The translations under genes were made by a program, and so were the position numbers. Source: Isoetes taiwanensis (lineage: Eukaryota; Streptophyta; Lycopodiopsida; Isoetales; Isoetaceae). Taken from it: DNA of 64,000 nucleotides. The notes under the pieces are model-generated. The model saw only the letters and a list, made by a program, of their open reading frames with translations, was not told the DNA's origin and did not search any database. Below are positions 1 through 64,000 of the stretch, piece after piece. The number at the start of each line of letters is the position of its first letter. Position 1 is the first letter of the stretch. The DNA is taken from assembly GCA_021234155.1 (NCBI GenBank), contig JAJEKV010000027.1, forward strand, positions 2,789,167 through 2,853,166. Reading direction: 5' to 3'.

Positions 1-613
1 TGACGCATCAGCAGTAAAAATTTGAATCGGATCAACCTAAAATCGAGCTAAGCAGCCTCAAAATCGTTACCGAACAAGCCCAAAATTGCTGCTTGAAGAA
101 TTGATTTAGAGGTAAACAGGTAATCCTGGTGTTTTTCAGAAACCTGAGCGATTCCAGAGCAGAATCAGAGCAAAGTCGGAGGTGCAAGACATGATTTTAG
201 GGTTCATCCCTTGCTTCGTCCTCTGTTAGAAATTTCTGACGTGGCAGTTCGTTCTTGGGCGCAGGTGTGATACCCAGTTTTCTTGGGCATCTGCAACCCG
301 TCCAAGACATAAAAACATAGTTTTGGGCAGCCACTGGTGTGATTCCACCCTTTGGGTCTGGTCACGTGAAGCTATTGACAGGGATTATTTTCTGTTGACG
401 GAACCCTTTTTTTTTGTGCAGGGTTATATGAAGCTTCGATAGGATATGAACCAGAGAGCCGTCCTAACCACGATTCCATTATTTTGAAATTATTCTATCA
501 TTTTGAAATTTACAAATAGTGACAACCCCAATTTCAACAATGTGGAATTGCATGTAAATACTTTTTATTATCAGCCTTAATTCTAACAGGTCTCAAATTA
601 CAAGTTAACACTT

Positions 614-692
614 ATCACAAGCCAGTATTCCACATTCAAGTAGATGTAACTCAAGTAGATAATCACAAGCCAGTATTTCACATTCAAGTAGA
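614..692. repeat. Short tandem duplication, 48-bp period
   Basis: A 31-bp block beginning ATCACAAGCCAGTATT occurs at 614-644 and again at 662-692 with one difference. The spacer between them repeats part of the block (TCAAGTAGAT). The downstream 150 bp continues with looser repeats of ACTGAAAGTA and ATTACAATGAAAG. Confidence 0.85.
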
Positions 693-1527
693 GTAAGATA
701 CTCATATACTGAAAGTAAGATTACAATGAAAGCATGAATACAATGAAAATGCACTGAAAGTAGGATTACAATGAAAGTAAGATTCACATCATAAGATACT
801 CATAGACTCTCGTACTTTATTTTACTTTAAGTGCACATGCGTCAAAGTTCCCCTTGAGTTCAAATTGTAGGATGCTCACTTGATATTTGATTAAAATATG
901 AATGCTGGGTCATAATGACTATTAACTTGCTGTCGAAAATGTTCTAAAACTCTATGCTACAATAAAAATAAGATCATTTCTATAATCATTTTCATTGCTA
1001 CAGTGATTTCTACATGTCGACCATTGAATAATTATTTAGTGACCTCTTGGAATTATCAAATTAGTGACATGTTATCAAATTACTAACCTCTTGGAATATT
1101 AGTTCGGCTCTCCAAATTGACACCCACTTGTCTTTCTCTCTTTACCAGCTTTCTCTAATTTATTATTTTACTATAGTTGAATACGTAATCTCAATTTTGC
1201 TTAACCTGCAATTATATTTCATATAGAATCATCACAATTGGTTTAGAGAGTCCCCTTATACAAAGCAAACTTTGAGAAAGAAATCCAAATGGCGTCTATA
1301 CCCCTAAACTAAAATGGTGGCTAATGATATCAAATTGTTAAAATTCTCAAGAGACAACTAAGATCAATTTGGTCAATCTATTACTTGCTAGTAATGCATG
1401 AAATATATGCGCAAACAAAGCAACTAACATTATAGGAAGATTTGCTAGGAAATTATTTAATTAATGAATGAGGATTATCCAATGCTCAATGGTTCGACTT
1501 AAATTTTACTGTTTTGTAACAATATTT

Positions 1528-1592
1528 GGGGCGTTGTTGACATCTACATTAATTAACTAGGGGCGTTGTTGACATCTACATTAATTAACTAG
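1528..1592. repeat. Perfect 32-33 bp tandem duplication
   Basis: The block starting GGGCGTTGTTGACATC and ending AATTAACTAG is present twice head to tail (1528-1560 and 1561-1592). It is followed by a third partial AGTTAATTAACTAG. The identity suggests a recent duplication. Confidence 0.9.
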
Positions 1593-3058
1593 CTATGAAG
1601 AGTAGTTAATTAACTAGCTAAACACAGAACTTGTAGATTCCTATTCAAAGCATCAAACCTGCTTTAAACTAGTTCTAGTTTTTGAAGTCCTCACTTCTTC
1701 TTCCCCTTTCTTTCTAGCAATGCAGAAATTTAAGTCACACACCCCATAGATCTTATCACTCATATGAAAGAACCATTATTCCGTTCAATATTTCTATTAA
1801 AATTTCTCTTCGCATGAATCTGCAAGATGGGAAAATTGAACATCCTATTGTAAAGTCAGAAGATGCTTTGTTTCTTTTGATACTCACTTTGTCTGGTTTA
1901 ATGCATTAACATAGATATTCGAGATAAGCGTAGATTTCTTGCTCTTCCGATTCTTCATTCAGACAAAAGCAGATTCACACAAAGCCTAGAAGCTAAAATA
2001 TAAAATCGAGCCGGTTGCTATTGATTCCAAGACCCAAAACCCTGCGAACCAAACTCTTGGCCCTGATATCCGTTGGACTCCATGGCTTAAACCAAATAAA
2101 ATAGATTTGCCATTACTCCAACGCAAAATCGAGCTGTCCCCATGAACACCAGAAACCTGAATTCAGTCTGTACTTGCAAAAACCCATCTGTATAAGGCAA
2201 GCAAAATGCTTGGAATAAGGGTTTCCTATATCCCAACATCATTTAGCGGTTCTCGCCCAACAACACTGGGCATATGTGACAGGCATTAAGTAGGGTCATC
2301 CACAAACAGACATCAGGTTGTACATGAGTAGCTTGGACTAAATCAAATTCGACGCTCGAATTTTACTGTAGCAATGACATTCGTGCACGAGTGATGCGGA
2401 TCAAATGGACATCTTGTAACTCTGATGTGGGATATTTTAGCCTGCAAAATCACAGACTTGCAGGAATCCTTTTTAATTTCCTTCAACTGATTTGCATGTG
2501 CCTTACTAGTATAACATGCCATGTTTCCATTACCATTGATTTCATAACTATTGGTACAAACCGAAGAGGAGCAAGCGCATATGATTCCTCATCAGTGTTC
2601 TAGTGCTCTGGAAGATCTCATACACTCTCATATAATCCTTCCCCATTTCTTACAAGAAAAAGGCACTTCTGCCCTGCCCACTCAATACCAAAAAAGGAGC
2701 AAAATCCGTATGCAACTACAATCCTTTAACACCAACAGTAAAACGTTACTTTTGGTCTACCTCTTTGAAGTCACATTGATTACTAACATTACTTCCAATG
2801 GATCAGTAAAGTCTTGTACATATGCTAATTGATAAGAAGCTAGGCACCTATTCTATCCTCGTTTCATAAGCTTCTTGGAACTTGCCTTGACATAATTTAG
2901 GATACCGAAACTCCTATAAGTTGGGGCATAATCTTGTCAGGATAATATTGCTAAAATGCTTCAGAACTTTTTGAAGATATTTGCAACATCATTCTAAGTT
3001 GTATGAGTGGAATATGCCAAAAGTCCAATTAGATTTGCTTACAATGAACAGCTGAACC

Positions 3059-3529
3059 TTAGGCAACCAAGTTTTCCAAGAACAAATCCTGAACCACCGT
3101 TTCAAAGTCTGATTGAGGGCTTCCACATTTTGCATATTCTGAGGAATTTCTTGCCTTCAAAACTTTATTAGTATCAGCACTCTTTCCAGCTAGTACTAGC
3201 CCTTTCAGTAACAAAGAATAAGTCACAGTTGTTGGCTCTACATTGCATTCCTGCATTTTATTATAAAGGGCCATGGCTTCTGCAATTTTATCTTTCTTTA
3301 TACAAGCATCAATGAGCACAGTATATGCAGCATTGGGGTAACAAATGCAAAATGCCCAATGCTTTTGTCATCTCTCCTGCATGAGCAAGACATTCAATAA
3401 GCACAGTGTATGTATGGACATCGGGAAGGTAACCTCTTCCAATCATATCCGTGTATACTTCCATTACCTTTTCATGCAAATGACAGACTTTACAGCAGAG
3501 ACAAGCAAAAGTTCTGATGTTAGGTTGTC
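3059..3529 (-). pseudogene. 3' remnant of a pentatricopeptide repeat (PPR) protein gene
   Basis: Minus-strand reading gives PPR helices. A motif containing YTDMIGRGYLPDVHTYTVLI is followed, after a frame change near 3335-3345, by AYTVLIDACIKKDKIAEAMA and VEPTTVTYSLLLKGLVLAGK. A non-repeat tail then reaches a stop at 3059. The P-D-x-x-T-Y and P-x-x-V-T-Y signatures are typical of P-class PPR proteins, which bind organellar RNA. Only about three repeats and the C terminus remain, where family members usually have ten or more. Upstream coding sequence stops at about 3529, where the tandem array starts. The frame break and truncation make it a pseudogene, or the last exon of a gene split by the array. 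Family is clear; identity of the parent gene is not. Confidence 0.75.
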
Positions 3530-6500
3530 GCCATTTTCTCGTCGTGCCCCTACGTCGAGATGGGGAAAATTTGGGGGTTGGCAATCCGTGCGATAGGTGT
3601 TCATTTTTTCTTTTGAGAGACATTTCATGGGACATGTCCTATCATTTGAACGGTGGGATTAGCAGATGAAGCTGTTTTGGTGCCCCGATACTTAAACCCT
3701 ATTAAATTTGTAGAGTTTAGGTTTTGGAAGCCTTCCCTGCCTCTGAAGTGGTCAAGAGCTTATGCATAGTCCCTAAAGTAAATTGGATGTTTTTGACTCA
3801 TGCACAAAGTCAAAAGCACATTCTGAGCTTGCTAGAGTGGTCGAACTGGAGGAACACCCCATTTCTTGGCCGTGCCCCTACGTGGGAAAGGGGAAAATTT
3901 GGGGGTTGGCACATCCGTGCGGTAGGTGTTAATTTTTTCTTTTGAGAGATGTTCATGGGACATGAGCTACCATTTGAATGGTGGGATTAGCAGATGAAGC
4001 TGTTTTGGTGCCCCGATACTTAAACCCTATTAAATTTGTAGGGTTTAGGTTTTGGAAGCCTTACCTGCATCTGAAGTGGTTGAGAGCTTGCATGCATAGT
4101 CTCTAAAGTAAATTGGATGTTTTTGACTCATGCACAAAGTTAAAAGCACATTCTGAGCTTGCTAGAGTGGTCGAACTGGAGGAACACCCCATTTCTTGGT
4201 CGTGCCCCTACGTGGGAAAGGGGAAAATTTGGGGGTTCGAACATCCGTGCATTGGATTTCCAACTTTTATTTTCGGAGATGTTTCTTGGGGCATGAACTC
4301 TTATTTGAACGATGGGATTAGCAAACAACGCGATTTTGGTGCCTTGATACGTAAACCCTACTAAATCTGTAGGGTTTAGGTCTTGACAGCCTTCCCTACC
4401 TCGAAAGTAGTCAAGAGCTTACGTGCACAATTTCTTCAAGGGTCCGGAAAGAGGCCCCAAGAGTGAGAATAAAGAACCCCTTCCTAGTCACCGGTTCAAA
4501 CTTGCGCCCTTGCGATGGCTTGTAACAAGCTAGACATTGGGCAACCGGGCATGCTAGAAGGCAGGACATGACAGTTTGACTCCGTCCTTGCATTTAGACG
4601 GCCAGAGTCACCCTTGAACATATGTTTAAGGAGTAGACAATCAATCAAACACCTGGCTTGCCTAGTACATCGTATGCTAAGATTAATGCACTAGGCAAGG
4701 AGTGCATTGAATGAGAGGTCCACTAATTGCTCATATCGAGTAGAGATTAGCTCTATTGGTCATGGAAATTGGTCCCCAGAGTAACTTCGATGCTTTGAAC
4801 TCTTGTGTCAATTCAAAATTAGATTTTAAGCTTGATAGAGTGGCTGAATTGGGGGACCACACCATTTTTCCGTCGTGCCCCTGTGTCGAGAAAGGGAAAA
4901 TTTGGGGTTTCATTTTTTCTTTTGAGAGATGTTTCATGGGACATGACCTATCATTTGAATGGTGGGATTAGCAGATGAAGCTGTTTTGATGCCCCGATAC
5001 TTAAACCCTACTAAATTTGTAGGGTTTAGGTTTTGGAAGCCTTCCCTTCCTCTAAAGTGGTCAAGAGCTTGCATGCATAGTCTCTAAAGTAAATTGGATG
5101 TTTTTTACTCATACACAAAGTCAAAAGCACATTCTGAGCTTGGTAGAGTGGTCGAACTGGAGGAACACCCCATTTCTTGGTCGTGCCCTAACGTGGGAAA
5201 GGGGGAAATTTGGGGGTTGGCACATCCGTGCGGTAGGTGTTCATTTTTTCTTTTGAGAGATTTTTCATGGGACATGAGCTACCATTTGAACGGTGGGAAT
5301 AGCAGATGAAGTTGTTTTGGTGCCCCGATACTTAAACCCTATTAAATTTGTAGGGTTTAGGTTTTGGAAGCCTTCCCTGTGTCTGAAGTGATCGAGAGCT
5401 TGCATGTATAGTCTCTAAAGTAAATTGGATGTTTTTGATCATGCACAAAGTTAAAAGCAAATTCTGCGCTTGCTAGAGTGGTCGAACTGGAGGAACACGC
5501 CATTTCTTGGTTGTGCCCCTACGTGGGAAAGGGGAAAATTTGGGGGTTGGCAGATCCGTGCATTGGATTTCCAACTTTTATTTTCGGCGATGTTTCTTGG
5601 GACATGAACTCTTATTTGAATGATGGGATTAGCAAACGATGCAATTTTGGTGCCTTAATACTTAAACCCTACTAAATCTATAGGGTTTAGGTCTTGACAG
5701 CCTTCCCTACCTCGAAAGTAGTCGAGAGCTTACGTGCACATTTTCCTCAAGGGTACCAAAAAGAGGCTCAAGTGTGAGAACAAAGAACCCCTTCCTAGGC
5801 ACTGGTTTCAAACTTGTGCCCTTGCGATGGCTCGTAACAAGCTAGACATTGTGCAATTGGGCATGCTAGAAGGCAAGACATAACAGTTTGGCTCCGTCCT
5901 TGCATCTAGATGGCCAGAGTCACCCTTGAACATATGTTTGAGGAGTAGACAATCGATCAAATGCCTCGCTTGCCTAGTACATCCTATGCTTAGATTAGCG
6001 CACTAGGCAAGGAGTCCATAGAATGAGAGGTCCATTCATATCGAGTAGAGATTAGCTCTATTGGTCATGGAAGTTGGTGCCTAGAGTAACTTCGATGCTT
6101 TGAACTCATGTGCGAAGTCAAAATTAGATTTCGAGCTCGATAGAGTGGCTGAATTGGGGGACCACGCCATTTTCACGTCGTGCCCCTATGTCGAGAAGGG
6201 GAAAATTTGGGGGTTGGCACATCCGTGCAATAGGTGTTCATTTTTTCTTTTGAGAGACGTTTCATGGGACATGACCTACCATTTGAACGGTGGGATTAGC
6301 AGATGAAGCTGTTTTGGTGCTCTGATACTTAAACCCTACTAAATTTGTAGGGTTTAGGTTTTGGAAGCCTTCCCGGCGTCTGAAGTGGTCGAGAGCTTGC
6401 ATGCATAGTCTCTAAAGTAAATTGGATGTTTTTGACTCATGCACAAAGTTAAAAGCACATTTTGAGCTTGCTAGAGTGGTCGAACTGAAGGAACACCCTA

Positions 6501-6836
6501 TTTCTTGGTCGTGCCCCTATGTGGAAAAGGGGAAAATTTGGGGGTTCGAGCATCCGTGCATTGGATTTCCAACTTTTATTTTCGGAGATGTTTCTTGGGG
6601 CATGAACTCTTATTTGAGCAAATGACGCGATTTTGGTGCCTTGATACGTAAACCCTACTAAATCTGTAGGGTTTAGGTCTTGACAGCCTTCCCTACCTCG
6701 AAAGTAGTCAAGAGCTTACGTGCACAATTTCCTCAAGGGTCCGGAAAGAGGCCCCAAGAGTGAGAACAAAGAACCCCTTGCTAGGCATTGGTTCAAACTT
6801 GTGCCCTTGCGATGGCTTGTAACAAGCTCGACATTA
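3530..6836. repeat. Tandem array with ~330-bp subunits and ~1.31-kb higher-order period
   Basis: Subunits share TCGAACTGGAGGAACACC (3841, 4171, 5152, 5482, diverged at 6480), the G-rich GGGGAAAATTTGGGGGTT, and an inverted pair AAACCCTA...TAGGGTTT. Adjacent subunits are 330 bp apart. The same subunit variants return after 1305-1311 bp (3841 to 5152, 4171 to 5482, 4844 to 6149). One period therefore holds four subunit-sized segments: two close variants, one diverged segment containing GGCTTGTAACAAGCTAGACA, and one intermediate. The array starts inside the PPR remnant and ends at 6836, joined to a transposon terminus. Short frames in it are repeat translations, not genes. Confidence 0.85.
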
Positions 6837-7171
6837 AGTTTGTCACGTGTGACAAAATGTTGTTACGCGTGACAAAAGCTATTAAGGTTTTGTCACGCAT
6901 GACAAATATTTGTCACGCGCGACAAATGTTTGTCACCCGTGACAAGATTTTGTCACATATTACAAAAGCTATTAAGGTTTATCATGCATGACAAATATTT
7001 GTCACGCGTGTCAAATTTTAATCTTTTGTCACGGTTTTTTAGTTTGAATTTTTGTCAGGAGTTGCAAAAAAAAGATTTGCCTTTGTCACGAGTGGCAAAA
7101 TTAAAATATGTGACAAACTTTATTGGCGTGACAAATTTGCCCGTGACAAAAGACCCTTGTGCCTTGTAGTG
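6837..7171. mobile_element. CACTA (EnSpm)-type transposon terminus with palindromic subterminal repeats
   Basis: The right edge reads GTGCCTTGTAGTG, i.e. CACTACAAGGCAC on the minus strand, the hallmark end of CACTA elements. The inner 300 bp holds about a dozen copies of TTTGTCACGCGTGACAAA-like palindromes in both orientations, matching the subterminal repeats to which CACTA transposases bind. No opposite CACTA end is visible to the left, where the tandem array begins, so this is a solo or truncated terminus. The family assignment rests on the terminal motif and repeat style only. Confidence 0.6.
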
Positions 7172-7179
7172 TTTATAGA

Positions 7180-7410
7180 TAATGAATGAGAGGTAAAATA
7201 AAACAACATTCTATAAATTCATTGTTTATCTTGTTAGAAGGGTGAAATGTTCCAATGCCAAATTGAGACAACAAGAGAGAATATTACTTAGAGAATGTAT
7301 GAGAGGCATGTAAAACAACCTCTAAAACAACCTTTTCAATTCATTGTGTGTCTTGTTAGAATGGTGAAATGTTACAGTGCGAAATGGAGACAATAACATA
7401 GAATATGACT
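7180..7410. repeat. Diverged ~115-bp tandem duplication downstream of the Ole e 1-like gene
   Basis: Two copies (about 7180-7293 and 7294-7410) share TGAGAGG, AAAACAAC, TTCATTGT, TCTTGTTAGAA, GGTGAAATGTT and GAGACAA in the same order, with many substitutions. This lies in the 3' flank of the minus-strand gene at 7579-8782. No coding content. Confidence 0.7.
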
Positions 7411-7578
7411 AAATGGAATCAATTTTTAACATGTAATAAGAAGGCGCAAGGTGGTAGGAGACATCTAATAAAAATTGAATTGAATTGAATGGTTTTTATC
7501 CATAGAGACCAATCGGACTACGAGAGAAGACATAAGGTGATAAGGTGCTAGAAGACTAAAGAACATGGAGAAGCACCA

Positions 7579-8782
7579 CTAAGGCTGGGATAAAGAGGGG
7601 GAAGAAGAAGATGGAGAGATACCACTATGGCTTTGATCAAAGGGAGAAGAGGCAGAAGCAGATCCTTGAGAAATGCCAGAAGAAGGGATGAAAGGTGTGG
7701 CAGTAGAAGAAGAAGAAGAAGAAGCAGGCACTTCAACAATGGAAGGAGGAGAGAATTGAAGCAGTGGAGGGGCAGATTGAAGAGTGGAAGGAGGGGAGAA
7801 TTGAAGAGCAGGAGGTTCTGGAGGAGCAGGCTTGATGGCTATGGCAGGCACAGAGTTGGACTCCACAGCAGGAGCCAGAGGAGGGGGTCCCTGCAGAAAT
7901 GGAAAAAACTGAGCCAGTGGAAAACTCTGAGGAATCTGAAACCAGGGAAATGCTGGATTTGCTGGCTGTGATGCCTGATCCACTGCTTTGGATATGGCCA
8001 GCTGATCTCCTGATGGTTTCAGCGCCGCCTGCGCGATTTGGAACAGAATTGGCAGTGCTGGTGCTAGAGGAGAAGATGCCAACATGGTTAGGAAATTTAT
8101 GGCATTGTCTGTGAGTGCAAGAGACTGAGATGGTTGGATTACAGGCTTAAGGTCAGTTTTGAGTGTGGATTTTTCAGAGTTTTTTTTGCTGCATGATGCC
8201 AATTGAGAGGTTGGCTGGTAGATTAGAGGCCCTGCTGTGTATATGTGCTGCCTGTTCTTGCTGGATTTGAGTGACAGGGATTCGTCCATTGTTTTGTATG
8301 CCTTGTTGCAGGAAATTTGGGGCTCGCTAATCACCCTTGCACTGCAGCTCTTGCTCTTTTGCTTCGAACCCACTAATTTTGCCGGTAGAGCAGCCATGAA
8401 TGTGCCGTTCTGATCCGTTGTCTTCACCACATTGTATTCCACCGATCCCTTGCTATTCTTGCACTCTATTGCCACATTTACTCCTGCATCAAAAAACCCA
8501 ACACGCAAATCCTGTTCAAAATCACGCCTCTGCAAAGCAGCATCCCCAAAACCTAATTTTAACCTAACATAGCTTATTTTACGTTTTAGAAATACCTGGA
8601 AGAAAAGCGCTGTTCTTGCTCAGGCCTCCCTCCAGGCACTGGTCGCAGATAACATGGCCAAACACTGTGACGGAAAGAGGCTCTTCGGCGAGGCGTTTAA
8701 TGGCTTTTCGATGGTGGCCAGATCTGGCAGCTGCTGGAAACACGAAAAATGCAAGGCAGAGCAGCAGGATCCTCGAAGCCAT
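7579..8782 (-). CDS. Secreted Pollen Ole e 1 / proline-rich cell-wall protein, two exons
   Basis: Exon 1 is 8782-8596 and exon 2 is 8483-7579, giving 363 residues. The donor (CCAG^GTATTT, minus strand) and acceptor (GATGCAG^GAG) splice in frame, creating FLPGVNVAIEC across the join. Residues 1-20 (MASRILLLCLAFFVFPAAAR) are a signal peptide. An Ole e 1 domain follows at about 36-120, with VTVFGHVICDQC, a second Cys after VAIE, and TTDQNGTF. The rest (about 190-363) is rich in Pro, Ser, Ala and Gln, ending in Ser/Pro blocks, like hydroxyproline-rich wall proteins. Family members are extracellular and act in the wall or on its surface; no enzyme activity is expected. The gene stands alone and looks intact. 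The start is chosen because it begins the signal peptide. Exact substrate or partner is unknown. Confidence 0.85.
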
Positions 8783-9077
8783 GTTTGAAGTGGGTTGTAT
8801 TTTCTCTCACACGGAATTTAAAGATGAACTGGGATGCTAATTTTGGAAACCGGTGCTCTATCTGGTTAGAGTTGGTGGCTTGCTTTGACGCTCATTCCTT
8901 CTGGCTTTGCTTATGCTGGATTTTCTTCTTTGACCTACTGTATGAATCTTGCAAGCATGACCATGTCAGGTTTTGAAAAGGGCAGGGATGTAAAATTTGG
9001 ATTTGGGTAGTTAAAATTAGATGAAGGGATGGTTGTGCAATAATTCAAGCCTACCTCGCATTCCATTCTTTCATATC
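8783..9077. other. 5' flank of the Ole e 1-like gene
   Basis: No gene. This is the upstream side of the minus-strand gene ending at 8782. I see no clear TATA box within the first 100 bp on the minus strand. Short frames here are not supported. Confidence 0.5.
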
Positions 9078-9598
9078 CATAGTTTGGGAGCAAGCAAACG
9101 CATTTGTTGCAAACGTTTGCAAATGTTTTTTTTTTGCAAATGTGTTGGCACATGAACCAAAAAATACCTAAAACCAAAAGAAAGGAAAAAAAACCAACAC
9201 ATTCCAAGAACAAATTAGGTTTTATAGACATCTTTAGACCGCCGAATTCAAGCGGGTAGGTGGCCCACGAATTCAGAATGCCCCAATTTGAAATTCTCTA
9301 CCACTGAATCCTTCGTTGCTCCATGTCCTAAGTGCTTAAGTAAGTCTCCTCTTTGTTCTTTTCCCAGAAGGGGTTGTTCTACACAGTTTGTGCACTGATT
9401 TCGTTTTTGCATCTCTTCTTATTCTTGTATTGGAATTTATATTTTTGGTCTTCTTTACCATGTTTATGACCTCTTTAAAATTTTGAGTCTATAGAGTATT
9501 TTCCGTAACTGTGTAAAAGTAGATGCAAGCACCATGTTTGCACATTTGGTGCAAATAGTACAAATGTTTACAAACGTTTGCGGTTGCTCCCAACTATG
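9078..9598. mobile_element. 521-bp MITE-like element with inverted termini and ATATC duplication
   Basis: The left end CATAGTTTGGGAGCAAGC is the inverted counterpart of the right end GGTTGCTCCCAACTATG. Both are followed inward by GCAAACG/CGTTTGC and scattered CAAACGTTTG palindromes. Immediately outside both ends stands ATATC (9073-9077 and 9599-9603), a candidate 5-bp target-site duplication. There is no coding capacity; a hydrophobic minus-strand frame covering the left half is a chance frame. Superfamily is not assigned: 5-bp duplications are compatible with several lineages. Confidence 0.7.
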
Positions 9599-9854
9599 AT
9601 ATCATCCATGTTCCTTTGGCAAGGGTTCTCTGGTGCTTCTTTGCTTTTTGTTAAGGTTAACAATTGCTTGATTGCCTTATCCATGTTCTTCAGATGGTGC
9701 TATTATTCCATGAGATGATACCACTCTTAGGCATGCCATCAAACTATCATAAGGCCTTGTCGGTAAGTCTTTATTCAGCGCAAGTGAACCCAAATCTTTG
9801 TGCAGCATTTATTCATTTAACTCCAATGCCACACTGCCATTACAGGAAACATCA
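9599..9854. other. Spacer between MITE and LINE, no gene seen
   Basis: About 250 bp with no recognisable frame or repeat. Confidence 0.5.
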
Positions 9855-11465
9855 TTGACACTAGAGTTGTCCGCGGCTCGCAGCCGGATGGAATTGTCCC
9901 AGTTCATGGCCGACGGGAACTCCACCTCCAAATATTTGTAAGCAGACACCACTTCAACATTTTGGCCACGATAAGTGAGGATTGGAGGCGTTGGCTGGCG
10001 TGCAGACGATACCAGAACCACCTTGGTTTTGGCTAAGTTGACGCGCATGTCAGTTACCTGGCAAAACGTGTCCAGGGCATCGAGATGGCATTGCATGCCT
10101 TCCCGAGTGTGTGCTAGGAGGTCCACATCGTCAACATAGATCAACTGCCTGATGATTTGGTGTAGGAGGTGGGCCCCAGTGCCTCCATTATCAGCGACCA
10201 GCTCTCTAGCTAATCAATATACAGACCAAATAGTGTGGGAGAGAGGGCACCCTGACAGACCCCGTCGGCCCGCTGGTTGCAGCCGGCCGGTGCATGTCTC
10301 ATATAATATGTACATCGCGTTCTGCAGTTCGGCAGGGACGTCTAGCTGCTGCAATCTTGCCCACAGCTTTTCCCGAGGCATAGTGTCAAAAGCCTTGGCG
10401 AAGTCTACAAAGCAGCAATACAGATCCTGCCGACGGTTCCTGTTGTCCTCAACCAGAGTCCGAGGCGTGAAGATAAGATCTATGGTTGAGTGCCTCGGCC
10501 TGAATCCTGCCTTTGTGAGTGCCCGCACTTCTGCTGCTTCTGCCCATCCTGTCAACTGCCGCTCGAGGATCCCGATGAGGAGCTTTGCAAACACTGAGCT
10601 GATCATGATGGTTCGGTAATTGGCCGGGCAATGCGGGTCTCCTGCCTAGTAGATTGGGACAACCATGCTAGTGGTCCATTGCGGGGGAAAACCTTCCCAC
10701 AATGCCTTGTTGAACATGTCCGTTAGTACCGGCGCTATGAATGGTCCTTCCCACTTGAGTAACTCTGCCTGCATGCCATCAAGGTCTGGTGCTTTCCCAT
10801 TGGCTAGACGTTGCAGCCCCTGCATTACCTCCACCTCTGTGATTGCTAGTACTAGGCTCTGCTGGGGGGGTAATGCTGCCCGTGCACCCTCCGAGTTGTA
10901 GAGCTGTTGTTAGTATTGCCCCCACTGGTCTAGAGTGATGTTTCGCGTGGGCGGTACTGGTCCCCTGAGCACTCTTCGCCAGAAGGTCCTGGGATGACGT
11001 TCCAGGAGGAAGAACATTTCCTGTTGATGGGCCGCAATGTACTTGGCCTTTCTAGCCTTGAGGAAAGTGCGGTATTGCTTGACTGCATCCGAGCGCAGCG
11101 CAGGGTCTGTGACTTGGCGGAGCCAGCGTTTGCGTTCTTTGCACTCGGCATCGAACCACTGGTTACGCGAAAAGGCCCTAGCTCCTAAGGTTTGTCGGGG
11201 GTGACTTCTCCCAAAACACCTCTCTGTAGCAGCTCCAAGGATGTCAATGAGCCTGCCTGCCTGCTGCTCCAGCGTTGAGCATTGTGAGATGCTTGCCAGA
11301 TCCTCCGTAAGCATCTGGGAGTAAGTAGGAGTGCGCTCATAGTCCAGTCTGAGCAGGGGGCATGCGTGGAGGTGTTGGATAGGCGTCTGGGGCAACCTGC
11401 CAAGCCAGATGCAAGTAGAGCGGTAGGTGGTCTGAGTCCACCTCCTCATCCCTACGAGAAGAACT
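9855..11465 (-). pseudogene. Broken LINE (non-LTR retrotransposon): endonuclease end plus reverse transcriptase
   Basis: Read on the minus strand from 11465. The fragment starts in the last part of an APE-type endonuclease (VDSDHLPLYLHL near 11430, the SDH motif) and continues through a basic linker (11340-10910). It then enters the reverse transcriptase: LANGKAPDLDGMQAELLKW near 10790, GFRPRHSTIDLIF near 10500, DFAKAFDTM near 10390 and catalytic YVDD near 10135. Frames change at least three times (about 11340, 10640, 10200), so it cannot make a working protein. The 5' endonuclease half and everything after the RT palm, including the 3' tail, are missing. It is an old fragment, unrelated in sequence detail to the plus-strand LINE at 48.8 kb. 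Confidence 0.85.
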
Positions 11466-11985
11466 TGGTTGTAAACCAAGATCTTCTCTCTCTAGCGCTT
11501 CTCTCTCTAGCACTAGACAGAGAATATCAATTATTCCTACCTTATAACTTGAGCTACAGAGGCCAGTTTCAGATGATCTTGCGCTCATTTGAAAGTTTAC
11601 ATAGAGAGCTTTCCATTAATATATGATTTGACCCGGATCTATTAAGATAGGTACCTGCTTTTTGTAGTTTTTAATCTAGGTACCTTTTTGCAGAGTGCAA
11701 TGCCATGCAAATTTGATAGTAATATGATTTTTATCATAACTTCTGAATTCGAACTCTGTTTTGAGTGTTTTTTATTGCGTTGAAAAGCTCTCTCTAGGAT
11801 TTTTTTTTTTTTTTTTGAAGAATATAAGAATATATTAAACCACTAGAATGCGATCAAGTACAATGATAAGTGTGGTGCTAAGAAATGAAGCGCCCATCAT
11901 GATCCACAATCTGTAGGAATGTCGACCAAATTCCTCGCTTAACTGTGCCAGACAAGCTTGAGACTTGGTAAGCCTGCCACAACTC
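11466..11985. other. Junction zone with poly(T) tract; possible LINE 3' tail
   Basis: 11466-11797 shows no gene. From 11800 a run of about 18 T is followed by GAAGAATATAAGAATATATT and about 170 bp lacking similarity to the neighbouring gypsy pol. On the minus strand this reads as a 3' untranslated tail ending in poly(A), as left by a 5'-truncated LINE insertion or a retroposed transcript. It replaces the end of the outer gypsy integrase, whose homology to the inner copy stops at about 11985. Confidence 0.45.
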
Positions 11986-13792
11986 CTTGGAGCAAGCTTC
12001 TTACAATTTCCGATGCGGAGCTTCGCCTGCTTCACTTTGATCTTGAGCCACACGTTGTCGCCAACTTCGAACTCTCTGACTGTTCGATGCTTGTCGGCGA
12101 TGCTCTTTTGTCGACTCCTTGCTGCCAGAAGATATCCTCGAACTTCTTCCACTAGCTGCTGCATGTCGGCCAACATCTGCTGTGAAACTTCTACTTTTGA
12201 CACGGGATTGTGCCAAGTGTCTGGAGTTAGGCATTGATAGCCGTAGTTGATCATAAGCGGCGACATTTGGGATGATTCCTGCTTGGTGCTATTATATGCA
12301 AACTCCACCAAGTGAATAAATTCTTCCCACATACCTTGCTTATTCCAGACATAGTTTCGTAGCATGTCTTCCAAAATCCTGTTGGTCCGCTCCGTTTGGC
12401 CATCCGTCTGGGGATGATAGGCCGTGCTCATGGATAACCGTCACCCCCGATTGTCGCCAAAGAGGTCTTGCCAAAAGGCACTCATAAACTTCGGATCCCC
12501 ATCAAAGATAATCTCCCTGGCATGCCATGAAGCCCGAAGATTTCTTTGGTGAAGAGCTTCATTTGTATCCATAGCGGTGTCTCGTGGTCTGCCAAGGCAC
12601 AAAATGTGCCATCTTCGACAACCTTGTCTACCACTACCATCAAAGCGTCCTTCCCTCTTCTCCGTCCCTTGAAGCCCGTTATGAAATCCATGCGGATCAC
12701 CTCCCACTTAGCGTTTGGCACCGCTAATGGCTCCAATGCCCCCGGAATTCGAAGCCGCTCGCCTTTCTGTCTGCGACATAGCTGACATTCCTTGATGTAG
12801 CGAGCTACCGCTTCTTTATTCCCGGCCAATAATAGGCTGCTGCGCGCACTTTGAAATATGTCTTCACCCGCATGGCCAGCTATTGGACCGCGTGGCGGTC
12901 GTGGAGGATCAATTTCCTTACACCTGATGATTCGGGCACGCACAACTTGTCTTTATGGTATAACAGGTTGCCTTCCTTCTTATAATGTCTGAAGGCTTCC
13001 CGCTCTTTATCTGTTCTAGCCTCCCTAGAGAGGCTTGCCCATACTTCCTTGAAGTCCACATCCGTTGGCAAGGACTCTTCAATCTTCCTACCAAAGTCGC
13101 TGGAGAGCGTCAAAATTGCATTGCAATGCACTCTAGTTGTCAGGGGATGCCTTGAGAGTGCATCCGCTACCACGTTGAGCTTTCCCGGCTTGTAGACTAT
13201 ATCAAAGTCATATTCCTCGAGGAACTCCATCCACCTTCGCTGCCTCAAGTTAAGGTGTGGCTGCGTGAATACATACTGGAGGCTCTGATGATCTGTGTCC
13301 AATTGGAACTTTCTTCCCAAGAGGTAGTGCCTCCAAATTCTTAATGCCCTGACAACTGCAAGCAATTCTTGATTGTGCGTCGGGTAGCGCATTTCGGCGT
13401 CGTTCATCTTCCTGGAATCATACGCTACCACGCAGCTCTTCACGCATGAGCCTTTTTGTGGCTATCTTACTTCGTCCTGCCGCCACCAACTTGTCTTTCT
13501 CTCGGATCCGCGGGGTTAAGGCTGGGCAGATTGTTAAAGCTTCCTTCAACAATTCAAACCACCCAGGGCTTTCTTGTGCCAATGGTTACGCCCAATCTTT
13601 CACCTTTTCTGCCCTCATCAAATGCATTGGCGGGGCGCTATCTTAGCAAAGTTCTTCCGCGAACTTCACGTGTACCACCGCTAGGCCAAGGAAACTTCGG
13701 ACCTGGTGCACATTCTTCTCGTGCCGCCTTTGAATGACGGCTTCAATCTTGGTGGGATGCAATGAGATTCCTTCTGCTGAGATCACATGATC
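11986..13792 (-). pseudogene. pol: Outer gypsy copy, pol 3' part: RT end, RNase H, integrase
   Basis: Minus-strand continuation of the outer element interrupted at 13792 by the inner one. From 13792 it starts in the RT thumb (ISAEGISLHPTKIEAV). It runs through RNase H (YDSRKMNDAEMRYPTHNQEL, 13440-13380; TDHQSLQYVF near 13290) and then integrase (KWEVIRMDFITGF near 12700; STAYHPQTDGQTERTNRILE 12428-12369). Integrase frames are broken near 12480 and 12440. The protein diverges from the inner copy after GNCKKLAP at about 11990, so the chromodomain, PPT and 3' LTR of this copy are gone. It is joined in origin to 27637-36441. Confidence 0.9.
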
Positions 13793-15367
13793 TGTGGCGT
13801 CCCCTACTGCGTATACGGTGCACTCGCCGTATACAAACAGAGTTCATCCCCCATACCACTCCATATCGATACAGGGGCCCTCCACAATCATCGCACCCGT
13901 AACGGGTCCCATTGGGAAGAGTGAAGGGGTCATTTTACCCGTCTCCCTCGGGGCCTACCTAGGCTGAAGCGTAAACATACATGTCGATTATACAACATAA
14001 TCACATATCCACCTCGAGAAGGGTGGTGCATCAACATCTGCATAGACAATGATCGGCATCATACATAGGGTCCTACCCAAGGCTCGGACTTCGAAGGGAT
14101 GGCCCGGCTTGGGTCTCCCAGTTCATTGCGGACATAATTAAATGGCAATGGATTTGGGCGGCATATGAACATGGCATAGGGTTGTCCACTCCATCCGCCC
14201 CTCACGGTGCACACTTTTGCGTAAAGGCTGAAAAGTGTCCGGACCTCGGCCTTAGCCCACCCGGATGCATAGCGAAGGGGCTATTCACAGGTCTCATCCT
14301 CCCAGTTCGATGGGGCAGGAAGGGATCACTCCCTCCGAGAGATCTACATGCCAGACTCAAGGTGACTAGAGGGCCCGCCTGTATTCGATTGAACCCAATC
14401 GGAAAATGTACACCACTTCACGGGTGTCGAGTCCATGCCTTACCCGCACTCGGTGGTAAGCCATTAGACCTAGTCACAATGATCCCTGGTAGGCCTTACA
14501 CACTAGAGGGATCGTTCAAGAGTCAGAACATGAACCTCCTTCTTAGCCATCGGCCCCTTCACCCACAACCTGGTGTGGTTCTTGTGCACGCAGCCGAATC
14601 TATAGTGTGCTAGAGAGGCTAATCTAGGAGCATCTACTACCAAGCTTTAAGTCTCTACCCCCCTTCCCAATACAAGGAGTTCATAGAGATACATCATCCA
14701 TATACATCACAGAAGAACTAAAGAACTATATCTAATCTATATCATAGAGTTAGGTTCTTTAGTTAGAGTCTGGTATCTAGAGATCTAGAGGGGCTGCTAT
14801 GGGCAATTTAATAGGGTAAACCTACCGGATTCTATGGACCGCAATGTGGTTTAAGCTATTAAATTGCCTAAATACTGATCCTTGGGTTGCTCCTCCCGAC
14901 TGAGTTCTCGACCATCTATTTGAAATCGCCGAATCAAGGGAAACTAATGGTGCAATTCTCTCAGACAGAGTCTGAGAGGCGGTTTTGGCTCTTGAGGCAG
15001 CCAAAACAGAGCTCTAAAACCCTAGAAACGAAAAATGGGCAAGTTAGGGTTTCCCCTCCTAAATAGACAAGGGGGTAAGCTAGGGTTTCCAATTATCCCC
15101 TTTAGGCATGTGGGATAATTGGGAATGGGCCCACTTGCCTTTAATGGCTAGGTGGCAAAATGTGCCCACATGGAAAGGTGTGCCCACATTAATGTGCACA
15201 TTGGTAAATGTGCACATTAATAATAAATGCACATTGCTAGCAAGTTGCCCCCTAGGGGCTACCCACCTGGCTACTGGCGTCGTGCACACTGGTCGGAGTG
15301 GCGTAATGCTGCGTGGGCAAAGATGCGATATATGTCCCGGGACCGTATAATCGCGGGAAACGTCACA
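13793..15367 (-). repeat. 3' LTR of the inner gypsy element
   Basis: 1575 bp, ends TGTGGCGTCCCC on the left and GTCACA on the right. It matches 26064-27636 and 34876-36441 along its full length. On the minus strand it starts TGTGACG. A candidate promoter TATA is not obvious; GTCTATTTAGG near 15065 is the best A/T-rich element. Short plus-strand frames inside (for example 14182-14613) are LTR translations, not genes. Confidence 0.92.
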
Positions 15368-15380
15368 TTCTCCCCACCTT
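15368..15380 (-). other. Polypurine tract of the inner gypsy element
   Basis: Minus strand reads AAGGTGGGGAGAA immediately before the 3' LTR start TGTGACG. This purine run in this position primes plus-strand DNA synthesis in LTR retrotransposons. A similar tract, AAGATGGGGAGAA, precedes the LTR at 47618. Confidence 0.85.
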
Positions 15381-16254
15381 GAAATGATGCTGTCCGCAGC
15401 ATCGTGGGTCTCCCCACCTTGGCATCTTCCTAACCTGCAATCAACCTGATACATACGATATACTACCATCATACTTACACATTTATTAAGATTACCTTAA
15501 GGTAATATTTTTAGAACATTATCACGCCATTATATTATGGAATAACTTATCAATTCATAACATCATTAAAACAAGTTACTCAATACTTCACTTATCACGA
15601 CAATTTAGTTTATCAAAATTTTAACATTTCATATCTAACATTATTGTTCGAGGTACTCTTCATTCCTTGCAACACATTACAACAAAATTTGTGTTGCAAG
15701 TCTTCATAGCTCGACCTCCTTGCCCTCCGGAGCGCTCTATTGGCCTGCAGGTCGACACTACGTTAGTACCATTTTAATTATTAGAAAAATTTTGGTTATA
15801 TGGTGACCACCCCACCTATCTACATGGATGCATGGCTAATCTCCCGGCGTAGGAAGAGGGTGAATCTTCCATTATGGCCGGAGAGACAGCGCCTATATGC
15901 CTATATGCCGCTCATGCCTACACCTCTAGTTGCCCAGCGTAGAGGATATCCTTCCCGTATATGGGGCGTGAAGGATAGATTCCTCCTATCAAAGCATATA
16001 TGGGGCTAAAGGTGCCTTTCCTATCAATGCATTCCTCAATGACCTCCTTTCTCTCGAGGTCGTCTACTTCCGTGGAACGGAAGTAGACTTTCTAATCTAC
16101 TTTCCACTCATCCAAGCGAAAACACGGTCATGCCTACATTGACATTACACCACGCTCTAGAGATCACCGTAGTGATCCCATCATCGGTAACAACGCATGC
16201 GACCCATACCTAGCATAGGTTGCATGCGTAGATTAATCTTAACTACACATAGAA
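15381..16254 (-). other. 3' untranslated region of the inner gypsy element
   Basis: Non-coding A/T-rich region between the pol stop and the PPT. It contains a 12-bp perfect stem with 3-nt loop at 16062-16088 (GTCTACTTCCGT / ACGGAAGTAGAC). No frame with family similarity. Confidence 0.7.
16062..16088. other. Perfect 12-bp hairpin in the element's 3' UTR
   Basis: GTCTACTTCCGT (16062-16073), loop GGA, ACGGAAGTAGAC (16077-16088). It lies about 170 nt after the pol stop in the sense direction. Role unknown; RNA stability or packaging are guesses. Confidence 0.75.
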
Positions 16255-17475
16255 TTAATCTACACAAATCGACATGCCTGAGCCGATTTCTTCGGAGATG
16301 ACTTTGCCGTCCCATTGCTCCATAAACTGTGGGTACTGCTTTACTAGATCTTTCTTAAGTACCCATGTGGCGTCTTCCACTGGCAAGTGCTTCCACTTGA
16401 CCAAGTATTGGAGAAACTCTGATCTTCTCGTTTTCTTGAAGGCTTTATCAAGAATCAACTCTGGAACTATTTCTAGCTGCTCCTCCGTCATTTCCAACAA
16501 CGTTGGAGTGTCCAAGACTTCATCTGGATTGGGGGTATGTTTCTTCAATAAACTCACGTGGAAGACCTTATGAATCTTTAGGTGTGCTGGCAAATCTAGC
16601 TTGTAGGATTGATTACCTACTCTCTTGACTATTCTGAAAGGTCCAGCCCACCTTGGAGCAAGCTTCTTGCAATTACCGATACGGAGCTTCGCCTGCTTCA
16701 CCTTGATCTTGAGCCATACATCGTCTCCAACTCGGAACTCTCTAACTGTTCGATGCTTGTCGGCAATGCTCTTAAATGCGACTTCTTCTTGCTAGCGGAT
16801 ATCCTCGAACTTCTTCCCACGAAGCCGCTGCATATCGGCCAACATCTCTGGCGTGAAACTTCTACTTTTGACACGGGATTGTGCCAAGTGTGCGAGTTAG
16901 GCGATAGCGTAATTGATCATAAACGGCGACATTTGGGATGATTCTTGCTTGGTGCTATTGTAGGCAAACTCCACCAAGTGAATAAATTCTTCCCACATAC
17001 CTTGCTTATTCCAGACATAGTTCCGTAGCATGTCTTCTAAAATCCTATTGGTCCGGCCCCGCTTTGGCCATCCGTCGAGGATGATACGGCCGTCTCATGG
17101 ATAGCTTCGCCTGAATGGTCGCCAAAGAGGTCTTGCCAAAAGGCTCATAAACTTCTTGATCCCCTCGGCGGAGATAATGTCCCTTGGCATGCCATGAAGC
17201 CTGAAGATCTCTTTGGTGAAGAGCTTTGCTGTATCCATAGCCGTATCTGTGGTCCTGCAAGGCACAAAATGTGCCATCTTCGACAACTTGTCGACCACTA
17301 CCATCAAGGCATCCTTCCCTCTTACTGTTCTTGGAAGCCCTGTGATGAAATCCATGCTGATCACCTCCCACTTAGCATTTGGCACCGCTAATGGCTCTAA
17401 TGCCCCCGAATTGCCGCTCGCCGTCTCACGACATAGTGACATTCCCTCGATGTAGCTAGCTACCTGCTTCTTCAT
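16255..17475 (-). pseudogene. pol: Inner gypsy integrase with C-terminal chromodomain
   Basis: The HHCC-type zinc region is partly visible near 17475 (GMKKQVASYIEGMSLC). The catalytic core shows WEVISMDFITGLP (first Asp, near 17360). Frames then break around 17095-16941. From 16701 the C-terminal domain is open for 148 residues: GPFRIVKRVGNQSYKLDLP, then HVSLLKKH, then a chromodomain in the last 60 residues with FLQYLVKWKHLPVEDATW and PQFMEQWDG. Chromodomains of this group direct integration toward heterochromatin, and several bind methylated H3 tails. Two Trp of the aromatic cage region are present. This places the element among chromoviruses; the KHLP and ATW signature resembles the Tekay group, but I did not test that. 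Confidence 0.9.
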
Positions 17476-17479
17476 TCCC

Positions 17480-19490
17480 GGCCAATAATAGCTCGCAAGA
17501 CTTTGAAATATGTTTTCATGAATCCCATGGCCAGCTATTGGGCTGTTAGCGTGTCATGGAGGATCAATTTCCTTACCCCTGATGATTCGGGCACGCACAG
17601 CTTGTTCTTATGGTATAACAGGTTGCCCTCCTTCTTATAATGTTTGAAGGCTTCCCGCTCTTTATCTGTTCTAGCCTCCCTAGAGAGGCTTGTCCATACT
17701 TCCCTGAAATCCACATCCGTTGGCAAGGACTCTTCAATCTTCTTACCAAAGTCATTTGAGAGCGTCGAAATTGCATTGCAATGCACTCTAGTTGTCGATG
17801 CCTTGAAAGCGATCCGCTACCACGTTGAGCTTCCCGCTTGTAGACTATATCAAAGTCATACTCTTCAAGGAACTCCATCCACCTTCTCTCGCCTCGGGTT
17901 GAGGTGTGGTTGCGTGAATACATACCGGAGGCTCGATGGTGCAGATCCAATTGGAACTTCCTTCCCAAAAGATAGTGCCTCCAAATTCTTAATGCCCGAC
18001 AACCGCAGCGGCAACTCCATATCGCGGCGCCGGGTAGCGTTTGGCATCGTTCATCTTCCTGGAGTCGTACGCTACCACACGCTCTTCTTGCATGAGCACT
18101 GCACCTGTAGCTATCTTACTCGCATCTGTGGTTACAAGCTTATCTTTCTCTGGGTCCGGCAGGGTTAAGACTGGGGCGGTTGTTAAAGCTTCCTTCAACA
18201 ATTCAAACCCTGCTTGGGCTTTCTTGTGCCAATGCTCTGCCCAATCTTTCACCTTCTCCGCCCTCGTCAAGTCTGTTAGCGGGGCCGCTATCTTAGCAAA
18301 GTTCTTCACGAACTTCCTGTAGTACCCGCCTCATGAACGTCGCGGGGGCGTTCAATAAGCCGAAAGGCATTACCGTGAACTCATAATGCCCATACCGCGT
18401 TCTGAAGGCAGTTTTGTGGATATCTTCTTCCTTAATCCGGATTTGGTGATAGCCTGACCTTAAGTCGATTTTAGAGAAGACCTTTGCCCCTTGGAGCTGA
18501 TCCATCAAGTCATCTGATCTGGGAAGCGCATACTTGTTCTTAATGGTGTGCTTGTTCAACTGTCTATAGTCTATGCACATCCTTAAATTGCCATCCTTCT
18601 TCTTGACGAACAGAATAGGCGCTCCAAATGGTGAGACACTAGGTCTGATGAAGCCTAGGTCGAGCAACTCCTGCAATTGCTTCTTTAGCTCCTCCCAACT
18701 CCTGGTCGTCATTACGTATGGGGCTTTGCTTGTCGGCCGTTCCTGGTTCGAAAAGGCTATCTCACACTCGACTCCTATAAGGAGGAAGCCGCTTGATCTC
18801 ATCCGAAAGAGATCATGGAACTCCGCGGATCGCCTTTAGCTATTTGCCCGGCAACTTGGCCGAGCACATTGTCTTCTTTGCTTTCTTCGACTCGCTCATC
18901 AATCTCAAGCTTGAAGATGTATGCTACCCGCCGCTCTTGATGCACTTGAACGGCGTTTAGAAGACATACACCGCATGATGGGAACAACTTCTTTACACGT
19001 GATCTCAATGATCTTTACCATCGGTGTTGGGAAGGTCACCTTCCGCTTTGCAATAATCAATAATGGCCCTCGCTGGCCCAAGATACTCCATTCCTATGAT
19101 CGTGTCATACTTGCCAATGCCCATTATCCCCATCCGGATATTAATCCCAAGTCGATGTCGGGTTAATTCTCTTGCACCGTCCCGCCTTTACCGCTCCACT
19201 TGCTAAGACAACGGGCCTTGGCTTTGACTTTAGTGGTTTCAACTTCAACATTTGAACCACTATGGGGGATGCAAAGTTATGGCTACTTCCTGAGTCTATC
19301 AGGACTATGAAGGACTTGGCGTTGGCCTTCCCTACTGTGGAAATTACTTTATACTGGCTCTCCGCTTGCTCTCAGATCTATTGCGGCAAAGATATGACAC
19401 TCACCACTCAATGTAGTCGCGCTGCCTGCCGCCGCCGTCGTCATTTAGTGTCCCAATCTCCCCAACTCCGCTAAGCTATTTTGCACTCAT
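17480..19490 (-). pseudogene. pol: Inner gypsy protease, reverse transcriptase and RNase H
   Basis: RT is open from 18802 to 18293 with [38 protein letters not shown] and [20 protein letters not shown]. The FFDD box region is lost in a frame break near 18300. RNase H follows at 18309-17535 (TTDASKIATGAVL, YDSRKMNDA) in several frames. The protease half (19480-18810) is heavily shifted; pieces of the same protein as the intact copy at 27779-28987 are recognisable (IDSGSSH region near 19300). Compared with the outer copy, differences concentrate at CTG/CAG sites. Confidence 0.85.
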
Positions 19491-21421
19491 GACGTAGGGG
19501 CAGTTCGCTGTCCTATGGCCTGGCTAGAAGCACCTGAAACAAAGCTGCTTTTCTATGCACTCCTGCCTCTTTTCCTTGGACATCGCCTGCAAAAAGGATC
19601 GCACCGCTTTGGAGTAGTTTGACCCTTCCTGCTTGTCCTTGAAGGACACTGTTTCTTCTCTTCTTTGCTTTCCCGATTGCCACCATATGGGGCTCTAAAA
19701 GCCGACTCTGGACTGGCTGCCCTAGGGCTATAACTCCCTGTTGCCTTGCCTTTATCCTGGTAATACTGCTGCCTCTGCCCGCTATTCTGAGGTCCTGTCC
19801 CCTTGCAAGCTTATTGCCTTGGACTCTGCTTCTGATACTGTCTTAGGGTTTATTGCCCTTACAAGCTTGCGGATCTCCTCATTCAGCCCCTCAATGTAGC
19901 TCTCTACTGCATGCTTTTCACCCAACCTTGGCACATAAAGCCTTAACCTCATGAATTCCTCTGTATATTTCTGGACTGATTTGTTTCCCTGTTGCAACCT
20001 GTAGAACTGTTGCATCATGCTGGACTTGTGCTCTCCAGGGAAAATTTTAAGGGACCTATAATTTTGTATAAGTATAATGAATTGGCCATTCCTTGTAAAA
20101 TATGTCTCCAAAAGTGTAGCCTGAACTGGCCATTTTCCCTATTTTGTTCTAATGTAGCTGCAACCCCATTGGCAATTTTTGAACCAAATATGTAATAATG
20201 TGTAGCTCAAATGGCGATTTTTAGCTAGATTCTTATTAAAAATAGAGCTAGTTACCCAAACATAAAGAAGTCGCTACCCTATATTAATGTGTTTAAGTTA
20301 CATGTTGTACGAATTTGAATTCAACACAGATTGCTGGTAGGGAGAATCAGAAATCGGATGCCAGAGTCTTCGTAAAGAGGATTGAAAAGTGCCTCGACGT
20401 TTGATTTTCCAAAAGAAGGGGATTATTCTTAGTTGGTAGATATATTTAGGAATAAAAATTTCTAATAATGTTGGCCCCTCATAAATGACGAATTTATGGG
20501 GGGGCTCTTAATGAGTTAAGATTTGGCGAACTTAAGGCATTACAGGATTTGGCCAAGTGGCCTAAATGGCCATTCCATTGGCATATCTAGTTCTAACTTG
20601 GGACTAAATTAGCCCCAAAGTCGATACCACTCCAATTAGCAAACATCTAATTGGCCATTCTAATGTCGTAATCAGCAATAAAATGCCATGAAATGGCGAA
20701 TCTGCAGGTAGTCCGTCGATAAGGCATCCTACTCAAGCCGGCCGTCATATTACGCCTGAACCTGTAATTTGTGGCCAAATGGCCCACCGGGGCCACTAAA
20801 ATTTTCGCTGGTGCTCTCTTGGGACGTAATGGCGCTTGAAGGCTTTAGCAAACTTTCTGAACCTGCAAGCATCCCTGCTCAACCCATGGGCCTTTGCATA
20901 ACCCTTCCACCAAATCCGTGCGGCTCCTTTCAAGTTGGCTGTTGCCACTCTGCCTTTGTCTTATCCTTCATGCCATAGGCATTGCCGTACTCACTCATTT
21001 CGTCCAGCCATGCCTCTGCTTCTAATCCTGACCTGTTCTCCCCCGAGAATTGTTCGAGTTTCCGGGCCTTCCATACATTGCCCAAAGGTGCGAGAATCTA
21101 CCTTCTTCCGGTAGTCGAGGCTCGTGTCCCTTTGTCGCCCATCTATGGTGTCCCTCCTCGCCTTGCATCTGCGGTGTTCCTTTGCCTTCCATCCGCTCGG
21201 GTCCCTCGGCCTGCTCTTCCTCTTCCTCCCGAGCCCGGTCCGAATCTGAACTTGAGTCGGAGGATTCGAAATTGGAGGACCTCCTTCTCTTGCTCCTCTT
21301 CTTGTCTCTTCCCCCGCTTCCGAAGCTGATGCTTGCGGCAACCGGCGTTGCCCACCAACCCACTCCTCGCTTGTGCGCCGCCAAAGGCCTTTATCCTTTC
21401 GAGGTCCGTCCTCATCCGTGA
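19491..21421 (-). pseudogene. gag: Inner gypsy gag, interrupted by a hAT-type MITE
   Basis: Gag core appears at 20027-19782 (RLQQGNKSVQKYTEEFMRLR, YIEGLNEEIRKLVRAINP). A CX2CX4HX4C zinc knuckle (CFRCF.PGHRTANC, one stop inside) lies near 19550-19500, next to protease. Upstream of the insertion (20811-21421) the N-terminal part is frame-shifted but shows DLERIKAFGG and an acidic Ser-rich stretch (SSDSSSDSDR). Gag forms the particle and binds RNA. Its start is uncertain: in both copies the region between ORF X and gag has a conserved stop near 21540. Confidence 0.8.
20036..20810. mobile_element. 775-bp non-autonomous hAT-type element inserted in gag
   Basis: Ends CAGGGAAAATTTTA (left) and TAAAATTTTCGCTG (right) are inverted repeats with one mismatch. 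GTGCTCTC at 20028-20035 is repeated exactly at 20811-20818. The outer copy at 29535 has one uninterrupted GTGCTCTC at the same place, confirming the insertion and the 8-bp duplication diagnostic of hAT elements. The interior is rich in TGGCCAAATGGCC-like palindromic words and has no transposase. It inserted after the two gypsy copies diverged, or at least only in the inner lineage. Confidence 0.92.
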
Positions 21422-21723
21422 TATTTCCTCTTAAGGGGTTATGGGTCCAAATTCCTCAAACAAAGCTCTTTGCCGGGGTGGCATGGACGACTCGTTTCTT
21501 CCATATGGTCTCGGCGTTGTCGTTCCCCTGAGCCTAGGCCTCTAGCTGCATACACAAGTAATTCATGGCCATATGGTTAGTTTTACTTGTTCTCTTTGCA
21601 TTATGTGTGGTTTGTTGGCATAGTTGTGGAACAAAATATATCAACAAAGCATTTAAAGTGTAAAAGAAATTATATTTATATTATATAATATTTTAGTACA
21701 AAATCCCCGGGATCAAGAGTCTA

Positions 21724-23498
21724 CTAATCTTGAAATCGCCGGTAAGATGGGTTGTCCTCAAGGAACTTCTTAACTTGGGCCGTTCCTATGGAGTGTCCCA
21801 AGTTCCTAAGGACGTTAGTCGACGTCCCGCCCTGCAAGGCCGTCACCAACTCTTCCACCCCTAGCGGAGGTGTAGGCCGCAGCTATTCGCCAATCTTCCC
21901 CGTCGGTAGGGCACGCCGGTCGAAGAGGTCAAGTGCCATTGCTCTCTTCACTAGGACAGCATAGTCGACATTTGCCGCTATTCGAGCATGCCTGCTGAAG
22001 CCTGAGAGTGCAATAAGCATGAACACTCCTTCTTCACCTCGTGGGCTGAATTTGCGGTGTATCACCGCTATTCTCCCCATCCAAAGAAGCGAGGCAGGTA
22101 GTATCTCGGCGACTGCAGTTGTGTGTGTCGCAGATGATTCCCCACTTGCTTGGCCTCCGGCCAGCGCCGTCAGGCGTACTGCGTCGACCTCTACCTCGGT
22201 CGGCTCGGTGATACGCGGTGTGGAGTCGACTGGCTGTCGCATTCCTGCTTCTTTGCCGGGGTGGTGTCGAGGGGCTCCGGCATCAAGATGCTGGTGGTCT
22301 TGCCTCTGATCCCCATCCGTTCCTTTGGATGGCGAGGAACTCTTCTTCCGATGGCGGTCTCCGGCCTCCCGCCAACACGTCTTATCTTCGTAGGCACGGA
22401 TGTCGGAAGCTCACTCCCCCGTGTAAGTGTGGCTTCCGCACTTGGAGCGGAAAGTCTGAGGCTTCGGTCCGGTAGTGCGCAATTGTGGAGTCGACTGGCT
22501 AATGTCGATTCTGCTCCTCTTGCTGGGGTGGTGTCGAGGGGCTCGCATCAAGATCTTTGGTGGTCTTGCCACATCCCCATCCGCCACGGATGGCGAGGAA
22601 CTCTTCTTAAGATGGCGGTCTCCTGCCTCCATAGCTTTGCCTTATCTTGCCAGGGGCACGGATGTGGGAAGTCCACTTGCGGTAGGTGTCGGCTTCCTCG
22701 CACTTGGGCAGAAAGTCTCGGAGGGCTTCCCTGCACGATGAAGTCGCCCAAATCCGATTCTTTGTCATTGGTTGGTGCAAAAACTCATTAAGCCGCTCCC
22801 TCCCTCTCGCATTCGGAAAGATTACAGATGTCACCGGAGTAGATACTCCTCTCGCTGATGATGATGGGGGCTAGGCTTGTGATGCCTAGCCCAAGTGGTG
22901 GAAAGCCACTCAGGGTCCGCCGGGCCCGCTCGATGTTGGCCCAGCTCCTCCTGCAGGCGCCGTTCTTAGTTCGAAGTCGAAGCTCAGGTGTACTCTTCGC
23001 CGTCCTACCTCCTCTTCTTCTTCTCTTCCTTCTTGCTCCCGCCGGTAACGCAAAAACATCCGCTCTTCTCGCTTGGGCGCTATGGGGTCCACCTCCATCG
23101 GAGGATAGAGGTTGCCCCATTGGGTTGGCACGGTGGGATAGGAAAATAGCTAGGGCGGCGGCAGTAGGAGAAATACTTGGTCTCAGCTGTCCGCCGTGAC
23201 CATGTAGTCTGACCTACCTCTGCCTTGTTAGTCAAGTACTTGGCGATGTTCTACATCGCCCAAAGGCCGCTTGAAGGGATGGGCGGGGAATAAAATAGCC
23301 TATGCAAGGGGGGAGCTGGACGAGGGAGGGTCCCACCCTAGCTTGGAACTCTGCTAAAACTTGTCTATATGCTGGGGTTGCATTCAAAGTGGCTTGGACA
23401 TCTATTTCTTTCCCAAAGACTCGGAAGATGTTATTGACATCCGCCTCGGCAGCATGGGCACTGGCGCTGTACCATCGCCTGAAGTCAGCAGTGGCCAT
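21724..23498 (-). pseudogene. ORF X of the inner gypsy element (unknown accessory protein)
   Basis: Starts at ATG 23498 (MATADFRRWYSASAHAAEAD) and ends at TAG 21724-21726 after VKKFLEDNPSYRRFQD. The span is 1775 nt, about 1510 nt without a 265-bp internal duplication, equal to the outer copy's 1509 nt. N-terminal ~170 residues: VFGKEIDVQATLNATPAYRQ, then VGPSLVQLPPCIGYF. The middle is acidic, Gln/Glu- and Ser-rich. The C-terminal part has SGFSRHARIAANVDYAVLV and VEELVTALQG. Several frame changes interrupt it. I recognise no family. It is preceded by the hairpin pair and TATAAATA and followed by an A/T-rich tail, so it looks like a separate transcription unit rather than part of gag. Confidence 0.7.
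22221..22750. repeat. 265-bp tandem duplication inside inner ORF X
   Basis: TGGAGTCGACTGGCT starts at 22221 and again at 22486. The following 250 bp align (GGGGTGGTGTCGAGGGGCT, GGCGAGGAACTCTTCTT, GGCACGGATGT) with many small differences. The outer copy has one unit (about 30880-31130). The length is not a multiple of three. Confidence 0.85.
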
Positions 23499-23612
23499 TG
23501 ATCTAGCGAAGAAGAGACTAGCAAACAGATGCAGAAGCACCTCAAGGAGCTGGAAGATCGCCTAAGCAATGGAGAACAAACTTGTAGGGTGCCAAATGGG
23601 AAATGGGGGACC

Positions 23613-23620
23613 TATTTATA
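23613..23620 (-). promoter_or_regulatory. TATA box before inner ORF X
   Basis: Minus strand TATAAATA, 115 nt before the ORF X ATG at 23498. The same octamer occurs at the same distance before outer ORF X (31998-32005) and before both H3-like ORFs (25500-25507, 33984-33991). Four-of-four conservation supports an internal promoter. Confidence 0.7.
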
Positions 23621-23758
23621 GAAAAGGGGAAAACCCTAATTTTTGGATGACCTAGAATTTACTGGGATTGGGCGATTCTGATCTATTAAGAGGTGCAATT
23701 GAGAGTTTGAAGACTACTTTTATCATTTGGGTATGGCATGGTGAAGAATTGCTGCGAG

Positions 23759-23825
23759 GTCTCACACGTTGCGCCCAGACCGATAATGAAACGTTCATTT
23801 TCTGCCCTGGCGCGACGTGTGAGAC
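23759..23825. promoter_or_regulatory. Hairpin 4 (nearest ORF X), inner element
   Basis: GTCTCACACGTTGCGCC pairs with GGCGCGACGTGTGAGAC (17 bp, one T-G wobble). Inside, GATAATGAA and TTCATTTTC form a second stem. This is one of eight copies in the two gypsy elements, two before each extra ORF. Confidence 0.85.
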
Positions 23826-23957
23826 ATGGGTTCTAAATGGGCTAAACTTGATCAATTTGGGTGATCTAAGGGTCGAATCTTACTGGACTCGTCGAGTTAG
23901 ACAGAATTGACCCCTTATTTGGTCAATTTGGAGCAGTTTTGGGCCTATTTGGGCATG

Positions 23958-24025
23958 GTCTCATCGCTATTGCGCCCAAAAAATGGAAAGTTCATTTTTC
24001 TCATCTGGGCGCCGACGTGTGAGAC
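23958..24025. promoter_or_regulatory. Hairpin 3, inner element (degenerate left arm)
   Basis: Right arm GGCGCCGACGTGTGAGAC is well kept. The left arm reads GTCTCATCGCTATTGCGCC with substitutions that weaken the stem. It lies between the H3-like stop (24170) and hairpin 4. Confidence 0.75.
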
Positions 24026-24169
24026 ATCGTCTTAATTTTGCTCAAAAAGTCCAATTTTACTAAAACAAAAACCAGAATTCAATATCTTAACCTAATTAAG
24101 CAAGATTAAACATATTATTTACACAAAGATTCTTTATATTAACAAAAATTTCCATTATTTACAAGAAGT

Positions 24170-25402
24170 TCAAGGGCGTTCTCCCTTGATGTGTCTAGCC
24201 AGATGCATATCCTGTCTCATGAGTGTGACCCTCTTCGCGTGAACTGGCGGTAGTCGAATCTTCAAAGTGCTGCACCGGTTTTGCTCTCCGCCTTCCCCAC
24301 AGGCACAGCAACATTTCATCGGTCACCCGCATGTCTGTGTTATACTCTTGCATAACCTCTCGGACCAAGCGTTGAAACGGTGCCCGGGGGATCAAGAGTC
24401 CGTAACTTCGCTGGAAGTGCCGGATTTCCTTGAGGGCTCTCTGCTTCTTCTGCTTGCTGTTGGTCCGCTTCTTTCCTGGTGCTCTGGGAGGCTTGGGCCT
24501 GGGTGGCGGCGGCTTCAGGGTCTGGCTTTTTGTCGGGTGTCCGCCTTCAATTGTTCTCACCATGTGCTCTTGGTAGTAAGCGTTGTATGCCTCCCACTTC
24601 GCCATGTAGGCGTTGTGCTCCTTGATCTTCTTCTGATAGACCTTGACGGGGTCTATCACGTATGCCTCCCGTTGTGGTCGCGGGGCTTTAACCCTATCCC
24701 ACGTCGGGAAAGGTGGGGGCTTCGGGCGCCGCTACTGGCTGCTCTCGCCAGTGCGACCTTCTCGTGTACTTCCTTCTCCATGACCTGGTTTTGAAGAGCT
24801 TGCCCCCTCGGTGTTGGGGACGTAATCTTCGTCCGAAGCCGCCGTAGAAGGCGGGTCCGCCGCTGATGGCTCATTTGATGGCGGGACCTTTCGCCGCTTA
24901 CCAACCTTCACAACCTGTTCTCTTGCTGCGCCTTTAATGCCTTTGGCCCTCTTCCTCTTATTTCGGCCGTGGTTAGTTCGCTCGTCCTCCCGTCTTTTGT
25001 CCTTCTCTCTCGGCGACTTTGGCTTCATACTTGCCGATGAATGCCGCGAGGTCTGCTTCTTCAACCGGGGCTAAGCTTCGGGCCGCTGCTCCTCTCTCTC
25101 GCCTTCCCCGCAGACGGGCCCAAGCTTCGAAGTTGTTCCTCGGCGGCCGGGCTGTCCCCGCGCCTCCCGTTCCTCCTGCTCCTCCCCGCCCTCCTACGAT
25201 TTCTTCTTGATCTCGGTGCATGACATCTGGCCGCTCCTCCCTATGACCTGTCCCGTTGCTCGGTCCATTCGGTCCTCCTCACCGATGAAGATTCGCGCGC
25301 CCGACATTCTTCTTGGAGTATCCTCTCGATCGGCTGGTCATCGGTGACTTGAAGATTCGCCCTTCTACGGGGCTTCCTAGCAGTCCGCTTTGTCCGGGCC
25401 AT
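24170..25402 (-). CDS. Histone H3-like protein encoded by the inner gypsy element
   Basis: ATG at 25402 opens with MARTKRTARKPRRR: residues 1-9 copy the canonical H3 tail except Q5 to R, keeping K4 and K9; S10 is P. About 270 residues of charged linker follow (acidic and Ser/Pro runs, GKRRKVPP as a possible nuclear signal, VIDPVKVYQKKIKEHNAY). Then comes an H3 fold: ALKEIRHFQRS (alpha-N), LLIP.APFQRLVREV (alpha-1), YNTDMRV (loop 1), a 23-residue segment to FED that aligns without gaps to H3 alpha-2, and VHAKRVTLMRQDMHLARHIK with stop at 24170. Total is about 410 residues versus 135 for H3. Frame changes occur in the linker and just after FEDST (2-nt loss relative to the outer copy), so this copy may be non-functional or misassembled. 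Known family: nucleosomal histone; the role in an element is inference. Confidence 0.88.
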
Positions 25403-25499
25403 ATTCGACTTCCGCCACGATCCGAAGCTATCATGAGAAGATCGCCTTGGCAACGAGCAGATTTTCTAAGGGCTGGACGAAAATGGGGGTGCCTAGATC

Positions 25500-25507
25500 T
25501 ATTTATA
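25500..25507 (-). promoter_or_regulatory. TATA box before inner H3-like ORF
   Basis: Minus strand CCTATAAATAGA, 98 nt before the ATG at 25402 and 77 bp after hairpin 2. The leader that follows shares GGCGATCTTC with the ORF X leader, suggesting a duplicated promoter module. Confidence 0.72.
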
Positions 25508-25583
25508 GGGCCGGTTTTAGGTCAAATTTCAAACTACCTTTTAGGGTCATCTGGAAACACCTAGAACACCTAAATTCAAGCAT

Positions 25584-25652
25584 GGTTCACATCGCTATGC
25601 CTGCACCGAGATAATGAAAAGTTCATTTTCGTCTCCGGCCGACGCAGGAGAC
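25584..25652. promoter_or_regulatory. Hairpin 2 (nearest H3-like ORF), inner element, degenerate
   Basis: The central AATGAAAAGTTCATTTTC stem is intact, but both outer arms are eroded (GGTTCACATCGC... / ...GACGCAGGAGAC). The equivalent outer-copy hairpin (34073-34460) carries a MITE. Confidence 0.65.
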
Positions 25653-25788
25653 ATGGTGGGTCCCGCCAAGCAAATTTTGTACTTTCTAAGCATATAACAT
25701 GCCAATTCCTCTACTTCTTAGCTTAAATTTAGACTTATCAAGTTATTTTTCTGTGATTTATAACTTTTTAGTGTGTTTCAAGCTGAAT

Positions 25789-25855
25789 GTCTCACACGTT
25801 GCGCCCAACCCGAAAATGAGATTCTCATTATCTGTCCCGGCGCGACGTGTGAGAC
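25789..25855. promoter_or_regulatory. Hairpin 1, inner element
   Basis: Full 17-bp outer stem GTCTCACACGTTGCGCC / GGCGCGACGTGTGAGAC. Inner stem GAAAATGAG / CTCATTATC is weaker. It lies 200 bp downstream (sense) of the PBS. Confidence 0.85.
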
Positions 25856-26050
25856 CACCTTACTTTTTGGAGGTTGGCTCACCAATTTTTAGTCTTTTTA
25901 TGTTTTCATTCATTTTAACTGTTACTAGCTTAGCATAAACTACAAAAATGAGAAAAAAAAAATTTCCCATTTTTTGAGGTTTAAGGATCCTATCAAGTTA
26001 GTACTACTGGGAGCATGGCCAGTGCTTTGCTCTTGGTCTCCAAGAACATT

Positions 26051-26062
26051 GCTCTGATACCA
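26051..26062 (-). other. Primer binding site (initiator Met-tRNA), inner element
   Basis: Minus strand TGGTATCAGAGC, one base after the 5' LTR end. It is complementary to the 3' end of plant initiator methionine tRNA, the standard primer of many plant LTR elements. The outer copy has the same site at 34862-34873. Confidence 0.92.
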
Positions 26063-26063
26063 C

Positions 26064-27636
26064 TGTGACGTCCCCTACTGGATATTTGCACTTCGCCAGA
26101 TACAAACGAGGAGTTCATCCCCATACCAGCTCCATACCGATACGGGGGCCCTCCACAATCATCTGCACTTAACGGGTCCCAAAGTGGGAAGAGTGAAGGG
26201 GTCATTTTACCCCGCCTCCCTCGGGGCCTACCTAGCTTGGAAGCGTAAAACATATATGTCAAGATACAACATAATCACATATCCACCTCGGCGGGTGGTG
26301 CATCAACATCCGCATAGACAATGATCGCGATCATACATAGGGGTCCTACCCAAGGCTCTCGCTTGAAGGGATGACCGGACTTGGGTCTCCGTGAGTTCAT
26401 TGCGCATGTAATTCATGGCAATGGATTTGACCGCATATGAACATGGCATAGGGTTGTCCACTCCATCCGCCCCTCCCCGTGCACACTTTGCGTATAGGCT
26501 GAAAAGTGTCGACTCGATCAGAGTCTCCGTGGATGCATAGCCAAGAGGCTATTCCCGGGTCTCATCCTCCCAGTTCCGATGGGGGGGAAGGGATCACCCT
26601 CCGTGATCTACATGCCGACTCAAGGTGACTAGAGGGCCACCGCCTGTGATTCGGATCAACCCACTGGAAAATGTACACCACTTCACGGGTGTCGAAGTCC
26701 ATGCCTTACCCCCAAGACTTCGGGCAGTAAGCCATTAGACCTAGTCATAATGGTCCCCGTAGGCCTTACACACCGGAGGGATCGCTCAAGAGTCGAACAT
26801 GAACCTCCTTCTTAGCCATCTCGCCCCTTCACCCACAACCCGTGTGTGGTTCTTGTAATACTGTGTCTAATCTATAGTGTGCTAGAGAGGCTAATCTAGG
26901 AGCATCTACTACCAAGCTTTAAGTCTCTACCCCCCTTCCCAATACAAGGAGTTCATAGAGATACATCATCCATATACATCACAGAAGAACTAAAGAACTA
27001 TATCTAATCTATATCATAGAGTTAGGTTCTTTAGTTAGAGTCTGGTATCTAGAGATCTAGAGGGCTGCTATGGGCAATTTAATAGGCTAAGCCTACTGAT
27101 TCTATGACTGCAATGTGGTTTAAGTTATTAAATTGCCTAAATACCTGATCCTTGGGTTGCTCCTCCTGACCTGAGTTCGACCATCCTGCTGAACTGCCCG
27201 AATCAAGGGAAACTAATGGTGCAATTCTCTCAGACAGAGTCTGGGAGGCGGTTTTGGCTCTTGAGGCAGCCAAAACAGAGCTCTAAAATCCTAGAAACGA
27301 AAAATGGGCAAGTTAGGGTTTCCCCTCCTAAATAGACAAGGGGGTAAGCTAGGGTTTCCAATTATCCCCTTTAGGCATGTGGGATAATTGGGAATGGGCC
27401 CACTTGCCTTTAATGGCTAGGTGGCAAAATGTGCCCACATGGAAAGGTGTGCCCACATTAATGTGCACATTGGTAAATGTGCACATTAATAATAAATGCA
27501 CATTCCTAGCAAGTTGCCCCCTAGGGGCTACCCACCTGGCTACACGTCGGCGTACACGTCAGTCGGAGTGGCGTGTATGCGTGACGAGGCAGTACAGTAT
27601 ACGTCCTGGGACCATATACTGTGCTGGAACGTCACA
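26064..27636 (-). repeat. 5' LTR of the inner gypsy element
   Basis: 1573 bp, TGTGACGTCCCC to GTCACA in plus orientation. Long stretches (for example 26921-27060) are identical to the 3' LTR at 14641-14780. Most differences elsewhere fall at CTG/CAG sites. The right edge abuts the outer element's RT sequence with flank ATGAC. Confidence 0.92.
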
Positions 27637-28987
27637 ATGACCCAGGTATTCCACCCTCTCCGTTGCGAAGTGGCACTTCGACAACTTTGCGTACAACTGG
27701 TGCCTCTTCAACTTCTTCAGCACCCTCCTTAAGTGTTGTACGTGTTCCTCCAGGGATCTGCTATACACCAAAATGTCATCAAAGAATACTATCACAAAGG
27801 TGTCCAAACTCCCTGAAGATGTCATTCATGAGCCTCATGAATGTTGCTGGGGCGTTCGATAAGCCGAAAGGCATTACCGTGAACTCATAGTGCCCATACC
27901 TGGTCCTGAAAGCCGTTTTATGAATATTTTCTTCCTTTATCCGGATCTGATGATAGCCTGACCTTAGGTCGATTTTGGAGAAGACCTTTGCCCCTTGGAG
28001 TTGATCCATCAAGTCGTCAGATCTGGGGAGCGCATACTTATTCTTGATGGTGTGCTTGTTCAACTGCCTATAGTCTATGCACATCCTCAAACTACCATCC
28101 TTCTTCTTGACAAAAAGAATGGGCGCCCCGAATGGTGAGACACTAGGTCTAATAAAGCCTAGGTCGAGCAACTCCTGCAATTGCTTCTTTAGCTCCGTCA
28201 ACTCCTGCGTCGTCATTCTATATGGGGCTTTGCTCGTCGGCTTCGTTCCTGGTTCGAGTGCTATCTCACACTCGACTCCCCTATAAGGAGGAAGCTGCTT
28301 GATCTCATCTGGAAAGAGATCGTGGAACTCCGTGATCAACTTAGCTACTTGCTTGGGCAACTCGCTGAGCTCCTTATCTTCCTTACCCTCTTCTGATTCG
28401 GGCTCTTGGATCTCGAGCTTGAAGATATCGGCTACTTGCTCACTCATTATGCATCTGAACAGCTGCTTACTAGACATGCACTGCATAATGGGAACAACTT
28501 CTTTACCTGTGATCTCTATGATCTTGCCATTGGGTGCTGTGAGGGTCATTTTGCGCTTTCCACAAACAATGAGGGCTCCTGCTGGTCCAAGATATTCCAT
28601 TCCAATGATCAAGTCATACTTGCCGATGCCCATTACCTCTGCCCCCATCTGGATATTAATCCCTGGCAAGTCGATGTCGAAATTAATTCTCTTGCCTGCC
28701 GTCTGCCTTACTGCTCCACTTGCTAAGACGACGGGCCTTGGCTTCGACTTCAGTGGTTTCAACTTCAACATTTCGACCATTCTGGGGGATGCAAAGTTAT
28801 GGCTACTTCCCGAGTCTATCAGGACTACGAAGGACTTGGCCTTGGCCTTCCCTATTGTAGAAATTACCTTATACTGGCTCTCTGCTTGTTCTGTATCTAT
28901 TGCTGCAAAGATATGACACTTTCGCCTTGCGCCGCCGCCGACGGGCCGAGTGTCCCAATCTCCCAACTCACTGAAGGCCGCACTCAT
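27637..28987 (-). pseudogene. pol: Outer gypsy copy: protease and reverse transcriptase, nearly intact
   Basis: A 402-residue frame runs 28987-27779. It holds aspartic protease with [14 protein letters not shown] (residues 55-67), then RT with [53 protein letters not shown] and [18 protein letters not shown] frame change near 27800 moves to the segment holding catalytic FFDDILVYS and RVEYLGH. There the inner element is inserted, and the protein resumes at 13792. This is the best preserved pol stretch in the window and the reference for judging the inner copy. A conserved connecting segment ([17 protein letters not shown]) precedes RT. Confidence 0.93.
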
Positions 28988-30120
28988 GACGTAGGGGTAG
29001 TTCGACGTCCCCGCGACTGACCGGAAGCACCTGGCACTTGTTTTTTTCTATGCACTCCTGCCTCTTTTCCTTGGGCATAGCTCGCAAAAGGACCGACCGC
29101 TTTGGAGTAGTTTGACCCCTCCCCGCTTGTCCTTGAAGGACACACGCTTCTTCTCTGCGCTTCCCCGGTTTGCCACCATATGGGGCTCTAGCTGGACTGG
29201 ACTGGCCGCTCTAGGGCTATAACTCCTCCTTGCCTTGCCTTTATCCCCGATAATACCGCTTGCCTCTCATCCGCTATTCTCAGGTCCCGCCCCTTGCAAG
29301 CTTATTGCCTTGGACTCGCTTCGATACGTTTTTTTAGGGTTTATTGCTCTTACAACCTTGCAAATCTTATCATTCAGCCCTTCAATATAGCTCTCCATTG
29401 CATGCTTTTCACCCAACTTTGGCACATAAAGCCTTAGTCTCATGAATTCCTCTCAGATATTTCTCGATCGACTTGTTGCCCTCGCCGCAACCTCAAAATC
29501 TAGCGCATCATCTTTGGACTTGTGCTCTCTTTGGGACGTAATGGCGCTTTGAAAGCTTTAGCAAACTTTCCGAACTCCTAAGCATCCCCTGCTTAAGCCA
29601 TGGGCCTTGGCATAACCCTTCCACCAAATGCGTCTTTGCTCCTTTTCAGTTGGCTGTTGCCACTCTGCCTTTATCCTTGTCCTTCATACCATAGGCGTTA
29701 CCATACTGGGCCATCTCATCCCGACCGCTCTCTCGCCTCCATGCCCGACGCTGTTCTCACTTGAGAATTGCTCGAGCTTCCCCGCCTTCCATATGTTTCC
29801 CAATGCGAGTCTACCTTCTTCCGGTAGTCCGAGGTTCTCGCCTCTCCTTGTGCTGTCGTCCCTTCTTTCGCTCCCGGACTTGTTCAGCCTCTTTCCTGAG
29901 TCGAGTCACGAGTCCGAGCTTGAGTCGGAGGATTCCGCGGGGGGCCTCCTTCTCTTGCTCCTCCTCTTGTCCTTTCTCGTTTCCCGAAGCCGATGCTTGT
30001 GGCAACCGAAGCGTTGCCCTCCAACCCACTCACCGCCAGCGGCCGGGAAAGCCTTTATCCGCTTCGAGGTCCCCCGTCCTCATCTTGTGACATTTCCTCT
30101 TCTGGGGTCATGGGCCCAAA
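28988..30120 (-). pseudogene. gag: Outer gypsy gag (frame-shifted)
   Basis: Homologous along its length to inner gag (19491-21421) but without the MITE: the single GTGCTCTC target stands at 29535. Core words equivalent to the inner gag are present around 29350-29520 in broken frames. The zinc knuckle at about 29010-29050 is damaged. The N-terminal part includes an acidic and basic stretch near 29811-30029. Confidence 0.75.
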
Positions 30121-30375
30121 TGCTTCATACAGACTCCTTGGCGGGGGTGGCCTTGGCGGAGTCTATTCTTCCCTATGGTCTCGGCGTTGTCGTTCCCCTG
30201 AGCCTAGGCCTCTAGCTGCATACACAAGTAGGTCATGGTTTATTCTCTTGCATTATATATGTTTGTTGGTATAGTTGTGGAACAAAATACATCAACAAAA
30301 CATTTAAAGTGCAAAAGAAATTATATTCATATTATATAATATCCTAATACAAAACCTCCGGGATCAAGAATCTAA

Positions 30376-31884
30376 CTATTCTTGAAATCGCCGGTAGGAT
30401 GGGTTATCCTCGAGGAACTTCTTAACTTGGGTCGTTCCTATCGAGCGTCCCAAGTTCCTAAGGACATTGGTTGACGACCTGCCCTGCAAGGCTGTCACCA
30501 ACTCCTCTACTCTGCGGTCGGAGGTGTAGGCCCTCGATTCTTCGCCAATCTTCCCCCGCCGCCACGGTGGGGCACCTGGCGGTTTAAGAGGTCAAGTGCC
30601 ATCGCTCTTTGACTAAGACAAAGATAGTCGACATTCGCGGCTATTCGAGCATGTCCGCCAAAGCCGGAGTGCAATGAGCATGAACACTCCTTCTTACGCC
30701 CGGGACTGAATTTGCGTATCATCGCTATTCTCCCATCCAAAGAAGAAGGGAAGATAGTACCTCGGGACTGCCGCTGTGTGTCATTGATGATTCTCCACTT
30801 GCTTGGCCTCCAACTCTATGGCTTCATGTTGATTTCGCTTACCTCTATCTCCGCTATTTCTTGATAGTCCCCGATTGTCGAGTCGACTGCCTGATGTCGA
30901 TCCCTACCCTCTTGGCCGGAGGTGGTGTCGAGGAGCTCGCGATCAAGATGCTCGTGGTCTTGCCGCTGATCCCCATCCCCCTCCCCGGAGGGCGAAACTC
31001 CTCCTTGTTGGCAGCTCTCGACTTCCATTATTTGCCGTGTATGTTGTTCTTTTAAAGGCACGATGGCCGGAAGTCGACTCCCTCGTATAGGTGTCGGCTT
31101 CCCTCACTTGAAGCGGAAGTTCGAGACTCCCGGACGATAAAGTCGCCCAAGTCCGGGTTGCCGCCTGGTGCAAAGAACTCATCAAGCCGAACTCCCTCTC
31201 CCCCTCGGGAGATTCTCGATGTCGCCGGAGGAGAGGTACTCCTACCGCCGATGATGATGGGGCTAGGCTTGTGATACCTAGCCCAAGTGGGGGAGCCACT
31301 CGAGGGTTCGCTGCCCGCCGGGTTAGCTAGCTTCTCTTCTGCTTGGCGTCGTTCTTCCTCTGGGTCGAGCTCCGTGTACTCTTCCTCGTCCGATTCCTCT
31401 TCTTCTGACCTTCATTCCTGCTCTTGCTGGTACTGCAAAAGCATCTGTTCTGCTGCTGAGGCTGCTATGGGATCCACTTCCGTGGGAGGAATAGAGGTTG
31501 CCCCCATTGGGTTTTCAGCGCGGTGGGAAAGGAAAATGGCTAAGGCAGCGGTGTAGGAAAAATACTTGGTCCTGTCAACTGTCAGGACCATGTAATCTGG
31601 CAGCCTCTGTGCCTTATTTGTCAAGTACTTGGCAATGTTCGGAACATCACCCAAGGCGGCTTGAAGGGATGGGCGAGAAACAAAATAGCCTATGCAAGGC
31701 GGTAGCTGCACTAGGGAGGGTCCTACCATAGCTTGGACAAACTGGAGGTTGGACAAGCCGGGGTTGCGTGCAAAGTTGCTTGGACATCTATCTCTTTCCT
31801 AAAGACTCAGAAGATGTCGTTGACATCAGCCTCGGCAGCATGGGCACTGGCGCTGTACCATCGCCTGAAGTCAGCAGTGGCCAT
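30376..31884 (-). pseudogene. ORF X of the outer gypsy element
   Basis: ATG 31884 (MATADFRRWYSASAHAAEAD, identical to the inner copy) to TAG 30376-30378 (VKKFLEDNPSYRRFQE); 1509 nt. The segment 31756-31412 is open and gives the clearest view of the N-terminal domain: PSLVQLPPCIGYFVSRPSLQ, NIAKYLTNKAQRLPDYMVLT, SYTAALAIFLSHRAENPMGA. The middle has Glu-rich and Gln-rich segments, and the C terminus has VEELVTALQG. No known family is recognised. Conservation of start, stop, length and protein segments between two separate insertions supports a real gene. A frame change near 31760 and several in the middle interrupt it. Confidence 0.7.
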
Positions 31885-31997
31885 TGATCTGGGGAAGATG
31901 AGACTAGCAAACGGATGCAGAAACGGCTCAGGGAGCTAGAAAATTGCCTAAACTGTTAAGAGCAAACTTGTAGGGTGCTAAGTGAGAAATGGGGACA

Positions 31998-32005
31998 TAT
32001 TTATA
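31998..32005 (-). promoter_or_regulatory. TATA box before outer ORF X
   Basis: Minus strand TTCTATAAATATG, 114 nt before the ATG at 31884; same spacing as in the inner copy. Confidence 0.7.
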
Positions 32006-32197
32006 GAAAAGTGAAAAACCCTAATTTTTGGATGACCTAGAAATTTACTGGGGTTGAGCAATTCTGACCTATTAGGAGATGCAAATGAGAATTTGAAGAC
32101 TACTTTTAGGGTTTGAGCATGCTAAGATCAGCTAATGAACCTATTGCAACAAACTGGAGGTCATTTGGATATGGCATGGTGGAGAAAATGCTGGGAG

Positions 32198-32264
32198 GCC
32201 TCACACGTTGCGCCGAGACCGATAATGAAAAGTTCATTTTCTGCCCTGGCGCGACGTGTGAGAC
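32198..32264. promoter_or_regulatory. Hairpin 4 (nearest ORF X), outer element
   Basis: Left arm GCCTCACACGTTGCGCC, right arm GGCGCGACGTGTGAGAC, inner stem AATGAAAAGTTCATTTTC. One substitution weakens the outer stem. Confidence 0.85.
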
Positions 32265-32397
32265 ATTGGCTCTAAATGGGCTAAACTTGTCCAATTTGGC
32301 TGATGTAAGGGTCTAATTCTACTGGACTCGTCAAGTTAGGCAGAATTGATCCCTTATTTGGTCAATTTGGAGCAGTTTTGGGCATTTTTGGGGCATG

Positions 32398-32464
32398 GTC
32401 TCACACGTTGCGCCCAGCCCGAAAATGAAAAGTTCATTTTCTGTCCTAGCGCGACGTGTGAGAC
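32398..32464. promoter_or_regulatory. Hairpin 3, outer element
   Basis: GTCTCACACGTTGCGCC / AGCGCGACGTGTGAGAC with perfect inner stem GAAAATGAA / TTCATTTTC and loop AAG. Located between the H3-like stop and hairpin 4, about 145 nt after the stop. Confidence 0.88.
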
Positions 32465-32608
32465 ATCGTCTCAAATTTGCTCAAAGTGTCCATTTTAACT
32501 AATATAAAGGCCAGAATTCCATAACTTAACTTAATTAAGTAAGATTAGACATATTATTTAGCCAAAAACTCTTTATATTAACAAAAATTTTCTATTATTT
32601 ACAAAATT

Positions 32609-33882
32609 TTAAGGGCGCTCTCCCTTGATGTGTCTAGCAAGATGCATGTCTTGCCTCATGAGTGTGAGCCTCTTCGCATGAACTGTGCAGGCCGTCGAAT
32701 CTTCAAAATGATGCACCAGTTTTTGCTCTCGCCGCTTCTTGCGGGGCCAGAACATCTCGCTCGGCCACCCTCATATCCGTGTTGTACTCTGGATCACCTC
32801 TGGACCCAGACCAAAGCGCTTAACGGTGCACGGGATCAAGAACCGTAGCTTCTGCTGAAGTGCCTCGATCTCGCCGGGGCTCTCCTCTCCGTCTCCTTCC
32901 TGCCGGTCCTCGTGGTGGCGGCGGCTTCAGAGTTTGGCTCTTCGTCGGATGTCCTCCTTCAATAGTCTGTGCTCCTGGTAATACGCGTTGTACGCCTCCC
33001 ACTTCACCATGTAGGCGTTGTGCTCCCTTAACTTCTTCTGATAGACCTTGACGGGGTCTATCACGTACACCTCTCGATGTGGCCGTGGTGCTTTGACCCT
33101 ATCCCATCGCCGGGTGGGGGCTTGTCGCCTGCCGCGGGCTGCTCCGTGGAATTGCCTCGCTCCTGGTGGGTAATCGCACGCTCATCACCGGGGTTTGGAG
33201 GAGCTTGCCCTTCCGTGTTGGGGGCGTAGTCTTCATCCGAATCGTCGTGGAGGGCGGGGGGGGTCACCGATGGTTCGTTGATGACTAAACCTTTTACCGG
33301 CAACAACACCACGACTCTTCTTTTGCCCACCTTCTTGCCCTTTGCCTTCGCCTTCTTCTTCTTGGCTCACCGAACGTGTTCGGCTCTTCTGTTCTCTCTT
33401 TTCTCTTCTTTTCTCGGCCGACGAGCTCTTTGGCTTCATACTCGATGAGCGCCCGGCGGGGTCTTCTTCCTCGACTGGTTCGAGCCTCGGCTCCCTACGT
33501 TTCCCTCTGGCTCCTCGGCCTCCTTCTCTCCAACCCAAGCTTGACTGCTCTCCTCGATGGTTGGCTCGGTCGGTACGCCTCTGTTCTTCCTTCTCTTGAC
33601 ATCTTGTTCTTCTTTCTTCTTCATTTCCTCCTCGGCCCGATCTTCTTCTTCTTTCTCCTTCCTTGCCACTTCTTCAAGGATTTCATGCATAACGTCCGGC
33701 TGCTCTTCGCCTATGACCTCCGTTCCCGCGTCGGAGTGTGCATCCTCCTCCGCGTGCTGGGAGCCCTCGCTTGATGAAGACTGGTCATGCCTGAGAAGAC
33801 GCTCCTGAAGCATATCTTGGGCTAGGGCGCTGGGGGAAGTAACACCTGGAGGGACTCTAGCGGTCTGCTTCATCCGGGCCAT
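32609..33882 (-). CDS. Histone H3-like protein encoded by the outer gypsy element
   Basis: ATG 33882 opens MARMKQTARVPPG: the H3 tail is recognisable with K4 and Q5 kept but T3 to M and K9 to V. An open 148-residue stretch follows, rich in Ser then Glu/Lys (coiled-coil-like EEVARKEKEEEDRAEEEMKK). Frame changes near 33440 and 33270 lead through SDEDYAPNTEG and VIDPVKVYQKKLREHNAY to the H3 fold. The fold is damaged in alpha-N/alpha-1 (about 32870-32790) but keeps EYNTDMRV. Its C-terminal half is intact: HHFEDSTACTVHAKRLTLM followed by RQDMHLARHIKGERP and stop at 32609-32611. This equals the H3 segment from L2 through alpha-3 to the C terminus. Size is about 424 codons including breaks. With the inner copy it defines a shared, element-borne H3-like gene. 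Confidence 0.88.
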
Positions 33883-33983
33883 TTTTGACGGATCGTTGAT
33901 CGGAGCTGTGCGCCAGAAGATCGCCTTGGCAAACGAGAGCAGATTTCTAAGGAAGAACGTGGAAATGAGGAGGGTCCTAGGTC

Positions 33984-33991
33984 TATTTATA
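33984..33991 (-). promoter_or_regulatory. TATA box before outer H3-like ORF
   Basis: Minus strand GTCTATAAATAGACC, itself a short palindrome, 102 nt before the ATG at 33882. Confidence 0.72.
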
Positions 33992-34072
33992 GACGGGCCA
34001 TTTTAGGTCAAATTTCAAACTACCCCTTTGGGTCACCTAAAACACCTAAATTTAAGCATTTCTAACTTCATG

Positions 34073-34460
34073 GTCTCACACGTTGCGCCCAGACTGAAAA
34101 TGAAAGTTTCATTTTGGGTAGAAGCATAAAAGGGTGATTGAATTTTTTTGTATATTAATGTAAAAAATTGAACTGGGTTAAAGTATTTGTAATGTACATT
34201 TTGAATTTTACATGGAGTTGCCTATCATTAATAAAGGTGGTTGACGTCCAATATTCTCCATAATTATACCAAATTCTCCCGAAATCTTAGCGCACATTTT
34301 GAACTTTGCTCAATCGATCAAACATGTACCTTACATTTTGAATTTGTACACTAGACTTGAATTCCTTACATTTTGAATCTGTAAATGTAAAATTCTGGCA
34401 CTTTTTTTGCCCACCCTTTCATGCTTCTACCCTTTTTGGTCTTGGCGCGACGTGCGAGAC
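34073..34460. promoter_or_regulatory. Hairpin 2, outer element, split by a MITE
   Basis: Left arm GTCTCACACGTTGCGCC at 34073-34089 and right arm GGCGCGACGTGCGAGAC at 34444-34460. They are separated by a 317-bp insertion (34116-34432) placed in the TTCATTTT of the inner stem. Confidence 0.85.
34116..34432. mobile_element. 317-bp MITE inserted in hairpin 2 of the outer element
   Basis: Termini GGGTAGAAGCATAAAAGGGT and the inverted CACCCTTTCATGCTTCTACCC match with one difference over about 20 bp. They are flanked by TTTT on both sides, so the exact duplication (2-4 T) is ambiguous. The interior is A/T-rich and repeats ACATTTTGAATT words. Absent from the inner copy, which proves insertion. No coding capacity; superfamily not assigned. 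Confidence 0.82.
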
Positions 34461-34601
34461 ATGGTGGATTCTAATGCTAATTTTATACATTCTAAGCATG
34501 TTTTTAGGGATGTAACATACTAATTCTAGCTAATTCCTAGCTTAAAAACCGAATTACCAAGTTATTTTTCTCATGACTTTTTAAGGTGTTCTGGGCTCAA
34601 T

Positions 34602-34668
34602 GTCTCACACGTTGCGCCCAGACCGAAAATGAGATTTTCATTATCTGTCCTGGCGCGACGTGTGAGAC
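34602..34668. promoter_or_regulatory. Hairpin 1, outer element
   Basis: Perfectly kept outer arms GTCTCACACGTTGCGCC / GGCGCGACGTGTGAGAC; inner stem GAAAATGAG / TTCATTATC weaker, as in the inner copy. Confidence 0.88.
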
Positions 34669-34861
34669 CATCCTACTTTTTGAAGGTTTGGCTCACTAAT
34701 TTTAGTCTTTTTATGTTCTCATTCACTTTAACTGTTACTAGCTCAGCATGTACTACAAAAATGAGAAAAAAAATTTCCCATTTTTCGAGGTTTAAGGATC
34801 CTATCAAGTTAGTACTACTGGGAGCATGGTCAGTGCCTTGCTCTTGGTCTCCAAGAACATT

Positions 34862-34873
34862 GCTCTGATACCA
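34862..34873 (-). other. Primer binding site, outer element
   Basis: Minus strand TGGTATCAGAGC directly after the 5' LTR end (about 34876). Same initiator Met-tRNA primer as the inner copy. Confidence 0.9.
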
Positions 34874-34875
34874 CT

Positions 34876-36441
34876 TTGGACGCCCCTACTGCATATACGG
34901 TGCACTCACCGTATACAAACAGAGTTCATCCCCCATACCAGCTCCATCGATACGTGGGCCCTCCACATGTCATCAGACCCAGAACTAGTCCCAAAGGGGA
35001 AGAGTGAAGGGGTCATTTTACCCCATCCTCCCCTCGGCCTACCTAGTCTGGGCGTAAAACATACATGTCAAGATATACAACATCATCTCATATCCACCTC
35101 GAAGGGTGGTACATCAACATCTGCATAGACAAAGATCAGCATAATACATATGGGAAAACCTACCCAAGGCTCAGACTCGAGGGATGATCGCCGCTTGGGT
35201 CTCCCGTGAGTTTATTGCGCATGCAATTCATGGCAATGGATTTGGTTGCATAAGAACATGGCATAGGGTTGTCCACTCCATCCGCCCCCCACACACTTTG
35301 CTTAGGCCGAAAAGTGTTGGGTTGACCGTAGCCCTCCCACGGGATGCATAGCCAAAGGGGCTACTCCCCGGGTTGCATCTCCCGCCCGCTGGGGCAGGTA
35401 GGGATCACTCCCACCAGAGGCATCCATGCTGACTCAAGGTGACTAGAGGGCCACTGCCCTTATTCGACTGAACCCACTGGAAAGTGAACATCACTCCACG
35501 GGTGTCGAGCCCATGCCTTGCCCGCACTCAGTGGCAAGCCATTAGACCTAGTCTACAATGATCCCCGGTAGGCCTTACACACCAGGGGGATCGTTCAAGA
35601 GTCAGAACACGAACCTCCTTCTAAGCCAGTCTGGCCCCTTCACCCACAACCAGGTGTGGATCTTGTACACAGGCCGAATCTACAGTGTGCTAGAGAGGCT
35701 ACTCTAGGAGCATCAACTACCAAGCCTTAGGTCTCTACCCCCCTTCCCAATACAAGGAGTTCACAGAGATACATCATCCACATACATCACAGAAGAACTA
35801 AAGAACTAGATCTAATCTATATTGTAGAGTTAGGTTCTTTAGTTAGAGTCTGGTATCTAGAGATCTAGATGGCTTCTAGGGGCGATTTAATAGGCTAAAC
35901 CTACTGATTCAATGACTGGAAGACGGTTTAGGCTATTAAATTGACCAAATACCTGATCCTTGGCTCGCTCCTCCTGCTCTGAGTTTGCTGAACCGCTCGA
36001 ATCGAGGAAAACTAACGGTGTAATTCGCTCAGATAGAGTCTGGGAGGCGGTTTTGACTCCTGGGGCAGCCAAAACAGAGCTCTGGAACCCTATGGATGAA
36101 AATGGCAAGTTAGGTTTCCTCCTATATCTAAATAGACAAGGGGTTAGGGCTAGGGTTTCCAATTATCCCTTTAGGCATGTGGGATAATTGGGAATGGCCC
36201 ACTTGCCTTTAATGGCTAGGTGGTATAAATGTATCTACATGGAAAGGTGTGCACCTTAATAAATGTGCACATTGGTAAATGTGCACATTAATAAATGCAC
36301 ATACACATACCTTGCAAGTTGCCCCCTAGGGGTTACCCGCCTGGCTACACGTCGGCGTACACGTCAGTCGGGGTGCCGTGTACGCGTGACGAGGCAGTAT
36401 AGTATACGTCCTGGGACCGTATACTGTGCTGGAACGTCACA
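34876..36441 (-). repeat. 5' LTR of the outer gypsy element
   Basis: About 1566 bp, collinear with the two inner LTRs but more diverged. Ends GTCACA at 36441, where the sequence of a different gypsy lineage begins. It has no surviving partner LTR because the element's 3' end is missing at about 11985. The boundary near 34876 has lost the exact TGTG start (reads TTTGGACG). Confidence 0.9.
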
Positions 36442-38568
36442 GCACGCAGTTGATTGTAGCCTCCCAAGTGCTGCATATAAATCTGTGCAAATGGAAGATC
36501 CTCAGGATGGGTTGAATTCTTCCGTACCTGTGCCAGCGTTTCTGCTTGCCACAGAGGTAAGTGATTGGCAAGCTCAGGCATGTACTCCGTGCCAAGAGTG
36601 TGAGACCGATCATGATCCTGTAAATACGGGTTGTTGTCCAATAACAACCAGTGAGCATGGGGATTGCCTTGAAAAATGCGATGAGCCTCATCTCTGAATT
36701 TATCTTGTGTGTCAGCCAGATAAAAATCATGAAAATATACGCCATCGGCTGAACAACTCGGAAGATGACCAAATCGGAATCTTCACAGTTAATTTGATCA
36801 AAGACTAGGAGGGCACAGAGTAAGCCTTTGTCTTCAATGGAGAGGTCCGGCCAGATCCTGAGGAAATCCGCGCTGCCCAGGGGCTGCGCATTAACCTTAC
36901 CATTTGCCGCGTACCACTTGAGAAGAAAAAGGTGGCGTCGGGCAACCACATAATCCAGATAACTGGAAGTAGTACAGAAGTCCGTAGGAATGCGGAGAGC
37001 AATATCAATATAGGCCTCTTGGTGATTTTGTGCATCTTCCGCAGATTGAACAGCTTGCTGGAGTTGATTTTCCAAGTCTCGGATCTGATTATCCTTTTCA
37101 AGCAGGAGACGGGACTGATCACGTAATTTCTGGTGAGAGAATGTGGCCTGTGAAGATGAAGGTACTTGATTGGAGCTTTGAAGCCGAAGAGTGGCAATTT
37201 CTGCGTCATCAATTATCTTCTGCTTCTGGGCTTCAGTAAGTTGAGCCTGGAGAGGCGTGACCTGAATGTGAAGCGTGGATAATTGGCCTTCAAGAGAAAT
37301 GATCTGCTCGTTGCGTCCCTTGAGGTCAATGAGATGATTGTTATAATTTTGAGAGAGATCCGTGTACATTGTTTGAAGGTCAGCCAGGGTTTTGTCCTTG
37401 GTCTTGATTTGCTCCAACAATTCTTGAATGGTGGACTGTAACTGAGCCTGTTGATCAGCCAGTAGGCTAGTCTGTTCCTGTTCAGTCTTGAAAGATTCAC
37501 GGGCCTGTAAAAGAGCCTCGTGCTTCTGTTGAAGTTTATCTTCAAGAGATTGAACTTCCGTGGTGGCAGCTTGGAGATCCCTTTGAACTGCTTCCGTGGC
37601 CTCCATGTAAGCTTGAATGCCATTCATGAAGGTTTCTTGCGAGTCTTGAAGCTTAAGGACAGCTGCGTTTACATCCTGCTGATAGTGATATAGGGCGAGG
37701 GTGGAAAGGCGGGGCCTTGTTGGCGATGAGACTGTGACGTCTGAGAAACATGATGAGAAGTTGAGGGCGTGGTTTCCGTGGATGAAGAGGGAACAGGAAT
37801 AGGTTTATCTTGATTTTGAGCATGACCAGGAGAAAGAGGAGGGCGTGAAGTTTCAGCATGGTGGTTTTTAGGAAGGGAATGGAAGGTTTGGTGAGTGGAT
37901 GCCTGAGAAGTAGAGGGGGACCCTGGACTGGTTATAGGTACACAATGACGGATGATGGCCTGGAGGTGAGCACCCACAGCAGTGTCAAAGCTAGAAGAAG
38001 GTGCTGCGCGGATGCGATCAATTTCATGGAGAAGTCGGAGGAACAAAACTTGTGGCCAATCAATAGGATGAGCGGAGTGGATGGCCATAATGACAATGTT
38101 ATAAAACTGTTTATTGATATGGGTATTCTTGATGGAATACCCATAGAATTTTTGCCACAGAAACTTGACAAAAGTATCGTGGGTCTTTGCAATGTTTGTG
38201 AGTCGATGGGTGTTAGCTTGATAAGGAGCTGCACCATACTGAGAGACATCCTGGTCCTGTGAAGAGGGATCTGGAATACCTGAGAAAGCAGAACCGGGGT
38301 AAGCAAAATGGTGGTCTGATCGACCGTGGTGGCGTATCCATCCGTGGTGTTGATGATGTGAGCGACAGACTGCTTCAGTTGCTCTGGATTTGGGGCAGGG
38401 AGATCCTGCTTGGAGAATTCATAAAGCCCATGGCGTTCCGCCACTGCGCGACTTGGACCTGCAAGGACATCACGAAAGGTGGGAGTGGAGAAAATTACTG
38501 ACTCAAAAAGAGCCGGATCCCTTGGAGCAGTGACTTGAAGTTAGGGGAATTTGCCTTGAGCGGCCATG
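36442..38568 (-). pseudogene. Extra coiled-coil ORF downstream of pol in the second gypsy lineage
   Basis: Minus strand, start MAAQGKFP at 38568 with an in-frame stop at about 38544. Then comes an alpha-helical N-terminal domain (ALFESVIFSTPTFRDVL, AERHGLYEFSKQDLPAPNPE, 38444 on), a Ser/Pro/Thr-rich linker (37.7-37.95 kb), and a long coiled coil from 37627 (EVQSLEDKLQQKHEALLQAR, KGRNEQIISLEGQLSTLHIQ). A C-terminal domain follows with PTDFCTTSSYLDYVVARRHL. The last part is frame-shifted and the ORF is cut at 36441 by the outer element's LTR. It follows pol by about 0.9 kb. Additional ORFs between pol and the 3' LTR are known in plant Tat/Athila-type elements; I do not recognise this protein's function. 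Confidence 0.65.
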
Positions 38569-39031
38569 GCGAAAAGCGTCGGAAAGGAACTGGAAGAGCG
38601 GATGTGAGAAGCCAGAGGGCGGAGAGCAGAAGACGAAAACTAAGATAGACGAAAAGGTTTTAGGGCGCACAAGTTGTGGCGAAGGGGCGTGATGAGAATG
38701 AAACGACAACCGTTGATGGTGCCATGTGGCGATAGATGCGAAGAAGTCGATTGAGAAGCAAAAATTTGGCTAAGTCCCCAAGCAGTTAAGGGAGCAGCGA
38801 TGAACGGTGGAGATGAGACGTGAATGAACGATCGGATGTGACAGCTGGCGAAGGTACAAATATTAATGTCCGACGGGCGTGAAAGGAAGGAATGACATTT
38901 AATGCTGGCAACTCGAAGTGAGATATCATAAAGAAGAATGTGTCAGACAGGACCATGGCTAGATATGCGGCGGAAGAAAAATTTTGCATTTAGAAAGAGC
39001 CTTGCATTGCAACCACGTTAGCAATTTTGTG

Positions 39032-39113
39032 ATTGGTCCACGTCGGCAGAGCTCCAAGCGGTTGGGCTATATAAGACGAGCAGTGGTCTCAGCTGAGACA
39101 CCAGTTCACGAAC
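39032..39113 (+). promoter_or_regulatory. Plus-strand promoter-like sequence inside the second gypsy element
   Basis: Inverted CCAAT box (ATTGG, 39032-39036), CCACGTCGG with an ACGT core, CTATATAAG at 39067-39075, a 14-bp palindrome GTCTCAGCTGAGAC at 39085-39098, then ATG at 39114. Spacing of TATA to ATG (about 40 nt) fits a short leader. The orientation is opposite to gag-pol. Confidence 0.5.
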
Positions 39114-39353
39114 ATGGATGATGAATGTACTATGCCGACGAGTTGCAATGAATGGATCACTTGCAAGATGAACGCGATGGACCTGTGGAAATGTCGCAAC
39201 CGCGGCATCCGTATGGACGGCTGGTGTGGCGCAATGGCGGAGCACCCGGATCCCAAGACTACTCCCATCGAGGTGGTGATCCATCTGCGCTGGGAGCCTG
39301 AGCACTGCCGCTACCTGGTGCTCCACATTACCTCTGCTCCAAACCCGGAGTAG
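39114..39353 (+). CDS. 79-residue antisense ORF between pol and the extra ORF
   Basis: Small protein, Cys/Met/Trp-rich (MDDECTMPTSCNEWITCKMN, KCRNRGIRMDGWCGAMAEHP, VVIHLRWEPEHCRYLVLHIT), no recognised family. It is placed on the opposite strand from the host element, starts 40 nt after a TATA box, and is followed by A/T-rich DNA with AATATAATATAAATA near 39440 as a possible poly(A) region. The opposite-strand frame covering it has a less plausible composition and no start context, so I prefer this strand. It could still be a chance frame; only conservation in other copies would decide. Confidence 0.4.
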   Translation: MDDECTMPTSCNEWITCKMNAMDLWKCRNRGIRMDGWCGAMAEHPDPKTTPIEVVIHLRWEPEHCRYLVLHITSAPNPE

Positions 39354-39460
39354 GGGTCGTTTAACTTAGGATTTTGTAAATAGGGCTCTGCCCATAGCGG
39401 ATGTATATGGGCAATGCCCACCTTTTGTATTTTGCCACTAATATAATATAAATATGCCAC

Positions 39461-42400
39461 TTAGTCACTATCTGTGGAGTCGGAATTTTGTTGTTGATCC
39501 TGTGTATGAACACTTGTATCTTCTATATAAAATTGTTTTATGCGAAAACCATTAACCAGTGTAGGTAATGGAGTGCCATCTAATTCGGCCAGCTTGAAAA
39601 CACTGGGCGGAACCACTTGAATAATTTGATATGGACCAAGCCACCTGAATTTTAACTTGCCTGGAAATTTTTTGTAACGAGAATCATAAAGCAAAACCAA
39701 ATCACCTTCTTGAAAAGTTTTGGTCTTCAGATGTTTGTCATGCAAGGATTTCCGCAACTGTTGACCATGAAGAACCCGAATATAAGCATTTCGCCTAAGT
39801 TCATCCAATTGTTCAAGTTGGTAAACGCGTTCTTGAAGAGCTGCAGGTGGATTACATGTGGTAGCAAGTTGGAAACGAAGTGTCGGAAGAACATATTCAA
39901 ACGATATCAAAGCTTCTTGACCATAAACCAACTTGAAAGGAGTATGACCAGTAGCAATCTTGAAACAGCGATTGTAAGCCCAAAGAATAGTAGGTCACTT
40001 TTCGTGCCAATCCGTGCGAGAGGCATCACAGATTTTCTTCAGAATAGTGATGAGAGTCTTGTTTGTGCTTTCAGCCAAACCATTCCCTTGAGGATAGTAA
40101 GGTGTGCTTTTGCGGTGATGTATGTGCAAATAATCCGGCGCCTCCTTGAGGGTGTGATTAACGAAATGAACTCCACGATCACCGGACCGCCCGCGGGACA
40201 GCCAAAACGCTGATAATGTGTGTGTGTGTACGAACCTGGCGGTCGGGTCGCAGATTGTCTGGAAGTGCACAAGCCTCAGCCCATTTAGTAGCGTAATCAG
40301 TGATGACCAGAATGTAGCGGGCACGGATGTGCCGCGCATGAGGATCTATGGGCCCCACAAAGTCCATTCCCCATTTGCTGAAGGGAAGTGGCGGCGGGCC
40401 GGGCGGGCCAATCGGGAGTGCGCCACGGGCCATGGGCCGACCCCACACGCCGACGACATCACACGCGGCGGGCGTGGAGCGCAAGCATCCTTGAAGAGCG
40501 TGGGCCAGAAATAGCCTGCGAGAAGGATTTTGCGTGCCGTGGTGTCACCGTAGAAATGACCACCACCAAGCCCCTCATGGGCTTGTCGAACGATATCGGG
40601 TACTTCATGAGGAAGAACACAGCGTCTGAGGACCATATCCTTGCCGCGTTTGTACAGATGGCCCACAACCATGGTGTAGTCACGGACCTCACGGAGAAAT
40701 TGACGTTGGCGGGATCGAAGTTTTTCAGGAGAAAGAGTGGGATCTTCTGAGGGAAAAGCATCGGTGAGAAGATACTGCTGAAAGCTATGGAACCAATGGG
40801 GCGTGGCCGTGACCAAAAATAGCTGGGCATCAGGAAAGGCATTTGAGACACCCGTGGAGGGATCATCTGTGTGGATGCGTGAGAGATAATCTGGGACAAC
40901 ATGAGATTTGCCAGCTTTATGAACGATTTCAAAAGGAGCCAATTTTGCAAAAAAGAAGGACCCAACGAAAGCAATCCCCGCCCATGGGCGGATTTGTTGA
41001 TCAAATAGAGAAGAGCCTCGATGATCAACAAAGAACTTGATCTGACCGCCCAACAAATAATGACGGAAGCGTTGGACACAAAAATTAAACCCAAGGCCTC
41101 CCTTTTGTGGCAGAGTAGTTGCGCGCCGCCAGATTGAGTTTTCTCGGCCGGCATAACGGTTGGGTTTATCTGTGTGCGCGTCATATGCTTGAGAGAGCAG
41201 CACCAATAGCAAACGCGGAGACATCGACATGAACATGGAAGGGCTTGTCCCATTGAGGCGGAACGAGCAATGGGGCCCGAGTAAGCAAGAGCTTCAACCG
41301 TTGGAAAGCAAAGATCCGCCTTCGGGAATTTCAAGCCTGTGGATTCATCACCCGTGAGTTTATGAATGGGATCAGCAATAGCCGCAAGTCCGGAATGAAG
41401 GTGGAATAGTAATTGACCTTGCCCAGGAAAGAACGTATCTCTTTGATATTAGATGGTGCTTGAGCCTTAAGCACACAACCCGATTTTAGCAGATCCGTGG
41501 TGATACCTTCTTGACCGACCACATGGCTCAACAACACACCGTGAGGTGACGCAGAAGGTGCATTTCTCGATTGAGACTAATACCGCACTCATCACATTTC
41601 AAAGACGAAGCTCTAACTTGTCCGTGATCATCCATGGAACTCAGAGGGCTGAAAAGTCATCTTGAAAGATCTGAGAAAGGGTTTCTCCTTCATATAATCA
41701 TGAAAACCGAGAGCATGATGCGCTGAAACGTGGATGGAGAGTTGGATAAACCAAAAGGAACCATTTTGTAGGCAAAAGTGCTTACCCGGTGGTAAAGGTA
41801 GTCTTGAGTTGATCTCGCCTCTTTGATTGAAATTTGATTGTAGCCGGAAAACCATCCATGAAGGAGTACATTTTATGACCAGCAAACCTCTTCCGTAACC
41901 TGGTCCGTGAAGGGAAGCGGAAGTGATCACGCCCGTGGCCCGGATTGAGTTTGGCGATAGTCCACGCAGACGCCGATCTTACCGCTGTGTTTGAGAGCAA
42001 TGACAATGGGGCTCACCCATTCGTAATGTTTGACCTCATAAATCGCTTCCGGCCTTGACACACGGTCCACGGTAGTTGGGGTTGAGCCGGCATCGCCGCT
42101 GCTGACATGACAGACGTGCATCCGGGTTTGGTAGGAATGGTGAGTTCCCCAAGTCTTTGTTGATACCCCAAGATCTTTATAGCTCCGTGCAAAAAATGTG
42201 TTTGAATTTTTGAACAATGGAGGGGCGTGCGGCGCCGATAGGTGGTCGGGAGATTTGCAACAAGGCGGACGGGCCGATTGTTGCCAACGCCCACAATCTC
42301 CACCGAAGTCCGAATGTGTGGAACAACTTCCGTGTCTTGAACAACGGAGCGTGAGGTTGAAACATGACCAGATGAGTTGCATTTTGTGTGGTGAAGAAAA

Positions 42401-43107
42401 GCGGTTGTTGCCGAGCGCCATCTAGCGCTGGTTGCTTCATGACGATGGACGCCCACGTTGTCCGGAGGAAGGACAGATGTCGGAAAATGGTCAAGTCTTT
42501 GGATGTGATTGCAAGGAGCCAAAGGGTCGAAAAAGACCAGCCCACACCGGTCCTCGATCCGCAGTCATCTCACCCCAAGGATCAAGATATTCGTGGTAGG
42601 ATGAAAGAGGCGACTCGCGCAGTGGAGCCCGAACATGATAGATATTCTGGGCTTCACGTAATCGGTATCTAAGAGAGAAGGTTCGCATGTTCAACGTAGA
42701 TGATCTTGCCGCCAAATCCATGGTAGCATTGAGATGACCATCCAGAATGAGGAGCTGATCCGCGGCCCAATAATGAATACTTTTGCCCGACGGAGAAAAG
42801 GTCTCACACCAACATTTCATAATCACCGGATCTTTGCCGGGCTTTCCAAACACCAAATTCTAGAGGGAATCTGAAGTTCGCCTATATTGATGTGAAGAAG
42901 GGGTGACGCCTTGGGCGCTGCGGATATGACCATTGGCCAACTTGACATCATAAGGGGCACGGTAAAGTTGTTTGATGCCCAATTGCTTTCCTCGAGCTTA
43001 TCGTAATGAGATTGACAAAGACTTCCCCCCATCAATCTGGGCATGATTGACTTGTTGATTGCCCACCGGGGCATGCACCGTGGGTGTAGACGTAGCCACA
43101 GCCCCAA
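39461..43107 (-). pseudogene. pol: Second gypsy lineage: protease, RT, RNase H, integrase (no chromodomain)
   Basis: From 43107 downward: a protease region with QVNHAQIDGGKSLS (Asp site near 43030) in broken frames; RT with YEWVSPIVIALKHSGKIGVC (42020) and MVPFGLSNSPSTFQRIM in a shifted frame near 41760; RSFLGKVNYYSTFIPDL (41430); RNase H and linker (41236-40560, VDHRGSSLFDQQIRPWAGI); integrase zinc region near 40560 and core WGMDFVGPIDPHARH (40376), STPYYPQGNGLAESTNKTLI (40100); and a C-terminal domain open from 39931 with FRWLGPYQIIQVVPPSVFKL and LPTLVNGFRIKQFY. It ends in an acidic tail without a chromodomain, which separates it from the nested family and points to the non-chromodomain (Tat/Athila-type) branch. 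Multiple frame breaks. Confidence 0.88.
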
Positions 43108-45393
43108 CCGTAACTGCGGGAAGGGGCAATCGGTCCTTGAGAGCGGGACAAAGTTTCAAATGGTGGCTAAACTTAAAGGAATTTTGATTTTTGCAAGTTC
43201 TTCTTGGAGTTCCAAAGGAACATGAGAAAAAGAATCGCCAGATCCAAGGGAGCTGAAGTCCGAGGTAAAGAAGCGTAAACTTTTTTGAAGCTCCACCTCT
43301 CAGAATATTCTGATATGTCCGAGAGCGCGGAGTGTGAGATGACGGAGGTGCATCATGACGCTGTTGAGCCCTGGTGGTGGCGTGCACATTAGCAAGTGTG
43401 TGGCTTTCTGCAGCCTGCATGAGGTTGAGGATACTTTGTCTTACTTTGGGCATGACATGAGGCATGAGTTTATCCAAGTCTGGTGCAAAGTGAACCTTTT
43501 TTTTCTCTTCATGAGGGATTGTGTCCACAGCAAAAGCAGGGCGCGTATCATGAGGAATGATGTTCAAGGGGCGTGAAGCCCTGGTCTGTCGCGAGACCAA
43601 ACCAACCCAGTTTGACGGTTGGACCAGAGGATTGAGAGCTTGGTAAATTTCTTCCTGAGCTTGTTGATCCAGAGGAGGAGTTGACGAAGGAGCTGGTTGA
43701 TACCTTTGTTGAGGCACGCGTGGTGGCTTTCTGAGAACAGGACGAGGGCCTTGTTTGCCATTAGCGATCCAAAGTTGATAGGCCGTGAGGCGGACTGACG
43801 TGGTTTGATTCGTGCCTGGAAGTTGGACTTGAACTTGAGGAAGTTGAGGGCACGCCGTGGTGGTATGACCCCATTCCAAACAATGATAGCACTGGGCTTT
43901 AGAAGGATCAAAAGGAGGTCGGTTGCCTTGTCCTCTTGTCTGCTGGGATTGCTGAGATTGTGGATACTGTTGAAGTGGTTGAGCTTGAAATGGCTGAGGT
44001 TGGTATGACGTCTGTTGCTGAGGCGTGGTCTGGACTTGATAAACCATCTTTTGCCGGAAGGGTGTAGGATGAGCACGAGTGCATTCTTCCGTGGCATGAT
44101 TGCACATGTTGCAGCGTTTACAATGAGGAGGGCCATTGGAGGAGTTGCACTCATTGGCCAAATGGCCTTGATATTTGCAGATGTGGCACCAAATTTGACC
44201 GCGAGGATTTGAGTGTTGAGGCTGAACCGGCAGCCCAGGTACCATGACAGAGGAATGAAGGGTAGCTTCCGAGGGCCACGCCGGAGGAAACATTAACCTA
44301 ATGATTGACAAGTTCGATGGCCTCCAAAGCTCCAAAGTCTTCACCATGAGAGACTAATAGCCGAGGAAAGTCCTCAAGAAACCGCACAAGGATCCGGCTT
44401 TATGCGGGGTACTCTTGAAGTTTACCGAGGAGGATGTGAAGACGCCGCGAAAATCCCTTGGCTGACTCAGGGGCTCTTGCTGAAGATCATTGAGTTGCTT
44501 GAGAAGAAGTTGATCATCATCAGTGGTGCCATAATGAGAAAGGAAAGCAGTCTTCATTTTTGTCCAGTTTTGTTTCCAATGGCTTTTGTTGGCCATGAGC
44601 CATTGATGAGGGGATCCACGCAGTGTGGTGGAAAAGATATGGAACTTCAGTTGAGGTTGAGCGTGACCATTTAGGACATCCAGAGCCTCAAATTCTTCCA
44701 TGTGGGCTTGAGCACTTTGATCCAATGGTTTGCCTTTAGTACTGCCAAAAGTGGGATAGGTCAGTTTGAGAGTCTGAAAAGAAGATTGTGACGGACCTTG
44801 CGCATAGAGCGGCTGAGTAGGAGGAGGCACATAGTGAGGTGGTACAGCCATAGTCTCGGTATGGTGTGTCAGAGGGGCAGAAAAACGTTGAGAGTCTGGA
44901 AAAAGAGCATCCTGTGGGGATGGGCCTTGAGAGTTTTGTTCGTGAGGTTTGAGATCAGCGAGAGTGTAAACTGGAAGAGTCTTGTGAAAAGAAGGGGATT
45001 GGGGATATGTCTGAACCTGGGGAGAGCCGAAAGAGACATGGGGATAACCCATTCCTCCAGGGGGAGATGATGGTTGTGAAGGCAGAGGAGTATGGCCAGA
45101 GGAGATATGAATGTAGGCACTCTCAGGAGTGTGGAAATAAGCTGGAAGGGGTTGAACAGGTGTATGATATGGTGACTGAGGTTGTGAACAATGTTTACAC
45201 GCTGGAGGAGAGCCAGGACGAGAGTGAACACGAGGAGTAGGTGGCGCCGATTGAGCTCATGAGCGAATATAGCCTCCCTCAATATCATAACCAGTGTCAT
45301 ACATATCTCGAGCAACTTCGAGACATTGATGGCGCTCCAAACGAGACACCATCTGGCTAAGAAGCTCCTCTTGGGTGAAATCTCGGGCAGACA
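42998..45393 (-). pseudogene. gag: Second gypsy lineage: gag with three zinc knuckles
   Basis: Start MSARDFTQEELLSQ at 45393. A Gly/Pro/Gln-rich N-terminal region follows, then the capsid-like core from about 44760 (LTYPTFGSTKGKPLDQSAQA, TKMKTAFLSHYGTTDDDQLL). Frames change near 44360. From 44240 the nucleocapsid shows CHICKYQGHLANEC, CKRCNMCNHATEEC and, after a Gln/Pro-rich stretch, CYHCLEWGHTTTAC. Three CCHC-type knuckles are more than the usual one or two. Gag packages the RNA genome in cytoplasmic particles. The upstream end near 45240 is also frame-shifted. Confidence 0.85.
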
Positions 45394-45479
45394 TGGTAAA
45401 AGAAAGAAAGAAAAGAAAATCATCCCCAACGCACGCCTGTTTGGGGTCCGGGTTCGAACTCCCTCGCAAGACAGCTCTC

Positions 45480-46072
45480 GTGGAGGACCCGTGGATCAAA
45501 CAGAGAATCCGTAGTCGCGGTCACGGGATTTGCAAAAGAAACAAAGGAAAAGGAGAAAAGAGAGAGAGAAAGAGAAAACAATAAGAACACAATGATGAGA
45601 ACAAAACTCTTTGATATCAAAGACGATACATGAGCTCTCGCACTCGAGAGAAAGCTGAAGTGAGATAAGACCAAAAACTCATCTAGCCTGTGAATGCTAG
45701 CTCTACTCATATATATAGTACAATGGCCTTTGGCCCAATATAGATACTCTGTCAGATCTCGGCGCCGACTCCTAGAAGGAGGCCTGATTTGCGGTGAATG
45801 TCGCCGGGCGGTGCCTCTTGGAGGTGCCTCGGTCACGCTTGACGCCGACGCCGGGCGGTGACGGCCCGGCCACTTGTCTCTTCTCTTCTTCTTTGCACGG
45901 GCGTGGTCTGCGCGCTTAGTCCGCTGCTTGGTCTCGCTTGGTCTTCTCAGGGGCCTTTTTCATGACCGAATTCGACCTGACCGGTGGCTACTTGTTCTTG
46001 ACTGGTCCTCTCAGGTGTATGAATAGTCCTGCGGGGCGTGACGCATGTAACTAACAACTGATAGACCACAAA
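45480..46072 (-). repeat. Putative 5' LTR and leader of the second gypsy lineage
   Basis: Minus strand shows CTATATATATGAG (near 45705) as a TATA box, then a T/C-rich leader into gag. GC-rich blocks with CCGCCCGGCG lie upstream. No second LTR copy remains to define the ends, and no clear PBS is visible, so limits are inferred from the gag start and the next LTR at 46073. Confidence 0.4.
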
Positions 46073-47618
46073 TATGACGCTCCCCGAACCTATACGATGC
46101 TCCCATTGTATAAATAAGGGAAATTCTCCTTCCATGGCAACTCAATCACCACGAAAAGGCCCTTCGTCTGACTCGGATCACTTGTGATGGGCAAGTGTCC
46201 GGGTGAAGGGCATGGAGGTGTCATTCGTCCCACGCCTTCTATAGAAAATCTTATATAGTGGAAGCGTACATACATGTTAGCACCTAGCAACAATATACAT
46301 AATAATATGCCACCACGAAGGGTGGCCCATCCATCAACAAGACGACATCACATAATATCAATATACATAACAAATGCATCAGAAATGAAGGTTTAATCTA
46401 GGCTCAGACTCAAGGAGGGTCAATTGATAGTCAGAGCCTCCGGATAACAACAGACATAATCGTGACATCGGCATTGGCTAGTATAGAGCAATGGCTAGGG
46501 TAGTCCATTCCATCCAGCCCTCTTGTGCACACTTTGCAGATAGGCTAGAACATGCTATGACATGGTTGTAGTCTTCCGGAGCCATAATCCCATGGAATCA
46601 CCCCTATGAGGCTACTCCAGGTTGCATCTCCCTAGTCCGATAAGGTAGGAAAGGGGTGAATCCCCTCCTGGAGCATGATGGTTCCATGGGTGGCTATATG
46701 GTCATGGCACCACGGGCGCCCACACATCCGTACCTGACTTACCCTCCAAAATCTATAGGCCGACCCCAGTCGCACCCATCGACTCCCGGACGTCCCTATA
46801 GGCATATATCCTATGACCCGGGGGGTGTCAGACCCATACCCATCCCACACGCAGTGACTAACTATATGTCTAGCACGCTATAGGAATCCTTGTAGCCATG
46901 TTAGGCAAGGTTCTACCTCCACTTCACCACCATGACCGCTGTATGGTGATCAACCATAAAATACCATCCCCAGTCAGGAGGGCTCTTGTGCAGAGGGCGC
47001 ATTTATTGGGATTTAAGGGATTCTAGCTAGGAGCATCTCTACTCCTACATAGCCTTTAGGTCTCCACCTCCGTAATCCCACGAGCACGAGAGGTGCAGCA
47101 GAAGAACTACCATAATTCATAAATCCACCCATAACTTCAAATAGAACATCAATAAGAGATTAATCATCCATCTAAACAACTAGGGGTTAATCTCTATCTA
47201 GAATCTCAAGCTAATTAAGCCTACTAATCGGTATCTGAGCTAGATCTCTTACCTCTCAGGTTCCCCATCCTCTGCTGATTGAATAGGCTCCTCCTCCTTC
47301 TCCAATTGCCCCCAAATCGAATTGAGGCAAATTGGGGATGAAGTCCCAATTTGATTAGACCAAAATCTGCAAATTCTCTTGGGCCAATCGATTTGGCCCA
47401 AGTGGCATTTGCTTAGTTAATGAATTACTAATTAGTTAATATAATTAGTTATTAATTAACTAATCTTGGGTATTTAGCTTATTTAATTAAATGGCAAATC
47501 AACATAGCTAACTTCAATCCTTTTGGCTTATTCAATAATAGCCAATGTACCATTATGTACCCGTGGTGACGTGCCATGTATTTGTATATATATAGCATAT
47601 AAATATATGGAATGTCAC
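46073..47618 (-). repeat. LTR of a third, related gypsy family
   Basis: Runs from TATGACGCTCCCC to GTCACA (1.55 kb). It parallels the layout of the nested family's LTR (same start and end motifs) but differs in sequence. Minus-strand PPT-like AAGATGGGGAGAA follows at 47619-47631, making this a 3' LTR in minus orientation. No genes inside; the 46656-46883 frame is LTR translation. Confidence 0.8.
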
Positions 47619-48147
47619 ATTCTCCCCATCTTAAAAAGGATATTGTCCTCATCATCAAGACTACTCTTGTTCTTGGGCAACACATCACATGTTGGCCATG
47701 GAAGTAAGTCTCCCCTTCTTAAAGAGGTAACATGAGATTATAAGTCGCACATAAGTTGTCATGTTTAAAGTGATTAATTTGGAAATGACTTATAATGTGC
47801 AAGTTATAAGTCTAAGAGGATTCATCTCATGCAGAATGCGACATATGGATTCATGGGAATGTTTGAATACGAAATGCGTATCTCACAGTAAGACGAACGG
47901 AACATTACAAGGCATGAGACCAATGGTCGTAGAGCAAATATCCGGTAGACGGATACTTTGAAGGCGACATGGGTTGCGTAATGACCTTTCTAAATACAGC
48001 GGGAGATGTAGGATTTTATTTTGGATTGATGGATTGACTTGCATTCGTATAAAATAAGAGTGCGAAATTAATTAAGTGGGTAAGTTACGAAACCGTAGGA
48101 AACAAGGTAGATTATGTAAAACAATAATAAACAAGGTAGATTATGTA
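47619..48147 (-). mobile_element. Internal remnant of the third gypsy element
   Basis: About 530 bp between two LTR copies: PPT side and 3' untranslated sequence only. All of gag-pol and most of the 5' LTR are deleted. Confidence 0.65.
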
Positions 48148-48806
48148 ATTAGCATACCATCCCCAGCCAGGAGGGTTCTTGTGCATAGGCCGCATTTATT
48201 GGGATTTAAGGGATTCTAGCTAGGAGCATCTCTACTTCTACATATCCTTTAGGTCTCTACCCCTCGCAATCCCACAAGCATAAGAGATGCAACAGAAGAA
48301 CTATCATAATTCATAAATCCACTCATAACTTCAAATAGAACATCAATAAGAGATTAATCATCCATCTAAACAACCAAGAGTTGTCTATCTAGAATCACAA
48401 GCTAACTAAGCCTACTAACCGGTATCTGATCTCGATCTCCCATTCTTATGTTCTCCATGCTCTGCTGGTTGCATCGACTCCTCCTCCTTCTCCAATTGCC
48501 CCCAAATCGAATTGGGGCAAATTGGAGATGAAGCCCCAATTTGATTAGGCCAAAATTAGCAAGTTCTCTTGGGCTAATCGATTTGGCCCAAGAGCATCTG
48601 CTTAGTTAATGAATTACTAATTAATTAATATAATAAGTTATTAATTGACTAATCTTGGGCATTTAGCTTATTTAATTAAATGGCAAATCAACATAGATAA
48701 CTTTAATCCTTTAGGCTTATTCAATAATGGCCAATGTACCATTACGTACCCGTGGTGACGTGCCATGTATCTGTATGTATAGAATATAAATATGTGGAAC
48801 GTCACA
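48148..48806 (-). repeat. Truncated second LTR of the third gypsy element
   Basis: Matches 46960-47618 with roughly nine in ten bases alike by eye (shared CCATCCCCAG, GGATTTAAGGGATTCTAGCT, GGAACGTCACA). It lacks the left 0.9 kb. Ends at GTCACA 48806, abutting LINE coding sequence. Confidence 0.82.
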
Positions 48807-50450
48807 TCAAAGCACTGGAAGACATGATAGGATCAATCGCATGATTGTACCAGAGTCTATGCGAAGATGGAGCAGGATGGTCAGGCAATCGACTGCGACA
48901 CAGGGGTCAAACATGGATGCCCACTTTGACCTATGCTATTTGGAATCTACATAGATACAATGCAGGAGACATAGATGCACCAGTCCTAGGAGAAATGAAA
49001 ATCCCTATAATGCTATATGCAGATGACTTGATTATGCTGGCTACCAAAACCCGAATGCTAGAGCTTCTAGATGAGTTTTGTGGGAACACAGGCCTAATGG
49101 TAAATCTGGCCAAGACGAAAATAGTCACGTTCGGCACCAAAACCAGACACAAGCTATTCAAGTACATGGATACATAGCTGAAAGAAGCAGTAGAGTACAA
49201 ATACCTAGGGTATAACGCACATGGCACAGAAAATGGTCAAAAGGGGCAAATGTTAGATTCCAGACAGCTATAGAAAATTACTACATAATGAATATTTTTT
49301 GCAATAGGGGCAAAATCATTGACTGGGAGATCAAATGCTACCTATTCAGCTCATTGGTAGCATCCACATAGCTGTACGGGCAGAAGCATGGGGGCCTGGA
49401 CTGATTGATGACAAATTGAAGAAATAGGAAGGCATATTTCGATAAACGGAACAACATGAGTTCAAAGTGAGGACAAGCACCCCGCTGGCAACCATGGTCT
49501 ATGAGACGGAAGAGAAACCAATGGAAATCAGAGCATGGAAAAAAAATAGTTAGATACCTACTAACGGATAATAGCAGCAGGAACCCCAAAAAACTGTCCA
49601 CGTTAGCAACCCGAGAATCGACAAAGTAGCACATGACCACAGGTCTAGATTGATTCAGGCATGTAGGACATTGGACCATAAATCTAGGTTTGAACCTAAG
49701 CGACATACTAAATGAAAGAAAATGGAATGAGGGATGGATGGTGAACGCCATGCACACATAGGTAGGGAGACACATTGGCCCAAAAAACACTATGGTTATC
49801 GGAAGTATTTAACCCAAGCCAAGAGGTAGGTCAAAGACTCTATAGAGACAGCCGAATAGAGAAGATCAGAAGGGACATCGTAGCGAGACTTAGAATGGAA
49901 AGTCATGATCCAAGGATCGAAAAGGGCAGGTGGGGAAAGGTGAACAGGGAAGATCGCATATGCCGAATTTGCGACACTAGTGAAGTCGAATATGAGAAAC
50001 ATATGCTCAACCAATGCGCATCATACACAGACATAACCATACTCAATAGGATAAGATGGGGCCACCCGATATACATCCTCATGGCACAAGACAATACAAT
50101 ATTAGATCTGGCAGCCGCAATTGGAGAGATGACTGACAGACACCGAAAGATGCACCAAGACAAGGGGCTCATAATATGACTCGCTATCAATAGTGGGATA
50201 TTGGAGCCCATAAATGTGTACAACTCAAGGCTGACGATAACAAGCACTCTCGTATATTCATGAAGCCAATTATAAGCAGGTGCGGGTATCATATAGGACT
50301 AAGATAAGCCTACAAAAGGTCTACATTACATCAACATGTTCTGCTTGTAGCGACCCAAAAAGGAAGCTCTCACATGCTATACAAGTTCAGTGGCTCAAAG
50401 CACTACGGACGATAATTGTATTCTATTCTATTCTATTCTATTTATATGTG
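48807..50450 (+). pseudogene. LINE 3' half: RT palm and C-terminal zinc domain
   Basis: Plus strand begins in RT (ALEDMIGSIA at about 48812, stop at 48841). It continues with GVKHGCPL and LFGIYID in changing frames, then MLYADDLIMLATKTRMLELL (catalytic YADD near 49020) and TGLMVNLAKTKIVTFGTKT. After degraded sequence it ends with a C-terminal zinc segment, RICRICDTSEVEYEKHMLNQ followed by Cys (CCHC), at 49955-50035 and stop at 50179. The 3' tail carries repeated ATTCT (50421-50445), as many LINEs end in short tandem repeats. The 5' half is missing; the left edge coincides exactly with an LTR end, so an LTR element probably inserted into the LINE and later lost sequence. Confidence 0.82.
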
Positions 50451-51739
50451 TTTGCTTTCCTTGCAGCTTCTAGTCCAAAGCATCAACAATGACCTCGTTT
50501 TGACAACGGTCTTAATCATTAATAACAACTCTTGCAAACATGGCTGGCGACGACGATAACAATCCCATAGTCAATATTAGTCGACTCTAGCAATGCCAGA
50601 GCTCCCACATCTGGCATCGAGTTTGACCAAGACGAGGCATTGGTAAGTTTAGTGGAGGATAATGCTGAGACACACACTCACAGGGTCGAAGAATAGACCT
50701 ACGAGTAATAAGACTGCATGAGATCATGAATGTAGTTGGGAAGCCTGGAGCAAATGTAATTGACTTCCAGGAGGTTCCACTTGTGAGAGACCTAGGGAAC
50801 TGTTTGGGGGTGATGAACTCGAAACTTGATGAAATAAAGCCCTTTAGTTATCTTCCCACTTGGCTAAAATGTAAACTTTATATGATATAAAAATTCTTGT
50901 ATTAGCGATTTTTTCTTTGTTGGTATCTAAAGTGCAACCATTTAACATCAAATTTTGAGCGCTCGTTAGTACATAAATGCCAGAAAACAGAATAGTTTCT
51001 AGATTAAAGCTTATGTATGCTTGTCCAAATGTGTATGGATTGAAGCTTGTGTCTCCAGAAGCTTGATCAAGTACAAATGTTTGTAGATCAATGAAGGTAA
51101 AGAATGGGCTTTGCTAATCGAAGCAGAAGAAAAATAAACTGATCTATAAACCACATTACCTGATGATAACCATATTACAAAATAAAAAACAAAGTTACAT
51201 GCTGCTAATTGTGTATTGAACCGATGCTTGCAAATAAGAATCTATGGACAAATGACAAGATTGAGGTTAGAAAAAGAGTTCCTAAACAGATTCAACATGG
51301 CTATTTGATTTGATCACGACATGTCTAATCTGCTTCAAAGAAGGCGATTCAGCACGTCAATTACTACAATCAATCATGGCTAAACCCTAGGTCTCAAGAA
51401 TTTTCTCCCTTTTGGAATGGCTAAATTATTTTTTCTTTTTAAGAATGACCTTTATTAACTTTAGCCATGAAATTTGATTAAAGGTCTAAAAAATTGCTAT
51501 TTAGCGAATTTTAGACACTCTTTAATACCCTAGTGCTCTAACAAAATTTGCACGAAATGCTAACACTTCCATACCTTGCCAACGCTCGAAATATTAGAAA
51601 TTGAATCTTTTTCGAGCATAATAGACGGGCTTGTACATTTTACAACACTTTTCCCTCCTTTTCAAAATGATTCACGCGCAACCAGGTCTCTAAGTTCTTT
51701 AGGACGAGCCTTCACCCCTTTACTTTAGTCTGCTTTCTC
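50451..51739. other. Intergenic, no gene seen
   Basis: A/T-rich. A 65-codon open stretch on the plus strand at about 50698-50890 (LRVIRLHEIMNVVGKPGANV) may be debris of a coding sequence, but I do not recognise it and it lacks a start. Confidence 0.5.
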
Positions 51740-53061
51740 TTCTACTTGAAGAACTCTGTGTGGTTGAAGGTGCTAATGACCCAATCACGACATCTTATTA
51801 ACCTCTCTAAACAAGTGTAGTTGGTTGCAAAATGCGTTGGCCCAGAGTTTATAAGTGCTCGTGCCTTAACCCGTAAAGACTTATATATCGCATACACTCC
51901 AGTCATCTTAGTAAGGAACTTTACAACTCGATGCCCTTTGAGAATTGGGCCTTTAAACCATGTATGATTACAATATCAATCCTTCAACAATAGTGACATT
52001 GACACTATACTATGTAATCCAAGAAATTCTGTCTCCAACTCCTCTCCTGCTAGCTTGTAGTTCGATGAATTGTCCAAAACAACCTGAATTATTCTTTACG
52101 GCCCAAGGCCGCCTTCATTTTTCATAAGTCCAAGTCGCTGACACGAAATTCGTTCTTGGTCTTCAGAGAGTTCAAAAATTCCTCACCTCCAGGATAGACA
52201 ATCATGTAGTTAATAAGGTGATATCTTGTCATATTGCTCCATCCGTGAGTCACCAACATTGCAGGTCATGCCTCTATCACATGAGCTAGCTTGATCTTCA
52301 CCTTTTCAACCATCTTTTTGTATATGTCATCGACCATTTTATTGTTTGCATACTTGTAAGAAGGCAACCTAAATGAAGGTCCAACCCTGGAAACCTCTTT
52401 AAATGCCTCGTTTATTGATTTATGCTCTAATAGATACAATGACAACACCACATACAAACACCCTTCAACAACTTTTTGTGGAGCTTGAAGAGCTACTTTG
52501 TAGCAAGATATTTATCAACTCTATCCTGTTTGCTTCGATTGGTAACCAACTGCATTATTTCAGACATTCGTTGTTGCCCATGCAGTACTAATGCCTAGTC
52601 CGATTGCACCAAGGCCATTCTCATATAAAAGTACTAAAGGCACATATCATCAACACAATCAGCCTATGCTTGCTCGTCCTTAGTAGTGGCCCCAATATCC
52701 CTTCCATTTCCACTTTGCACCCTTCTTGTACGTGTGTTCTTTTGCCATCGTACGACTTGAAGTCGTTCTAACCTTTTCAATGCATCCTTATGAAGTTCCT
52801 TCGGGGCCTGACCTTGTGTCATCCCATCACTTTCGTCCCTTATTCCCAAAATATGGGCATAAATTCGAGTAGCACTTCCATTCCGTGGGACATGTCCATA
52901 AAACTTACATGAGACGAAGAAATTCGTTTGTTGGATAATTGGGCCCAAAGAAGGGGAACTTCCCTCTGAAACCTATAAATGCACAGGAGAATATCTTCAA
53001 GTGTGATCAAAGTAATTTGAACAAAATTTAACGAATAGAATGATACTTCTACTTCAGACAT
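51740..53061 (-). pseudogene. hAT-superfamily transposase remnant
   Basis: Minus strand. A degraded BED zinc-finger region lies at 52948-52750 (SCKFYGHVPRNGSATRIYAH). FRLPSYKYANNKMVDDIYKK follows at 52370. A DUF659-like part then reads IIQVVLDNSSNYKLAGEELE near 52080 in another frame. Further downstream GPTHFATNYTCLERLIRC (about 51830) equals the conserved TRFATNFLSL block of plant hAT proteins. Stops and frame changes throughout; the C-terminal dimerisation region is not seen. Function in the family is DNA transposition; this copy is dead. Confidence 0.75.
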
Positions 53062-53127
53062 AGTAATTTCACAATTAATTATGTTAGATTAACTATGATA
53101 ATGTCAAAGACAGTATCCGTCTTCTTT

Positions 53128-53400
53128 AAGGAGGGAGAGTGTAACACTCTTTGTGCTGTACGTACAACACGAGATTGTTACATCACCTTGTCCATGTCGC
53201 ATGTTCATGTGGATACCCTCCACATCACCAACATCCCCATGTATCACCCATGTTAGGGGGATATTGGGGCATGGTGTAGCTGTTAAGGTGACTTTCACTT
53301 AAACTCAACCCTAACTGAACATTAATTTTCTAGCTCCATTGAACCATTAAAGTTACCTTTAAAGGTTGAGCCACTTCTATATAGACCCTCATTTGTTACT
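53128..53400 (+). repeat. Possible LTR start (solo LTR fragment)
   Basis: AAGGAGGGAGAG (53128-53139) followed by TGTAACACTC resembles a polypurine tract and LTR start. TCTATATAGACC near 53376 could be the LTR's TATA box. No matching second LTR in the window. Confidence 0.3.
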
Positions 53401-55879
53401 TCACCCTTTTGGCTCCTCCTCCCTTGGATCCAATGCCTAATCTCCAATGCCTATGCCTTGAAGCTTTAGCCATGCCAGCTGCACTAGACCTCCAAGCGTC
53501 CAGCTATGGATGCCACACGGTTAGTCAAAGCCCCCCATATTTACTTTACTAGCTTAAGAGTCCTCTTTGTGGGTATAGGAGTGTTATTGCATCTTGATAT
53601 ATGATATGGATGATCTTTGAATATATGGATGACCTTCATGTATGATCCTTGCTCTTAAGCTCTCATTCATTGGATATCATGGAAAGGAGCTCTCTCTTAT
53701 AGTTAGATCCCTGGCCTCAAAGAATAGTATGCATTTGTTAGCATGCTCCTAGTTCTGAAGGCCTTGGACCTATTTTGGATCCCAAGTCAAAACGCATATG
53801 TGATCTTCATGTACTAACTAGGGGGCTGCAAAAGATGAGCAGAAACATAGGCGTGATCTAGTTCAACTGGGCATTGACGAGACTGGCTTATAGTTGGGGA
53901 TGCAATAAAGAGCAAGGATGGATGGTTTCCTTGATGAGGAGTAAATGGAAGGGGTCCTTGATCTCTGCCCCTTGAAAATCGTGTCCGTGCTTCAGTTTTA
54001 TTGGCATCAATCTATAGGTCTGCTCGCAGACACTTAGGCGACCACTCAGCTAGCTCACCGAGGAGTATGCCTTATCGAGCTCCTGCATTATTGGAGGTGG
54101 GATTACAAGGTCTTCTACGGGTGCTATAGATAAAGATCAAATAGTTATATGCATTGAATCGTCAGACGTGCCAAAAATATGTCAAATTAACAAATTGCCC
54201 CTTATAAGGGGCAATTCAAAAAGCAAATAAAAGAAATATGCGAACTTCATTTCTAGTTAAGATTTTTTCATCTTATATCATTGAAGAGATAACATTTGGC
54301 GATACCAAGGTCACGACTTCAACGCCTTGTTGTGAAAGTGGCCATGTATCGTTGTAAAGTTGGTGGGGAATGACCCATTTCAGCCATATACAGTGGGTGG
54401 GGGGAGGACCCATCTGGGTGTGTTGTAAGTTGTCCCATAAGCTACAACTTTCCATGGATGTTAAAATACAATCCATCCATCCATTTCTCCTTATAGCACG
54501 AAGAGTATGAATGCGCGCAAATAGTAAGACAAATAAGATTGTGTGCCCTGTGACTGATTGATGAGCATATCCTTGGGATAATATGCTTACAAAAGTGTGC
54601 CTATGACATATTGACTCTAGGTGTGGCTAACGATTGATAAGAAGTCACATTCCTTATCATGAAATGTATTCGAAAGATTCCAACTCATGCAATTGGTGAT
54701 ATAGACACAACACACCTAAGAACATGGTCACACCATTATGCACATGTTATATGGTGTTTAGGTGCGCATTAATTGTTGTTGTGGTCCTAAGTTTTGGGGC
54801 CAAAATAATTTGATATTAATATTTATATGATATGATATGATTAATCATATTGTTACGGCTAATTGGATTGGGCATGCATTTGTAGAGCAATAGAGACCTC
54901 TCAAGCTTTGGTAAAACACTTAGAAGAAGATAAATTATACTAGGACGAGTTTATGAGATGCATATGCAACACCAATATTGTTTAGATCCATTTTCAAAAT
55001 TTGTTGCAAATGAAGTATGCGATCAAATTACATGTTTTGTTTGTTATAAGCATTCGTCACATGGGGACCGCAACAAGACAATGAAACTTTGGGTCACAAC
55101 TAATACCACGGTAGCAACGTGGCGAAATCATGAGCAGAACAAATCGTGGTTGCACTGAAAGCTAGCGGATAACCCAAATTGGATAACTTGTTTGTATGTG
55201 ATCATAGTGCTACCAATAGGGGACTCCCAGCCTATTCGAGCACACATCCAAAAGAGATCCTTAGCAGTTAGGATAGCCCTTTTATGCAGCTGAGTGATGG
55301 AATCAAACAAAACGATACTGAATTGACGTGAGTCGACTTCAGGGATGATACGACGAGATGAGTGAGTTGTATTACAACATTGGACAAAAGTGATAGGAAT
55401 AAAGTACGTAGTGATCCCGATGAAGGTTAGACAATGATCGATATGTTATACAGTTACCAACAAGGTGGCTGGACTAGATTTCATATACATGGATATTTAA
55501 GTAAATATGCAAGACATGCACTAGGCAGGGGAAAAATTGGATTCAAATATGAAAAAAATATAGGCCAACCACACAACCATGTGGCCAAGGAAAATCCATG
55601 TAGACAACAATAGCCAGTTTTTATGGGGACCATGTGGCTCACATTCCGAAAGAAACTCTTCCAAAACCATTAGATTGCATGCGAAGAATATTCTGGGCTC
55701 CCGCAGATCTAGGCCGTTCATCGCGATCCCCTCATTTATGGGATTTTCCTATTTTTTCCCTGGCACGTTTACACTGAGTACTCGCCCATTATCAGCTTTA
55801 TGTGGAGAATATTCTTTTGGGCGGATTTGGGCCGTTTATTTTGAGCCGATAAGGCTTGATTTAGATTACGCCCCTACTT
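53401..55879. other. Intergenic, no gene seen
   Basis: No frame with recognisable similarity. 54361-54420 has G-rich runs (GGGTGGGGGGAGG). 55560-55860 is the likely upstream region of the FAF-like gene, without a clear TATA box. Confidence 0.5.
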
Positions 55880-56626
55880 AAGAACACCCCGCCCTCTGGG
55901 AACCGCACCTCTTGATTCTTCCAGACGGTGCCTTCTTGGCGCCAAGAACGGCTACGTCGGCGCTCTTCCGGCGAAAAAGTCCCAGGTATGGATTCTTGAT
56001 TGTTTAGAGCTTCGTAATTTACTGTTTCTTGAATCTTTTTTGCATTTTTTTCACTGCGCAAACGATTTTGCGATTTTTCGCATTTTCTTTGGGCTTTATC
56101 ATGCTCGAATTGTGAATAAAACTTGCAATTCCGGCTTTTCTAAGCTTTTCTTTATAGGATTTCTTCTTTTCTGTAAGTTGCATTTGCAAATGAATATTGA
56201 TTTGTTTGTTTTCCGTATGAAAGCTCTTCTGCTTGATCATGGTTGTCTTTTTCATTTCCGGTGCTGTCTGTGCTTGAAATTTTTGCCCTTCTATTTTTGC
56301 ATGCAAATCCAATAGGCTTTTGATTAGTTCTATTTTCGTAGCATAGCGTTCTGTGTTTTGAGGCAACTTTGGTTATTTAAAGAAAAGTAGATTCATGACC
56401 GGCAAGACTTATATGGATAACGGAGAAAATTTACAGGCTAATTTAAATTTTGTTTCTCAGATTTACAACGGTAAGCTTTTTTCATGACAAAGATTTTATC
56501 CAATTTGGCAGGACCGCATCTTGATGTGCGATAAACAGCAAGAATTTGATCTTTCATTGAATCGAAGATAGAAGAGGCATTTATTTTCCTGTGTATAGTG
56601 AATGCAAGCCATATTTTTGTAGACAG
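55880..56626 (+). other. Probable 5' UTR exon and intron of the FAF-like gene
   Basis: C-rich leader (55880-55985) ending in a consensus donor, then a T-rich intron to about 56620. No upstream ATG in the CDS frame that extends the FAF domain. Confidence 0.5.
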
Positions 56627-57079
56627 ATGGCAGCTATACAAGAAGTGGACGTGAATATAAGCGAAACAGAGGTGGAACAAAGTGGCATGGAAGCCCATAA
56701 TTGTGAAGGAGGGCCAAGTCTGAGGAGAAACAGGGCATTTCCTCCCCCATTACCTTCTCTTGCAACAAAGAGCAATTCCCATTTCCCCACACACATGCCG
56801 CTGGTTCTGCTACAGCCCATCAGAAGCAAGGGCCGATTCGTTTTGCAGGAAGTTTTGCAGAAGAACGATAGGCATTTAATGCTGCAGCCCATCAGAACGA
56901 ATGGCAGGCTTATTTTGCAGCTGGTTTGGCACGATCATGAATGCCACCAGATTGTAAATAAGGAAGATAATGATTCTGAAATCAGTTCTCAGGCTTCATT
57001 TACCGAAGAAGAATCTGTGGAAGAAAATGATCAGAGTCTGCAAGAGAGCACTTCCGAGGCAGAGGAAACAGGAAATTAA
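56627..57079 (+). CDS. FANTASTIC FOUR (FAF)-like protein
   Basis: 150 residues from ATG 56627. The FAF signature is clear: FPPPLPSLATKSNSHFPTHM, then RSKGRFVLQEVLQ and RTNGRLILQLV, the family's paired R..GR[FL][VI]L[QK].V motifs, followed by an acidic Ser/Glu-rich tail (SEISSQASFTEEESVEENDQ). FAF proteins in Arabidopsis modulate shoot meristem size through the WUSCHEL pathway; nuclear or cytoplasmic site is not shown by sequence. A probable 5' non-coding exon ends at CCCAG^GTATGG (55985/55986) and joins near 56620-56626 (TTTTTGTAGACAG). AATAAA at 57373 is a likely poly(A) signal. The short size fits FAF-like rather than FAF1-4 members. Looks intact. Confidence 0.75.
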   Translation: MAAIQEVDVNISETEVEQSGMEAHNCEGGPSLRRNRAFPPPLPSLATKSNSHFPTHMPLVLLQPIRSKGRFVLQEVLQKNDRHLMLQPIRTNGRLILQLVWHDHECHQIVNKEDNDSEISSQASFTEEESVEENDQSLQESTSEAEETGN

Positions 57080-60000
57080 AAGGTGGGCTCTGGTAATTTT
57101 GAAGATTGAGCTAAGTTCAAGGAGGTTGGCAATTTTGGAGGAGAAATAAGTCAGAAGTGGATGGATAGCAACAGCTTTGGAGTTGTAAAAAGCAGTAGGA
57201 AGTATGGAGTAATGTAAATAGGATGCAAACATGATCTGAAGGAAAAACCGGCAAAGAATAGATGAGAATTTCAGAGAAAATCAGAGGTTAGGAGCGGCTA
57301 TGGAGCAGATGTTTAGTGTTTTTGTGGCAAGATAAGCTGTTGTATGAGTGCTCTTTCTTCTGATTATGGTGTAGAATAAAGAAGTGAGAATTGTGCCATG
57401 GTTTGCAGATGGATCTTTGACGTACTAAGTAGGTGAGAAATTCAAAAGCAAAAGGAAAAGCGCCCTTGTCAACTCCAAGCTCTAATTGAAAAAGCCATTA
57501 CATCACCAGCCAAGCCATTTCAAGGCCCATGAATTGAAAAGGTATTCCAATTTCACAAGCACATCTCCCATGAGTAAATCAGTCAAATCACATGATTCCT
57601 TTCCAATTGTGCTGTCTTTCCTTTTCCATGGTTTGAGGTTTTGCACTTTTGTTTAGGCAAGCATTTAGTGAAGTCAGCAAGATTAGGTCTAATATGCATG
57701 GACAGTCTGGTAAGGGTACAGGTGTATACCTTGTAGGTATGTTACGTGCTTCAGGTCTAGGCATGTGTAGCGTAGTGATTTGTTTACTTTGGTTTGCTTA
57801 CATATTGCATTAGCTTAAGTCTGGTCTATGCACATTGTGTGATGTGTTGAAGTTGTGTTTGAGTTCGTGATGCTTCCCACTTGACAACGTGACACTCCCA
57901 CGTTATTGCATCATGGGTACTACTTTGTCATGCATGTTATAATGTACTTGCATTTCAAGGAAGTGAGACAAATGGACCTTGTAAGAGTAAGGATGTTGGA
58001 CGAATGGACCTCCTTGTATGCGTATTAAGGATAAGGATATGGTATGAGTATATGCTTGATCCTAGCACTTCCAACATGGTCGTCTTCCTCATGCTAGTTG
58101 CATCTCTTAATTAAGTTTTTTACGGCTAGTTAATGACATATTAAATCTAATGTCTCTTTTTTATCAGTCTTTTCCTCATTTGATTGCAATATTTATACAT
58201 TAATAATCCTTTGGTATAGATTGATAATCCTTTGGTAAATATGTCGTAGCATAAAATCCTTTAGCATTTGCTTTTTTTAGAAAATCCTTTATTTTTCCCT
58301 TTTTTTATATAATCCATGATGAGTTTCTTCAGAGCAATCCATCCGCATCGGATAATGTCGAAATGGAAAGCTCAGATGTCTTTTATCGATAATGTAACTT
58401 GCCAAATTGAAACGAAAAGCTCAGATACTTCTCACTCGCACTTAATTCAAGAAGCTTGAACATTAGAGCACTTTATGTATGAAATATAAAGCTCTAATTT
58501 GATGTTTCAAATTGAAACAAAAATTTCAAATATTTCACAAGCAGGTCGAACACTAGAAATATTTCACAAGGAGGTGGAACACTAGAAAACTCCATGAAAC
58601 AGTGCAAGTGCCTTGTTCTCATACTTACAAATAGAGCAACTAGACTACTCTATGAAATAGTGCAAGTGCCTTGTTCTCATACTCACACATAGAGCAACTA
58701 GACCCTAACATACTTAGGGTGCTTTTCCATGGGTCACCTCAAATTTCAAATATTTCAGAAGCACTAGAGCACTCTATGAAATAGTGCAAGTGCCTCGTTC
58801 TCATACTCACACATAGAGCAACTAGACTGTAACGTACTTAGGGTGCTTTTCCATGGGTCTCCAACCTCAAGATTTTCTTGAGGTTCAGATCTTGGCCTGT
58901 AGGTTCCCGTGGGCGCCTCAGCTTGAAGAATTCAGGTTTATGGTCTTAATCTAAAGTAATCCTCAAGTATTTTTTAACGTCCAAGTTTTGGACTTGGCAT
59001 CTATTTTCAGGTCGGCAATCTCATGGGAAAGCACCTTACTGTCTTATAGATAATTTGCCACAATATAAAGTCTCATTTTCCTTTCTCGAGGAAGACAAAC
59101 TCTTCGAGACATAGATTTAACATTTTTTTATGCATGTTAAAATGTACTTGCATTTTGTCATGCAAGTTAAAATGGACTTGCATTGTAAGGAAGTTGGACA
59201 ATTGGCCCTACTATATAAATAAGGGGAGTATATGCCTGATGGGTTCTATTATTTCAAAATGTGAGGGGAGCATATGCTTGATGGGTCGTCTATTACTTCA
59301 AAGTGAATGACTGGACAAAATAAGTTTCTCAATCTAATTTATTGTCTTTTCTACATTTGATTTGCAATGATGTACCATTCTTTATTTTCGACGCCACAAC
59401 AAATATACAGGGAATGGCAGACCAAATGCCATTCCCCTATAATATATAGAAGCGGGAAGTGTTTTTTTGTATTAGGTTTGTTGTTGATTCAGATTGGGCG
59501 AGAGCTTCAAATCGGGCGAAGCTTCGTATCTTGTGAAATCAAAAGATGAAATAGATCTTTTGCTCAGCAGCATCTGTGAAAATCCTGTAAACATAGTTAC
59601 CAAAAATGAAAACGGAATGAAAACGAGAAGTTGGAATTGAAAATGAAAACGAAAACGAAAACGGCAAGTTCTGGAAAAAAATTCATACATCTGTACAGGC
59701 ATAATAATATTAATATGACATACTTAATACAGTGTAATCTGAAATATTGCTTGTCCAAAATAGCATATTTTCTAGTTAAACAACTCAGACGATAAGTTCC
59801 ACATACTTAGAAGAATAAACTCTAAGATTTACTTACTTGTAACAAAGAAAATATGAAACTATATGGTAACATGACAACAAAAATTCGTAATGTTCAAGGT
59901 TATCAAGCCCTTCGTAAATCTTTCCAAGGCATGGATCATTTCCATCAACAAGGCGCAATATCAAAACAATTGGCTCCACAAAAGCACAATTTCATTAAAA

Positions 60001-60310
60001 TGAGAAATTTCGTGATTCCAATTAGGGACGAAAATATTTTTTAGTCCATTTTATGACGTTTTTTTGGGCAATTATGGCGCCATTTAGCAAAAATATGTAT
60101 TTAAAGTGCCCTTTATTGGCACCATTAAAAATACTAACAGTGCATATAATGAAGCTAAAGAAACATGAGATCACAAAATCAATAAAAATTTCTATATTCA
60201 TAGATTTGCATATCCATAAATTTGCCACAACAGGCAAGGACTTGGAAGAGATAGTCTGTTTACAAAAGTATTATTGTACAATTTATATTATATTCTGGAG
60301 AGAATTCAGG
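57080..60310. other. 3' UTR of the FAF-like gene, then intergenic DNA
   Basis: No further gene seen. It contains duplicated words around 57930 and 59130-59200 (GTTAAAATGTACTTGCATTT), a GAAAAC simple repeat at 59605-59665 and the tandem block at 58560-58860. The palindrome ATGGCGCCAT at 60074-60083 belongs to the GGCGCC set described below. Confidence 0.5.
58560..58860. repeat. Irregular tandem repeats (GTGCAAGTGCC unit)
   Basis: ATGAAAYAGTGCAAGTGCC plus TCATACTYACAMATAGAGCA occurs three times (about 58591, 58653, 58775). The third carries along CTTAGGGTGCTTTTCCATGG, present twice. Spacing of 62 then 122 bp indicates nested duplication. Non-coding. Confidence 0.8.
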
Positions 60311-63300
60311 CTATTCAGCAGGATCAGGTTCCCCAGTGCCAGTGCCATGGCTAGAAGAAGCACCCATAGGATCTCCTTGAAAGGTCTCGAACCCTGTGGC
60401 AATGAAATTGGGATCATCAAGAATGTCCAGATTGAATTCTGTATTCTTGATCACATCATAGTCCACATCGGGTTGATCTTCAGGTATCGCATGACTTGAT
60501 GGATCTATAGCTTCTTCAACAACAGCACCTTGTCTCTCATTCACAGGAACTACTGCGATGATAGGATTCAGGAGGCGGTTAAGCCTACCAAGGATGCCCT
60601 GTAGGCACTGCCGCTTAACCGGGTCACTTTCGAACACAATACAAAATCTCTTATGGATCAATGCAGCTCGGCCAAACGAACCACAGGAGAAGTAATCAAA
60701 CACTCCTGTTCCTGGCAGTACCATTTTTTGCACGAGATAAGAGCATGTGGCAGGCCCCAGTTGGTTTCTCATGATTAAGTCCCCTGGCAAGCCTTGCCAC
60801 CGTACTGAATCTGCCGCTGAAACGCTTTCGGGCCATAGCCTCTTCTCTCCCTGTCCGCCTCTTCTTCATTACGTTCCGAATCGGGTAGCAGTTCTTGAGG
60901 ATGACCGCATATACGAGAATCAGAGGTCAATGTCATTGGCGGGAGCACCGTAGTGGGCTGAATTTTTGTGGCGCATACTAGTGCATGTGGCTCCCAATTC
61001 TCGTGGGCGTGCGGATTCTTGTATTCGTCCTCATACATGCCAATAAAAACTCTGGATCTGGAATCCAGGTTATCCAACACAGATGAAATCAAAATATTAT
61101 GCTCTGGCCTTGCAAAGCACACTATCCAGAAAAGAATCACCATGGTGTTCTTTACATTAATGTATTAAAAGTTAGATAGTGTGGTTGTGTCCCACATTGG
61201 ACTTATGCCTCTACTGTCCAGGACTATCAAGGATACTGGTATAGGAGTGCAAACAACTTGCCCCCTACTGTCTGTTAGTTCTTCACAACGGAAGTCTTCA
61301 GTATCCTCTCTCTGCAAGACAGCATTACGTATAAATCTTGCCAAGGCAGGTGGCACGTTACCAAAAATTCATTCCTTGGTCACTCCTTGTTCAATCCACT
61401 TACTATGCAAGGTGGCCATGGAAATCAAGTCGGCATCGTCGAAGCCCACCACGGCAGTACTGAGATCATTGAAGGATGTGAACTTCTTCGGAAAATTATC
61501 CTTCACATATTCCAAAATCTCCTTCTTCAAGAAAGATATAGATCGTAGTGTCTTTGCCCTTGTCTTGAAGAATTGCTTACCTGTATAATCACTGGTGACC
61601 TTCACATAGGTCTTCCCATCAAGCACTTCCTGGAACAAAATCCGACAGTCTTCATATTCGAGACCCCTCATGCACCTCAGGTAGGTCTGATTCGAAGTAG
61701 ACAGATTCTTTTGCCCAGTTACAGGTAATAGTTTGTCCCTTGTTATCTTTTAGCTTGCAAGATTTCCACAAGTTCCATAGGGACATGAATAGCTGAAAAA
61801 TATCTTCAGGCATGAAGACCCATTGGTTGAAATCTTTCGGTGCCTTGTGACGCATGGTAACTTCAGCCAAAGCCAGATAACGCTGGAAACAACAAGAAGT
61901 TAGTCTTGAATGCAAATGATTATCAAATGGCGCCAGGCGCCATTTCGTAAAAAGCCAACAAATAAAACACTATGTACCTTGTAGGGTTTTGAGCGTGATT
62001 GCCCGCGTCCCGATGGATCAGGCTTCCCGCAGAGAGCATACTGGTGCCGCAGGTGGGTTATTTTATCAATGAAGGGCTCCTTGAAGATAGTCTTGGCAGA
62101 GATATCATTGACTTCACAACTAAGCTACAGGCATTCTTGCTCGTTGACCGTTCCAGATAAGACTCGGCAATTCCGATACTCATAAATCTTGGACATTTGT
62201 TCTTGGGACTTTGCTGTGCCGAGTCTTCTACATACAAGCTGAGCAGCCATTACTGAGTGATTGCCATTCACTATATAATAGTGCACCTTGTCGAGGTCAG
62301 CCTCGGTTTTCCAAGGGACCAATTTCTTTGTGATGGGATTGAATAGAATCACATCAGCGGGAGTGAACACTGGATGTGGGTCTCTTTGAAAGGACTCCAC
62401 TAACGTTTTGACGTGCTCCATATTCCTTGGCCTAGATGTCAGATTTGGTGGCCCTTGATAAAGGTTAAACACGTTTATCCGTTTTATGAATGTGATGCCT
62501 AGAGGAAAAAGATGCCGGTGGTCAAAGATTTTCTGTAACGTTGTCTCTGCCGTCTTTTCCTCTTCTGACCTTTCCATCTTAAGATTTGTAGGCACCTCGA
62601 GCAAGTGCCGAGCTATTCTTAATGTAAGCTTGCGCTCCTTGGGCTTCTCAGTGGTGACCCTTTTGGCCGGTGTGCCTGCAGAATCCTTTGTATGTGATGG
62701 GCTTGCAGGAATGTCACCACCACTTCTGGCTTCCTGTGCGTCGTTCCTCTCCGTCCGCCTAGGACTTGCATCGGGACTAGGAGTCCGAGTCTGTCTCCTT
62801 TGTTTTTTAGGTGTCCTCTCGTTCTAAGAGGTCTCTAGCCTATGCTTCTTCTTCTTCTTTTTCCCTTCGATGTCCTCTGTCTCCCCTTCCCTTCCCTCCT
62901 TTACCTGTCCTGCCTTTCCTTCCTTCTGCCCTTTCCCGTCCCTTTCCTTGTCTTTCTTCCTTTTATCTTTCTTTTCTTTCTTTTCCTTCTCAGGATCTTT
63001 GTGATCCTTTCTCTTACCTTTACCCTTGCCTGCCGCTTTTCCTTCCTCAGTTTCCTGGCCAACATCTTCAGTAGCAGATGAGGAGTCTTTTTCGGCTGCA
63101 GTTGCCTCCTTAGTTTGTCTTGTCTTCTTCCTGCTAACTGTCCGAAGCCAGGCCGTGTCCACATTGCCGGGTAGTTTCTGAGAGGCTAATGCCTTGACAA
63201 CGAATGAAGGCGAATTTTTCGACTCGTTCATACGATTGCGAAGAATATGATAGCCCCTCAAGATTTCTTGTGGACCTTGGATGTCAGCTTCTTCAAAGTT

Positions 63301-63687
63301 GCTGTAAGATGGCAGCGCCCAGCCTTGCTTCTTCATCGAACCAGGCACATTTGCAATACTAGCAGACATCATAGTGGGATCATAAAACTTCCAATCCACA
63401 TAGTAGATAATTATTCTCTGCTCAATAGTGTCCTCAAGGACCACCCGGAGCCAATCATCGCGACCGCACTTGGTAACCTTCTTCATGTTGACCACGATAC
63501 CCGGCTAGTAAATTCCTTCTGATTCTCTGGACATCTCCCTTATAAACAAGCAGAGCTCTCTTCTGCAGTCTCCTTTCGAGCCTGTAGGAGCAGACGTGCT
63601 CATCCGTATTACTTCCATGCACCAGCTCCTGTCTGTCAGCATGATTGTCTGGTCGGATTGAAATTGTGGTTCCACGCGTAGTGCAGC
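60311..63687 (-). pseudogene. ParB-like / beta-class DNA methyltransferase-like fusion gene, degenerate
   Basis: Minus strand, several exon-like blocks. N-terminal segment 63687-63500 (RGTTISIRPDNHADRQELVH) and 63495 on (GRDDWLRVVLED, YYVDWKFYDPTMM); a Lys/Glu-rich linker (63.1-62.83 kb); ParB-like domain 62480-62200 with PRNMEHVKTLVESFQRD and HYYIVNGNHSVMAAQLV. An intron-like gap with donor AAG^GTACAT follows (about 61978-61890). Then RYLALAEVTMRHKAPKDFNQ, ILFQEVLDGKTYVKVTSDYT, motif IV region SLIVLDSRGISPMWD (61230; canonical DPPY absent), FWIVCFARPEHNILI, and motif I region GVFDYFSCGSFGRAAL (60700), giving the IV-then-I order of beta-class N4/N6 enzymes. In-frame TAG (62824, 62126), TGA (61369) and TAA (61165), plus frame changes near 63500, 61660 and 60800, argue for a pseudogene. 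Confidence 0.6.
61925..61945. repeat. GGCGCC palindrome in the gene's intron-like gap
   Basis: AAATGGCGCC, one base, GGCGCCATTT: 10-bp perfect arms. Confidence 0.9.
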
Positions 63688-63731
63688 TGAAACAAAGAGG
63701 CATCATTAACGGCACTAAACGAACAAGCAGG

Positions 63732-63857
63732 CAAACCAGACGAGAAATAGGCAAATGGCGCCATTTGCATCTGAGTCCAATGCATAAACACTCATGATGC
63801 ATTGGACTCAGATGCAATGGCGCCATGGCGCCATTTGCCTACTTCTCGTCTGGTTTG
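63732..63857. repeat. 126-bp fold-back element with embedded GGCGCC palindromes
   Basis: Arms 63732-63785 and 63797-63857 are inverted copies (CAAACCAGACGAGAA... / ...TTCTCGTCTGGTTTG), perfect over the inner 19 bp, with an 11-base loop. Each arm holds its own palindrome: 63751-63768 (18 bp) and 63816-63835 (20 bp), both centred on GGCGCC or CCATGG. It lies just upstream (sense) of the first coding block of the ParB/methyltransferase gene. Confidence 0.9.
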
Positions 63858-63902
63858 AACAAAAACCCACGGTGAACAAAAACACAATAATAAGCAACTC
63901 AT

Positions 63903-63932
63903 AAGCAAATGGCGCCATGGCGCCATTTGCTT
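63903..63932. repeat. 30-bp perfect palindrome of the same GGCGCC type
   Basis: Centred on CCATGG between 63917 and 63918, with GGCGCC on each side and AAGCAAAT / ATTTGCTT outer arms. AAGCAATCT at 63981 and AGATTGCTT at 63937 add a further inverted pair, and the window ends within another copy (ATGGCGC). Confidence 0.92.
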
Positions 63933-64000
63933 CATAGATTGCTTATCCATGGGTTTCAATACGACCCAACCCAATAAGAAGCAATCTACCAACATGGCGC

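Follow-up and report, generated by a model that had tools for sequence, protein, structure and literature searches.

A hAT DNA transposon of the fungus Pyrenophora tritici-repentis carries a histone H3-like gene named H3L, the product of which is reported not to agree completely with either H3 or CenH3 (PMC3538342). Additional open reading frames are found in plant LTR retrotransposons, and one of them, gene23 of Grande, is described as nuclear and transcribed from its own promoter (PMC7264820). A bracovirus histone H4 with an extended N-terminal tail is reported to join host nucleosomes and to change gene expression (PMC5423620). Here we describe an H3-like gene, ORF1, of LTR retrotransposons from Isoetes taiwanensis. 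The analysis started from a 64-kb stretch of the genome, referred to as the window, for which a retrotransposon-borne gene with an H3 tail and an H3 fold had been predicted from the sequence. Hosts silence transposons largely through marks on the H3 tail. An H3 that is kept by such an element, and in which the first tail residues are the most constrained, would provide a direct probe of how a parasite acts on this layer of chromatin.

Nested elements in the window

The minus strand of the 64-kb window contains two Ty3/gypsy elements, one within the other: the inner element is inserted in the pol of the outer element and splits it into two parts. Self-comparison of the window pairs the 5' LTR of the inner element (26063-27636, minus strand) with its 3' LTR (13792-15367, minus strand). 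The two LTRs are 88.7% identical, and their K2P divergence is 0.124 over 1559 sites. The inner LTR starts with TGTGACG, and the flanks of the inner element, GTCAT and ATCAT, have four of five bases the same, as judged by eye. The primer-binding site (PBS; TGGTATCAGAGC; 26051-26062, minus strand) directly adjoins the LTR and is, by its motif, presumably of the initiator-Met type. The self-comparison also identified the 5' LTR of the outer element (34883-36441, minus strand), which is accompanied by a PBS (34862-34873, minus strand), but not its 3' LTR. The protease and reverse transcriptase (RT) part of the outer element (27779-28987, minus strand) matches the Pfam models RVP_2 (6.8e-09) and RVT_1 (2.2e-22).

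The C-terminal part of the inner integrase (16258-16791, minus strand) contains a domain matching SH3_Tf2-1 (PF24626, 1.3e-22) and a chromodomain (16312-16467, minus strand), which matches both the Pfam model Chromo (PF00385, 1.6e-10) and the Chd1 chain of a solved structure (9.9e-06). Because its integrase ends in a chromodomain, the inner element is a chromovirus by this definition, and the characteristic features of chromoviruses, which are LTRs, PBS, protease, RT, integrase, and chromodomain, were all found. The features of hAT elements, a hAT transposase and terminal inverted repeats, are absent: the element has LTRs, gag, and pol, and none of the frames compared with Pfam matched a hAT model.

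Other parts of the window contain further repeats and frames. Tandem repeats of about 330 bases (6.7 copies according to TRF) occupy positions 3541-5738, and copies of the repeat continue to about position 6835. The array is positioned not far from a frame encoding an Ole e 1 domain (7579-8535). The frames at 39461-45052 resemble another decayed retroelement, as judged by eye from the list of open reading frames. The region 46483-48807 has a weak similarity (67-75%) to the LTR-like sequence in front of a divergent relative of ORF1 (L082, described below), and contains an internal repeat (46961-47620 and 48154-48807) with 89.7% identity; it is perhaps formed by the LTRs of a further relative. 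Two of the three frames at 60311-63495 were compared with Pfam and gave no match; the three are possibly exons of a host gene.

Decayed H3-like genes in the inner and outer elements

The H3-like gene of the inner element occupies positions 24170-25402 of the minus strand and is decayed over several frames. It begins with the H3-tail-like N-terminus MARTKRTARK (25373-25402, minus strand). An open frame at 24195-24659 (minus strand) encodes a helical block and the H3 fold up to the residues FED, and the end of the fold, VHAKRVTLMRQDMHLARHIKGERP (24170-24244, minus strand), is identical to plant H3 in 15 of 23 residues. This open frame alone matches the Pfam model Histone (PF00125) with an E-value of 7e-13 (49.3 bits, cut-off 26.4) and H3 chains of solved structures with 9.1e-13. 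The prediction of an H3 tail and an H3 fold in this segment was therefore borne out, and the match of the C-terminal fold to H3 is significant in the profile search, against the solved structures, and in the intact copies described below. The tail, linker, fold, and C-terminus of the inner copy are in different frames with stops between them, and part of the second helix falls in altered letters. The decapeptide MARTKRTARK alone reaches merely an E-value of 0.6 in the search with the window sequence; it is the second copy and the genome-wide counts that place the tail above chance.

The second copy belongs to the outer element (32609-33882, minus strand). It is also decayed and split over several frames, starts with MARMKQTAR, and ends with FEDSTACTVHAKRLTLMRQDMHLARHIKGERP; the piece 32728-32615 alone matches H3 with an E-value of 1e-09. 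A hand count of differences between the last 24 codons of the inner and outer genes gave six silent changes and one replacement. The AF2 prediction for the decayed window piece shows the block as a long helix and also places helices in the fold, with a confidence (pLDDT 61.8, pTM 0.31) that is too low for the model to add evidence.

Intact copies and the structure of the protein

The genome, with 1,658,258,908 bases in 1110 contigs, was searched with a 154-residue piece from the window. The search provided 8,399 first-look candidates; the 150 that were scored have E-values of at most 1.8e-69. Twenty copies of family A, the family of the window copies, were fetched, picked for their long open frames. 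An open reading frame from the tail to the first helix of the fold is present in 14 of them and missing from the other six. Three of the 14 frames lack the normal end, and 11 of the 20 copies encode the complete protein of 415-422 residues, including its ...KGERP end.

The protein starts with MARTKQTARKP or a close variant of it. A charged linker leads from this tail to a conserved block (as YVIDPVKVYQKKIKEHNAYMAKWEAYNAYYQEH), and a complete H3 fold comes last. The nonapeptide ARTKQTARK is exact in 11 of the 14 frames, and position 10 is occupied by P instead of S in all 14. The linker between the tail and the fold has about 270 residues, includes basic stretches, and is unrelated to H3. In the intact copy L027, the PF00125 match covers residues 299-413 (1.6e-27), and the match to an H3.3 chain covers residues 288-416 (6.2e-29). 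The original reconstruction of a protein of about 410 residues, in which a linker of about 270 residues separates the tail from the fold, is thus right for the intact copies, whereas the inner copy of the window is not one open frame. A whole canonical tail (K14-K36) beside the fold, in a protein of about 136 residues, was not found. Given the length of the linker and the 415-422 residues of the protein, the product of ORF1 is H3-like and not a canonical H3. The motif HRYRPGTV, which forms the approach to the first helix in the host H3, is replaced in family A.

A search of about 5.8 billion proteins with the whole protein resulted in 2,475 matches from 8,000 scored candidates. The best 120 of them cover at most 48% of the query, so that no match listed shares the whole linker. 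The window piece retrieved five H3-like proteins, with 30-43% of the piece covered. A scan of viral contigs with the 154-residue piece gave 12 pattern matches, none of which was a relative, and a search of NCBIfam gave no match.

Organization of the elements

The order in family A is LTR, PBS, ORF1, ORF2, gag, pol, LTR. The H3 gene had been predicted to lie between the PBS and gag, which is correct for its position, but it is separated from gag by ORF2. The original prediction included neither ORF2 nor the chromodomain of the integrase, nor the H3 folds of other families that are closer to the host H3. Families A, B, and C (the latter two are described below) all have ORF2 in this position, in open frames of up to 539 residues. 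The start of the inner ORF2, an uncharacterised accessory frame, is at 23349-23498 (minus strand), and examples from other families are L053:3279-4727 and L057:2506-3915. The ORF2 of L053, the one that was tested, has no Pfam match. The frames after ORF2 encode capsid protein with zinc-knuckle, protease, RT, RNase H, and integrase, each in one or another copy. The PBS was located in 15, and the ATG of ORF2 in 16, of the 20 fetched copies.

A TATA-like box, CTATAAATA, is positioned at 25500-25508 (minus strand), 106 nt before the ATG of the inner H3 gene, and the corresponding box of the outer H3 gene is at 33984-33992 (minus strand), at a distance of 110 nt. The box precedes ORF1 in 18 of the 20 fetched copies, and the distance is 109-114 nt in the 17 copies in which both box and ATG were located. 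Another TATA-like box (23613-23621, minus strand) is 123 nt before the ATG of the inner ORF2, and one more (31998-32006, minus strand) precedes the outer ORF2, which has its ATG at 31884. All 16 copies in which the ATG of ORF2 was found have the box 122-124 bases before it. In families B and C, a TATA-like box at a fixed distance is not consistently seen.

In most copies, the H3 gene and ORF2 are each preceded by a pair of long imperfect palindromes, which are about 68 bases in length and about 200 bases apart. In the inner element, they are found upstream of the H3 gene (25789-25855, minus strand; RNA fold of -38.7 kcal/mol, z -7.6) and of ORF2 (23759-23825, minus strand; z -7.7), and further palindromes are at 34602-34668, 32398-32464, and 32198-32264. 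The four that were folded have z from -7.6 to -9.5. The palindromes are candidates for protein-binding sites in DNA or for hairpins in RNA.

Abundance and divergent relatives

The pattern of the fold end (33 bases encoding HAKRVTLMRQD, at most two mismatches) has 1,201 matches in the genome. The pattern of the tail (MARTKQTARKP, at most one mismatch) has 795 matches, which may include host H3 genes. Neither pattern has a match when reversed. Chance resemblance was ruled out by the second copy in the window together with these counts, and a host pseudogene beside the element was ruled out by the position of the gene between the PBS and ORF2.

The position of the gene was also checked from the side of ORF2. 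Twenty elements, all absent from the list of H3 matches seen, were taken from 150 that were scored for the start of ORF2. Fifteen of them have an H3 fold at the expected place, in some cases decayed, which together with the fold-end matches agrees with the expectation that other copies of the family contain the same gene. The remaining five have no H3 at the expected place; for one of these, C1094, an H3 match was obtained 3.4 kb upstream.

Six of the tail matches, which differ in codon usage, were fetched, and five of them are relatives of the family A protein. The exact tail of the six is partly a product of the search, because they were found by the tail pattern, but their divergence elsewhere is not. 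The one intact relative, L082, has 373 residues and matches PF00125 with 4.6e-29. Its MARTKQTARKP is exact, and it can be aligned with L027 only from residue 162 on, with 40% identity. A PBS is positioned 577 bases before the frame of L082, and LTR-like sequence precedes the PBS. The 3 kb after L082 contain no frame of at least 100 residues, and ORF2 was not seen there. In the sixth tail match, L083, a stop directly follows MARTKQTARKPR, and the fetched stretch shows no H3 fold; L083 is perhaps an element with only a remnant of the tail. Gag-like residues were recognized by eye within the 1.6 kb fetched around L083, and its 32 tail bases recur at two more places among the tail matches.

Other families and the origin of the fold

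A search of the whole genome with the Histone profile provided 8,704 candidates, of which 150 were scored. The top ranks are occupied by 15 canonical host H3 genes. In the next five loci, frames of 122-456 residues end with an H3 fold. Six 9.9-kb regions of that kind were fetched, two of them around two of these five loci. By eye, an ORF2-like frame follows ORF1 in all six regions; in L054, the two are separated by a stretch that contains other frames. Pfam detected capsid or RT in both of the regions tested, L057 and L058, and a PBS with at most one mismatch is present in four of the six.

Families B and C have N-terminal parts wholly unlike that of family A, MPRFKLTVDLKK... in B and METPKQVYKRKP... 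in C, and the ARTKQTARK N-terminus is absent from both. A protein search with the N-terminal region of family B (1,430 candidates) gave no match. The folds of families B and C are 84-88% identical to host H3. Compared with the host H3 L033, the identities are 85/97 (L053), 84/97 (L057), and 81/97 (L058) in family B, 85/97 in family C (L055 and L056), and 52/88 in family A. The rows L001, L014, L017, and L029-L032 were left out of this comparison, and L008 gave no match. According to lists of contact residues, 9 of the 12 residues of the H3-H3' bundle are kept in family A, and 11 of 12 in L082, B, and C. Of 18 residues contacting DNA, 10 are kept in A, 13 in L082, 15 in B, and 16 in C.

Over 197 residues of protease and RT, A and B2 have 68% identity. 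In trees calculated from chosen representatives (24, 23, and 21 rows, with human CENP-A in the first set and left out of the other two), families B and C group together (91/84), and A is on a long branch. The arrangement of A, B, and C as one clade is not rejected in these trees of the approximately 90-residue fold (p-AU 0.116 and 0.073), a result compatible with one capture of H3 as well as with several. L053 of family B is a single case of an element with the organization LTR-PBS-ORF1-ORF2-LTR, without gag-pol; its LTRs are 95.5% identical, and both ORF1 and ORF2 are open. Its relative L049 continues into other sequence, which it has in common with L057.

Selection on ORF1 and ORF2

The dN/dS of 14 ORF1 frames (91 pairs, L001 left out) is 0.169 overall, a value that the choice of copies by protein similarity and open frame tends to lower, and this bias is not removed by the out-of-frame control. 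The tail has the lowest value, 0.058, followed by the conserved block with 0.067, the fold with 0.123, and the linker with 0.216. When the same alignment is read out of frame by one or two bases, dN/dS is 1.96 and 1.41. The first part of ORF2 gives 0.108 in frame (8 copies, 28 pairs), and 1.73 and 2.20 out of frame. The copies of ORF1 have the pattern expected from purifying selection, and the gene looks as if it has been kept by selection.

Possible functions of the H3-like protein

We propose that ORF1 is a captured and long-maintained H3 gene that has become a standing accessory gene of a chromovirus lineage, and that its product enters nucleosomes and alters silencing or integration; we consider the chances for and against this explanation as a whole to be evenly balanced. 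At the level of the sequences, the H3 identity of ORF1, the architecture of the elements, and the pattern of constraint are shown, and together they suggest that these retrotransposons use a counterfeit histone to deal with the chromatin of the host. The protein would most likely be incorporated into host nucleosomes, where it would present an H3 tail that affects silencing or integration. It would be produced from its own promoter, for which the internal TATA-like box is the candidate, and would be transported to the nucleus, where it would pair with host H4 and replace H3 in nucleosomes. The free H3 N-terminus on the nucleosome would be readable at K4 and K9, whereas the rest of the canonical tail, from K14 to K36 and including K27, is absent. 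The chromatin over the element or over its target sites might thereby become harder to silence or better suited for integration, and the chromodomain of the integrase may be a partner of chromatin that contains the ORF1 protein.

The free N-terminus with K4 and K9, the P at position 10, and the lack of K14-K36 suggest either an altered H3 in chromatin or a decoy. Nucleosomes with this protein would not necessarily be stable, because 8 of the 18 DNA-contact residues are changed in family A and HRYRPGTV is replaced. The long linker between the tail and the fold, which is unlike canonical H3, also counts against the proposed explanation. Furthermore, a role based on the tail would not be common to all families, since B and C lack the ARTKQTARK N-terminus. 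As a rather unlikely extension, the lineage may supply both sides of the interaction: nucleosomes with its own truncated-tail H3 and a chromodomain that reads them, which would mark safe sites or escape silencing through K27 and K9.

Instead of entering nucleosomes, the protein might remain off chromatin as a soluble mimic of the H3 tail that occupies the readers, writers, and erasers of K4 and K9, with the fold merely binding chaperones or H4. Histone mimicry by viruses is a published theme, and several properties of the protein would suit such a decoy. The H3 N-terminus is at residue 1, so that the removal of Met would leave a free A1, and it is far from the fold. The tail has the lowest dN/dS, 0.058, and L082, a match of the tail pattern that can otherwise be aligned with L027 only from residue 162, has the exact sequence. 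Nevertheless, we regard this possibility as unlikely, since a decoy would hardly need a complete fold with a dN/dS of 0.123, and families B and C keep the fold and not the tail.

The basic stretches in the linker could also indicate that the H3-like protein, with ORF2, binds the cDNA or RNA of the element and serves in packaging, nuclear entry, or the formation of a pre-integration minichromosome. Large DNA viruses encode histones (PMC9145170), and the non-autonomous L053 keeps open ORF1 and ORF2 in the absence of gag-pol. However, relatives of the element have capsid and zinc-knuckle frames, the H3 tail would stay unexplained, and L053 is a single case, with its relative L049 running into other sequence shared with L057. 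A particle factor of this kind therefore seems improbable.

It is also quite improbable that the fold of family A originates from the CENH3 of the host and directs the element to centromeric chromatin. Family A shares with Arabidopsis CENH3 11 residues that differ from H3. Among the changed sites at which H3 and CENH3 differ, the CENH3 state is found at 11 of 24 in A, 2 of 9 in B, 3 of 12 in B2, 0 of 8 in C, 5 of 16 in P0001, and 6 of 24 in P0005 (L001 and L008 left out), and a clade of A and CENH3 is not rejected (p-AU 0.25 and 0.10). Against this origin, 15 residues of family A match H3 and not CENH3, the loop-1 insertion of CENH3 is absent in comparison with the Arabidopsis protein, and the best trees of the chosen representatives place CENH3 elsewhere.

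That ORF1 is an inert passenger, acquired by chance from the host and multiplied with the element although it has no function, is highly implausible: plant LTR elements do pick up pieces of genes (PMC7264820), both copies in the window are decayed, and six of the 20 fetched copies lack the tail-to-helix frame, but the in-frame dN/dS of 0.169, compared with 1.96 and 1.41 when read out of frame, the fixed position, the more than 1,000 copies, and the several diverged families argue against it.

An element that has kept its own H3 raises the questions of whether the counterfeit H3 is deposited, where, and which marks it carries or misses. The protein would also be a naturally selected long-tailed variant of H3 for nucleosome biochemistry, and the elements show that a retrotransposon lineage with numerous copies can adopt a core histone as a standing gene.

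Comparison with known systems

No histone in an LTR retrotransposon was found among the matches listed from the open-access literature, a scope outside which most subscription journals and preprints fall. This agrees with the initial statement that no LTR element carrying H3 had been described, but an H3-like gene is present in the fungal hAT DNA transposon. The word histone does not occur in the main text of the Isoetes taiwanensis genome paper (PMC8566536), and the words retrotransposon and retrovirus do not occur in the main text of a review of viral histones (PMC9145170).

The H3L of the hAT transposon resembles ORF1 in being an H3-like frame of a mobile element, altered in both its tail and its fold, that has multiplied with the element and is positioned beside a frame of unknown function (PMC3538342). 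However, H3L belongs to a fungal DNA transposon and has 26 very similar copies in the reference genome, which are described as recently expanded and perhaps drifting (PMC3538342). In contrast, the Isoetes element is an LTR retrotransposon with more than 1,000 copies, several diverged families, and signs of purifying selection.

The Isoetes element shares with plant chromoviruses the LTRs, PBS, protease, RT, integrase, and C-terminal chromodomain (PMC6317226). The chromodomain from the window lacks, as judged by eye, the first and third aromatic residues of the cage, which corresponds to type II as described for chromoviruses (PMC6317226). The difference is in the two accessory frames between the PBS and gag, the first of which is an H3. 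The word histone is used once in that description of chromoviruses, in connection with chromodomain binding, and terms for upstream frames were not matched in it (PMC6317226). The additional frames of plant LTR elements are similar to ORF1 in that they are kept in most copies of a family, but those described are mostly positioned between pol and the 3' LTR, and none is a histone (PMC7264820). Chromoviruses, accessory frames, and parasite-borne histones are thus each known, and their union, with signs of selection and a wide spread, was not found described.

The bracovirus H4, which is encoded by the virus of a parasite, resembles the product of ORF1 in that one core histone was taken from a host and its N-terminal part is changed (PMC9145170, PMC5423620). 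It is an H4 and not an H3, and it comes from a wasp polydnavirus and not from a retroelement, so that it is a functional analogy and not a relative. Among the systems compared here, it offers the nearest tested analogy for the mechanism by which the H3-like protein of Isoetes retrotransposons may act.
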